Source of the DNA: Trachythela sp. YZ-2020
Taxonomy: Eukaryota; Cnidaria; Anthozoa; Malacalcyonacea; Clavulariidae
Direction: 5' to 3'
DNA: 64,000 nucleotides
Assembly: GCA_016169945.1 (NCBI GenBank)
Contig: JADLSH010000363.1
Span: 4,354,501-4,418,500 of the forward strand
In this document: piece after piece, positions 1 to 64,000 of the stretch
Numbering within the stretch: position 1 is the first letter of the stretch
Layout: the number at the start of each line of letters is the position of its first letter
Notes under the pieces: model-generated
What the model was told of the DNA's origin: nothing
What the model saw: only the letters and a program-made list of their open reading frames with translations
Database searches by the model: none
Translations under genes and position numbers: made by a program

Positions 1-649
1 GTGAGATTTACAAACATTTTGGCGTTAGAAACATAAATATTTTGATGTATTTGTTGCTAATGTAAACTAAAGACACAATAGCTTAACTCATTAAGGGATT
101 AAGTCAAAAGGCTTGTTTGGGCGAAACAATAATTAAACTGAACCATCACAATAGCTGGACGTTTCTATATATTTGCCAAGCTTTGTGTTCCAAACACAGT
201 CCGTTTCGACAACGAGTAAATATATTCTCGTATCTAATATCACCTTATACGAAACGGCTTAGACAACTAATATAGCGACGCTTAACCTAGTATTGCCTTA
301 TGTGAAATAATAACAAGCAGAGATATAGCTTTCTAAAACGAGAAAGGTCTTATAGTCTAAGAGAGGTCTAAGGTCTTATAGAGAAATACAAATATATGTT
401 TGCCAAGCGATTGTTAAAGGGATTTAAACCTTACCGAGTTTCAAGCGTTTTAGATGTAGCAGTGATTTTTAAGCGAGATACAAACATTGTATGCAAACAC
501 AATTCTATGCGATTTGTAAGTCATTTGCAAATCGTTAACAGTGATTTGAATAAATTTAGAATATATCATAGGACGGGAAAATATTGTACAATGTACACAC
601 ACAGAATTAATTTTTAGAACGCATTTATTGATTATAATTTCTTTTACAA
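1..649 (+). repeat. Left TIR of the Polinton-like element
   Basis: Bases 1-649 are the reverse complement of 3961-4612, with scattered substitutions and small indels (for example near 130, 246, 290 and 360). The inner end matches up to ...CTTTTACAA at 649 and diverges immediately after. A 73-residue open frame lies inside this arm and recurs in the other arm purely because the repeat is duplicated. The arm is cut by the window edge. Confidence 0.93.
624..629 (-). terminator. Poly(A) signal for the minus-strand genes
   Basis: TTTATT on the plus strand reads AATAAA on the minus strand, about 25 bp beyond the stop codon of the 652-1203 gene and inside the left TIR. The same hexamer is in the right TIR at 3981-3986, so each TIR appears to supply the 3' end for the gene block that runs into it. 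Confidence 0.55.
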
Positions 650-651
650 CG

Positions 652-1203
652 TTAGTAAGGTCTGCTCCTAAGAGCATATCGTTTAGGCGTCTTTTGTGTC
701 TGTAAAGAATTCTCATATTCTTGTCTGTCTTCGGGTGATAATCTTACTATATCCTCAGCTTTCATAGGAATATATTTTGGTCTCTCGTGAAGCAGTCTTT
801 GTTCGTAACCTTCTCGTTGCTCTGGAGTCGTCATTGCTAAATCTTTAGGTCTCCAATCAGCCGAGTCTACCCAATTGTGGAAAAAGTTGTGTTTGAGTTT
901 GGGTCGTTCTCCTTGTGTTGGTGGTGGTGTGAGAAAGCCAGGTTTAGGAGTAGCAGGCACAGGTTGTGTCATCTCGATAGATCTAGGAGTGGTTGGTTGT
1001 GTTATCTCCATAGGTTCAGGAGCGGTTGGTGGTTCAACGATATCTGGGGTTGCAACAATTGGAGGATGATGGACTGGAATATCCATCTTGTTTTTAAAAG
1101 TTAGAAATCGATTTAGTTGGTCAGAATACAGCTTGCTTTTTTCATCCGGGGTAAGCTGTGGTGCTTTAATGATCTCTTTCATTCGCTGCTCGGTGTTATA
1201 CAT
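652..1203 (-). CDS. Proline-rich Polinton-associated protein, function unknown
   Basis: This encodes 183 residues. The first ~40 are charged and probably helical (a QRMKEII...SDQLNRFLTF pattern). Residues ~43-100 are very rich in proline, threonine and glutamate and contain repeated EMTQP/MEITQP-like blocks. The C-terminal ~80 residues carry two similar PEQREGYEQRL and PEDRQEYENSL segments and a basic RYALRSRPY end. I recognise it only as the kind of small protein that accompanies the packaging ATPase in animal Polinton/adintovirus-like elements; no catalytic motif is visible. Its start lies 5 bp downstream of the ATPase stop in the same orientation, so the two are probably co-transcribed, with the 3' end in the TIR. 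Confidence 0.6.
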   Translation of the reverse strand: MYNTEQRMKEIIKAPQLTPDEKSKLYSDQLNRFLTFKNKMDIPVHHPPIVATPDIVEPPTAPEPMEITQPTTPRSIEMTQPVPATPKPGFLTPPPTQGERPKLKHNFFHNWVDSADWRPKDLAMTTPEQREGYEQRLLHERPKYIPMKAEDIVRLSPEDRQEYENSLQTQKTPKRYALRSRPY

Positions 1204-1208
1204 TGCAT

Positions 1209-1991
1209 TTACAATGGTTGACGATAAGACTGTTTCCGTACATATTCGACTAAGACCTCGCCTGGCAATACATTTGTTTTGAGTCGTTGTTGATCATCCG
1301 TTGTAGGTTTTAAATCCAACATTAAATACCCATGAGGACGGCTCGTAGCGTCTTCATAACTTCTCATAAACTCTCCCACTTTGCCAGGATGAATTTGTCT
1401 TGCAAGCATAGAGATTTGTTGCTTATCTCTTGGTGACTTAAACAACACGATATAATGAGCGTTGAGACTAATATTTCTCATTTCTTTGCCTTGATGAAAT
1501 ATATTTTGGACAATGTAGATGACGGACAAATTTCTGTGATGACTCCCTTTTGTGAAAAGATCAGCTATACGTTTATCCTTGCCAGATTGTGCCATGAGAT
1601 CATCTAGTACGATCAAATTGCGTTGAGAAACATCTAGGTAACCTGCTTTGTCAATATCTTCAGGTATTCCTTCATTGAATTCTATTCCAGGCATTGTTCT
1701 CATCATATCAAAATAGGATGGCTGCCATTGACCATAACACCAGACGATACGCTGAGAAGGTGGACTTATGGTTTTCTGGGCATTCTCCAATAGACTTTTC
1801 ACCCATACAGTCTTACCACTCTGTGTACATCCTGCTACGATACAAGTAAAGGGGTGTTGCAGTACTGTAGATCCATTAACCGTAAAGTATTGTTGTCCAA
1901 GATTACGATTTTTATTCGCATGAATAAAATGGCGAATACGGTTACTTATATTTACAAATGATTTGCCGCAAACGTCGCACTCATAAGACAT
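1209..1991 (-). CDS. Zinc-finger-fused FtsK/HerA-like (A32-type) genome-packaging ATPase
   Basis: This encodes 260 residues. Residues 5-24 form a C2H2-like finger (C5, C8, H21, H24). The P-loop is GCTQSGKT at 54-61, and the Walker B strand LIVLDD is at 126-131. A polar segment HRNLSVIYIVQN at ~162-173 fits the sensor strand of the family. ATPases of this class pump genomes into capsids in poxviruses, adenovirus-like elements and Polintons. Here the gene is intact and divergently transcribed from the virion-like genes across the spacer at 1992-2426. The N-terminal finger is an addition to the core ATPase fold and could bind DNA or a partner. Whether it packages anything is unclear, because no major capsid gene lies in this element. 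It could act with helper capsids, or be a remnant. Confidence 0.82.
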   Translation of the reverse strand: MSYECDVCGKSFVNISNRIRHFIHANKNRNLGQQYFTVNGSTVLQHPFTCIVAGCTQSGKTVWVKSLLENAQKTISPPSQRIVWCYGQWQPSYFDMMRTMPGIEFNEGIPEDIDKAGYLDVSQRNLIVLDDLMAQSGKDKRIADLFTKGSHHRNLSVIYIVQNIFHQGKEMRNISLNAHYIVLFKSPRDKQQISMLARQIHPGKVGEFMRSYEDATSRPHGYLMLDLKPTTDDQQRLKTNVLPGEVLVEYVRKQSYRQPL

Positions 1992-2065
1992 GTTTACTCT
2001 TCAAGAACCACAGTAAAATGATTTGAAACAAGGGCGATGAGATATATTTATACCAGTGACAATAC

Positions 2066-2352
2066 ATATGACTATAATATAGTCCATGACTATGACTATG
2101 ACTATGACTATGACTATGACTATGACTATGACTATGACTATAGTCCATGACTATGACTATGACTATGACTATGACTATGACTATGACTATAGTCCATGAC
2201 TATGACTATGACTATGACTACGACTACGACTATGACTATAGTTTATGACTATGACTACGACTATGACTATAGTTTATGACTTATGACTAATGACTTATGA
2301 CTATGACTACGACTATGACTATAGTTTATGACTTATGACTTATGACCATGGT
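2066..2352. repeat. GACTAT hexanucleotide microsatellite in a bidirectional promoter region
   Basis: Units of GACTAT (with GACTAC and GACTTAT variants) are interrupted several times by ATAGTCCATGACT or ATAGTTTATGACT. The array occupies most of the 435-bp spacer between the divergent gene starts at 1991 and 2427. Any promoters must lie within or beside it. A TATA-like AAATATATAAGAATATAA segment lies at ~2365-2382, upstream of the plus-strand block. Confidence 0.85.
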
Positions 2353-2426
2353 CCATGAGTAAGTAAATATATAAGAATATAATCTATCCATACAATATTC
2401 ATTACATTGTTGACCGTCGAGTAGAT

Positions 2427-2741
2427 ATGACTAACCTTCCCAAGCATATATCGTTTATAGAACTCCTATGTACTTCTTATCCAACTCAACAACAAGCTCT
2501 GTTGAGATCTACATCTCATGAACAGATTCGGTTTCTATGTAATTGTGTGAAAAGTTTTATGAACCTCGCACTTCCTAAACACACAATGGACAAACTTAGA
2601 CCTTTCGAACACGATATTATTGATCTGACTAATAAAAATAAAAGTGTTAAAACAAAAAGGAAGATACTTGTTCAGCGTGGAAATGGTTTCCTAGGATTGG
2701 TACTGGCTCCAATCTTAGAAGGACTTGCAGAATTGGTATAA
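2427..2741 (+). CDS. Small Polinton-associated protein with KRKILVQRG motif (core/pX-like)
   Basis: This encodes 104 residues. The N-terminal ~75 residues are helical with conserved-looking leucines and cysteines. The C-terminus has a basic KTKRKILVQRG segment (76-85) followed by a hydrophobic GFLGLVLAPILEGLAELV tail. A basic stretch followed by a glycine-rich hydrophobic tail is the pattern I associate with minor core proteins (adenovirus pX/mu-like) in adintoviruses and Polintons. This is motif recognition, not a demonstrated match. It is the first gene of the plus-strand block and ends just before the next gene's probable start at 2779. Confidence 0.6.
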   Translation: MTNLPKHISFIELLCTSYPTQQQALLRSTSHEQIRFLCNCVKSFMNLALPKHTMDKLRPFEHDIIDLTNKNKSVKTKRKILVQRGNGFLGLVLAPILEGLAELV

Positions 2742-2778
2742 AATGATCAACATTAAATTCATATCCATCATTCCAACC

Positions 2779-3402
2779 ATGGATAGCACCAAAATACCAT
2801 CTCCTGAGCAGTGGCGACTTCAAGACATTCTTGAATATCTTGACAATGAAAATAGTTATGGCGCTGAAGAAATCCTTCACTCCATTCTCACATCTACGGA
2901 TATTTTGACGTGGAATACAAAAGGAGAAATCGTCTACAGAGGACAGGATATACGTGGAACTGATATTGTAAACATTCTAAAATATTGTACGAGGCCTTTT
3001 CATCCATATATTCCAGAGCCTTATGGATTGAGTATATTTCTCAAAGGTCTTGCGGCATTGGAAATTGATAAAAGTCTTATCACCAACGGGCGGGTCCTCG
3101 CAATGCTAGCACGGATGGAGTCACGGCAAGATGAAGATACTAAGGATTCGTCTGAAGATACAAAATGTAACAATTGTGAAAATTGTTTACAGATATGTCA
3201 ATTGGGTACATGCCCTATCTGTACATGGACGGATTTTTATTCCCGTTTTACCGGATGTCACTGTATGATTTGTGATTGTACACTTAACAAAGATGATTTC
3301 ACACATACGATTGCGTGTTGTTCACATTGTTATTGTGATGAAATATTAGACGTCCGTACAAATAGAAGTCACTTTTATGATTCAAATAAAATACACAAGT
3401 GA
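2779..3402 (+). CDS. Cysteine-rich (zinc-binding) Polinton-associated protein
   Basis: The open frame extends upstream to 2725, but the ATG at 2779 lies in a good Kozak context (CCAACCATGG) and avoids overlapping the preceding gene, giving 207 residues. The N-terminal ~115 residues contain an ILTWNTKGEIVYRGQDIRGTDIV segment (start 2779 + ~120 nt) typical of a domain I know from cnidarian and fish Polinton-type elements. The C-terminal ~70 residues hold 14 cysteines in CxxC-type pairs plus histidines, consistent with a cross-brace or treble-clef zinc module. The exact zinc-finger class is not assignable by eye, and no enzyme motif is seen. The next gene starts 51 bp downstream on the same strand. 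Confidence 0.65.
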   Translation: MDSTKIPSPEQWRLQDILEYLDNENSYGAEEILHSILTSTDILTWNTKGEIVYRGQDIRGTDIVNILKYCTRPFHPYIPEPYGLSIFLKGLAALEIDKSLITNGRVLAMLARMESRQDEDTKDSSEDTKCNNCENCLQICQLGTCPICTWTDFYSRFTGCHCMICDCTLNKDDFTHTIACCSHCYCDEILDVRTNRSHFYDSNKIHK

Positions 3403-3453
3403 AGCATCCTCCCATCAGTTGAACATTGGAAGCCGACCAAGACACATAAAAAG

Positions 3454-3954
3454 ATGAGGGGTGTACTTATCCCTGACGTAAAGCTACTAACTGAACATTA
3501 CACAAGAAATCAACGTGGTGGTAGTATTGAAGGATTTCATGGAGCAAGAATGCAGAGGGGATATGGAATCGGGGATATTTTCAGAAGCCTTGCTAGATTT
3601 GCAATACCTTTATTCAAACAAGGCGCCAAAACAGTTGGTAAAAGAGCGTTACAAGCAGCAACGGAAGTTGGTCAAGATGTACTCGATGGGAAAAATGTAT
3701 CAAAATCAATAAAGTCTCGTGGACGGGAAGTTGTCAAAGACTTTGCCGAACAGGGAGCAAAGACGTTACTACGACAATCAGGCCGAGGAAATAAGAGACG
3801 AAAAAATTCACGCAGTAATATACCATCCACCAAAAGGAAAAGACTGTGTTTCAATATAGACGACGAGGATAGAAGACCAACAAGGTGGATAAGGAATGAT
3901 GAAAGTAGCGACGAAAATGACTCGGACAGTGAATATTCCCAAGATGACATTTAA
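3454..3954 (+). CDS. Virion-type minor capsid/core-like protein
   Basis: This encodes 166 residues. A glycine-rich, basic N-terminus (QRGGSIEGFHGARMQRGYGIGD, residues 20-41) leads into an amphipathic segment FRSLARFAIPLFKQGAKTVGK (43-63) and an alanine/glycine helical region ending near 107. A strongly basic patch follows (RGNKRRKN...STKRKR, 111-130), then an acidic, serine/aspartate-rich tail. The layout resembles the membrane-active or core minor capsid proteins that accompany Polinton/adintovirus genes. The basic patch could bind DNA or act as a nuclear signal. The gene is last in the plus-strand block, with its AATAAA at 3981 inside the TIR. Confidence 0.65.
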   Translation: MRGVLIPDVKLLTEHYTRNQRGGSIEGFHGARMQRGYGIGDIFRSLARFAIPLFKQGAKTVGKRALQAATEVGQDVLDGKNVSKSIKSRGREVVKDFAEQGAKTLLRQSGRGNKRRKNSRSNIPSTKRKRLCFNIDDEDRRPTRWIRNDESSDENDSDSEYSQDDI

Positions 3955-3960
3955 GACACT

Positions 3961-4612
3961 TTGTAAAAGAAATTATAATCAATAAATGCGTTCTAAAAAT
4001 TAATTCTGTGTGTGTACATTGTACAATATTTTCCCGTCCTATGATATATTCTAAATTTATTCAAATCACTGTTAACGATTTGCAAATGACTTACAAATCG
4101 CATAGAATTGTGTTTGCATACAATGTTTGTATCTCGCTTAAAAATCACTGCTACATCTAAAACGCTTGAAACTCGGTAAGGTTTAAATCCCTTTAACAAT
4201 CGCTTGGCAAACATATATTTGTATTTCTCTATAAGACCTTAGACCTCTCTTGGACTATAAGACCTTTCTCGTTTTAGAAAGCTATATCTCTGCTTGTTAT
4301 TATTTCACATAAAGTAATACTAGGTTAAGCGTCGCTATATTAGTTGTCTAAGCCGTTCCGTATAAGGTGATATTAGATACGAGAATATATTTACTCGTTG
4401 TCGAAACGGACTGTGTTTGGAACACAAAGCTTGGCAAATATATAGAAACGTCTAGCTATTGTGATGGTTCATCTTAATGATTGTTTCGCCCAAACAAGCC
4501 TTTTGACTTAATCCCTTAATGAGTTAAGCTATTGTGTCTTTAGTTTACATTAGCAACAAATGCATCAAAATATTTATGTTTCTAACGCCAAAATGTTTGT
4601 AAATTATCTCGC
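3961..4612 (-). repeat. Right TIR of the Polinton-like element
   Basis: Reverse complement of 1-649. The inner boundary is TTGTAAAAG at 3961-3969, only 6 bp past the stop of the last gene. The outer boundary is near 4612, where similarity to the left arm stops at the window edge. It includes the poly(A) signal AATAAA at 3981-3986. Confidence 0.93.
3981..3986 (+). terminator. Poly(A) signal for the plus-strand genes
   Basis: AATAAA lies 27 bp after the stop codon of the 3454-3954 gene, inside the right TIR, and mirrors the signal at 624-629. Confidence 0.6.
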
Positions 4613-4789
4613 TTGTATAGGCTTTACTAAATAAACGCTTGAAAACTTATTAGTATTGGTCGACTCAGAAGTCTTGTCCTTTCGTACACATCTCGACATT
4701 ACGAATGTTTGTCTTATCCTTTTCATGGTATCTGTTGAAAATAATGCTCGGCCCGCCGACATTGTTGTCTTTCATCGTATAACTGTGCG

Positions 4790-5020
4790 CCCCCCTGCGC
4801 ACCCCTGTATGCTAGTGTTTGCGGCCCCCTGCGCCCCCCTATATGCTAGTGTTTGCGGCCCCCTTGCATACTAATTAGTGTTCTTTGCGCCCCCCTGTAT
4901 GCTAGTGTTTGCGGCCCCCTTGCATACTAATTAGTGTTCTTTGCGCCCCCCTGTATGCTAGTGTTTGCGGCCCCCTTGCATACTAATTAGTGTTGTTTGC
5001 GCCCCCCTGCGCCCCCCTAA
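4790..5020. repeat. GC-rich 56-bp tandem repeat
   Basis: Three units start at about 4841, 4896 and 4952 with 56-bp spacing; a partial unit precedes them (~4806) and a partial unit follows. Each unit carries TATGCTAGTGTTTGCGGC, CTTGCATACTAATTAGTG and runs of six Cs. Base composition is sharply different from the AT-rich surroundings. Confidence 0.88.
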
Positions 5021-6614
5021 AAATCCGGGTCGAACGGTACCTACACTACTACTCATACATGCGCAGACGCTTTTTCGCAGTGTTACTATTTGGCTAGTAA
5101 ATATATACGTTATTGTATTACAAATTTTTTAGTCTAAGAATTGGTAATACCATTGCTTCGAGCAAATGAACATGCACTTTCCTATTTCCCTGAGTGCACA
5201 TAAAACACCGCTACGAGTCGAGACTGAAAGTGAAGAAATAATTTGCCATCGCCATAGTACACATTTCGCCATTTTGAATTTTGACATTTACACTGCGTGA
5301 ACTATCAATTGCAATGCTGTGAGTCTATCACAGAGCGTTTATCATGCTTTTTGGTGTTATACTGCAGCTGTTCAAACGCTACAGCAAAGATTTTTCATTT
5401 AGGTTTCAGAACAAAGAATCATACAGGACTTTATGAAACAGGTATGATTTGACTAGTGAACGTTTCTATTCGTTAATATTGTCGCTTAGGGGAAGTGAAG
5501 TTATTAGTCTTAAACTTTTGTTGCCAGGAAAGAAAACATGTTTTTTCATACCTGAGAGGTGTATCTGTGAACGGGGGGGGGGGCGGTTCGAAATTATTAT
5601 TTTGCCTCTAGCTGTCGATTGGTTTTCTATTGTTTCTCTTGTAACACCGGATCAGTAAGGGATAACAGGCTCACTAAGGAGAACAGTTTTACTGATAGGG
5701 CTGTCTATGGTATAAAAAAATAGATTTAGTTATAGATTATAGTTTAGTTTACTAGTTCAAGTTTAGTTTATTGAACTAAGTTTATTTTTTCCTTCCCAAG
5801 TTTCAGTGACGGTTGTTCTCTTAGTTGCAAGTAGATTCTTGCAGCATCTTACATTTATTTTTCTCTTCACAGAAATACTCAGAGAGGTCAATTATTACAG
5901 TGCTTCAGATCATGTTAAGACGAGGTGAAATGGCGCATCGGTTTCAACGAAAAGTCCTGTACAGAGTGCGTTAAAACAATGCAAGCTATCGAAACGTGTC
6001 TTCGAAGCATTCGAAGTAAAAGTGAAGTTCTTGCTTTTCGAAAGAACTCAGCAAATTGAATAGTTAGTTCCCAATAGACCTAATTGGCTAATACGTCTTT
6101 GTGCCCCTGGTACCCAATTCACATTTTCGGATAACTCGCATGCCTAGTTTATATCACTTTTGAGGTAATGCTATGATATAATGGAACAAGCATTTAAATT
6201 ATACACATGTGCGTGATCTTGGTGGCAAGGGGCGTAAACGTTCGCCGATAAGGTCCATTTTATGTATTGTTCTCAGGTCTATTTATTGTTCTTAATTTTT
6301 GAGTACCAATACGCATGTGACGACACAACTGGGTAAATTCATAATTATTATCTTTCTAAGCTTGGACCTTGCTGGTCTCTGAACAGTTTAATGTCCTCTA
6401 TTATAAAATAATTGTCGCCATCTCTGACTGTTTTCTATCATCTCACCTGCAAGAAGTTCTTTGTAAGTTTGCATAGCGATAATATTTGTTTTTGTTTGTC
6501 GAAAACACCATGTTTGTTGGTTGCAAAATTTCCGATCTGTATGCCCCTAATTTTCATCAGCTGAAATAATATGCTATTGATATTATTAGCCTTGATGAAG
6601 ATCCAGGGCAGGGT
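5021..6614. other. Non-coding AT-rich stretch
   Basis: No supported gene. There is a run of G at ~5573-5583 and otherwise only short open frames without family features. A phrase GGATAACTCGCATGCCTAGTT near 6128 recurs in variant form near 7264, which suggests old dispersed repeat material. Confidence 0.5.
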
Positions 6615-6925
6615 TACGCATTGACTTGCTCCAAGTCTCTGACTGTCTCTCTTTCATTGTCATTCTGTATCTATCCACTATAGTCAGAGATGGCGACAAC
6701 ATGACGTAGGGCGGGGTGGCGGAGCGAGAAAGGAAAGGGAGACTTGTCAACCTCGGGAAATCTACGTTCAAAACTGAACCGAACGCCTATAGACTTGCTC
6801 CAGTTCTCTCTTTCATTGACTAATTGTGTTGATCTGCTATAGTGTAACTGGTGTTATTTACCGGTTATAATGGATCTATACATAAAGAGTGACAATGAAA
6901 GAGAGACTTGGAGCAAGTCTAGGTT
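6615..6925. repeat. Inverted repeat, probable degenerate MITE
   Basis: GACTTGCTCCAAGTCTCT with CTCTCTTTCATTGTCA (about 6622-6664) is found inverted at about 6889-6922 (TGACAATGAAAGAGAG then ACTTGGAGCAAGTC). A third partial copy in direct orientation lies at ~6793-6830. AGTCAGAGATGGCGACAA near 6684 also has an inverted partner near 6411. Target duplications are not clear. Confidence 0.55.
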
Positions 6926-7323
6926 ACGGATGGGAAGCTTTGCAATAATATATAGACGTGGTGTTTCCACAAACCAAAACAAATATCTCATCTTTATAAT
7001 AGAAAAGTCATTGTGTATAAATTTGACGAGTTCTTTCAGATGGGATTTACTTTAAGTTTTGTATTCAAATTTTCTACGTAGTATTTTTGTATTATTATTT
7101 TGTATTTTCCATTATTTGTATCTTTACATAAATTTTGTTTAAAAAACAAATTTTTGTACTATAATAAAATTCGTATACGTTATAGCTTATACCTTTCGCG
7201 AGTTAACTTTTGAAATTTCATGTCTAGAATAGGCAAATTTGGTTAACGCTATTTACATCGTTGCTGGATAACTGACATGCCTAGTTACTATTATTCTAAT
7301 TTGCAAAAACATAGATTAGAACC
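6926..7323. other. Non-coding AT-rich stretch
   Basis: No gene or clear repeat. The first 9-bp target duplication of the next element ends this stretch (ATTAGAACC, 7315-7323). Confidence 0.5.
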
Positions 7324-7611
7324 CAACCTCGTTCCGAGGCTCTTCCCTCTTGTGGAGGAAAGACCCTGGTAGGAGCTGGTCACGTGATCTGCTAAAATCT
7401 AGCAGGTTTATAATTAGAGTTGTTATGTCATTTTACTGGGCACGAGGTTAACAAAACTATTCACCGAGCGGAGGTCAACTAGTCTTTCCGCCCCCTGCCC
7501 AAAACGACACAACAACGCTAATTAAGAATCTGTTAGATTTTAGCAGATCATGTGACCAGCTCCTACCAGGGTCTTTCCTCCACACGAGGGAAGAGCCTGG
7601 TAACGAGGTTG
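7324..7611. mobile_element. 288-bp MITE with 9-bp target duplication
   Basis: Terminal inverted repeats start CAACCTCGTT and end AACGAGGTTG. They run at least 80 bp with few mismatches and weaker pairing further in, making the element almost a full hairpin. ATTAGAACC occurs on both sides (7315-7323 and 7612-7620). A 9-bp duplication fits Mutator-like families best, but no transposase is present to confirm it. Confidence 0.88.
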
Positions 7612-7620
7612 ATTAGAACC

Positions 7621-9525
7621 AAGGTAACTATGCATTAGAATTATGTATAAGAGCTATTCACCCCTGTAGATCATTCTTATCTTTGTTACCTAAGTTACCT
7701 TTGTTCTATTCTCTGTTCTCACAGACTAGAACAATACTAACTACATATTGATTTTGAATCCGAATTATATAGAATAGTTTAGACGCAAGACGTGGTCATA
7801 TGGTTGGCTATTAGCCATGATGCCATGCTTTGATTCGGAACCTCGTTTCGAGGGCCTTTTGAACCATCTCGTTACCCATAACATACCTCAAAGGAAGGCT
7901 GCCTGGCTTGTTAGAGGGGGGCGGGGTGGAGGGACATATTTGAGAGAAGAGACTTATATTACATTATGCGTCAGTCTGTGACTCAAAATTGGCGAGCGAT
8001 GACAGGCATTTTCCATATGATTGAGGTTGCCAAATTAGCGGAAAAACATTCTGTAATGTTACAATAGACTACGACATAGTCTGTGGCAGACATTGTCCAC
8101 CTTTCTACACGAGCGTCTGTGACGCAGGCTATGTTACAATGGCTAAAACTATCTTATTCTCAGCTCGCTTAATTTTTCTTGTTTCGTGTCTACACTAAGC
8201 AAACCCTAAACAAAACTCGCTGCCCGAGCAGCGAAGCGCCGTGCGAGGGTACTAATTCCGCGCGGATATTTACACCCGGAAAAAAAGGAAAGCAATGGGA
8301 AATCCAAAGTTCATCAAGTTTTGCGGGCGCATGGCTATGTTTCATGGGTGTGATCACTGATCTGAATCAGTGGGTGTGGTGGGTGGTCATCTAACTAATC
8401 TTTGTTAGGAGTGGAATGAGCGAATTATAAAAAAACATGAGTAAGTCATATCAGTAAGTCTGAATTATAACTTATAAATAGCTTTTTGGGACTTCAGGAA
8501 AAGCTGCGGAACAAATTTATCGTTTATACTTTATAAAAAAGGATAAATAGAGATATAATAGATGGTCGAAAAAATATGGCAAGTTTCTTATATTAAATTG
8601 TTGATATAGCCGTAAGAATGTTGTTTTATTTACATAGATTTTCATCTTTTTACAATTAAAATATCCTATATTTTATGCTATCAAAAAGGTCCAACTTAAA
8701 AAGAAAGCGAAATCGTTTCACACGAGAGAATTTGTATATTTCCAACTGATTTCATTTCAAAAACTAATTTAACTTTTTTCAAAAATAGTTTTGCACTCAT
8801 TTTATAAGCAAGTCTTTTATAAGCAAGTATCCAAAACAAGATAAATGAAAATTATTTAGAGGACAAATTAACAAGAGGAAAAACAGTCGAAAGACCGAAA
8901 AAGGAGCGCTTTAAACGGGCAAGTGTCTATTTTGCATGCTTACTTTGCCGATTTTATATAGCATGCAGTATAGTTTGTGAATTTGAAAATGTGTAGAGCA
9001 TTCTGTGTGGTCAATACAACATTGATTGATCTTAAGAGTATTTTAGTATTGAGTCAAATACGTTATAGAAAAATAAAAAACATATTAAATCTCAAACACT
9101 TCATTTCAAAAGCAAGTGCGAAGTATAAAAATACTGCTCGAAAAGTAGTATGAAAATTTCGAAACGTTTTGTGAAGGTCTAAGGTTGAATGTTACAGTAA
9201 ATCAAAGCTAAAAGAGTACATAATAGCATACCCACTTTATATAATTGGGCTTTTAGTTGGGCAATTGATAATACATGCATGGCTAAAACTAACAAAACTC
9301 GCAGCCCGACAACAGAACGCCTGCCACGCAGGCTACGGATTCTGCCAGTCATGCAAATTTGGAAGCTTTTGAACGCATGGTTTCACTTATGGTTTCACAA
9401 TGCCGCAAAATGTTTGAATCGTCTGAATTTGAACCAATTTCCGAAGAACCACGTATGTATATTATTATTGATTATTATTACTATTATTGAGTACACGCGC
9501 AATATTTCGCAAACGTCCCTCCCGG
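7621..9525. other. Non-coding region with dispersed repeat fragments
   Basis: No supported gene. The segment ~8239-8275 (GAGGGTACTAATTCCGCGCG and GGATATTTACACC) recurs at ~19212-19245 inside the foldback core. A TGGCTAAAACTA plus CAAAACTCGC(A/T)GCCCGA phrase occurs near 8142-8228 and again at ~9280-9308. These are fragments of an unidentified dispersed element. Confidence 0.45.
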
Positions 9526-9534
9526 GATAAAGCG

Positions 9535-10215
9535 GAGGTCGGGAATCTTCGAGTTAAGCCCTTCGAGTTAAGCCCCTCGAGTTAAGCCCTTTTCGAGTTA
9601 AGCCCCGACCACGCCCTTTTCCAAAAAGGGCTTAACTCGAAGAACGAAACACGATTTGGATCATTCGAGTTAAGCCCCGGGGCTTAACTCGAAGTTTGAC
9701 AAAATTGTTGTTGCTCGAGTTAAGCCCCGACTTTTGAAGTATGTCAACGACTCAACAAGTGCAATAAGTAGAGGTCCGACCAAGGATTGAACCCAGGTCT
9801 CCCAGCTTGAAAGGCAAGCGTGGTGACCACGACACCACGAACCGCCAAAAGTATGAAAAACCTAAAATAGTGTTAACGATATAATAGTTGTGATTGTTTT
9901 TGATAGTCGTGTTACATTAGCGATTTATACGTTCTTTTCGGGAGAAATGTCTGTGTTTTGGCTATTTTGTATTGAAAATTTGACAATTTAAATATTTAAT
10001 ATTGCCTCGTTGACATACTTCAAAAGTCGGGGCTTAACTCGAGCAACAACAATTTTGTCAAACTTCGAGTTAAGCCCCGGGGCTTAACTCGAATAACCCA
10101 AATCGTGTTTCGTTCTTCGAGTTAAGCCCTTTTTGAAAAAGGGCGTGGTCGGGGCAAAAAAGGGCGTGGTCGGGGCTTAACTCGAAAAGGGCTTAACTCG
10201 AAGATTCCCGACCTC
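9535..10215. mobile_element. 681-bp foldback MITE built from TCGAGTTAAGCCCC motifs
   Basis: Long inverted arms (about 9535-9750 and 10007-10215) flank a ~256-bp centre. GATAAAGCG is duplicated on both sides (9526-9534 and 10216-10224), a 9-bp TSD like that of the 7324-7611 element. The arms contain many copies of TCGAGTTAAGCCC in both orientations. Each arm has a perfect 30-bp palindrome (9664-9693 and 10064-10093) made of two head-to-head motif copies. The outer ends carry the unequal tandem motif copies. The centre contains a tRNA-like segment. Confidence 0.9.
9783..9848 (-). repeat. tRNA-like segment inside the MITE
   Basis: On the minus strand there is an A-box-like TGGTGTCGTGGTCA, a short stem GCTTG/CAAGC and a B-box-like GGGTTCAATCC. 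The acceptor ends do not pair well, so this is tRNA-derived (SINE-like) rather than a working tRNA gene. It is the only non-palindromic landmark in the element. Confidence 0.5.
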
Positions 10216-10224
10216 GATAAAGCG

Positions 10225-10670
10225 AGATGCCGAGCAGTTACATTTATCAGCCAATCAGAGACATAGTTAAATCTGTCCCAAGGAAATTTGAATTTCCAAT
10301 GAGTGAAAATTCTCGTAAAATACAAATAAACTGCGGGTTTACACGAGTCACAAAAAGATAAATCGTATTCAGAGCATAAAAATCTATAGATTAACGCAAT
10401 TTGGAAGTAGTGCCCGAAAGGGAGCAACAAAAATTGTTTTGTGACTTTGTGAGCGACATTTTGGGCCTCAGAATACGGCCTAATATACAAATTAGAAATT
10501 TGGAAGTGGAAGCAGTAAGCAATGATTGATTCTGATTGATTGATATGGTTGATATGGTCATATTTGGTCACATGAATGGTCATATCTCTGGGTCATATGA
10601 GTATATGACAAATCACAAGACCTAGCTAGCTAAAACAACACACCTCAGTGATATTTTAAAAACGTTCAAG
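10225..10670. other. Upstream region of NLR copy 1
   Basis: No gene seen. A minus-strand open frame crosses into the MITE and looks spurious. Similarity to the upstream region of NLR copy 2 is limited to the last few bases before the ATG, so the two genes do not share a promoter region. Confidence 0.4.
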
Positions 10671-13600
10671 ATGATAGACTCAGTTAAAGATTATTTAGCG
10701 CCAAAGACATTCAGTATTCTGGCATACGTATGTTCGATTGTTCATTTTCTTTGTGGCCTGGTATTTACAGGTATTGTTATTGCTTTAAAAGAAGGAGAGG
10801 CTGGGAAATTTACTTGTAATGTCGCGCCTGAAAGTACGGCGACATACAAGATACAAGTCGACAAAGCATGTTACTCAAGATACCAAAGAAATTACAATTC
10901 TCCACTGCCATTTTATGGATTTGTCATACAGAGTATTTGGTTCCCAATTATTGTCGCTGTTGTCTATTCTCTCGGGGTACGAAGTCGTGTTGAGGAAGTC
11001 GATTCGAGTAATGAACCACAAACTGAAGGCGAAGCAGAGAATCAGGTACGAAACAGAGGAACTTTTTATGTTTTTTATTGCTATTTTTCTCACCTTGCTA
11101 TCCGTTTTCTATCTGGGATACTGTTTACTACCCTACAGTATGCAGTGTTCTTTCCAAGTGATTTTGACTTCGAGTTTAGCTGTACTTTGCCACCAACAGG
11201 GTTTATGTCCAAGATAGTAAAGAATGCAAGTGTCAGTCAATTGAATAGTACATTTATTACATGTGAGAATTCGACTGCATCTGAGAAAAGATTGTGGTCG
11301 GTCATCGTATGTGTATTAAACACAGGGTTTGCCTTGATAATGCTTGCGGAAGTGATTCGTCTTTGCCGACGATTTCCAAACTGCAAATGTAGAGTTGGTT
11401 GGAGTTGTGATAGAGAGTTCATTATTGTCTATTTGTTACGAAAGCGATATAGCCGTATTGATCTTCAGTTAACAAACTTGCAGGAATGTATAGACTCTTA
11501 CAAAAGACAAGTTTTGCTCCCTTCTCGTATGTCTGATGTACTTTATGGAACAAAAACTGACTTAGATAAGTTGTATATTAATCTTGTTATTCATACTGAA
11601 CGAGCTCCGCACAAGTTTTCAAAAAACATGGAACGTCATGAAATATTTGATGTTTATATGACAGTTCCCCAACACTCTATACGTCTAGAAGAGGTAAAGG
11701 ATTTATTTTATCCCAACAAAGATACAAACGGCAATTCTCCTCGCAAGATTCTGGTGGTTGGTCGTCCCGGCATAGGAAAAACTGTCTTGACCGTAAAAAT
11801 TATGTGTGATTGGGCTAAAGGAATTGATGAATACTATCCTGGCAAGATTGCCTTTTTTTTTAAATTTAGATGGTTCAATTTGAACCAATTGAAGAACATA
11901 ACTCTTAAGACGTTTCTTTGTTATGGAACAGGTGAATTGAGCAATGAAGAATTTGAAAAAATTTATGAAGATATCATGAAAGAGCCAGAGAAAGCAATTC
12001 TCATTTTTGATGGTTTGGATGAATTTAATGGCAACTTAGACTGCTTAGACGACTTACCACGTCCAAATGATCCCAATAGTTGCATGTCTGGAATTTCCTT
12101 GTTTAAGAAACTGATTTCTGATCGTTTATTGCCAGGAGCAACGGTTCTAGTAACCAGTAGACCAACTGCAAGTGAGTTTTACTCCAGTTTGAATTTTGAT
12201 CGAACTGTTGAGATTATTGGTTTTACCTCAGATAAAATTGAAGAGTATGTCAGCAGATTTTGTGACAATCATAACAGAAGTGATCTAAAAGTAGATGAAA
12301 TCAAACAAAAGATGTGGAACCACATAAAATCCTCATCAGACTTGCTAAATTTATGTTACATTCCAGTAAATTGCTTTATCGTTTCTGTTATCCTATTTGA
12401 ATGTCTCAGTGATCCTATAAATGAGACCGGTGCTCTTCCAACAACACTGACTGAACTTTACCAGGCAGCCATAGATCATTTTGATAAACATCGCTTTAGA
12501 ACATTAAACGGTGAGTCTTCTGAAGAAGCAATCAAGAAACTTGAATTATTGGCATACAATGGAATTGAACATGGGCAGCTGATTTTCAATAACGAATTAT
12601 TTGATGAAGAAATGAAAAGGTCTGGTTTGTTGAACAGTTTATCTAACCCTTTTTTCCCAATTCAAACACAATTCTGTTTCATTCATTTAACTATACAAGA
12701 ATTTCTTGCTGCAAAACACATGATTGAGACATTTGCTCCAGAAGAAATAAAGGAGTTTATTACCTTTCATATTGAAAGTGGTAAATGGCAGTTAGTGCTT
12801 CAGTTTATTGCTGGCATTTTGGGCAAGAAAATGAAGATGTTTAAAAGAAACTACTACAAGGATTGTGTTTTGGCATTTACAAAAAGGTTCATTGTTGAAA
12901 ATGGTCTACTTCAACTTGCAGATTATTGTTTATTGTTTGTAATTAAATGTTTGAGAGAAGTGGGCATGAAGACATTGTTAAAGAAGCTTGTGAAAAAACT
13001 GCTATGAATGATGTCGTGAGTCTACATTTTTCAAGATTGACATCAAGTGACTGCGCAGCAGTGACTTTTGTTTGCAAACACATGAAGAAATTAACGAAAT
13101 TAGATTTGGAGCTATTTAACTCGAATGAAGAATGCTATCTAGAACTTGTTAAATTGCTACAACAAAGATGCATAGAACAAGTGGTGTTAAGTGTGTCAAT
13201 GAGCAGACATTCCAGTCACCGCTTGACAGCAGAGCCTCTTTTTAGAGCATTAATGAACTCAAAGTGTACATTGAACCACAAACACAGTAAGCTTACCGAG
13301 TTAAAACTTGAAGATTTATTCATAACCAATGAAAGTTTATCGATCATGTGTGAGTTATTTAAAAACGGGCATGCAAGTTGTCTTGAAAGATTATACCTAT
13401 GTGATGGTAGAATGGGTTCACTTGGAATATCCATACTTTGTCAAGTCCTTGACAATACATTTTGTCCTGAACTTACATATCTTGGTCTAAGTGAAATTCA
13501 ATATAAGGGTGTAAGAGTGTTGTGTAATACTCTTATTGAACATAAGCTATTTAAGCTTACTGAGCTGGATCTTGGTGCGTGTTTGTTAACTGGTGAATGT

Positions 13601-14128
13601 ATAACTTTGCTGTGTGAGCTACTCAGAGATGAACATTGCAAACTGACTGATTTGTCACTCGCATGTAATAAAGATATGAGGAAAGGTGATGGTTTACGTA
13701 TGTTGTGTGAAAATGCTTTAACAAAGGAGCATTGTAAACTTGCAAAGTTGGACCTGTCTAAATGTTCACTAACAGATCAATGTATATCCGAGCTATGTAA
13801 GGCATTGCAAGATGAACATTGCAAACTGACTAATTTGTCACTAGCATCTAATATAGGTATAGGTGATGAAGGTTTACGTATGTTGTGTGAATATGCTTTA
13901 ACAAACGAGCATTGTAAACTTGCGAAGTTGGTCCTGTCTTGTTGTTCATTAACAGATCAATGTATACCAGAGTTATGTAAGGCATTGCAAGATGAACATT
14001 GTGTGCTTAATGAATTGTGGCTACAGGACAATGAGTTTACTGAGGAAGGCAAGAAGTCACTTCTTGAAATAGAAACACATACAGTTTGTAAAGCTAGAGG
14101 TTTGAAACTTATATTATTATATAAATAG
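10671..14128 (+). pseudogene. NLR copy 1: four-TM + NACHT + LRR protein, one frameshift
   Basis: Frame 1 runs 10671-13007 (778 codons) and the LRR part continues in another frame to 14128. Against NLR copy 2, one base is missing at about 12961-12966. Predicted domains: TM1 ~14-39, an extracellular loop with C49 and C67, TM2 ~81-103, a polar loop, TM3 ~133-162, a second loop with C171, C198 and N-glycosylation sequons, TM4 ~208-231, and a cysteine-rich juxtamembrane stretch. Next come a linker and a NACHT with P-loop GRPGIGKT (364-371), Walker B LIFDGLDE (~444-451) and a TVLVTSRP sensor (~491-498). NLRs sense infection or damage and oligomerise through NACHT. The 778-residue product would lack LRRs. 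The frameshift could be an assembly error; otherwise this is a pseudogene or a truncated NACHT channel-like protein. Intronless. Confidence 0.8.
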
Positions 14129-14511
14129 CATGCAGTTATTATATTATAGACATTGACTCTTGTATAAATAGACAAAATAAGACTAAATTTGAAATATATT
14201 GTAAAAACCCCAATTGATCATATATTTTATGATTATTATAGAAACACGACGTACGTGCATGACTAAGGTGGGAACTGTTGGTAGTTATCTTTCTTTCCTG
14301 GGTGGTTAGCCCATAATTTTTTAGGGTTTCGGTTGGGTTTTGAGGTTTTGGGTTTCTGTTAGGCTGGGCTATTGGGATTTTATTTATAGAAAAGATTTTC
14401 AAAGGGTTAGTTTAGGGTGTGATTTGGACATGAAAATTTCATAGAATTTGGTTTAATGAATTTCATGGAACCATCTTTTCGTTAAATTATGTTCATGAAT
14501 AATTCGTATAG
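14129..14511. other. 3' flank of NLR copy 1
   Basis: Up to about 14420 this matches the 3' flank of NLR copy 2 (53815-53960), including CATTGACTCTTGTATAAATA and TTTTCAAAGGGTTAGTTTAG, with copy-specific insertions. Beyond that the two flanks diverge. Confidence 0.6.
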
Positions 14512-14670
14512 GTAATAGCATGGTTTCGAGTGCAATTTGGAAAAAACATGCACGAGTGAGTTTTTCAAAGACTATCAAAATTGCACGAGTCCGGAAGGAC
14601 GAGTGCTATTTGAGGTCTTTGAAAAACTCACGAGTGCATGTTTTTTCAAATTACCAAATCATGCTATTAC
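14512..14670. repeat. Hairpin repeat (~57-bp arms)
   Basis: GTAATAGCATGGTTTCGAGT...TTTCAAAGAC at 14512-14572 pairs with 14615-14670 (GTCTTTGAAAAACTCACGAG...). Between them is a GC-richer loop with ACGAGTCCGGAAGGACGAGT. This is a probable MITE or MITE half. Confidence 0.65.
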
Positions 14671-14672
14671 TT

Positions 14673-14917
14673 ATTAATAATATACATGAAAAAATTTAAC
14701 ACAAAGAGAATCCTTCCAATCGGAATACTTTATGCAAATAACATGAAAAAAAAATGTAACAGGAAGAGGTTTTTTCTAGTCAAAAATTATTTTTGTGCAA
14801 ATTAAAAAAAATTTAAAAATTTGCACTATATTTCCTTTTTTCTGCACTGTATTTCCTCAAAACTGCACTGCTCTCAGCCAATCAGAATTGAGAAATATTT
14901 TCATGTATATTATTAAT
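14673..14917. mobile_element. Small MITE-like element
   Basis: ATTAATAATATACATGAAAA at 14673-14692 is perfectly inverted at 14898-14917. The interior carries CAGCCAATCAGAATTGAG and repeated TGCACT phrases. ATTAAT could be a target duplication or part of the inverted repeat. Confidence 0.55.
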
Positions 14918-15365
14918 GACGTTATTCTTCAAAAATTTTTGACGATTTGTTTATGAACTATTCAGAAAATATTGCTGAATTTTTTAGTGGATCATACACT
15001 GTAAGAAACTCATGTTCATAAATACCTGATGCAGTGATAATGCCTTTTTCTATATCAAATTTTCAATAAATAAAAAACAAGCTTTCTTCGAGGCCATATA
15101 CACTGTACAATTATTCTACTAGAAGAACTATATAGCAATATAGCATAACAGAAGTTAGGCGCATGAATTTAATGTTGAAACAATCCATATGTACTGTTAT
15201 TAATTTCCGCCAATTTATCTGATGAAACTATGAAAGTCCAGTTGCACACATTGTCGTTGGCCATGTAGACTGGCTATCGGCCAACTGCAAATAGTTGACA
15301 TTTTATGTGTGGGAATAAAATCGTGCCTTTGATGCAGCATATCATCGTTAGTACGTTTTTAATGA
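14918..15365. other. Non-coding stretch before the foldback element
   Basis: No gene or clear repeat seen. It ends at the left target duplication GGTTACAT (15366-15373). Confidence 0.45.
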
Positions 15366-15373
15366 GGTTACAT

Positions 15374-15691
15374 CACAGGGAGTCCAACTAAGAACTGTGA
15401 CGAGTAGGACTAAATATAGCGTAGTATATTCAAATTATTGTACTTACTTGTATAAATCATAGAGCTGATATTATGCAGTGAATAGCTTCAAACATTACTT
15501 CAATTCGAACAATGATTCAAAACGAAAATATTGCATCATTTTCATGGCGAATTATGGTTATAATTCCATGACACGCAATCACCAAATACACCAAATACAT
15601 TATCATAATTAGGTATATAATATATGCCATATAGGCATAATTAGGTATATAATATATGCCATATAGGCATTACTAATATAGATATACATCG
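15374..15691 (+). repeat. Left outer inverted arm of the foldback element
   Basis: This matches the reverse complement of 41507-41675 joined to 40542-40677, the right arm being split by a nested insertion. Substitutions are few. It ends at GATATACATCG, where the satellite begins. Confidence 0.9.
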
Positions 15692-18600
15692 CTATAGTTC
15701 TATAGTTCTATAGTTCTATAGTTCTATAGTTCTATAGTTCTATAGTTCTATAGTTCTATGGTTCTATGGTTCTATAGTTCTATGGTTCTATGGTTCTATG
15801 GTTCTATGGTTCTATGGTTCTATGGTTCTGTAGTTCTATGGTTCTATGGTTCTATGGTTCTATAGTTCTATGGTTCTATGGTTCTATGGTTCTATAGTTC
15901 TATGGTTCTATGGTTCTGTAGTTCTATGGTTCTATAGTTCTATAGTTCTATGGTTCTATGGTTCTATGGTTCTGTAGTTCTATGGTTCTATGGTTCTATG
16001 GTTCTATGGTTCTATGGTTCTATGGTTCTATGGTTCTATAGTTCTATGGTTCTATGGTTCTATGGTTCTATGGTTCTATGGTTCTATAGTTCTATGGTTC
16101 TATGGTTCTATGGTTCTATGGTTCTATGGTTCTATGGTTCTATAGTTCTATAGTTCTGTAGTTCTATGGTTCTATGGTTCTATGGTTCTATGGTTCTATG
16201 GTTCTATGGTTCTATAGTTCTATGGTTCTATGGTTCTATGGTTCTATAGTTCTATAGTTCTGTAGTTCTATGGTTCTATGGTTCTATAGTTCTATAGTTC
16301 TATGGTTCTATGGTTCTATGGTTCTATAGTTCTATAGTTCTATAGTTCTATGGTTCTGTAGTTCTATGGTTCTATGGTTCTATAGTTCTATGGTTCTATG
16401 GTTCTATGGTTCTATGGTTCTATGGTTCTATGGTTCTATAGTTCTATAGTTCTGTAGTTCTATGGTTCTATGGTTCTATGGTTCTATGGTTCTATGGTTC
16501 TATGGTTCTATGGTTCTATAGTTCTATGGTTCTATGGTTCTATGGTTCTATAGTTCTATAGTTCTGTAGTTCTATGGTTCTATGGTTCTATAGTTCTATG
16601 GTTCTATGGTTCTATAGTTCTATAGTTCTATAGTTCTATGGTTCTGTAGTTCTATGGTTCTATGGTTCTATAGTTCTATAGTTCTATGGTTCTATGGTTC
16701 TATAGTTCTATGGTTCTATGGTTCTATGGTTCTATGGTTCTATGGTTCTATGGTTCTATGGTTCTATGGTTCTATAGTTCTATGGTTCTATGGTTCTATG
16801 GTTCTATAGTTCTATGGTTCTGTGGTTCTATGGTTCTATGGTTCTATAGTTCTATGGTTCTATGGCTCTATGGTTCTATAGTTCTATGGTTCTATGGTTC
16901 TATGGTTCTATGGTTCTATGGTTCTATGGTTCTATAGTTCTATGGTTCTATGGTTCTATGGTTCTATGGTTCTATGGTTCTATGGTTCTATGGTTCTGTA
17001 GTTCTATGGTTCTATGGTTCTATGGTTCTATGGTTCTATGGTTCTATAGTTCTATGGTTCTATGGTTCTATAGTTCTATAGTTCTATGGTTCTATGGTTC
17101 TATGGTTCTATGGTTCTATGGTTCTATAGTTCTATGGTTCTATGGTTCTATAGTTCTATGGTTCTATGGTTCTATGGTTCTATGGTTCTGTAGTTCTATG
17201 GTTCTATGGTTCTATGGTTCTATAGTTCTATGGTTCTATGGTTCTATAGTTCTATGGTTCTATGGTTCTGTAGTTCTATGGTTCTATAGTTCTATGGTTC
17301 TATGGTTCTATGGTTCTATGGTTCTATGGTTCTATGGTTCTATGGTTCTGTGGTTCTATGGTTCTATGGTTCTATGGTTCTGTGGTTCTATGGTTCTATG
17401 GTTCTATGGTTCTATGGTTCTATGGTTCTATAGTTCTATGGTTCTATGGTTCTATGGTTCTATGGTTCTATGGTTCTATGGTTCTATGGTTCTATGGTTC
17501 TATAGTTCTATGGTTCTATGGTTCTATGGTTCTATGGTTCTATGGTTCTATGGTTCTGTAGTTCTATGGTTCTATGGTTCTATAGTTCTATGGTTCTATA
17601 GTTCTATGGTTCTATGGTTCTATAGTTCTATGGTTCTATGGTTCTATGGTTCTATGGTTCTATGGTTCTATGGTTCTATAGTTCTATGGTTCTATAGTTC
17701 TATGGTTCTATGGTTCTATGGTTCTGTAGTTCTATGGTTCTATGGTTCTATAGTTCTATAGTTCTATGGTTCTATGGTTCTATAGTTCTATGGTTCTATG
17801 GTTCTGTAGTTCTATGGTTCTATAGTTCTATGGTTCTGTGGTTCTATGGTTCTATGGTTCTGTGGTTCTATGGTTCTATGGTTCTATGGTTCTGTGGTTC
17901 TATGGTTCTATGGTTCTATGGTTCTATAGTTCTATGGTTCTATGGTTCTGTAGTTCTATGGTTCTATAGTTCTATAGTTCTATGGTTCTATGGTTCTATG
18001 GTTCTATAGTTCTATGGTTCTATGGTTCTATGGTTCTATGGTTCTATGGTTCTATAGTTCTATGGTTCTATGGTTCTATGGTTCTATGGTTCTATAGTTC
18101 TATGGTTCTATGGTTCTATGGTTCTATGGTTCTGTAGTTCTCTGGTTCTATGGTTCTATGGTTCTATAGTTCTATAGTTCTATGTTTCTATGGTTCTATG
18201 GTTCTATGGTTCTATAGTTCTATGGTTCTATGGTTCTATGGTTCTATGGTTCTATGGTTCTATGGTTCTATGGTTCTATGGTTCTATGGTTCTATGGTTC
18301 TATGGTTCTATGGTTCTATAGTTCTATGGTTCTATGGTTCTATAGTTCTATGGTTCTATGGTTCTATGGTTCTATGGTTCTATGGTTCTATGGTTCTATA
18401 GTTCTATGGTTCTATGGTTCTATAGTTCTATGGTTCTATGGTTCTATAGTTCTATGGTTCTATGGTTCTATGGTTCTATGGTTCTATGGTTCTATGGTTC
18501 TATGGTTCTATGGTTCTATAGTTCTATGGTTCTATGGTTCTATGGTTCTATGGTTCTGTAGTTCTATGGTTCTATGGTTCTATAGTTCTATAGTTCTATG

Positions 18601-19160
18601 GTTCTATGGTTCTATAGTTCTATGGTTCTATGGTTCTGTAGTTCTATGGTTCTATAGTTCTATGGTTCTATGGTTCTATAGTTCTATGGTTCTATGGTTC
18701 TATGGTTCTGTGGTTCTATGGTTCTATGGTTCTATGGTTCTATGGTTCTATGGTTCTATGGTTCTATGGTTCTATAGTTCTATGGTTCTATGGTTCTGTA
18801 GTTCTATGGTTCTATAGTTCTATAGTTCTATGGTTCTATGGTTCTATGGTTCTATAGTTCTATGGTTCTATGGTTCTATGGTTCTATGGTTCTATGGTTC
18901 TATGGTTCTATAGTTCTATGGTTCTATGGTTCTATGGTTCTATGGTTCTATAGTTCTATGGTTCTATGGTTCTATGGTTCTGTAGTTCTATGGTTCTATG
19001 GTTCTATGGTTCTATAGTTCTATAGTTCTATGTTTCTATGGTTCTATGGTTCTATAGTTCTATGGTTCTATAGTTCTATGGTTCTATGGTTCTATGGTTC
19101 TATGGTTCTATGGTTCTATGGTTCTATGGTTCTATGGTTCTATGGTTCTATGGTTCTATG
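15692..19160 (+). repeat. Left octanucleotide satellite array (TTCTATGG)n
   Basis: About 430 units of 8 bp. The main variation is G/A at one position (CTATGGTT versus CTATAGTT), plus a rarer CTGTAGTT variant. Unit phase is kept over the whole array with no net indel. The outermost ~8-9 units are uniform CTATAGTT. All three plus-strand frames are open for long stretches because an 8-bp unit, read in any frame, gives the octapeptide MVLWFYGS; these are not genes. Confidence 0.97.
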
Positions 19161-20025
19161 TTGGCTAAATGTATTGGAATACTTAAGAAATATATATTAT
19201 TCCCGAGGCTCGGCGAGGGTACTAATTCCGCTCGGATATTTACACCACGTATGTGATCGAGGACGTAGCGGCCTGGCGAAACCAAAAGTCGTACGCCGCG
19301 ATGCCATTAACGGTTTTTCTACGTTATACGCATACGCGAGTTTATATCGAGCTAAACTAGTAACTGGCCTCTTCATGATTGGCGACGGCAAAACTTTTGT
19401 TTTTAATTTGTACATCAGCATTTGGCTTCCTAATTCAGTGCTTTTTGGAAAGTGGAACATTTATGATTTCGGTTCATATTCTCACCGACTGAACAAAAAG
19501 TATCAGACTTATTATTGAAATGAATACCTTAATATTTGGTATTATTAATGAAAATCTGCCGGTGCTATCTATAGTAAACATGGTGTCCCATATTTTGGCT
19601 TTATACTCATTTGACTCGAGAGAGACGCCCATGAGGCCCATGCGGTTCTATTTTGGCGGTCTAAAATTATATGAAAACTTTGGAACGTCTTTGTTGCCAT
19701 ATTAATTGCAAAATAACTGAATAATAACTTTGAAGAACATTTATTGAATTGAATGGAATGGAATGGAATTGAATTGAATTGAGTTGAATTGAATTGAATT
19801 GAATTGAATTGAATTGAATTGAATTGAAGACTTAACTAAGGCTAATAAACAAGAGAAATAAAGAGTTTTATTCATTTTTAGATAATCATTTTTACATAGT
19901 TCTATTAATAAAATTTTCTTATTTTTTTTTTCGTTTATATGATGACTATAATACACTACTCGCCAAACTAGATTACGTTTTCGATCATCATAACATAACA
20001 AAAATACAACTTACTTTAAACGTTA
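19161..20025. other. Foldback core, left part
   Basis: No supported gene. ~19200-19245 is similar to 8225-8280 (unidentified dispersed repeat). A (GAATT)n/(GGAAT)n simple repeat is at 19741-19826. An open frame that continues out of the satellite to 19518 has no recognisable domain. Confidence 0.5.
19741..19826. repeat. GAATT pentanucleotide repeat
   Basis: About sixteen 5-bp units of GAATT, with three GGAAT variants near the start. Similar AAATTCAAATTC tails occur at the 3' end of the LINE just downstream, so it may be the tail of an older LINE on the other strand. Confidence 0.85.
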
Positions 20026-22945
20026 TATTAGTTGGCTTGTATTTATCCGAAAATTATGATTCGAGAATCCGTGGTGATTTGTGTTTTGAAAACGAAGAAA
20101 TAGCGGAGTCTTTATTTATTGAAATAAATAATTCTATCGGTAAGAATATTATTGTAGGGGTAATTTATAGACCTCCTAACCAAGATGTTACCAGTTTTTT
20201 GACTAATTATAATGAATTGCTTAGTAAAATTACAAAGGAAAATAAGACTTGTTACATAATGGGGGATTTTAATTTAAACTTGTTAAGCTTCCAGCAACAC
20301 TCGCTGACCGGCGAGTTTTTGGAGCAAATGTACTCCAACTCAATCTTTCCTTTGATACTTCGTCCCCAGAGCTTCGTCCCTCAAGAATAACTTCTCATTC
20401 GGCTACACTAATTGATAATATATTTACCAATCAATTGCATAGCAATATGAAAAGTGGCTTGTTGTTTACTGATATTTCGGATCATCTTCCAATTTTTTGT
20501 ATTTGCTTTGAAAATAATCAGACAGTAAATAAGAAAAATGAATCAATCACTATTCGAGAAAAAAACGAGTATAATTTAAATAAGTTTAGTGAGCAATTGT
20601 CCAGGGTTAATTGGTCAGAACTTGAAGGTTTTAATGATCCAAATCAGTCATATAAGGCCTTCCATTCTGAATTTACTAAAATATATAACACGTGTTTTCC
20701 AGTTAAGCATATAAAGAGAAAACATAATTTTTCATGTAATCCATGGTTGTCAAAAGGAATTTTAAAATCCATAAAAAGAAAAAATAAATTATATAGACGT
20801 TACTTACGTAACCCTACACCTGAAAACGATTCGTATTACAAAAGATACAAGAACAAACTGAATCATTCAATAAAGATTGCCAAATCATCATACTACGCTA
20901 GTAAATTGCAAAATATGAAATCTGACATGAAATCTACTTGGAAGGTTCTCAATGAGGTTATTAATAAAAAGAAATCAAAGCCTACCATAAGTCCATTATT
21001 TAAAACGAATGATAATGATAATGAGATCTCTGATCCAATTTTAATTGCCAATAAATTTTGCAACTATTTCACTAATATTGGCCCAAATCTTGCTAAGAAA
21101 ATAAAACCTTCTCAGTCACATCGTTTGTTTCTTTCTGGATGTTATTCTCAATCTGTTTTTCTTGATAGTGTGACCTCCGCTGAAATTGTTGAAATTGCTA
21201 AATCGTTTCACCCAAATAAATCTGCTGGTTATGATAAAATTCCTATGTCAATAATTAAACAGTTTATTAATATCATTGCAGAACCACTTTCTCATATACT
21301 TAATTTGTCCATTGCTAGTGGCATTGTCCTGATGATATGAAAATTGCATGTGTAATTCCTTATTTAAAGCAGGTGATCGTGCAATATTCTCAAATTATAG
21401 ACCAGTATCTATACTTCCATGTTTTTCAAAGTTTCTTGAAAGGGCTATGTATAATCGTTTATTGGCATATCTCGATAAATTTAAGATATTATATGATAAT
21501 CAATATGGATTTCGCAAAAATCATTCAACTTCACTTGCTTTGATCGATTTATATGACAAGATTTCAGATGCGATTGACAGAAAAGAAACTTCTGTGGGGA
21601 TTTTCCTGGATTTATCTAAAGCCTTTGATACTGTCAATCATGAGATTCTATTTGATAAGTTGGAACATTACGGAATTCGCGGCTTGCCATTGCAATGGAT
21701 AAAAAGTTATTTTACCAATAGAACCCAATTTGTTCAATTTAATGAACATCGCTCATCTCCTAGTGCTGTTTGTTGCGGGGTGCCTCAGGGTTCTATCCTT
21801 GGCCCTTTATTCTTTTTACTTTATATTAATGATATTTGCAATGTGTCACAATTAGTTGAAACAATTTTATTTGCTGATGATACAAACATTTTCTTTTCAC
21901 ATAAAGACCCGCAATATGTGATCGATTCTTTGAATAATGAATTGGAAAAACTGTCTGATTGGTTTCAAGCAAATAAATTGTCGCTTAATACGGAAAAAAC
22001 GAAATTTATGGTATTTAAACCTAGACAAAAAAATTCTGTTTGGACATAAAACTATTTATTAATAATAAGTGTATTGAACAAGTTAAGGAAACTGTGTTTT
22101 TGGGAGTTATTCTGGATGAAAATCTGAGTTGGAAATCTCATTTCTCCCATATTGCTAATAAAATATCAAAATCTATTGGTATAATTTATAAAGCTAGTTT
22201 CTGTTTGCCACTAGAGTCTCTACGTACATTGTACTATTCGATTATTTATCCTTACCTACAATATTGTGTTATTGTTTGGGGACTAACGTATCCTACTAAT
22301 ATTCGTCGCATTGAATTACTTCAGAAACGTATAATTAGAATACTGAATAAAAGCGCATTCGATGCACATACTAGCCCTATATTTAAGAAGCTTGGCTTAT
22401 TAAAACTGAATGATATTTGTATGCTACAACTTGGTCAATTTATGTTTCATCATAAATTTTCTCTTTTACCTGAACGATTTGATAACATGTTTTTAAAAAA
22501 TGATCAAATTCACACTTTTAATACAAGAAACTCCTCCAAGTATCATGTACCTTCATGTAGGACAAATATCAGACAATTTTCGGTGCGCTTTCAAGGTCCA
22601 AAATTTTTTAACTCTCTTCCTCGTGAGCTGGTTGACATTGTGTCCTCTATTTTATTTAAGAGAAAACTAAAACAATATTTGTGTTCAATGTATTAATAAT
22701 TATGATGTAAAATTTTAGTTTGTAAACTGAAGCACGTCTGCATTTCATAATTTATTAGACCTAATTGTGTTTTTATATATATATGGTGTATATTTAAAGG
22801 GAGCCTAAATTTATATAAGCCTCGTGGTTTCGTTTTGGGCTTCCTTGTCACCAACATGATAAAATTCTAATTTTTTGTATATTTGTTGTGTTGTAATCTT
22901 TATGTAATGTGGTGCTAAATCAAATAAATTCAAATTCAAAAAAAA
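20026..22945 (+). mobile_element. 5'-truncated, frameshifted non-LTR retrotransposon (Jockey/CR1/L2 group)
   Basis: Four open blocks in changing frames (20037-20390, 20435-21340, 21348-22049, 22040-22696) together spell one LINE polyprotein. The first block is an APE-type endonuclease segment (VGVIYRPPN, YIMGDFNLNL), followed by SDHLPIF in the second block. The reverse transcriptase has SKAFDTVNH, CGVPQGSILGPL and the catalytic FADDTN. The C-terminus ends with a GPKFFNSLP phrase typical of this group. The 5' part of the endonuclease is missing. The 3' end has TAAATTCAAATTCAAA repeats at ~22922-22945. Shifts lie near 20390, 21335 and 22035, so the copy is dead. It is inserted in the core of the foldback element. 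Confidence 0.9.
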
Positions 22946-23093
22946 TTTCAAAATTAGTGTATAATTTTTGGTAACTATTACATTTGTATATAAAATATCT
23001 ATCCGTGCTATGAAAGTTGGTATTAGTTATACTGTAGTCTGTAGAAAAGAAACTGAGTGACGTATATATCATGCATATATATATAAAACAAGT

Positions 23094-23882
23094 TTATGTT
23101 AAATTGTCCTTTTTCTGTATTTGACGTATAGTGCTCGAGATCCTCCTTCCAGAATGAATTGACACTGGTAAATACTTCAAACTTTCTTCGTTGGCAATAA
23201 TATCTACTATTTCGTTATACACACTTATCATTTGTTTGATATTGTTAGCTAAACCTTTGGAAACGAAGTAGTTAACAACTGCTACCACAATAAAGTATTC
23301 CAGGACATTGAGTTGTTCGTGTTCTGATGGTGATATTTTCATAAATTTGTTCGGCGTTGTATGTATTTCATGAGCCCCTCTTTTTCGCGATTGTCTAGGA
23401 ACTTTCGCGAATATGTCAATACCATTTTGGATGCCCTTCTTGCTGTCTTTTTCCCCACAAGCACCAGCACACTTACACTCTTTCAAACACTTACCGCGCT
23501 TTGAGATACATTTGCAACGATTCGTGGGGTTATATGTTCTCTTTGGAGTTTTACTAGAATCGACACTTTGTCGTTTCTTAGAATTGATTCCACAGCGGCA
23601 GGCAATATTTTTCCCCTTCTCGTCCACGATGTTGCGCTCTCTCTCTAATTTTCCATTGGTTTCACCATGACTTCTCTCTTCTTGTGGGTTAGCGATATCG
23701 CGCGCTAATTTTCGTGCAACTAGTGCGTCATAATGCCCTGGTCCTTCATTATTGTAACTCAGTAAAAGAGGTGAGAGACATTCCATATTATAGCGAGGGA
23801 AAATAGAGAGAAATGGAATCAAGTTATTCGGTATTAATATTAATAAAGGAATCTGTAATACGTTAGCCAAAGCTAAGGGCAT
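23094..23882 (-). pseudogene. OTU-protease C-terminal part plus CXC domain protein (transposon-associated)
   Basis: This encodes 262 residues from the first ATG, but the frame is open further upstream and the similarity seems to continue (GHFSSTLEDA precedes the ATG), so the true start is missing or in another exon. Residues ~1-55 look like the C-terminal half of an OTU cysteine-protease fold, with GHYDALV carrying the catalytic histidine near residue 49. The expected catalytic aspartate and cysteine would lie upstream and are not seen. Residues ~90-145 contain CRCG and a CKC..RGKCLKECKCAGACG cluster, a CXC/tesmin-like metal-binding motif. The last ~80 residues are helical and hydrophobic. 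OTU-CXC proteins of this form are common in repeats of corals and other aquatic animals. It may be a relic of the machinery of the element it sits in. Confidence 0.6.
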
Positions 23883-24234
23883 TGCGTCCTCTAAGGTACT
23901 AGAAAAATGACCATCCCTTACTTGCGATCGAGTTCTGGTTCAGTGACGCATTATACAGTGAGTGCGCACAAATTTTATTTAAAAATCTTCAGTTGCCGCA
24001 TCCTTGTAGTTATTAAAACTAGCAAAAATGGAAGTACTTCAAAGCATGCGAGTTTTTATAATTGCGGAATAGGTAGACGCGCATTTAGCCTAACAATACA
24101 CATCTGTCACTAGGATGACAACATGAGTGTCAAAATCCTGTCCCTGAATATAATGATTAATGAGATTATTATTATTCAACTTCGCCTCAATGGCAGGGAA
24201 TCCACAACAGCGTCAGCCAATTACTGCGGCCCCA
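23883..24234. other. Foldback core, between OTU fragment and SINE
   Basis: It contains the upstream, partly open continuation of the OTU-like frame on the minus strand to ~23925. Beyond that nothing recognisable. Confidence 0.4.
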
Positions 24235-24445
24235 TTGTTAGTTCCTAAGGGTTAGTATTAGAGGAGAGAAACCGGAGTACCCGGGGAAAACCCTCGAAGC
24301 ACAGGAGAGAATCTCAACTTAAATGAGTTATTTTAGCACACTGCCGATCTCATGCGAGTACCAACAGTGACCTCGACCTGTTGTGAAACAGGCTCAACTC
24401 AGTGGTAAGAGGCAGCGCGCTAACCGCTTCCGCCACCCGTGCTAC
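24235..24445 (-). repeat. tRNA-derived SINE
   Basis: On the minus strand it begins with a tRNA-like head (GCACGGGTGGCGGAAGCGGTT) and carries a central domain CTCTCCTGTGCTTCGAGGG...CCCGGGTACTCCGG. The same central domain is found at 47450-47490 and 63310-63350 in this window. Such a core recurs in several animal SINE families, but I do not assign a family name. Confidence 0.65.
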
Positions 24446-24591
24446 CCAAAAGATTAAAAGCATCTTGTGCGCTCAAGATTTGAGCTATCAATAATTTCAA
24501 ATTTTGAATACTTAATAGAATATTATCGTTTATCGTGTTTCTTGTTGTTAACCCAAATCTTGCGCGCACATTCAATCTGCAGATATGCATG

Positions 24592-24716
24592 TATATATAT
24601 ACAGTTAAAATGGAATATTTATAAATAAAAATACTGTTACTCAAGTTTCACGTCGCGTTGGGGACCATGAAAACTCGAGTAACAGTATTTTTATTTGTAA
24701 ATATTAACTGTATATA
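24592..24716. repeat. Hairpin repeat (~47-bp arms)
   Basis: TATACAGTTAA...AATAAAAATACTGTTACTC at 24592-24643 pairs with 24674-24716 (GAGTAACAGTATTTTTATTT...TTAACTGTATATA). The ~30-bp loop is GC-richer. Probable MITE. Confidence 0.7.
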
Positions 24717-25805
24717 GTTCGCTCCACTGTTCGTGTTGAGCACTCTTGGACTAAAGTGAATACCGCCAAGCATTTGCTTCGTCACATATATATGCTACGT
24801 CTACATATATATAGTCAAATCTGCAGAAATGCATGTTTCGCCGTTCAACGGCTCGTCAATGCAGCTTGTAACGCAGTCTAGATGCGAGTGACTTCGTATT
24901 TATACACCATACTCTTGCCCTCACCAAGCGCATGTGGTACAATACTCAGACACATGCGCATCCAGACATGCGTGAAGTGTCTTGGGGCCAGAGTGCTCAA
25001 ACGACCACAAGGGAAGTGAGCTTTTGCATTATAGCTTATAGCCACCAATTAACCTCACAGAGTGCTCAACAACACAACAATGCTCAACAACACAACTTAC
25101 AATGCTAATTTGAAACGAATGCGTTGGTCCTTCAAAACCCAAATGTATTTGCTCAGCTGTGTCGCGTGCATATTGTTTCGGTCTTGGTTTTGTACCTGGT
25201 TTTCAATTTGTTTTGCGTCAATCCGATATAGGTTTCCTTAGTTGTGCCGGTCTCTACCGTAGCTTCGTAAAACAAATTGGTGATGAGATGCAATTGCACG
25301 CTTGCTGGTTGTTGATATTCCCTTGACTCTTCTGGAGGATCGATTTATTGTGTCTACTAATCTTTCTTTCAGAGTATTCTTATTAAAGATTTGCCTCAGA
25401 AGGTGATCGCTCGCAAATCCTCCCTTGACAATTGTTAAAAAGAATTGTCCTACATTGGTTGGTACCTGCTTACTGGAGGGTGGGATGTACCAGGTTATAT
25501 TAATTGCGTGACATATTTTTTTCTTTTCTGTTGTCTTTCTTCGTGTTGCTTTTCGTATTTAAGGGTGTAGCTGCATGTATCCGCTTATATTCAAAGCCTG
25601 CCGGTACATGATAGCAAACGATGCAATTTATGCATGACTGAAAAGTTTTTATTATATGTAAACTCCACATGTGCTCATTGAACAGTAGGAATGAACTTGC
25701 TAATAAATGCCGTCACGGAGGCAGACTTTTACTAAGGAACGCATAGTCGATGAGTATAAATAAGACCTAGGTTAGCTGATAGTATGTTACACCTGATGAG
25801 AGAGC
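24717..25805. other. Foldback core, right part
   Basis: No gene seen. There is a short local repeat of AATGCTCAACAACACAAC at ~25063-25100. The region ends at GATGAGAGAGCA, where the right satellite starts. Confidence 0.5.
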
Positions 25806-28800
25806 ACCATAGAACCATAGAACCATAGAACCATAGAACTATAGAACCATAGAACCATAGAACCATAGAACCATAGAACCATAGAACTATAGAACCATAG
25901 AACCATAGAACCATAGAACCATAGAACTATAGAACTATAGAACCATAGAACCATAGAACCATAGAACCATAGAACCATAGAACCATAGAACTATAGAACC
26001 ATAGAACCATAGAACCATAGAACCATAGAACTATAGAACCATAGAACCATAGAACTATAGAACCATAGAACCATAGAACCATAGAACCATAGAACCATAG
26101 AACCATAGAACCATAGAACCATAGAACCATAGAACCATAGAACCATAGAACCATAGAACCATAGAACCATAGAACCATAGAACCATAGAACCATAGAACC
26201 ATAGAACCATAGAACCATAGAACCATAGAACTATAGAACCATAGAACCATAGAACCATAGAACCATAGAACCATAGAACCATAGAACCATAGAACCATAG
26301 AACCATAGAACCATAGAACCATAGAACCATAGAACTACAGAACCATAGAACCATAGAACCATAGAACCATAGAACCATAGAACTATAGAACTATAGAACC
26401 ATAGAACCATAGAACCATAGAACCATAGAACCATAGAACTATAGAACTATAGAACCATAGAACCATAGAACCATAGAACCATAGAACCATAGAACCATAG
26501 AACAATAGAACCATAGAACCTTAGAACCATAGAACCATAGAACCATAGAACCATAGAACCATAGAACCATAGAACTACAGAACCATAGAACCACAGAACC
26601 ACAGAACCATAGAACTATAGAACCATAGAACCATAGAACCATAGAACCATAGAACCATAGAACCATAGAACCATAGAACCATAGAACCATAGAACCATAG
26701 AACCATAGAACTACAGAACCATAGAACCATAGAACCATAGAACCATAGAACCATAGAACCATAGAACCATAGAACTATAGAACCATAGAACTACAGAACC
26801 ATAGAACCATAGAACCATAGAACTATAGAACTATAGAACCATAGAACCATAGAACCATAGAACCATAGAACCATAGAACCATAGAACCATAGAACTATAG
26901 AACCATAGAACCATAGAACCATAGAACCATAGAACCATAGAACCATAGAACCATAGAACCATAGAACCATAGAACTACAGAACCATAGAACCATAGAACC
27001 ATAGAACCATAGAACTATAGAACTATAGAACCATAGAACCATAGAACCATAGAACCATAGAACCATAGAACCATAGAACTATAGAACTATAGAACCATAG
27101 AACCATAGAACCATAGAACCATAGAACCATAGAACCATAGAACAATAGAACCATAGAACCTTAGAACCATAGAACCATAGAACCATAGAACCATAGAACC
27201 ATAGAACCATAGAACCATAGAACTACAGAACCATAGAACCACAGAACCACAGAACCATAGAACCATAGAACCATAGAACCATAGAACCATAGAACCATAG
27301 AACCATAGAACCATAGAACCATAGAACCATAGAACCATAGAACCATAGAACCATAGAACCATAGAACCATAGAACCATAGAACTACAGAACCATAGAACC
27401 ACAGAACCACAGAACCATAGAACTATAGAACCATAGAACCATAGAACCATAGAACCATAGAACCATAGAACCATAGAACCATAGAACCATAGAACCATAG
27501 AACCATAGAACCATAGAACCATAGAACCATAGAACCATAGAACCATAGAACTATAGAACCATAGAACTACAGAACCATAGAACCATAGAACCATAGAACT
27601 ATAGAACTATAGAACCATAGAACCATAGAACCATAGAACCATAGAACCATAGAACCATAGAACCATAGAACTATAGAACCATAGAACCATAGAACCATAG
27701 AACCATAGAACCATAGAACCATAGAACCATAGAACCATAGAACCATAGAACCATAGAACTACAGAACCATAGAACCATAGAACCATAGAACCATAGAACC
27801 ATAGAACTATAGAACTATAGAACCATAGAACCATAGAACCATAGAACCATAGAACCATAGAACCATAGAACCATAGAACTATAGAACCATAGAACCATAG
27901 AACCATAGAACCATAGAACCATAGAACCATAGAACCATAGAACCATAGAACCATAGAACCATAGAACCATAGAACCATAGAACCATAGAACCATAGAACC
28001 ATAGAACCATAGAACTACAGAACCATAGAACCACAGAACCACAGAACCATAGAACCATAGAACCATAGAACCATAGAACCATAGAACCATAGAACCATAG
28101 AACCATAGAACCATAGAACCATAGAACTACAGAACCATAGAACCATAGAACCATAGAACCATAGAACCATAGAACCATAGAACCATAGAACTATAGAACC
28201 ATAGAACCATAGAACTACAGAACCATAGAACCATAGAACCATAGAACTATAGAACTATAGAACTATAGAACCATAGAACCATAGAACCATAGAACCATAG
28301 AACCATAGAACTATAGAACCATGGAACCATAGAACCATAGAACCACAGAACCACAGAACCATAGAACCATAGAACTATAGAACTATAGAACCATAGAACC
28401 ATAGAACCATAGAACCATAGAACTATAGAACCATAGAACCATAGAACCATAGAACCATAGAACCATAGAACCATAGAACCATAGAACTATAGAACTATAG
28501 AACCATAGAACCATAGAACCATAGAACCATAGAACTATAGAACCATAGAACTACAGAACTACAGAACTACAGAACCATAGAACCATAGAACCATAGAACT
28601 ATAGAACCATAGAACCATAGAACCATAGAACCATAGAACCATAGAACCATGGAACCATAGAACTACAGAACCATAGAACCATAGAACCATAGAACCATAG
28701 AACCATAGAACCATAGAACCATAGAACCATAGAACCATAGAACCATAGAACCATAGAACCATAGAACTATAGAACCATAGAACCATAGAACCATAGAACC

Positions 28801-31800
28801 ATAGAACTATAGAACCATAGAACCATAGAACCATAGAACCATAGAACTATAGAACCATAGAACCTTAGAACCATAGAACCATAGAACCATAGAACCATAG
28901 AACCATAGAACTACAGAACCATAGAACCACAGAACCACAGAACCATAGAACTATAGAACCATAGAACCATAGAACCATAGAACCATAGAACCATAGAACC
29001 ATAGAACCATAGAACTATAGAACCATAGAACCATAGAACCATAGAACCATAGAACCATAGAACCATAGAAACATAGAACCATAGAACCATAGAACCATAG
29101 AACCATAGAACCATAGAACCATAGAACCATAGAACTATAGAACCATAGAACCATAGAACCATAGAACCATAGAACCATAGAACCATAGAACCATAGAACC
29201 ATAGAACCATAGAACCATAGAACCATAGAACCATAGAACCATAGAACCATAGAACCATAGAACCATAGAACCATAGAACCATAGAACTACAGAACCATAG
29301 AACCATAGAACTATAGAACCATAGAACCATAGAACTATAGAACTATAGAACCATAGAACCATAGAACCATAGAACCATAGAACCATAGAACCATAGAACT
29401 ATAGAACTATAGAACCATAGAACCATAGAACCATAGAACCATAGAACCATAGAACCATAGAACAATAGAACCATAGAACCTTAGAACCATAGAACCATAG
29501 AACCATAGAACCATAGAACCATAGAACTACAGAACCATAGAACCACAGAACCACAGAACCATAGAACTATAGAACCATAGAACCATAGAACCATAGAACC
29601 ATAGAACCATAGAACCATAGAACCATAGAACCATAGAACCATAGAACCATAGAACCATAGAACCATAGAACCATAGAACCATAGAACCATAGAACTATAG
29701 AACCATAGAACTACAGAACCATAGAACCATAGAACCATAGAACTATAGAACTATAGAACCATAGAACCATAGAACCATAGAACCATAGAACCATAGAACC
29801 ATAGAACCATAGAACTATAGAACCATAGAACCATAGAACCATAGAACCATAGAACCATAGAACCATAGAACCATAGAACCATAGAACCATAGAACTACAG
29901 AACCATAGAACCATAGAACCATAGAACCATAGAACCATAGAACTATAGAACTATAGAACAATAGAACCATAGAACCTTAGAACCATAGAACCATAGAACC
30001 ATAGAACTATAGAACTATAGAACCATAGAACCATAGAACCATAGAACCATAGAACCATAGAACCATAGAACAAGAGAACCACAGAACCATAGAACCATAG
30101 AACCATGGAACCACAGAACCATAGAACCATAGAACCATAGAACTACAGAACCATAGAACCACAGAACCACAGAACCATAGAACCATAGAACCATAGAACC
30201 ATAGAACCATAGAACCATAGAACCATAGAACCATAGAACCATAGAACAATAGAACCATAGAACCTTAGAACCATAGAACCATAGAACCATAGAACCATAG
30301 AACCATAGAACCATAGAACTACAGAACCATGAACCACAGAACCACAGAACCATAGAACTAGAACCATAGAACCATAGAACCATGAACCATGGAACCATAG
30401 AACCATAGAACCATAGAACCATAGAACCATAGAACCATAGAACCATAGAACCATAGAACCATAGAACTACAGAACCATAGAACCATAGAACCATAGAACC
30501 ATAGAACCATAGAACCATAGAACCATAGAACTATAGAACCATAGAACTACAGAACCATAGAACCATAGAACCATAGAACTATAGAACTATAGAACCATAG
30601 AACCATAGAACCATAGAACCATAGAACCATAGAACCATAGAACCATAGAACCATAGAACAATAGAACCATAGAACCTTAGAACCATAGAACCATAGAACC
30701 ATAGAACCATAGAACCATAGAACCATAGAACTACAGAACCATAGAACCACAGAACCACAGAACCATAGAACTATAGAACCATAGAACCATAGAACCATAG
30801 AACCATAGAACCATAGAACCATAGAACCATAGAACCATAGAACCATAGAACCATAGAACCATAGAACCATAGAACCATAGAACTACAGAACCATAGAACC
30901 ATAGAACCATAGAACCATAGAACCATAGAACCATAGAACTATAGAACCATAGAACTACAGAACCATAGAACCATAGAACCATAGAACTATAGAACTATAG
31001 AACCATAGAACCATAGAACCATAGAACCAGAACCAGAACCATAGAACCATAGAACCATAGAACTATAGAACCATAGAACCATAGAACCATAGAACCATAG
31101 AACCATAGAACCATAGAACCATAGAACCATAGAACCATAGAACCATAGAACAATAGAACCATAGAACCTTAGAACCATAGAACCATAGAACCATAGAACC
31201 ATAGAACCATAGAACCATAGAACTACAGAACCATAGAACCACAGAACCACAGAACCATAGAACTATAGAACCATAGAACCATAGAACCATAGAACCATAG
31301 AACCATAGAACCATAGAACCATAGAACCATAGAACCATAGAACCATAGAACCATAGAACTACAGAACCATAGAACCATAGAACCATAGAACCATAGAACC
31401 ATAGAACCATAGAACTATAGAACCATAGAACTACAGAACCATAGAACCATAGAACCATAGAACCATAGAACCATAGAACCATAGAACCATAGAACCATAG
31501 AACCATAGAACTATAGAACTATAGAACCATAGAACCATAGAACCATAGAACCATAGAACCATAGAACCATAGAACAATAGAACCATAGAACCTTAGAACC
31601 ATAGAACCATAGAACCATAGAACCATAGAACCATAGAACCATAGAACCATAGAACCATAGAACTACAGAACCATAGAACCACAGAACCACAGAACCATAG
31701 AACCATAGAACCATAGAACCATAGAACCATAGAACCATAGAACCATAGAACCATAGAACCATAGAACCATAGAACCATAGAACTACAGAACCATAGAACC

Positions 31801-34800
31801 ATAGAACCATAGAACCATAGAACCATAGAACCATAGAACTATAGAACCATAGAACTATAGAACCATAGAACCATAGAACCATAGAACCATAGAACCATAG
31901 AACCATAGAACCATAGAACCATAGAACCATAGAACTATAGAACTATAGAACCATAGAACCATAGAACCATAGAACCATAGAACCATAGAACCATAGAACA
32001 ATAGAACCATAGAACCATAGAACCATAGAACCATAGAACCATAGAACCATAGAACCATAGAACCATAGAACCATAGAACCATAGAACTACAGAACCATAG
32101 AACCACAGAACCACAGAACCATAGAACCATAGAACCATAGAACCATAGAACCATAGAACCATAGAACCATAGAACCATAGAACCATAGAACCATAGAACT
32201 ACAGAACCATAGAACCATAGAACCATAGAACCATAGAACCATAGAACCATAGAACCATAGAACTATAGAACCATAGAACCATAGAACTACAGAACCATAG
32301 AACCATAGAACCATAGAACTATAGAACCATAGAACTATAGAACCATAGAACCATAGAACCATAGAACCATAGAACTATAGAACCATAGAACCTTAGAACC
32401 ATAGAACCATAGAACCATAGAACCATAGAACCATAGAACTACAGAACCATAGAACCACAGAACCACAGAACCATAGAACTATAGAACCATAGAACCATAG
32501 AACCATAGAACCATAGAACCATAGAACCATAGAACCATAGAACCATAGAACCATAGAACCATAGAACCATAGAACCATAGAACCATAGAACCATAGAACC
32601 ATAGAACCCTAGAACCATAGAACCATGGCCAGAACCATAGAACCATAGAACCATAGAACCATAGAACCATAGAACCATAGAACCATAGAACCATAGAACC
32701 ATAGAACTATAGAACCATAGAACCATAGAACCATAGAACCATAGAACCATAGAACCATAGAACCATAGAACCATAGAACCATAGAACCATAGAACTACAG
32801 AACCATAGAACCAAAGAACCATGAACCATAGTACCATAGAACCATAGAACCATAGAACCATAGAACTATAGAACTATAGAACCATAGAACCATAGAACCA
32901 TAGAACCATAGAACCATAGAACCATAGAACCATAGAACCATAGAACCATAGAACAATAGAACCATAGAACCATAGAACCATAGAACCATAGAACCATAGA
33001 ACCATAGAACCATAGAACTACAGAACCATAGAACCACAGAACCACAGAACCATAGAACTATAGAACCATAGAACCATAGAACTACAGAACCATAGAACCA
33101 TAGAACCATAGAACCATAGAACCATAGAACTATAGAACTATAGAACCATAGAACCATAGAACCATAGAACCATAGAACCATAGAACCATAGAACCATAGA
33201 ACCATAGAACCATAGAACCATAGAACCATAGAACCATAGAACCATAGAACCATAGAACCATAGAACCATAGAACCATAGAACTATAGAACCATAGAACCA
33301 TAGAACTATAGAACCATAGAACCATAGAACCATAGAACCATAGAACCATAGAACGATAGAACCATAGAACCATAGAACCATAGAACCATAGAACCATAGA
33401 ACCATAGAACCAGAACCATAGAACCGCCAGAACCATAGAACTACAGAACCAGAACCATAGAACCATAGAACCATAGAACCATAGAACCATAGAACTATAG
33501 AACTATAGAACCATAGAACCATAGAACCATAGAAACCATAGAACCATAGAACCATACAACCATCGAACCATAGAACCATAGAACAATAGAACCATAGAAC
33601 CATAGAACCATAGAACCATAGAACCATAGAACCATAGAACCATAGAACCATAGAACTACAGAACCATAGAACCACAGAACCACAGAACCACAGAACTATA
33701 GAACCATAGAACCATAGAACCATAGAACCATAGAACCATAGAACCATAGAACCATAGAACCATAGAACCATAGAACCATAGAACCATAGAACTACAGAAC
33801 CATAGAACCATAGAACCATAGAACCATAGAACCATAGAACCATGGGAACTATAGAACCATAGAACTACAGAACCATAGAACCATAGAACTATAGAACTAT
33901 AGAACCATAGAACCATAGAACCATAGAACCATAGAACCATAGAACCATAGAACCATAGAACCATAGAACCATAGAACCATAGAACCATAGAACCATAGAA
34001 CCATAGAACCATAGAACCATAGAACTATAGAACCATAGAACCATAGAACCATAGAACCATAGAACCATAGAACCATAGAACCATAGAACTATAGAACCAT
34101 AGAACCATAGAACCATAGAACCATAGAACCATAGAACCATAGAACCATAGAACCAGAGAACCATAGAACCATAGAACCATTGAACCATAGAACTACAGAA
34201 CCATAGAACCATAGAACCATAGAACCATAGAACCATAGAACTATAGAACTATAGAACCATAGAACCATAGAACCATAGAACCATAGAACCATAGAACCAT
34301 AGAACTATAGAACTATAGAACCATAGAACCATAGAACAATAGAACCATAGAACCATAGAACCATAGAACAATAGAACCATAGAACCTTAGAACCATAGAA
34401 CCATAGAACCATAGAACCATAGAACCATAGAACCATAGAACTACAGAACCATAGAACCACAGAACCACAGAACCATAGAACTATAGAACCATAGAACCAT
34501 AGAACCATAGAACTATAGAACCATAGAACCATAGAACCATAGAACCATAGAACCATAGAACCATAGAACCATAGAACTACAGAACCATAGAACCATAGAA
34601 CCATAGAACCATAGAACCATGAACTATAGAACTATAGAACCATAGAACCATAGAACCATAGAACCATAGAACCATGGGAACCATAGAACTATAGAACCAT
34701 AGAACCATAGAACCATAGAACCATAGAACCATAGAACCATAGAACCATAGAACAATAGAACCATAGAACCATAGAACCATAGAACCATAGAACCATAGAA

Positions 34801-37800
34801 CCATATAGAACCAGAACCATAGAACCATAGAACCATAGAACTACAGAACCATAGAACCACAGAACCACAGAACCATAGAACCATAGAACCATGGGAACAA
34901 TAGAACCATAGAACCTTAGAACCATGGAACCATAGAACCATAGAACTATAGAACCAGAACCATACAGAACCATAGAACTACAGAACCATAGAACCACAGA
35001 ACCACAGAACCATAGAAACCATAGAACCATAGAACCATAGAACCATAGAACCTAGGAACCATAGAACCATAGAACCACAGAACCATAGAACCAGGAACCA
35101 TAGAACCATAGAACCATAGAACCATAGAACCATAGAACTATAGAACTATAGAACAATAGAACCATAGAACCACAGAACCATAGAACCATAGAACCATAGA
35201 ACTATAGAACTATAGAACCATAGAACCATAGAACCATAGAACCAAAGAACCAAAGAACCAAAGAAACATAGAAAAAAAGAACAATAGAACCTTAGAACCA
35301 TGAACCATAGAACCATAGAACCATAGAACCATAGAACCATAGAACCATAGAACTGGAACTACAGAACCACAGAACCATAGAACCACAGAACCATAGAACC
35401 ATAGAACCATAGAACCATAGAACCATAGAACCATAGAACCATAGAACCATAGAACTATAGAAAACCTTAGAACCATAGAACCATAGAACCATAGAACCAT
35501 AGAACCATAGAACCATAGAACCATAGAACCATAGAACCACAGAACCACAGAACCATAGAACTATAGAACCATAGAACCATAGAACCATAGAACCATAGAA
35601 CCATAGAACCATAGAACCATAGAACCATAGAACCATAGAACCATAGAACCATAGAACTACAGAACCATAGAACCACAGAACCATAGAACCATAGAACCAT
35701 AGAACTATAGAACCATGGAAACTATAGAACCATAGAACCATAGAACCATAGAACCATAGAACCATAGAACCATAGAACCATAGAACCATAGAACCATAGA
35801 ACCATAGGAACCATAGAACTATAGAACCATAGAACCATAGAACCATAGAACCATAGAACCATAGAACCATAGAACCATAGAACCATAGAACTATAGAACT
35901 ACAGAACCATAGAACCATAGAACCATAGAACCATAGAACCATAGAACCATAGAACCATAGAACCAGAACCATAGAACCATAGAACCATAGAACCATAGAA
36001 CCATAGAACCAGAACCATAGAACCATAGAACTACAGAACCATAGAACCATAGAACCATAGAACCATAGAACCATAGAACCATAGAACTATAGAACCATAG
36101 AACTACAGAACCATAGAACCATAGAACCATAGAACTATGGGAACCATAGAACCATAGAACTATAGAACCATAGAACCATAGAACCATAGAACCATAGAAC
36201 CATAGAACTATAGAACCATAGAACCATAGAACCATAGAACCATAGAACCATAGAACCATAGAACCATAGAACCATAGAACTATAGAACCATAGAACCATA
36301 GAACCAGAACCATGAACCATAGAACCATAGAACCATAGAACCATAGAACTACAGAACCATAGAACCACAGAACCACAGAACCATAGAACTATAGAACCAT
36401 AGAACCATAGAACCATAGAACCATAGAACCATAGAACCATAGAACCATAGAACCATAGAACCATAGAACCATAGAACCTACAGAACCATAGAACCATAGA
36501 ACCATAGAACCATAGAACCATAGAACCATAGAACCATAGAACATAGAACCATAGAACTATAGAACCATGAACCATAGAACCATAGAACTAGAACCATATA
36601 GAACCATAGAACCATAGAACCATAGAACCATAGAACCATAGAACCATAGAACCATAGAACCATAGAACCATAGAACCATAGAACCATAGAACCATAGAAC
36701 CATGGAACCAAAGAACCATAGAACCATAGAACCATAGAACCATAGAACCATAGAACCATAGAACCATAGAACCATAGAACCATAGAACCATAGAACCATA
36801 GAACCATAGAACTACAGAACTATAGAACCACAGAACCACCACTACATAGAACCATAGAACCATAGAACCATAGAACCATGGAACCATGGAACCATAGAAC
36901 CATAGAACCATAGAACCATAGAACCATAGAACCATAGAACCATAGAACCATGGAACCATAGAACCATAGAACCATAGAACTATAGAACCATGAACCATAG
37001 AACTAGAACCATAGAACCATAGAACCATAGAACCATAGAACCATAGAACTACAGAACCATGGGAACCATGAACCATAGAACCATAGAACCATAGAACCAT
37101 AGAACCATGGAACCATAGAACCATAGAACCACAGAACCATAGAACCATAGAACCATAGAACCATGGAACTATAGAACCATGGAACCATGGAACCATAGAA
37201 CCACAGAACCATAGAACCATAGAACCATAGAACCATAGAACCATAGAACCATAGAACCATAGAACCATAGAACCATAGAACCATAGAACTGAACAGAACC
37301 ATAGAACCACAGAACCATAGAACCATAGAACCAGAACTATAGAACCATAGAACCAGAACCATAGAACCAGGAACCATACGGGAACCATGAACCATGGAAC
37401 TACAGAACCATAGAACCATAGAAACCATAACCATAGAACCATACCATACCATAGAACCATAGAACCATAACCATAGAACCATAGAACCATAGAACCATAG
37501 AACCATAGAACTAGAACCATAGAACCATAGAACCATGGAACCATAGAACCATAGAACCATGAACCATAGAACCATAGAACCGCCAGAACCATAGAACCAT
37601 AGAACCATAGAACCATAGAACTATAGAACCATAGAACCATAGAACCATAGAACCATGAACCATAGAACCATAGAACCATAGAACCATGAACTATAGAACC
37701 ATAGAACCATAGAACCATAGAACCATAGAACCATAGAACCATAGAACCATAGAACCATAGAACCATGAGACCAGAACCATAGAACCATAGAACCATAGAA

Positions 37801-40541
37801 CCATAGAACCATAGAACCATAGAACCATAGAACCATAGAACCATAGAACTAGAACCATAGAACCATAGAACCATAGAACCATAGAACTATAGAACCATAG
37901 AACCATGAAACCATAGAACCATAGAACCACAGAACCATAGAACCATAGAACCATAGAACCATAGAACCAGGAACCATAGAACCATAGAACCATGAACCAG
38001 AACCATAGAACCATAGAACCAGAACCATAGAACCATGAACCATAGAACCATAGAACCATAGAACCATAGAACCATAGAACCATAGAACTATAGAACCATA
38101 GAACCATAGAACCATAGAACCATAGAACCATAGAACCATAGAACCATAGAACCATAGAACAATAGAACCATAGAACCATAGAACCATAGAACCATGGGAA
38201 CCATAGAACCATAGAACCATAGAACTATAGAACCATAGAACCAGAACCATAGAACTATAGAAACCATAGAACCATAGAACCATAGAACCATAGAACCTAT
38301 AGAACCATAGAACCATAGAACCATAGAACCATAGAACCATAGAACCATAGAACCATAGAACCAGAACCATAGAACCATGAACCATAGAACCATAGAACCA
38401 TAGAACCATAGAACCATAGAACCATAGAACCATAGAACCATAGAACCATAGAACCATAGAACCATAGAACTATAGAACCATAGAACCATAGAACCATGGG
38501 AACCATAGAACCATAGAACCATAGATCCATAGAACCATAGAACCATAGAACCATAGAACCATAGAACCATAGAACCATAGAACCATGAACTATAGAACCA
38601 TAGAACCATAGAACCATAGAACCATAGAACCATAGAACCATAGAACCATGGAACCACAGAACCATAGAACTACAGAACCATAGAACCATAGAACCATGAA
38701 CCATAGAACCATAGAACTATAGAACCATGGAACCATAGAACCATAGAACCATAGAACCATAGAACCATAGAACCATGGAACTATAGAACCATAGAACCAT
38801 AGAACCATAGAACCATAGAACCATAGAACCATGGAACCATAGAACCATAGAACCATAGAACCATAGAACCATAGAACCATGAACCATAGAACCATAGAAC
38901 CATGAACCATAGAACTATAGAACCATAGAACCATAGAACCATGGAACCATAGAACCATAGAACCATAGAACCATAGAACCATAGAACCATAGAACCATAG
39001 AACCATAGAACCATAGAACCATGGGAACCATAGAACCATGGAACCATGAACCAGAACCATAGAACCATAGAACCATAGAACCATGGAACTATAGAACCAT
39101 AGAACCACAGAACCATAGAACCATGAAACCATAGAACTACAGAACCATAGAACCATGAACCATAGAACCATAGAACCATAGAACCATAGAACCATAGAAC
39201 CATAGAACCATAGAACCATAGAACCATAGAACCATAGAACCATAGAACCATAGAACCATAGAACCATAGAACCATGGAACCATAGAACTAGAACCAGAAC
39301 CATAGAACCATAGAACCATAGAACCATAGAACCATAGAACTATAGAACCATAGAACCATAGAACCATAGAACCATAGAACCAGAACCATAGAACCATAGA
39401 ACCATAGAACCATAGAACCATAGAACCATGGAACCATAGAACCATAGAACCATAGAACCATAGAACCATAGAACCATAGAACTACAGAACCATAGAACCA
39501 TAGGAACCATAGAACCATAGAACTATAGAACCATAGAACCATAGAACCATAGAACCATAGAACCATAGAACCATAGAACCATAGAACTATAGAACCATAG
39601 AACCATAGAACCATAGAACTATAGAACCATAGAACCATGGAACCATAGAACCATAGAACCATAGAACTATAGAACCCTAGAACCATAGAACCATAGAACC
39701 ATAGAACCATAGAACCACAGAACTATAGAACCACAGAACCACAGAACCATGGGAACTATAGAACCATAGAACCATAGAACCATAGAACCATGAGAACCAT
39801 AGAACCATAGAACCATAGAACCATGGAACTATGAACCATGAACCATAGAACCATAGAACCATAGAACCATAGAACCATAGAACCATGGAACCATAGAACT
39901 ATAGAACTATAGAACCATAGAACCATAGAACAATAGAACTATAGAACCATAGAACAAAAGAACCATAGAACCAAAGAACCACAGAACCATAGAACCATAG
40001 AACTATAGAACCATAGAACCATAGAACCATAGAACTACATAGAACCATAGAACCATAGAACCATAGAACCATGAACTGAACCAGAACCATGGGAACTATA
40101 GAACCATAGAACCTTAGAACCATAGAACTATAGAACCATAGAACCATAGAACCATAGAACTATAGAACCATAGAACCATAGAACCATAGAACCATAGAAC
40201 CATAGAACCATAGAACCATAGAACCATAGAACTACAGAACCATAGAACCATAGAACCATAGAACCATCGAACCATAGAACTATAGAACTATAGAACCATA
40301 GAACTACAGAACCATAGAACCATAGAACTATAGAACCATAGAACCATAGAACTATAGAACCATAGAACCATAGAACCATAGAACCATAGAACCATAGAAC
40401 CATAGAACTATAGAACCATAGAACCATAGAACCATAGAACCATAGAACCATAGAACTATAGAACTATAGAACTATAGAACTATAGAACTATAGAACTATA
40501 GAACTATAGAACTATAGAACTATAGAACTATAGAACTATAG
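25806..40541 (-). repeat. Right octanucleotide satellite array (CCATAGAA)n
   Basis: About 1,800 units, the reverse complement of the left array. Unit phase is strict from 25806 to ~30330. After that, units with 1-6 bp changes appear (CCAGAA, CCATGAACC, CCATGGGAACC) and become dense between ~33400 and 40100. The last ~90 bp are uniform CTATAGAA, mirroring the outer end of the left array. Higher-order blocks recur: CTACAGAACCATAGAACCAC cassettes at ~26573, 27221, 27381, 28013, 29526 and further on, often preceded by AACAATAGAACCATAGAACC then TTAG (26501, 27141, 29461). The minus strand is open in all frames as MVLWFYGS repeats; these are not genes. Confidence 0.97.
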
Positions 40542-41675
40542 CGATGTATATCTATATTAGTAATGCCTATATGGCATATATTATATACCTAATTATGCCT
40601 ATATGGCATATATTATATACCTAATTATGATAATGTATTTGGTGTATTTGGTGATTGCGTGTCATGGAATTATAACCCGAATTATTGATAATACGAAATT
40701 ATTACACGACGTTTGGAGCAATTAAATAACAGCAAGGATTGCGGGCGCTCGAGGGAAGGCGAGGGGAGACTGAGGGGAGAAAGAAAAAGAAAGGGATGAA
40801 ACACCGATCACGTGAACGTTTAGTGTGCTCCATAAGTAGTCGGTTCTCTCGGAATGAGGCGACGACCGAACCTTTCACGAAGATATAATCACACGCCGAA
40901 CACTGCCAAGCTTTTAAGCAATTTTCCGTATTTTCCAATATTGTGCTCATAAATTTCAAACTATTTTAAAATGAAGATATATGATTGTAAAATTTAAACC
41001 GTCCTAGTTTTAACGGTCAAGGGTGCATGTCAAGGGGGCGTTAAAGTTTGCGCGTTTTGGGGTTGAACAGGAATGGTTTGTGTTTTACGTGTTGATTGTT
41101 AAGTAATTATAGGCGAAGCTAAATAAATAAATAAATAAATAGCCGAAGGTCGAAATCGGAACTATTACGTCACGAATTTACGTCACGAGAACCGACTACT
41201 TATGGAACACATCTCGCGAAAACGTCGAAGAATGCCCGCTGTTATATTAAATCCCGTAAAATAGTTTCATCAACTGTTTTTCGGTAATTACCATATTTGT
41301 TTATGCAATAGAACATCGTCTGAATCGTAAACACAAAAAAGATGAACGACTACTTATGGAGCACACTAAACGTTCACGTGATCGGTGTTTCATCCCTTTC
41401 TTTTTCTTTCTCCCCTCGCCTTGAGCCGGCCCTTGAGGCCCGCAATCCTTGCTGTTATTTAATTGCTTGAAACGTCATGTAATAATTTCGTATTATCAAT
41501 AATTCGCCATGCAAATGATGCAATATTTTCGTTTTGAATCATTGTTCGAATTGAAGCAATGTTTGAAGCTATTCACTGCATAATACAAGCTCTATGATTT
41601 ATACAAGTACAATAATTTGAATATACTATGTTATATTTAGTCCTACTCGTCACGGTTCTTAGTTGGACTCCCTGT
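40542..41675 (-). repeat. Right outer inverted arm of the foldback element (interrupted)
   Basis: 40542-40677 and 41507-41675 together match the left outer arm 15374-15691. An 829-bp element separates the two parts. Confidence 0.9.
40678..41506. mobile_element. 829-bp DNA element nested in the right foldback arm
   Basis: Inverted repeats of ~170 bp (40678-40850 and 41335-41506) include AACAGCAAGGATTGCGGGC and ATCACGTGAACGTTTAGTGT. The interior has no long gene. The uninterrupted left foldback arm gives the empty site: TATAACC followed by ATAATTCGCC. ATAATTCG stands right of the insertion, and its reverse complement CGAATTAT stands at the left end, so there is no simple direct target duplication. 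Confidence 0.82.
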
Positions 41676-41683
41676 GGTTACAT

Positions 41684-42654
41684 CACAGGAGGCCCAGGCT
41701 CTATTTGCCCGCGCCCGCCTGTGACTTCCTTATAACGAGGGAGGAAGGAAACATTGAGACCAAAATAGCCCAGACTTGGCATATGTTACACGAAACTATC
41801 CTCGATTTTTCGCCTTTAAATGCATTTCTTTCGAGATTAATCGATATCCCCTGCAAGAATGATACCGTACAACTCTCAAAACAACGATGCTTTAATCAAA
41901 GAGCTTAAATTCGCTCTAAAATCCGTGTGGGAATGACAAAATTTGGCAAAAATATATCCGCGTGCCAGGTTTGCTGTTAAAAAACCGGAAGTCGTTGAAC
42001 AACTCAAAATACACTCAAACCTGATTGGACAACGAATATCAACAAAAATTTCAAATTTCAAAGTTGTCCACGGTGGCACGACTCATGCCCTCAAGGGTCG
42101 GATATAGAGAGTGACGTCGACAAACAGGCTCATTGCTCATTAGTCATTAGCTAACATATAGCCAACCGCGGTATTACTCTGCTGGGAGAAGAATACTTAG
42201 CAACTGGTAGTTGCCCCCTTTGCTACTTTCAGTTGTGGCGGCATATCGTAGCAACTGGGTCTGGTCCCTCTGCTAACTGTGGTGGCGTGGCTTAGAAACG
42301 GGGTCTTGTCCCTACTTGGCATAGCATCAGTCGGGCCCGTGTGGATGTTTGGGATGTAGTTTGTGGTTGTGGGAGTTTCATTTACTTGGAGTTGTGACAT
42401 TTTGAGGAAATATCACTTTGGTGGTCAGGTCCTGACTGGACATGCTCACGTGATTCGGACCTGAATCCAAGTAACTCAAATCCCTAGACTATTCGCGGAC
42501 CGCGTCTGCACCTAACCATCCACACGGGTAAGTATGGTGACGACAGATATTAATCCTTTTTTTTGTTGTTGAGTGGATTAATTATTAAATGTGAAAAGCA
42601 TTAGCTTGCTAAGAAAGGATCGACTTCGACGAATACTATCAGTTGGTGATGAAT
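41684..42654. other. Non-coding stretch right of the foldback element
   Basis: No supported gene. 42200-42330 contains loosely repeated TAGCAACTGG...GTGGCG phrases. Short open frames (41663-41908 and 42197-42400) lack domain features. Confidence 0.45.
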
Positions 42655-42819
42655 AAAAATAAGAACGGTGACCTACCTTTTTTATTGCAGAAAGTACATT
42701 ATTATGACATTCTGAATCTTTTCAGAAAGTCTTTTGAAAATCGCCATTCTAAAAAGATTCAAAATGTCATAATAATGTACTTTCTGCAATAAAAAAGGTA
42801 GGTCACCGTTCTTATTTTT
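42655..42819. repeat. Near-perfect 68-bp-arm hairpin
   Basis: 42655-42722 pairs with 42752-42819 with one mismatch that I can find, leaving a 29-bp loop. Arms start AAAAATAAGAACGGTGACCT. It could be a MITE, a recent inverted duplication, or a source of hairpin RNA. Confidence 0.85.
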
Positions 42820-44097
42820 CCGCTATGATGGTTTTTTTGGCTGATATAGGCTAGATAAATGGTGACGTCATGTTGCCATGGTAACGTCAAGAGTAACGAA
42901 TGTGTGTTAAAATTACTCTTTGATATACGAGGAAACAAAGGCTTAGGCAAAAAATTGAGTTTTCTAAGCCTATAAGCTTTTAAAGAGCTTTTAGTTGAAA
43001 ACACTGATATATATTAGAAACTGTAGGGAGCCCCCTTAAGAGAGAAGCTACACTGTCTTCATACGGCGTATTTTATATGTGCCGAATTATATTTGGAGCA
43101 AAATTTCCATGATGTGAAACAGATCATGTTAGGCGTAATAGTCACTCTATACCGTGTTTACTCGTTTAAGCGCCGCTCCCGATGAAGCACCGCATATGAT
43201 CGAGAGTAAAATTATAAACAAAGAGCACTGTCCTCGAATAGAAGCACCGTCATACAGAATTGTTCAAAAAGCAACAACAATGCATCTTAATCTTAAATTT
43301 TAGCAAGTGTTTCTCCTATATGTTAAAGAAAGTACATTTCAATGCCCTCTCTTATTTCAATGCTCTCTATTTAAATAAGCTTACTCTTACATTTAACTTT
43401 GAGAATGCACATTTCCATTGCGAAGGCAGAGAACTTTGCCTGCACAACAAGCCCAACTTCTTTCTTTTACGAATTCAATATTTTTTAACGAGTGCCGCCC
43501 TCGAATAAACGACGCATCCGAGACACTCAAAATTTAAAGAACGTACGCTACTAAATACATATTAATAGGCGTCTGCAGGCACCAAGCGAAAAGTCGCGAT
43601 GAATTAATAGCTCAACAAAGGAGGAACAAAAGGAGAACACAAACTACCAATTAGGCAAGTAAATCTAATTTAAAAATACACATTTTATGACATATTTTTA
43701 CTGTTAAACAAACTTATAGTATGCTAAAACAACTCTACCCAAGATTGGGCTACCTGTGATTTCACCAAACACCGCAGGTTTTCTCTGGATATCCTGGTTT
43801 CTTCCTGCAGTAACATTGAACCAACTGATACAGAATGAAGTGAGGCGATATACAAATGGAAAAGAGCTCTGAAAGTGTTTCCATCTGCTGAAACATTCTC
43901 AGAGACACTTTTGTTAGCAAGATTTGATACTTCAACTTATTCAGCCCTTGTAAGTGACGTCATAACTCAAACCTGTTTGGCTTCAGCCACTTTGGGTGAC
44001 AAATTTAAACTACAGTCGAACCTCTACTTACGGACACCTCCCGGAAGCGGACACTGTTTTTGGGTCCCGGCCAATACGCTATTATATTACTATATTT

Positions 44098-44658
44098 CAG
44101 TGTTGTAAATACTCGTTACTAAAGTAACGCGTTACTAATTACTTTTTGAGTAATTTTTCGGTAATTTGTTACTTTCTGTACGAAAGTAATTTGTAACGTA
44201 ATTAATTACTTTTTGAAGGTAACGAGTAACATTTTCAAAAGTAATTTTGCGTTACTTCTGTGTACTTCTTCTTATTTTCCAACCTTACAAATTCCGCATT
44301 TAGACGATTTCGTCCATGTGTAATACAGTTTGTTTCAGTGTTGAAAATCGTTTTATTCCCTTGAATTTCGCTTCAATTGTTTTTACTCGAAGAGGCCTGC
44401 GGTGTTACTGATCAGCGATCATAGAACATGGTAAATACTTCATGACATTGCGAAAGCAACATAAAAATATAAAAATAAAAATATTATCTTATAAATAAAA
44501 GTAATCTGAAAGTAATTAGTAATTAATTACTTTTTAACAAATAATTGTAATTGGTTACTTTTGAAAGAAAGTAATTAGTAATTTGTAATAATTACTTTTT
44601 CGGTGAAGTAATTGTAATTTTTACTCACTACTTTTTTTTGGTAATTTTTACAACACTG
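44098..44658. mobile_element. 561-bp hAT-like MITE
   Basis: The ends are CAGTGTTGTAAATACTCGTT and ...TTTTTACAACACTG, flanked by the 8-bp direct repeat CTATATTT (44090-44097 and 44659-44666). The interior is made of repeated GTTACT/AGTAAC phrases that can fold back on each other. It lies within the pogo-like element, so it inserted later. Confidence 0.93.
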
Positions 44659-44818
44659 CTATATTTACAACCTCTCCTAGGCGGACAGCTACCGTAAGCG
44701 GACGCGGACACCAAAACAATCTTCCCAAACAACATTATAACCTCTTGTAAGCGGACACACTTGATTTTTTTTTCTGTTAAATTAATAATTATGCCGCCTA
44801 GTTGACAATACAGTATTA

Positions 44819-45105
44819 GTGAGTACAAGCACAAGTGAGAAACGCCCAAAGCTAGATGACCTTGACAACGACGAAGACGCTGATGGCGAACAAGAAGACG
44901 ATGATTTCGACGTCCCTTTGAAAGAACCCGACATTAAAACAACGGCCAAAGCTGCAAATGTTGCAGAAAATCTTCTAGATTTCGCGTATTTCACGGCAAC
45001 GAAGAACTTTGCCGAGCTGTCTTAAATGTTAATGACATTCTTACAGACATACGTTTAGCGGGACAAAAGCAAGCGCACATAACAGATTTTTTCAACCCAT
45101 CTTAG
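44819..45105 (+). pseudogene. C-terminal remnant of a pogo/Tigger transposase
   Basis: An acidic stretch (LDDLDNDEDADGEQEDDD) and a helical part are followed, after a frameshift near 45015, by QKQAHITDFFNPS and a stop. QxxITxFF is a PCNA-interacting (PIP) box, a known feature of pogo-family transposase C-termini. The DDE catalytic domain and the DNA-binding domains are absent. Confidence 0.65.
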
Positions 45106-45752
45106 CTGAACTATAGTCTCATATTTACAACGGCAATATAAATAATGCGTAAATTGGTAATGTTTGTATATAATCTAGGGACACAGTTAAGGTTTTACGG
45201 TGGGGTTTTAGAGTAAATTTGCAATAATAGCTGTCAATAATATAGTCATATTAACATCATTATTAAAAGGATCATGTTTCAACAATTTCGAAATCGGTTA
45301 AATATTAACCAACCTCTCATAAGCGGACACCCGTAGCGGACACCAGGTCGTGGTCCGAGGGTGCCCGCTTACGGGAGGTTCGACTGTAATTAAAATGAAT
45401 TATAGATTGAGCACGCTAAACCATGAAAAAGTATTAAATACACCAAGATACTCCTCGTTGTTCAAGGATTCTAGCGAGATATAACTTGTCTTATAACTGT
45501 CCGTATTTCGCAAGATATAAGCAAAAACGGCATTCGACGAAATCCACGATAATGCCACTCAAAATAGCGGATTATTCTGCTCGAGCCAAATAGAAGAATT
45601 ATCGTATGTAAAAAATACATGAAGAAAGTGAAAATTTATTTCAACCATGCATTTACTACCGATATAGTCAGAAAAACGTTGTTCCTGCCAACTTCGCAAT
45701 TTTTTTAACATTTTTCTTTTTTAATAGAGTAAGTTAATGTGCATGTTTCAAG

Positions 45753-46081
<329 letters not shown>

Positions 46082-46387
46082 TAATTTGACTATGTTGAGA
46101 AAAGATGTTCAGGAAACTAGACAGACAAATAGTACTGGATCAATAAAGAATTGTCCTTACTGGACCTCTGAAGTGAACAGGTCAGACAGAACTGATAATG
46201 TAGTATGATATTATGTAAAATAGTGAAGTAGGGCGCATTACATTCGGCCTAGAATGAGCTGACAAGGGCAGCGTGATGGTAAAATCGTTTGGCGTTTGAC
46301 AGAGTAAAAGAGTATAATACGTCGCATTGTGGCTTGATAAGTTACTAATAATATATAACTATAAACATAATTTTTACAATTTCTTAG

Positions 46388-46453
46388 ATGAGACAAGACG
46401 ACAGAGTTGCCATTCACGAAGCGATGGAACAACAGACTATTTCAATTGCTAAG
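46388..46453 (+). pseudogene. MCM5: MCM5 exon ([19 protein letters not shown]), unit 1
   Basis: An intact 66-bp exon between a TTTCTTAG acceptor and a GTAAAG donor, encoding the MCM motif that follows Walker B. It is nearly identical to 56099-56164. The next exon of the gene (AGITTTLN...) is not found downstream in unit 1, so the exon is stranded. Confidence 0.88.
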
Positions 46454-47084
46454 GTAAAGTTCAATTAATCCGTAAGAAGCAGAACGTGATCTTCATCATT
46501 GCAAGTTTATATCGAACCATCTGTCAGGTCCGCTTGATTCATTCGAGTAGTTAAAAGTAGTTAGGAGTTTTATACAACCAGCCCCAGAAGTTTTGACACA
46601 TTAATAAAGCTCCTAACTATAACTAATTTCAAACATGCTTTCATTGTCTGTCGATATGCTGCCACTTCATCTTCCAACAAAGTAACTGCAAATGACACCC
46701 ACCATTGGTGAAAAAAATGATTTTCTTCTACTGGGTACTACCTTGAGAAAATAAATCTTTCCTGCGGGCCTGCAGAGTATACTTGTGCCAAAACTAGCCA
46801 TTATAGTCCTCGTATACTGTATATAATGTCTTCTAATAATGATTTTAAACTTTAGGAATGATTCCTGTCAATCATGAGTTATTGAGCCCATAGCCCTAGG
46901 TATACACTGGTGTTAAGTATTCAACTCATTTAGACTTTCAAATCACAAGTTTTCAAAAATTATAGGAAATTACTTGTGGCTGTTTTAAATTTGCGGTAAG
47001 CAGCGCATGGGTTGTCATTATACTATAATTTCTGCCTTTCTGAGTTTGACATTAACTGTACACGGTATTATGGCAGAGAAAATT
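46454..47084. other. Non-coding stretch after MCM5 unit 1
   Basis: No gene or clear repeat identified. The next MCM5 coding sequence is the out-of-order exon at 47912. Confidence 0.4.
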
Positions 47085-47625
47085 AAGAAATTTTACGGAG
47101 ACATTCACACTGGCCCAGTACTATATAATAAGATCAGAACTCCATCATATGAAAAACAAAATTGGACTAAATGCTTATAAATGTCTCTGTCTTTATTCCA
47201 TGAACATTTCAACATGTACTTGATATAACCTGATGCAGGTTCTGTAGGTTCAAAGTGAACTAAGGTAAAGTTAGGGGTACTAATATCCCTTATTGCAGCT
47301 GAATGTTCAATTTCAAGGAACGCAGCTCAAATGTGATCTTGTCGAAGGATTACCAGGGCGCCTCTGGCTGCCACCATACAATTCATGTTTGATCAAGGAG
47401 CACAACTAAGGCGGAAGGGTTAGTTTTCCGTAAGGGAGGAATACCGTTGGACCCGGAGGAAAACCCTCGAAGCATAGGAGAGAACCAACCACAGTGCTAG
47501 TTACGCAAGTTTTCATCCTGAGTAATACCCGACCATTGACTTACAGTAGCAGGGATTAACTCAGCAGTAAAGGACAACGCGGTATCTGTCACCCGTGCCG
47601 TCCAATACTGCCCTGACCTCTGAGT
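47085..47625 (-). repeat. SINE-like retroelement copy A
   Basis: Similar over its length to 62955-63455: shared CTAATATC, CTGAATGTTCAATT, AACTAAGG(C/T)GGAAG and GAAAACCC(T/G)CGAAGCA. The high-coordinate end carries a tRNA-like head on the minus strand, like the SINE at 24235-24445. Confidence 0.65.
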
Positions 47626-47911
47626 TAAGCCAGCTATACAGCAGGTTAATGGCAAGGATCAACTTCACTATGCTTGATAAACTCATGTAAGTTGAAATTG
47701 GTTGGTTCTATATCGCGTGATTTGAGGTTTTCCCCTCTCACTTAAAACTAACCCTTAAAGGCATTAACCATAACTAACACTCAGAGACCTTTGTCAATTG
47801 GGTTGTATAACCTGTTAAGGCTTTCCGTCCACATCAGAGTGGCAAACACAATAAACTCAGCCTAAATTACCATTACTGATGTTTATAAACCTTTATTCAC
47901 ATTGATTTTAG

Positions 47912-48165
47912 GATAACAGAGAAAATGTAGGTGTTGGTTTACGTCGTCCATACCTGCGTGTGGTAGGTATTCAAGTGGACACAGATGGCCCAGGAAGAAG
48001 TGCTGCTAATGCTGTAGATATGGAGGAAGAAGAGGAATTCAGACGTGTGGCTGCAAGACCTGATGTTTATGATGTCATTGCAGGAAGTATTGCGCCATCT
48101 ATTTATGGTAGTGAGAATATCAAGAAAGCCGTTGCTTGTCTGCTCTTTGGAGGATCCATGAAAAG
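47912..48165 (+). CDS. MCM5: MCM5 exon upstream of the Walker A exon
   Basis: An intact 254-bp exon with a TTTTAG acceptor and GGTACA donor context. It reads [20 protein letters not shown]...[29 protein letters not shown] and ends LLFGGSMK-R split by the intron, which is MCM5 just before its AAA+ core. In a normal gene the next exon is LPDGLTRR..., but the only copy of that exon lies upstream at 45753. Downstream come NLR copy 2, then later MCM5 exons. Either the exon belongs to a gene whose Walker A exon was lost in unit 2, or the locus is rearranged. Confidence 0.9.
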
Positions 48166-48559
48166 GTACAATGGTGTAATATTTTGTATTTTAAATTTTG
48201 TTATGCAACACAGAAGTATACCTTCAGTTGATATGTTTAATCATTATTGGCTGAGGTTTATAACTTGCAGATTATATCTTAAAATATTATCTCATTACCC
48301 CATGGATATTCAGAACAATCCGACGTGCACATTCTACACATGTTACTGTGAATGCAGGCCAGCCTGAATTTGTTGCAAGACGATAGTCACAATTTCTGAT
48401 AGTGAACGCATCCACTCTATTTTTGCTTCAGTAAAATATCACATTTTGTTCAAAAATCAATTAAGAATGTCAATGACAAGCCTACATAATATGGAGCCAT
48501 TGCTAGACCTGACTCAATTCGAGATCAGTCCATATGCGTAGGATGGTCAAAGACTCTTT
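48166..48559. other. Non-coding stretch, start of the interval to NLR copy 2
   Basis: If unit 2 is read as one gene, this is the start of the MCM5 intron that contains the NLR. 48534-48585 (AAAGACTCTTTGTCTACTCA, CCGCTTGAGCGCCTAATTG) is inverted relative to 62176-62230, so it is a dispersed repeat. Confidence 0.45.
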
Positions 48560-50040
48560 GTCTACTCACCGCTTGAGCGCCTAATTGAAATCTCTTTGAA
48601 AATTTGATACTTTTTCTGAATCTAAACATAATATATATTCTAATGCATGTAGCTTCATTTTAAACAAGGATCAGATATATATTTTTGTAAATTATACTCC
48701 GTTTTGAACCTTGAACTCGGTGCAAATATGAAATATATTTGACATTATCCGGTCTATTTTATCATATCTAGCATTAAAATACAAATAATTTTTAATTTTA
48801 GTTAATACACGCAAATAGAGACACAAAAGTTGCATATGCAGTTTTCTGATCTTTCATATGATGCCAAAGACCCGCTGTTTGCACAACGCTCCAGCACCTA
48901 ATATTAATAATCATGATATTTTTCCGGTCTCCAGGTCCGTAACTCCAGGTCCGTAACTAAATGGAGCCTTGCGATTGGTTGATTATGATTTTCGCGTCAA
49001 AATAGACACAGGAGTAAAGGCAATCTTTATATTTAAAAATCTACCCAAAAAGTTTAAAAAAACTTCATAGTGAAGATAGAACAATATACTGAATTAGCTT
49101 AAATATGTGGTCTTCGTACTAAGCAGGATGTATACACTGAAATTAACTTTATTCAACCGGACCACAATGTGAAAGACGGACCAAATATTTGTAAATTTGA
49201 TCTTGCTGAATCTGAATACCTATATTCTAACAGCTTTATTTTGAATACCAGTCAATCAAACATTTTAGTTTTTCAATTTCTCTCCGTTTTGAACATTTAG
49301 ATCAATTTACCTTGGCGCTAAAAGTGAGATTTAGGCATTTTCTAGTCTATTCTATCATATTTGGTATTCCATCGCAAACAATTTTTAATTAACTGAATAC
49401 AATGTCAGAGACATAAAAGCTCAATCACAGCCTTCATTGTTAGCATAATGTTCGAACACCTAATATCTGTTTGGAAATTTGATACTTTGCTGATTCTAAC
49501 TAACATGTACTAACATCTATATTGTATTTTGAGCAACAATCAATCAATCAGTAATTCATATCCTCTCCGTTTTGAACATTCACCTTGACGTTCAATGTGA
49601 AATTTTGGTCATTTTCTATAGTCTATTTTATCACATCATATAGTAATCAATACCAAGCCTTTTTTAATTAACTTAATACAATGTCAGAGACATAAAAGCT
49701 CTCCATGAAGTTTCCCGATCTTTTTATATCCTAAGACGGTCGAAGACACATTGTTTGTTCTGCATCCAATATATCTGTTTGTAAATTTGATACTTGTTCT
49801 AAATCTAAACATCGTCTAGTTTGTAATAACTTTATTTTGCACTTTGTCTTTGAACATTAATAATTTTTACTAGTTTTTGTATTCCGTTTTGAGCAGTTTA
49901 TATCGCTGCAAAATCTGAAACATTCGATATTTTCTAGTCTATTATATCATTTAGTATTCTTGACAACGAATTTTTAATCAACTTAATACAATATCAGAGA
50001 CATAAAAGCTCCCCATGCAGTTCCGATCTTTTGTATTGGT
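48560..50040. repeat. Degenerate ~300-bp tandem repeat upstream of NLR copy 2
   Basis: A block containing TCTATTTTATCATAT, AATTTTTAATT, AATACAATGTCAGAGACATA and AAAAGCTC recurs near 48750-48830, 49340-49420, 49620-49700 and 49930-50010. Spacing is about 290-320 bp for the last three. The last block ends ~120 bp before the NLR start, so the array may form its promoter region. Confidence 0.7.
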
Positions 50041-50161
50041 TTAACCATGCATTGACAATAACTTAATGTGTCATCAAAAGTTGATAACATTTACCCATTG
50101 CCGCGTCATAAACACAACTGTACTCTATAGTAAGCGACGTTTCAAATATTCAAATATCAAG

Positions 50162-53100
50162 ATGATAGACGCAGTTAAGGATTATTTAACGCCAAAGACA
50201 TTCAGTATTCTGGCATACGTATGTTCGATTGTTCATTTTCTTTGTGGCCTGGTATTTACAGGTATTGTTATTGCTTTAAAAGAAGGAGAGGCTGGGAAAT
50301 TTACTTGTAATGTCGCGCCTGAAAGTACGGCGACATACAAGATACAAGTCGACAAAGCATGTTACTCAAGATACCAAAGGAATTACAATTCTCCACTGCC
50401 ATTTTATGGCTTTGTCATACAGAGTATTTGGTTCCCAATTATTGTCGCTGTTGTCTATTCTCTCGGGGTACGAAGTCGTGTTGAGGAAATCGATTCAAGT
50501 AATGAACCACAAACTGAAGGCGAAGCAGAGAATCAGGTACGGAACAGAGGAACTTTTTATGTTTTTTATTGCTATTTTTCTCACCTTGCTATCCGTTTTC
50601 TATCTGGGATACTGTTTACTACCCTACAGTATGCAGTGTTCTTTCCAAGTGATTTTGACTTCGAGTTTAGCTGTACTTTGCCACCAACAGGGTTTATGTC
50701 CAAGATAGGAAAGAATGCAAGTGTCAGTCAATTGAATAGTACATTTATTACATGTGAGAATTCGACTGCATCTGAGAAAAGATTGTGGTCGGTCATCGTA
50801 TGTGTATTAAACACAGGTTTTGCCTTGATAATGCTTGCGGAAGTGATTCGTCTTTGCCGACGATTTCCAAACTGCAAATGTAGAGTTGGTTGGAGTTGTG
50901 ATAGAGAGTTCATTATTGTCTATTTGTTACGAAAGCGATGTAGCCGTATTGATCTTCAGTTAACAAATTTGCAAGAATGTGTAGACTTTTACAAAAGACA
51001 AATTTTGCTGCCTTCTCCTATATCTGACGTAATTTATGGAACAAAAACTGGTTTTGATGAGTTGTATATAAACCTTGTTATTCATACTGAACGAGCTCCA
51101 CACAAGTTTTCAAAGAACATGAAACGTCATGAAATGTTTGATGTTTATATGGAAGTTCCAGAACACTCTAGATCTCTAAAAGAGTTAAAAGATCTATTTT
51201 ATCCCAACAAAGATACAAACGACAAGGTTCCTCACAAGATTCTGGCGGTTGGTCGTCCCGGAATAGGAAAAACTGTCTTGACTGAAAAAATTATGCGTGA
51301 TTGGGCTAATGGAATTGATGAATATTATTGTGGCAAGATTGCCTTCTATTTTAAATTTAGATGGTTTAATCCCAAAGAATTGGATAACATAACTCTTAAG
51401 ACATTTCTTCGTTATGGAACAGGATTGCGCGATCAGAAATTTGAAAGAATTTATGAAGATATAACAAAAGAGCCAGGAAAAGCCATTCTTATTTTTGATG
51501 GTTTGGATGAATTTAATGGCCATGTGGAATGCTTAGACCACTTACAACCTCCAAACGATCCTAGTATTTGCATGTCTGGAATTTCATTGTTTATTAAACT
51601 GATTTCTGGACACTTATTGCAAGGGGCAACAGTTCTAGTAACGAGCAGGCCAACTGCAAGTGAGTTTTACTTGAGGCTTAAATGTGATAGAACTGTTGAG
51701 ATTATTGGTTTCACCTCAGATAAAATTGAAGAGTATGTCAGCAGATTTTGTAACAATAATAAGAGAAGTGATCTAAAAACAAAGATATGGAACCATATAA
51801 ATTCCACGTCAGACTTGTTAAATTTATGTTACATTCCGGTAAATTGCTCTATCGTTTCTGTTATCCTATTTGAATGTCTCGATGATCCTAGAAATGAGAC
51901 CGGTGCTCTTCCAACGACACTGAGTGAACTTTATCAGGCAGCCGTAGATCATTTTGATAAGCATCACTATAGAACATTACATGTTGAATCTTTTGAAGAA
52001 GCAATCAAGAAACTTCAATTATTGGCATACAATGGCATTGAACATGGGCAACTCATTTTCAATAACGAATTATTTGATGAAGAAATGAAAAAGTCTGGTT
52101 TGTTGAACAGTTTATCTAACCCTCTTTTCCCAATTCAAACACAATTCTGTTTCATTCATTTAACTATACAAGAATTTCTTGCTGCAAAACATGTGACTGA
52201 GACATTCGCTCCAGAAGAAATAAAGGAGTTTATCACCACTCATATTGAAAGTGGTAAGTGGCAGTTAGTGCTTCAGTTTATTGCTGGCATTTTGGGCATG
52301 AAAATGAAGATGTTTAAAAGAAACTACTACAAGGATTGTGTTTTGGCATTTACCAAAAGGTTCATTGTTGAGTATGGTCTACTTGAACTAGGAGATTTTA
52401 GAATTAATTATACTCAGTATAGTTTATTGTTTGTATTGAAGTGTTTGAGAGAAGTGGAAGATGAAGAAATTGTTAAAGAAGCTTGTGAAACAACTGCTAT
52501 GAATGATGTTGTGAGACTAAGTATTGGGACAATGTCAAATTATGAGTTGACGTCAAGTGACTGCACGGCAGTGACATTTGTTTGCAAACACATGAAGAAA
52601 TTGACGAAATTAGATTTCAGCCTTACCAGTGAAGAATGTTATCCGGAACTTATTAAATTGCTACAACAAAGATGCATAGAACAATTTAAGGTTTCTAGCG
52701 TTCTTCAATTATATAGCTTCTCAACAGCAGAGCCTCTTTTTAGAGCATTGATGAACTCAAAGTGTACATTGAACCACAAACACAGTAAGCTTACCGAGTT
52801 AGAACTTTCTGATGTAGTCATAACCAATGAAAGTTTATCGATCATGTGTGAGTTATTTAAAAACGGGCATGCAAGTTGTCTTGAAACATTATACCTACGG
52901 AATGGTAAAATGAGTTCACATGAAATATACATACTTTCTCAAGTCCTTGACAATACATTTTGTCCTGAACTTACATGTCTGAATCTTGGTTCTAATGAAA
53001 TTCGTGATGATGGTGTAATAGAGTTGTGTAATACTCTTATTAAGCATAAGCTATTTAAGCTTACTAAGCTGAGTCTTGGTAGGTGTTTGTTAACTTATCA

Positions 53101-53818
53101 ATGTGTAACTTTTCTGTGTGAGCTACTCAGAGATAAACATTGCAAACTGACTGTTTTGGTACTCTCATGGAATGAAAGTATACGTGATGAAGGTTTACGT
53201 ATGTTGTGTGAACATGCTTTAACAAACGAGCATTGTAAACTTGCGAAGTTGGAGTTGGTTCAATGTTCATTAACAGATCAATGTATACCCGAGCTATGTA
53301 AAGCATTGCAAGATGAACGTTGCAAACTGACTGATTTGTCACTCGCACGTAATGAAGGTATAACTGATGACGGTTTACGTATGTTGTGTGAGAATGCTCT
53401 AACAAACGAGCATTGTAAACTTGCGAAGTTGGAGTTGGGTGAATGTTTATTAACAGATCAATGTATACCCGAGCTATGTAAAGCATTGCAAGATGAACGT
53501 TGCAAACTGACTGATTTATCACTCGCTGCACGTAATGAAGGTATAACTGATGACGGTTTACGTATGTTGTGTGAGAATGCTCTAACAAACGAGCATTGCA
53601 AACTTGCGAAGTTGGACCTGTCTTGGTGTTCATTAACAGATCAATGTATACCCGAGCTATGTAAGGCATTGCAAGATGAACATTGTGTGCTTAATGAATT
53701 GTGGCTATGTTCCTATAAGTTTACTGAGGAAGGCAAGAGATCACTTCTTGAAATCGAAAGACACAGAGTTTGTAGAGCTAGAGGTTTGAGAATTAGCAGT
53801 AATTATAGTAGACATTGA
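50162..53818 (+). CDS. NLR copy 2: four-pass membrane module + NACHT + LRR receptor
   Basis: This encodes 1218 residues in one exon. The ATG at 50162 matches the start of NLR copy 1; the open frame extends to 50066 but that part is unrelated. Domains: TM1 ~14-39, loop 1 with C49/C67, TM2 ~81-103 beginning FYGFV, cytosolic loop, TM3 ~133-162, loop 2 with C171/C198 and three N-glycosylation sequons, TM4 ~208-231, and a cysteine-rich stretch to ~246. The NACHT has GRPGIGKT (364-371), LIFDGLDE (~443) and LVTSRPTA (~492). A helical region follows to ~780, then LRRs of the C-K-L-x-x-L-x-L type to the end. Four TMs with two cysteines per outer loop resemble innexin/pannexin, and LRRC8 channels also join such a pore to LRRs; homology is not shown. 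Likely a membrane-anchored innate sensor, possibly channel-forming. Confidence 0.85.
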   Translation: MIDAVKDYLTPKTFSILAYVCSIVHFLCGLVFTGIVIALKEGEAGKFTCNVAPESTATYKIQVDKACYSRYQRNYNSPLPFYGFVIQSIWFPIIVAVVYSLGVRSRVEEIDSSNEPQTEGEAENQVRNRGTFYVFYCYFSHLAIRFLSGILFTTLQYAVFFPSDFDFEFSCTLPPTGFMSKIGKNASVSQLNSTFITCENSTASEKRLWSVIVCVLNTGFALIMLAEVIRLCRRFPNCKCRVGWSCDREFIIVYLLRKRCSRIDLQLTNLQECVDFYKRQILLPSPISDVIYGTKTGFDELYINLVIHTERAPHKFSKNMKRHEMFDVYMEVPEHSRSLKELKDLFYPNKDTNDKVPHKILAVGRPGIGKTVLTEKIMRDWANGIDEYYCGKIAFYFKFRWFNPKELDNITLKTFLRYGTGLRDQKFERIYEDITKEPGKAILIFDGLDEFNGHVECLDHLQPPNDPSICMSGISLFIKLISGHLLQGATVLVTSRPTASEFYLRLKCDRTVEIIGFTSDKIEEYVSRFCNNNKRSDLKTKIWNHINSTSDLLNLCYIPVNCSIVSVILFECLDDPRNETGALPTTLSELYQAAVDHFDKHHYRTLHVESFEEAIKKLQLLAYNGIEHGQLIFNNELFDEEMKKSGLLNSLSNPLFPIQTQFCFIHLTIQEFLAAKHVTETFAPEEIKEFITTHIESGKWQLVLQFIAGILGMKMKMFKRNYYKDCVLAFTKRFIVEYGLLELGDFRINYTQYSLLFVLKCLREVEDEEIVKEACETTAMNDVVRLSIGTMSNYELTSSDCTAVTFVCKHMKKLTKLDFSLTSEECYPELIKLLQQRCIEQFKVSSVLQLYSFSTAEPLFRALMNSKCTLNHKHSKLTELELSDVVITNESLSIMCELFKNGHASCLETLYLRNGKMSSHEIYILSQVLDNTFCPELTCLNLGSNEIRDDGVIELCNTLIKHKLFKLTKLSLGRCLLTYQCVTFLCELLRDKHCKLTVLVLSWNESIRDEGLRMLCEHALTNEHCKLAKLELVQCSLTDQCIPELCKALQDERCKLTDLSLARNEGITDDGLRMLCENALTNEHCKLAKLELGECLLTDQCIPELCKALQDERCKLTDLSLAARNEGITDDGLRMLCENALTNEHCKLAKLDLSWCSLTDQCIPELCKALQDEHCVLNELWLCSYKFTEEGKRSLLEIERHRVCRARGLRISSNYSRH
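53109..53700 (+). repeat. 180-bp LRR-pair tandem units in NLR copy 2
   Basis: A 60-codon unit (two LRRs, starting ELCKALQDE) repeats with start points near 53291, 53471 and 53653. The last interval is 183 bp through an added alanine codon. Neighbouring units differ at few sites. Copy 1 has fewer units (phrases near 13790 and 13970). Confidence 0.88.
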
Positions 53819-54110
53819 CTCTTGTATAAATAGATGAAATAAGACTAAATTTGAAATATACAGTATTGTTAAAACCCATCTATTGTTGGGTTTCTGTGAG
53901 GTTGGGTTTGGGATCTTGTTTATAGAAAACATTTTCAAAGGGTTAGTTTAGGACGTGATCTGGGTGGTCTAAGGTTATAGGATCAATGATTATCAGTAAT
54001 ATTTTGGGTTTGGAATAAGGTTTGAAATGGGTTTATGTTTAAGTTTAGAGAAAGGATAAGGTTTTTAATATTTAGTTTAGCTGCACCTTTGATCAAGTCT
54101 TGCCTTTACG
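53819..54110. other. 3' flank of NLR copy 2
   Basis: Shared with NLR copy 1 up to ~53960. After that it is unique, with TTTAGTTTAG-type low-complexity sequence, until the duplicated segment begins at 54111. Confidence 0.5.
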
Positions 54111-55671
54111 CTTAAGAGAGCAGCTATACTGTCTTCATACGGCGTATTTTATATGTGCCGAATTATATTTGGAGTAAAATTTCCATGATGTGAAACAGAT
54201 TATGTTAGGCGTAATAGATCACTCTATACCATTTTTACTCGTTCAAGCGCCGCTGCCGATGAAGCACCGCATATGATCGAGTGTAAAATTATAAACAAGG
54301 AGCACTGCCCTCGAATAGAAGCACCCTCATACAGAATTGTTCAAGAAGCAACAACAATGCATCTCAATCTTAAATTTTAGCCAGTGTTTCTCCTATATGT
54401 TAAAGAAAGTATATTTCAATGCCCTCTCTTATTTCAATGCTCTCTCTTTAAATAAGCTTACTCTTACATTTAACTTTGAGAATGCACATTTCCATCGCGA
54501 AGGCGGAGAACTTTGCCTGCACAACAAGCCCAACTTCTCTTTTTTACGAATACAATATTTTGAACGATTGCCGCCCTCAAATAAACGCCGCATCCGAGAC
54601 ACTAAAAATTTAAAGAGCGTACGCTACTGAATACATATTAATAGGCGTCTGCAGGCACCAAGCGAAAAGTCGCGATGAATTAATAGCTCAACAAAGGAGG
54701 AATAAAAGGAGAACACAAACTATCAATTAGGCAAGTAAATCTTATTTAAAATTGCACATTTTATCACATATTTTTACTATTCAACAAACTTATAGTATAC
54801 TAAAACAACTCTACCCAAGATTGGGCTACTTGTGATTTCACCAAACACTGCAGGTTTTCTCTGGCTATCCTGGTTTCTTCCTGCAGTAACATTGAACCAA
54901 CTGATACATAATGAAGCGAGGAGATATACAAATGGAAAAGAGCTCTGAAAATGTTTCCATCTGCTGAAACATTTTCAGAGAAACTTTTGTTAGCAAGATT
55001 TGATACTTCAACTTATTCAGCCCTTGTAAGTGACGTCATAACTCAAACCTGTTTGGCTTAAGCCACTTTGGGTGGCAAATTTAAACCAATTAAAATGAAA
55101 TTCAACACGTACGCCAACTTTCCGTAACAACTCGATTTCTAGACATGCTAAAACAACAAACTATACACCAAGATACTCCACGTTGTTCAAGGATTCTAGC
55201 GAGATATAGCTTGTCTTATAACTGTCCGTCGTATTTCGCAAGATATAAACAAAAACGGCATTCGATGAAATCCACGATAATGCCACCAGTGACTTTAGCA
55301 TGACGTAATATTCTCGCGTGACTGCACGAGCCGAATAGAAGAATTATCGTATGTAAAAAAATGCATGAAGAAAGTGAAAATTTGTTTCAACCATGCATTT
55401 ACTACTGACACGTAACAAGTTACAAGTCTACATAACAAAACTCAACGTATTATGGGATTCCATAATACGTTGAGTATTATCAAAGGGATTCCATATCGAA
55501 CACCTTACAATGCCACATAGATTGATATGTAAAAAATGAACAAAGTAGCAATTGTTACTCATCATGCATTTACTACCGACACGGTCAGGCAAACATTGTT
55601 CTGGACAACTCTGCATTTAAGTATATTTTAAACATTTTTCCTTTCCAATATTGTTTGCCTATTTGTTCCAA

Positions 55672-55744
55672 GTAATTTCATCGTGGAGGGCGGGGCTATG
55701 GTCTTGGCTGATGGTGGAGTTGTTTGCATTGATGATTTGATAAG
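55672..55744 (+). pseudogene. MCM5: MCM5 Walker B exon remnant, unit 2
   Basis: It reads [20 protein letters not shown] and then shifts frame through loss of one base compared with unit 1 (GATGAATTTGATAAG there, GATGATTTGATAAG here), reaching a stop at the exon end. The Walker A exon that should precede it is deleted. Confidence 0.85.
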
Positions 55745-56098
55745 GTAATATATGTCAAGGATAGTTTAACTATGTTGAGAAAAGATGTTCTATTGTACTA
55801 CGCGTCCGCTTTTGTCGTCTTGAAAATGTAGACAGACAAGGATCACTGGATGAATAAGGAATGATTCTTACTGGAGCTGATAGCACTGATAATATACTAT
55901 GATATTACGTGAAAAAATAAACTAGAGCGCATTGCATACGTCTTAGCTAAAATGAGTTAACAAGGGAATTATGAGTAGATATAATCTATCCATGATGGGT
56001 ATACTCGTCTAGCGTTTAACAGAGAAAAACAATCGGTCTCATTGCGGCTTTATGAGTTACTAATGGAACCTATAAACATATTTTGTACAATTTCTTAG

Positions 56099-57070
<972 letters not shown>

Positions 57071-57163
57071 GCTGGTATTACAACGACATTAAATACAAGA
57101 TGTTCAGTTCTTGCTGCTGCTAACTCTGTGTTTGGAAGATGGGATGAAACCCAAGGTGAAGAG
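57071..57163 (+). pseudogene. MCM5: MCM5 exon with [20 protein letters not shown], unit 2
   Basis: An intact 93-bp exon (31 codons) with TTTAG acceptor and GTAATA donor. It encodes the sensor-1 region of MCM5, ending [11 protein letters not shown]. The following MCM5 exons (FMPTILSRFD region with the arginine finger, and the rest up to the sensor-2 region) are not visible before 57945. Confidence 0.88.
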
Positions 57164-57944
57164 GTAATAAGCGTCTTTTCATCACATGCAATGATTTTCT
57201 TTAAAGTTCTCATGAAACAAAATTTTCGCATTTGTATTTGTTACAGAATCAGTTTGAATATGTAGTTCGTGATTTTCCCAAAATTTCACATCTTTCCCAA
57301 AATTGTTTTGACGTAATTGTTTTGGATGTAATCCCCAAACAAATGACGTCCTCGACCCAACATTTAGGCACTCCAGTGTAGTATCTTCATCAGTGAAGAT
57401 CTGAAGTCGCTCCTTACGTACTCCAGGAACGACGTCATCGTCAAGGCCGAGATATTTTACCTATTTAATATGGCTACCATCATTCCCATTCAAAGCGCGA
57501 TAGGTAAAGCATTTGCACATAAAGATTGGCACATGGTAATTTCGTGTATAAGATAACTGTGTGGGATAACTCACTAGTCGTTACCACCAAACAATTGTTA
57601 CGGTGAAAGGCGTTGCCTTGAAGCATGGAACATAAATATGAATCATTATGCTTTCAAATTTGAATAGGATTAACGGTAGCTATATCTACATTAGACTACC
57701 TTCATCTTGATTGGTGGTGACGTCATCCTTGATTATGTAAGGGGGCACATTGAGAGTTTAAATCACCCCTGATGAAGACTCTTGATTGTTATCTAGGATT
57801 ACACTGAGATATTTAAGTGAAACATGTCTGATGTTATCATTGGTTGCCGTGAACTTGTCTTCTTTGATCTATTACTGTTAGGTTAGCCATAATTGTTTTC
57901 ATGGCTATTTTGAGCGTATATGTAAATATTATTTTATATTTCAG
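57164..57944. other. Interval between MCM5 exons, unit 2
   Basis: No coding exon recognised. It contains GACGTCATCGTCAAGGC and CACCCCTGATGAAGACTC-type sequence that looks like dispersed repeat, unconfirmed. Confidence 0.4.
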
Positions 57945-58086
57945 ACAACTAGAAGCCATTGTTCGTATTTCTGAATCTCTGGCGAAAATGAGACAAGCGC
58001 CATTTCCACCGAAGCCGACGTTGATGAAGCTTTGAGATTGTTTCAGGTGTCCACACTTGACGCTGCCATGTCTGGAAGTTTAGCAG
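57945..58086 (+). pseudogene. MCM5: MCM5 exon with [15 protein letters not shown], unit 2
   Basis: It begins in phase (A|CAA after AG) with [20 protein letters not shown]. It then loses one T (CCATTTCCACC), shifting frame; the alternative frame continues [20 protein letters not shown] then SGSLAG to a GTATTC donor. This is the winged-helix-side sensor-2 region of MCM5. The frameshift is either real decay or a consensus error. Confidence 0.87.
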
Positions 58087-58170
58087 GTATTCCAATAAAA
58101 ACATTATTTAAACTAAACTAACCTTACTTTTTTGTTCTGGTTAACACTATAGTTGTAAACATGCAGTTCT

Positions 58171-58440
58171 CCCTAGAGTTCTACTAAGGACAATACCCTA
58201 TTGATCTAATGTTTTTACAGGAGGAAATCCAATTTGAACTAAATTTATTTATACTAGATAGGTCTATCAGTTCTAAACTGTGCTCTCTAGAGTTCTACTA
58301 AGGAGTAAGGACAATCCCCTATTAATCTAAAGTTTTTATGGGAGGAAACCTAATTTGAACTAAATTTATTTATGCTAGATAGATCTATCAGTTCTAAAGT
58401 GTCCTCTTCAGCGCTCCAATAAGGGTTACTCCTTATTGTT
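58171..58440. repeat. ~115-bp tandem repeat, about 2.3 units
   Basis: CTAGAGTTCTACTAAGGA, then CCTATT(G/A)ATCTAA, GGAGGAAA, AATTTGAACTAAATTTATTT and TCTATCAGTTCTAAA repeat with start points near 58173 and 58291. A third degenerate partial starts near 58410. Confidence 0.8.
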
Positions 58441-59479
58441 CCAGTGTGTTGTTCAAGTGTTAATTAATAATTATACAGTGTAAAGTAAAGGATTAAGGTG
58501 CATAAGTTGCGGTAAGTTTCCAACAACAAGCAGATGGTATAACGGTATAAAGACAACAGACTATCAGGTCGAAAGTCGATGGATCGAGGACGTGAGTCAA
58601 CATCGGTACCTAGTAATGGAGAAACAAAAATGGCGGACGGAATACAATATGGCGGTGGCATCCAAAAAAAGGAAATTAATCTTTAGTGAAAAACATGGTG
58701 GACAGGGGATAATGATGGACAACAGTGGATAAAAAGACTTAGTAAAAGAAGAAAAAAAACAAGCAAGTATAGATATATAGAAGATAAGTTAAAAATTTTA
58801 CTAAGTGTCTACTTTTTCCGGGCTTTTTTGAAGAATATAGGTTGGTATTTTATTTCTTTCCAGCTGCCCCTCCTCGCTTTCAACCTCCCGGAGAATGGGG
58901 GGGAAACCGCCCCCATCACACCACACAACTTTCCATTCAACATTTCTTTTCACCTCACTCTGGACCGTCATCTCTCCGTCTTCGCCGGTCTCGATCCATC
59001 CACTGAGCACTTGGAAGGCCGTCATCTTCACCACTAGACCACCAGATCTTGTAGTGAAAGACTAAGGTTTTCTATCTTAGGTAATCCTTTTTTTGCAGGC
59101 TATAATGAGTTCATACCCCTGTCAAAGGCTAAAACGCTCTTTGACAGAGCCAGGAATCGATCCTGACTTCGGACACATGCTACACTTCGCCCTGACCATC
59201 AGACCATCTTGTCCGTTAGATATATGTATTTATTTTCCTTAACCCTTTTCTGTATCAGGTGGAATTAATGAACAAGATTTTCAAAGCCTAAAATGACTTG
59301 CACTTCAGCAGGGATTGATCCATAGTTCTCATGCATCCGAAGCTACCAAGTGCCCACTAGACTATCTTGTCCGTTGCTTGTTAGATGTAGGCCTGTGTAT
59401 TTATTTTCCTTAACCCTGTTCTGTATCAGGTGGAATTAATAATTACTTTAATTCTTGACCACTTTGGAGATATTTAAAA
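58441..59479. repeat. Cluster of tRNA-like SINE fragments
   Basis: tRNA-like heads occur at ~58530-58600 (plus: GATGGTATAACGGTA...GGTCGAAAGTCG), ~58970-59055 (minus: TGGTGGTCTAGTGG...GGATCGAGACC), ~59130-59225 (minus: TGGTCTGATGGTCAG...GGATCGATTCC) and ~59300-59390 (minus, degraded). Between them are short non-coding pieces. The open frames on both strands at 58801-59037 overlap one head and look spurious. Confidence 0.55.
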
Positions 59480-60213
59480 GTCAACCGAAGGTGAAGTGAC
59501 AAAAATTGTGCAAAGTCAAAGAGTAAAGGCTAACCCTGGGCTAACCCCTTAACTTTTATGTCGACGAAAGGCAAAGCTTAACCTCTTTACTTTTTGGCAT
59601 TTTTAGACACTTTTTAAGAAACTAAAAAAAATGGCTAAAATGGCCAAAAAGTAAAGGCTGGCAGCCTTAACTTATGCACTTCAGCAGAGATTGATCCATA
59701 GTTTTCACACATGCGAAACTACGAATTGTCCACTATCTTGTCTAATTCTTGACTATCTTGTCTGTTGGTTGCTATTACGTATCATAACTTGGAGATCGTT
59801 AAAAGTCAACCAAAAATCAAGTTAACTTTACTTTTTGGGCACTTTTTGAATTTTTGAAAAAGTGGCCGAAAATGGCCAAAAATAAAGGGGCTGGCCTTTA
59901 CTTTTTGGCCATTTTAAGCCACTTTTTGAGATTTTGAAAATGCGGCCAAAAATGGCGAAAGAGTAAAGGGTGGTCGAAAAATGTTAAAGGTAGCCTTTAC
60001 TTTTTGGCCGTTTTCGGTCACTATCAGAGTTTTTTAAAAGTAGCCAAAAATTGCCAAAAGTAAAGGGGTTAGCCTTAACTTTTTGTTGAAAAAATGTTAA
60101 GTGTTTAGCCTTTACTTTTCGGCCATTTTAAGCCACTTTTTTAAAAGCTAACCAAAAATGGCCAAAAAGTAAAGGAAGTAGCCTCAACTTTTGTCGAAAA
60201 AATGTTAAGGGTT

Positions 60214-60673
60214 TTTTTTATTTAACTTTATTGGCATGACCCAATTACAGGCATTGCTAAAGTATAAGAGTGCTGTAAGAGCACTGAACAACAATATAAT
60301 GTATATATGAGATAATCTATAAATTGTTTGAATGTCCAAACAATAATGTTATGACTACTTTATAATATAAGTTTTTTTTATATTAATATAATATGTATGG
60401 TTGTATCCCAATGGGTTTTTTTTCAATTATTTGGGGTTTCCAGGAATTTGAGGCTATCTTCTCGTTCCGTTGTGCAGAGAAATATATACTTGGAAAATAG
60501 ATTTATTAGAACAGGATCGTCCGAAGACATCGTGTGTTCAAGTAATTTCTGTTTAGTTTCTGTTGTTGTGTTGAGATCAAACAGATTTTTGAGAATGTTG
60601 TTTGAGTTGTCTCGTAAATGTTGGTATTTCAGGCATATGAAGGCGAAGTGGAATTCGTTTTCCACAAAAAAGG
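60214..60673 (-). mobile_element. 3' end of a non-LTR retrotransposon
   Basis: The minus-strand coding end (stop at 60423) reads ENEFHFAFICLKYQHLRDNS...LINLFSKYIFLCTTERED, the typical C-terminal zinc-knuckle-side tail of LINE proteins. A ~200-bp 3' UTR follows, ending GTCATGCCAATAAAGTTAAA and an A-rich tail at ~60214. The upstream part is missing, so this is a 5'-truncated insertion in the minisatellite. The open frame continues into the neighbouring MITE by chance. Confidence 0.75.
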
Positions 60674-60748
60674 GTTCACGTTTACTTTTTGGACACTCTT
60701 TGAGTTTTTGAAAAACTAGCCAAAAATGGACAAAAAGTAAAGCGGTTA

Positions 60749-61197
60749 AGGCCATGTTACACGAGGCAATTTTCGCTGCAACTTGTCTCGCAACGGCGTT
60801 GCATTGCAGGTCGCAAGGGAAATTTCCTCGTGTAACACCCCTATTTTGCAACTTGTGTCGCAACGAAAAATTGCGTTGCAAGTTGCAGAGAAAGTTGAAG
60901 CAGCTTCTACTTTTCGCAACGCTACGAGACAAGTTGCAGCGTGTGACACCCCCATTGCAACTTGTCTCGCAATGTTTGGGAAAAGAACCAATCACAAACA
61001 GAGTGACCCGCGAGCAGGAGAACAAATTACTCTTTAAGACGGGAAATTCAAGTTAAAGATGCATACGCATTGCAGGAACATTGCAGGTCGCAAAACAAGT
61101 TGCGTACGTCTGACATGTCACTGCAACCTGCAATGTTTTTTTCCAGCAAACATTGCGAGACAAGTTGCAGCGAAAATTGCCTCGTGTAACATGGCCT
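60749..61197. mobile_element. 449-bp PIF/Harbinger-like MITE
   Basis: The ends are AGGCCATGTTACACGAGGCA and its inverted copy ending CATGGCCT, with TTA on both sides (60746-60748 and 61198-61200), matching the 3-bp TWA target of PIF/Harbinger. The interior is made of repeated GCAACTTGT(C/G)TCGCAA phrases in both orientations. Confidence 0.88.
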
Positions 61198-61860
61198 TTA
61201 GCCTTAACTTTTTGTCGAAAAAATGTTCAGGGTTTAGCCTTTACTTTTTGTCGAAAAAATGTTAAGGGTTTATATAGCCTTTACTTTTTGGCCATTTTAG
61301 GTCACTTTTTGAAAAACTAGCCATAAATGGCCAACAAGTAAAGGGGTTAGCCTTTACTTTTTTGGCCTTAGTGGACACTGTTTGAATTTTTGAAAAAAAT
61401 GGCCAAAAATAAAGGGTTGGCCAAAAATAAAGGGCTGGCCTTAACTTTTCGTCGAAAAAATGCCAAGCGGTTAGCCTTTACATTTTGGCCATTTTCGGTC
61501 ACGTTTTGAGTTTTTTAAAAGAAGCCAAGAATGGCCCAAAAGTAAAGGGGTTAACCTTAACTTTTTATCGAAAAAATGTCAAGGGTTATAAGCCTTTACG
61601 AAAAAAACATTTTAGCCATTTTTTGAATTTTTGAGATCCGCCAAAATGTAAACTTTTTGGTTAGCCTTGACAAAAAGGTAAACTTTTTGGGAATTTTAGC
61701 CACTTTGTTCAAAAACTGAAAACTGGCCAATTTTGGTATAAAAGTAAAGGGGATAGCCTTAACGTTTTTGGTCAAAAATCGCCACGTTTTCGTAAACTAA
61801 AAAAGTGGCCAAATGTGCCCAAAAAGTAAAGGGTTTAGCCTTAACCGTAGAAGGTGTTTT

Positions 61861-62100
61861 GTAGATGGAATACTCGGACGAAAATTTATATACATTTTTA
61901 GACTTAACCAGGAGAAATTGCCGCGAAATATGCAACTTTAGGCCCTCTGGCAGGAATCAAACCTGCGACCCTGCGATTCCGGTGCAGCGCTCTAACCAAC
62001 TGAGCTACAGAGTCCAGTTGCTGAGCATTAACCGCTAATTCGTGTATATATGATGGGAGTGATACCACAGTTTTTGGTAAGGTAAATATCAAGATTGTTT
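61861..62100 (-). repeat. tRNA-containing SINE, copy 1
   Basis: The minus strand carries TAGCTCAGTTGGTTAGAGCG (A box) and GGTTTGATTCC (B box) in the middle of a ~230-bp unit shared with 63745-64000. The first two acceptor pairs are wrong and the anticodon loop lacks T33, so it is tRNA-derived rather than a clear tRNA gene. The unit includes leader-side CATATATACACGAATT and tail-side ATTCCATCTAC. Confidence 0.72.
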
Positions 62101-62954
62101 GGGTATGCCGCGGTAGATATAGTCACGGTGGGCGCGACGTCTCGGTAAGCGGGCTTTGAAGCGCAGGCCCATGCTATAAATTAGGCGCTCGAGCGGTAGG
62201 CAGACAAAGAGTCTTCGTCTTTGACCAGCATATGCACAGAGCTACTTCAATTAAAGTTGTCAGAAGCAATAGTCAAATGTACAATCTAAGGGCGAAGAGT
62301 ATAATGAGAATAAGATTTTATAGGCTAAAATGTAGTGTAATTCGCCTCGTGGGATAAGCAAGTGGTGAGCATTTATCATATTTGCTTATTTACAAAGTAA
62401 GTCAAGTAATACAGCTAACTCTTTAAAATCAGTCGCCTCATATATCAATGCGTGGACTTACTGACAAGACTTACGATGGCGAATTATTTTCTTGACAGAA
62501 ATAATAGGTTGGAAGTGAATGAAGCCACTTTTTACCAAGCCACTTTTTGCACGCGTTGTCGCCGGCAAACTAAATGCAAACACAGAAAAATATGCATGTA
62601 TACCTCTGAGAATTGCCAACACAAAAAAGAGCTAGAATCATAGGCTACCTCATGGCTAAATTAAATAGCTAAACATATTAAAATAAGGACATTGCTGTTC
62701 GCGCTTAGCTTGTGCATTTGACTATTGCCTGCATGTGTCAAAGTAGAGACCAATCTCGAATGGAGTTGGGTCTATAACTCCAAGCGTAGGCTTGTCTTTG
62801 ACATTCCTAATCGATTTTTACACAAAATTCTATCAGAAATTGCAACCAATGCAAGTGATATCTGAGCATGCATAGAATGTACAAACTGGGTTGAATCACG
62901 GATCCCAACATCTATCACCCATTATGTCTATTTTTCTTCCCACGACAACGACGA
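62101..62954. other. Non-coding stretch with dispersed repeat
   Basis: 62176-62230 (ATTAGGCGCTCGAGCGGT, AGACAAAGAGTCTTCG) is an inverted relative of 48534-48585. Otherwise nothing recognised; the 63-residue frame at 62452-62643 has no domain features. Confidence 0.45.
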
Positions 62955-63455
62955 GTGTCATGGCAAATAAAAACTAAGACATTTTCCGGGATTATTGCCC
63001 AGTACTAAATCCGAACTCCATGGGATCAAAAACGGAACTGGGCTATAAATGCTTATAAATACCTCTACATTATTGCATGAACATTTCAGCATGCATAGAT
63101 TCAAAGTAAAGTAAGTTAAAGTTAGGGAGTGCTAATATCATTATTGCTTACTGAATGTTCAATTACAACGGAAGCAGCTCAAACATTATCCACTCGAAGG
63201 CTTACTAGTTACTATGGCAAATCTCAAACTGCCACCATAGAATTAATGTTTGATCAGAAAGTACAACTAAGGTGGAAGTGTTAGTTTTTGGTAAGGGAGG
63301 AAAACCAGTGGCCCGGAGAAAACCCGCGAAGCACAGGAGAAAACCGACCATAGTGCTATTTACATCAGTTTTCATTCCAACTAATACTCTGCCTAGCAGG
63401 CTTAACTTAAGGGACAGCACGCTAATTGTATCTGCCACCCAAGCAATCCAACGTT
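62955..63455 (-). repeat. SINE-like retroelement copy B
   Basis: A diverged copy of 47085-47625 in the same orientation, with the core GGAGAAAACCCGCGAAGCA. Confidence 0.65.
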
Positions 63456-63567
63456 TCTTGAAGTGTCTGTCACTGATGTAAACACCAAACGTTTGTTTCT
63501 ACTCAATTCACAAGTGGATAACTGACATGCTTACTGTAGCTAAGTTGTTCTGATTAACGAAAGCAAA

Positions 63568-63720
63568 CGGTCAGTTGGTTAGAGCGCTGCACCGGAATCG
63601 CAGGGTCGCAGATTCGATTCCTGCCAGAGAGCCTGAAGTTGCATTTTTCGCAACTGCTCCTAGATAGGTCTGAAAATGTATATAAATTTTTGTTCGAATA
63701 TTCCATCTACAAACACCTTC
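63568..63720 (+). repeat. tRNA-containing SINE, partial copy 2
   Basis: It starts inside the tRNA-like part (GTCAGTTGGTTAGAGCGCTG) and continues through the tail to ATTCCATCTAC; the leader is missing. Confidence 0.75.
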
Positions 63721-63744
63721 CACTATCAGTCCTATCGAACGAGA

Positions 63745-64000
63745 TGCCGAAACAAAATCTTGATATTTACCCATACCATGTACTGGCATCACTCCCATCA
63801 TATATACACGAATTTGCGGTTAATGCTCAGCAACTGGACTTTGTACAGTAGCTCAGTTGGTTAGAGCGCTGCACCGGAATCGCAGGGTCGCAGTTCGATT
63901 CCTGCCAGAGAGCCTAAAGTTGCATTTTTCGCAACTGCTCGTGGCTAGGTCTAAAAATGTATATCAATTTTCGTTCGAATATTCCATCTACACTTTCCAC
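63745..64000 (+). repeat. tRNA-containing SINE, copy 3
   Basis: A near-full unit with leader (CATATATACACGAATTTGCG), A box CAGTTGGTTAGAGCGCTGCA and B box GTTCGATTCC, and tail to ATTCCATCTAC. It stands head-to-tail behind partial copy 2 and runs to the window edge. Confidence 0.75.

Follow-up and report, generated by a model that had tools for sequence, protein, structure and literature searches.

A large octocoral family of NACHT-LRR proteins with a connexin-like membrane module suggests single-protein sensor-channels

Analysis of a 64,000-nucleotide stretch of the Trachythela sp. YZ-2020 genome (the window) identified a gene belonging to a large octocoral family of predicted NACHT-LRR sensors with a connexin-like front end, which suggests single-protein sensor-channels and relatives of connexins beyond the chordates. 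On balance, the protein would be a membrane-embedded NLR that carries, as its N-terminal effector, a subunit of a large-pore channel with sequence kinship to connexins; its pore would be gated or assembled by the NACHT domain. The open reading frame has 1218 codons, from an ATG at 50162 to a stop at 53818; a second in-frame ATG is present upstream, at 50066, and the family consensus start aligns with 50162. The features of this gene, and of a second copy in the window, are as follows.

50162 to 53818, plus strand: connexin-like-module NLR gene, single ORF, 1218 aa and stop (ORF reading, Pfam, hydropathy)
50162 to 50206, plus strand: N-terminal segment, residues 1-15, with a low-confidence short helix at 2-8 (AlphaFold2 model)
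50207 to 50299, plus strand: predicted TM1 helix, residues 16-46 (AlphaFold2 model, hydropathy)
50300 to 50401, plus strand: predicted outer loop 1, residues 47-80; strand 47-49, helix 57-75, C49 and C67 (AlphaFold2 model)
50402 to 50497, plus strand: predicted TM2 helix, residues 81-112, FYGFV at its start (AlphaFold2 model, hydropathy)
50528 to 50641, plus strand: predicted TM3 helix, residues 123-160 (AlphaFold2 model, hydropathy)
50642 to 50764, plus strand: predicted outer loop 2, residues 161-201; beta strands 168-173 and 194-200, C171 and C198, sequons at 185, 192 and 200 (AlphaFold2 model, cysteine columns)
50765 to 50863, plus strand: predicted TM4 helix, residues 202-234 (AlphaFold2 model, hydropathy)
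50864 to 51232, plus strand: putative cytosolic linker, residues 235-357 (low AlphaFold2 confidence)
51239 to 51757, plus strand: NACHT domain, Pfam residues 360-532, Walker A at 364, Walker B at 442 (Pfam)
52157 to 52480, plus strand: HD2-like helical region, residues 666-773 (Pfam, below cut-off)
52841 to 53806, plus strand: LRRs of ribonuclease-inhibitor/NLRP type, residues 894-1215 (Pfam, structure-chain match)
10671 to 14128, plus strand: second copy in two frames, TM-NACHT ending at 13007 and LRR beginning at 12947, separated by a one-base break

The initial annotation, made from the letters alone, had described an NLR-type receptor fused to a four-pass, channel-like membrane module, and the structural landmarks that it listed are all present. 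A 19-residue Kyte-Doolittle scan gives four hydrophobic peaks within the first 300 residues, before the NACHT domain (20-38, 85-103, 134-160, and 211-229); beyond residue 300 a single stretch exceeds 1.6, starting at 551-555, and is taken to be buried NLR core. The two cysteines in each outer loop (C49 and C67, C171 and C198), the sequons in loop 2 (N185, N192, and N200), and FYGFV at the start of TM2 (residues 81-85) are likewise found. Residues 1-15 are predicted to be cytosolic or pore-facing, with the membrane side presumed. The NACHT motifs are complete, with Walker A (GRPGIGKT) at 364, Walker B (ILIFDGLDE) at 442, and TSRP at 494, and Pfam supports both NACHT (5.3e-21) and LRR_6 (3.5e-15), together with a sub-threshold NLRC4_HD2 (1.8e-5). 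With both Walker motifs in its NACHT domain and LRRs at its C-terminus, the protein is, as judged from its sequence, an NLR. Among animal NLRs, NLRP3 chains are matched by its NACHT-LRR part (E 5.2e-43), and the sub-threshold HD2-like region is a further shared feature. The N-terminal domain of animal NLRs is a PYD, CARD or similar, whereas here a four-TM channel-fold module takes that place.

The fusion had been assigned to one uninterrupted exon. At the level of the ORF this holds for the window copy; in some paralogues, however, the module is split or the LRRs are in a separate downstream ORF, and frame breaks occur in several copies. Two adjacent genes read as one can be rejected, based on the single ORF in the window copy and in other copies. 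Nor is this a lone oddity or an artefact of gene modelling: there are 63 membrane-module matches in the genome, in tandem arrays, three database searches returned 238, 102, and 207 proteins with homologous modules, and for Dendronephthya gigantea and Paramuricea clavata there are named gene models that hold the module and NACHT together. Every organism name among the homologue matches listed is an octocoral. A 180-bp tandem repeat within the LRR region is present in 3.1 copies in the window gene (53131-53685) and 2.1 in the second copy, and dN/dS of the TM module reaches 1.06 among recent pairs. In the gene designated L029, a paralogous module is followed by an in-phase candidate intron and then by a kinase and RNase L-type (KEN) exon. 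The scope of the initial annotation was therefore too narrow, given a tandem-array family, gene models in two octocorals, and a related module before a kinase-RNase exon; overall, its interpretation is partly supported.

Several sequence sets were used. The A1 alignment has 36 sequences, from 37 picked from 121 at <80 % identity with P0028 (long repeat) omitted and the window piece replacing P0001. Set A2 covers 22 of the 63 genome places, being the two window copies and 20 others chosen non-randomly to span the identities, and set A5 covers 40 of the 102 proteins from one database search. Conservation was assessed in 287 modules, the near-full-profile-span members of 339 proteins (52 dropped).

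The module very probably has the fold of the connexin, pannexin, and LRRC8 large-pore channels. AlphaFold2 models were built for two divergent clades, from family sequences only, and all 50 Foldseek matches listed (of totals of 353 and 312 at E<=10) are connexin, pannexin or LRRC8; Cx26 and Cx46 are among those matched. The predicted models have four TMs, and both outer loops contain beta strands. For clade B, LRRC8 and pannexin are matched alongside connexin, and the alignment with LRRC8 continues beyond TM4 (in 8b42_F, for instance, model residues 9..283 pair with 17..409 of the chain). The behind-TM4 segment D.EF..VYLL.KR, in the linker, is conserved in both clades. As predictions, these results lend good support to the channel-like module of the initial annotation, which had proposed a Foldseek comparison with five families; connexin, pannexin, and LRRC8 are among the matches listed, and innexin and CALHM are not.

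By sequence, the closest detectable relatives of the module are connexins. Pfam Connexin is matched by 19 of the 36 A1 members, and hhalign of the module against four connexins gives 96.5 %, with the match collinear across TM1-TM4, as against 0.9 % for a single PANX1 and 3.9 % for a single LRRC8A. With the 287-module profile, the four-connexin profile gives 91.2 %, single Cx26 5.0 %, and LRRC8A 8.2 %; single connexins against each clade alone give 15-57 %, partly over short stretches. Clades A and B are ~23-27 % identical, and each matches a connexin profile. A chance match was rejected by shuffling the columns 160 times and by reversing the profile; neither shuffles nor other four-TM proteins match the connexin profile. 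The curated PF00029 cut-off (31.3 bits) is passed by one of eight proteins (P0006, 32.8 bits), seven of the eight having been chosen beforehand for a precomputed PF00029 match; such precomputed matches are present in 7 of the 120 listed of 238 database proteins, 9 of 102, and none of the 120 listed of 207. At E<=1 the window protein gives no match to Pfam Connexin, and neither does its 300-residue piece at E<=0.01. In searches of PDB sequences, three rhodopsins (0.07-0.11) come before a connexin (0.72) when the clade A profile is used by itself, the clade B profile alone has no matches at E<=10, and the window module alone has one capsid match only (E 1.3). Weak unrelated Pfam matches also occur in modules (UPF0182 in 8/36, DUF4064 in 4/10). 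Innexin was rejected as the closest sequence family, based on the PANX1 value and the absence of innexin among the Pfam families listed for the window protein and the family sets (25 of 32 listed in one set).

The module is not a canonical connexin, as its outer cysteines are 2+2 and not 3+3. Among the 287 modules only four cysteine columns exceed 90 %, two per outer loop as in innexins and pannexins, each at 99.7-100 % (0.997 and 1.0 in loop 1); the three conserved cysteines per loop of connexins, as seen in the A6 alignment, are absent. A sequon lies between the loop-2 cysteines in 282 of 287 modules, compared with 60.5 % by chance when residues of the loop-2 region are shuffled, and in loop 1 in 8 of 287; the loop-2 sequons are an enrichment within a loop that has many N, S, and T residues. 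Of the comparators named in the initial annotation, innexins and pannexins fit the cysteines and loop-2 sequons, and LRRC8 and pannexin match the clade B model; the sequence relationship detected, however, is to connexins.

In the proposed mechanism, the outer loops would be outside the cell or in a lumen, with the N-terminus and NACHT-LRR in the cytosol. A ring channel is likely, probably of six or seven subunits. Because glycans on loop 2 would make gap-junction docking unlikely, it may function as a hemichannel, a non-junctional pore. The LRRs would detect a cytosolic ligand, either microbial or damage-derived, the NACHT domain would exchange nucleotide and rearrange as in other NLRs, and the resulting NACHT ring may open or assemble the attached pore, although gating by NACHT is an evenly balanced proposition. 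The immune output would be ion flux or ATP release, without adaptor proteins. Counting against this reading are the frame-broken copies, the TM-module dN/dS of up to 1.06 in recent pairs, the missing Pfam Connexin match of the window protein, and the weak results of single-clade and single-connexin comparisons.

A channel fold retained as a non-conducting membrane anchor or oligomerization scaffold, its ring clustering NACHT-LRR or kinase-KEN parts so that the cytosolic part signals, is the main rival reading, less probable but of some weight. Self-association activates NACHT, kinase, and KEN domains, and in L029 the related module lies in phase before the kinase and KEN exon, across the candidate intron. 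The effector that suggests itself in this gene is the RNase, not a pore, which speaks for a role of the module as sensor or scaffold. However, the modules retain both the outer-loop cysteines and the loop-2 sequons found in pore-forming families, beyond the needs of a simple anchor. The same gene has the layout of IRE1, in which the lumenal N-terminal part does the sensing and the kinase-RNase carries out the response, with the module in the N-terminal place; together with the conserved outer-loop cysteines and glycosylation sites, this is consistent with reversed signalling, in which the pore, as sensor, would respond to a ligand outside the cell, to ion flux or to membrane stress and switch the inner NACHT-LRR. 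That is rather unlikely, as NLRs usually sense with their LRRs and act through the N-terminal domain, and it is the LRR repeat number that differs between the window copies.

It is hardly credible that the connexin likeness is chance or convergence among four-TM proteins and the fold a model artefact. AlphaFold2 training included connexins, E-values of single searches are modest, and the clades taken singly score poorly against PDB sequences; yet two clades so divergent share a fold family and each match a connexin profile, which shuffles and other four-TM proteins do not. A true gap-junction protein, with receptors passing signals between adjoining cells, is very improbable. Connexins are the closest sequence relatives, the fold matches Cx26 and Cx46, and some innexins with glycosylation sites are reported in passages of PMC8769644 to form gap junctions. 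Against this, extracellular glycosylation is reported there to hinder pannexin junctions, almost all modules have the loop-2 sequon, and both outer loops lack the third cysteine found in connexins. The loop-2 sequons argue against docking, though not decisively.

The favoured reading, of a pore attached to its own NACHT-LRR sensor, has partial parallels in known systems. LRRC8 (VRAC) likewise has a large-pore module followed by cytosolic LRRs, but here NACHT intervenes, so that the pore is not joined directly to LRRs, and the LRRs are of ribonuclease-inhibitor/NLRP type. In plant resistosomes of the ZAR1 type, the NLR itself forms a cation channel through a helix funnel built on activation; the working idea of an NLR as its own channel is shared, whereas here the pore would be a pre-folded large-pore channel domain. 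Pannexins share the predicted fold and, with innexins, the paired loop cysteines and loop glycosylation (see also passages of PMC8769644), but lack the NACHT-LRR fusion. Connexins (PF00029) share the four TMs, predicted fold, and collinear profile match, but differ in their loop cysteines; loop-2 sequons, the NACHT-LRR fusion, and an octocoral genome set the module apart.

Connexins are described in passages of PMC8769644 as chordate-only, arising in early chordates, and as unrelated to innexins, and the large-pore families are said in the abstract of PMC9868820 to have little or no evolutionary linkage. It is tentatively proposed that connexins were not a de novo invention of chordates, and that octocorals may keep a branch of the same lineage, used as the pore both of one-protein NACHT-LRR immune sensor-channels and of a membrane kinase-RNase, with a cysteine pattern and post-TM4 segment intermediate between connexins and pannexins/LRRC8. 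If the favoured reading is true, an animal NLR would be its own ion or ATP channel, with the path from sensing to membrane signal shortened to one protein, in parallel with plant resistosomes, and connexin-related sequences would exist outside chordates, which would bear on whether connexins, innexins, pannexins, and LRRC8 had a single ancestor.

The gene at window positions 50162 to 53818 (+) is a single ORF of 1218 codons plus a stop, as placed in the initial annotation, and the features described there were recovered. A hydropathy scan finds four hydrophobic segments ahead of the NACHT domain, each outer loop carries two cysteines (C49 and C67 in loop 1, C171 and C198 in loop 2), loop 2 has sequons at residues 185, 192, and 200. 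NACHT motifs are present, and Pfam matches both the NACHT domain (5.3e-21) and LRR_6 (3.5e-15). An extra hydrophobic stretch starts at residue 551-555 in the same scan. In a PDB sequence search, the protein matches NLRP3 at E 5.2e-43.

Searching the 578,087,698-base assembly with the 279-residue four-TM module returned 63 matches, including the window copy, with module gene arrays on contigs C258, C135, C55, and C189. The loci retrieved, 20 and then four more out of the 63 matches, split into two clades, A and B; the window copy is 23-27 % identical to clade B. In clade A, the TM, NACHT, and LRR parts are mostly within a single ORF. In clade B, an ORF of 700-831 codons holds TM and NACHT, and separate LRR ORFs follow it at loci L019, L020, and L030; a named clade B protein (P0240) combines module, NACHT, and LRRs.

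Additional loci carrying the module
Window 10671-14128: second gene copy, with a one-base frame break between the NACHT and LRR parts
L030 (assembly contig C148) 3846-6827: clade B gene with unchanged architecture spread over several ORFs; the module occupies two frames and is followed by frames for NACHT (5.6e-18) and LRR (7.3e-14)
L029 (assembly contig C334) 4226-6440: module ORF, candidate phase-1 intron, kinase and KEN (RNase L/IRE1-type) exon

The second window copy has a TM module nearly identical to that of the first (dS 0.036) and a NACHT distant from it (dS 0.236) but near that of L010, another of the genome loci (dS 0.052). This mosaic pattern suggests gene conversion or unequal exchange. 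Between the two copies lie two huge arrays of one 8-base unit in opposite orientations (CTATGGTT, 15692-19160; ACCATAGA, 25806-40541, about 1849 copies over 14.7 kb). A frame-broken non-LTR-type retrotransposon with overlapping ORFs is present at 19836-22696 (RVT_1, 1.1e-37; weak endonuclease match, 2.4e-4). The ORF cluster at 652-3954 may be a viral element, either Polinton-like or of a related kind; one ORF matches a Pox_A32-like packaging ATPase (1.1e-7) and the other three are Pfam-negative at E<=0.001. Array copies L031 and L032 on contig C258 have modules 96 % identical and frames broken in or before NACHT, reflecting either real decay or assembly error, which look alike in these sequences.

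In the protein database, 238 proteins match the module at E<=0.01, with precomputed NACHT in all 120 among those listed. A second search gave 102 matches at E<=1, all listed, and a third gave 207 at E<=1, with NACHT in 119 of the 120 listed. The 12 listed matches carrying an organism name are all from the octocorals Dendronephthya gigantea or Paramuricea clavata, where they are named NLRP-like, uncharacterized, or hypothetical. NACHT is joined with 35 Pfam domains across 15 cnidarians according to the main text of PMC8260672, in which the word 'connexin' is absent. No publication linking connexin to NACHT in Cnidaria was found in a search of mostly open-access journal papers, nor did the titles and abstract openings of the octocoral connexin literature hold anything on such a module.

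Pfam Connexin was found in all eight proteins of a selected set, seven of them chosen for a listed PF00029, and only database protein P0006 exceeded the curated cut-off. Sets chosen with less selection had the family in 19 of 36 members at E<=0.01 (best 7.8e-8) and in 20 of 40 at E<=0.1 (alignment A5, 40 of the 102 proteins; best 6.9e-9). One of ten clade B modules matched (8.9e-5), and the window protein had no Pfam Connexin match at E<=1. A 22-module profile gave 32 matches to PDB sequences at E<=10, 27 of which were connexin chains, many being variants of the same proteins; the best E was 0.01, the alignments were colinear where shown, and LRRC8, pannexin, and innexin were not among the 32. 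Single-clade profiles, A or B alone, perform poorly in this search.

In hhalign against a profile of Cx26, Cx32, Cx43, and a Cx46 fragment, the module profile reached 96.5 % (E 8.4e-10), clade A 94.0 %, clade B 94.5 %, and A5 84.9 %, covering TM2-TM4. The real profile scored 69.9, whereas 160 column shuffles peaked at 34.5 (39.8 %) and the reversed profile scored 24.7. Single sequences against A2 (22 of the 63 genome places, including both window copies) gave 90.1 % for Cx43, 85.3 % for Cx46, 60.4 % for Cx26, and 54.4 % for Cx32, but 3.9 % for LRRC8A and 0.9 % for PANX1. Other four-TM proteins used as controls gave 0.4 % (CD9) and 0.2 % (claudin-1). Single connexins reached 21-57 % against clade A alone and 15-52 % against clade B alone, PANX1 and LRRC8A 1.0 % at most against either. 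With a 287-module profile the four-connexin comparison gave 91.2 %, but single Cx26 fell to 5.0 %, with LRRC8A at 8.2 %. The connexin profile itself, measured in this way, detected neither PANX1 (0.2 %) nor LRRC8A (0.1 %). In sequence the module resembles connexins; each of its outer loops, however, is short of the third connexin cysteine, and it is not classifiable as a connexin. The D.EF..VYLL.KR segment following TM4 may resemble innexin and LRRC8 tails.

Across the 287 modules, the outer-loop cysteine columns stand at 0.997, 1.0, 0.997, and 1.0. In 282 of them the stretch from one loop-2 cysteine to the other contains a sequon, compared with 60.5 % after shuffling of loop-2 residues; eight have a sequon in loop 1. 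The sequon pattern fits a topology with loop 2 outside (or lumenal) and NACHT inside, and leans towards a non-junctional channel. According to PMC8769644, extracellular glycosylation hinders gap-junction formation by pannexins, although some innexins with glycosylation sites do make junctions. TM-module dN/dS is about 0.18-0.45 in diverged clade A pairs (dS > 0.5), dS being near saturation in many, and 0.22 to 1.06 in recent pairs.

At L029, the module ORF (4226-5008) matches module profiles at 5e-13 and 6.7e-17; Pfam Connexin was not found in it, its sole Pfam match being a sub-threshold MFS_4. The next ORF carries Pkinase (1.9e-35) and Ribonuc_2-5A (1.4e-18), and the candidate 175-base intron (4962-5136) has GT/AG ends and matching phases of both frames. 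This gene may encode a kinase-RNase that resembles IRE1 and RNase L and is carried on a membrane module of connexin-like type, a pairing which suggests that the module is portable between architectures. This architecture is also the main argument for two other readings, that the channel fold would serve as a non-conducting anchor or oligomerisation scaffold, or that the module would sense and the NACHT-LRR or kinase-KEN part respond. What is shown is the one-ORF fusion, the predicted large-pore-channel fold, and the conservation of cysteines and sequons. The reading to which we commit is that the module-NACHT-LRR protein would be a NACHT-gated, non-junctional large-pore channel, for which we infer ring assembly, conduction, signalling direction, and ligand.
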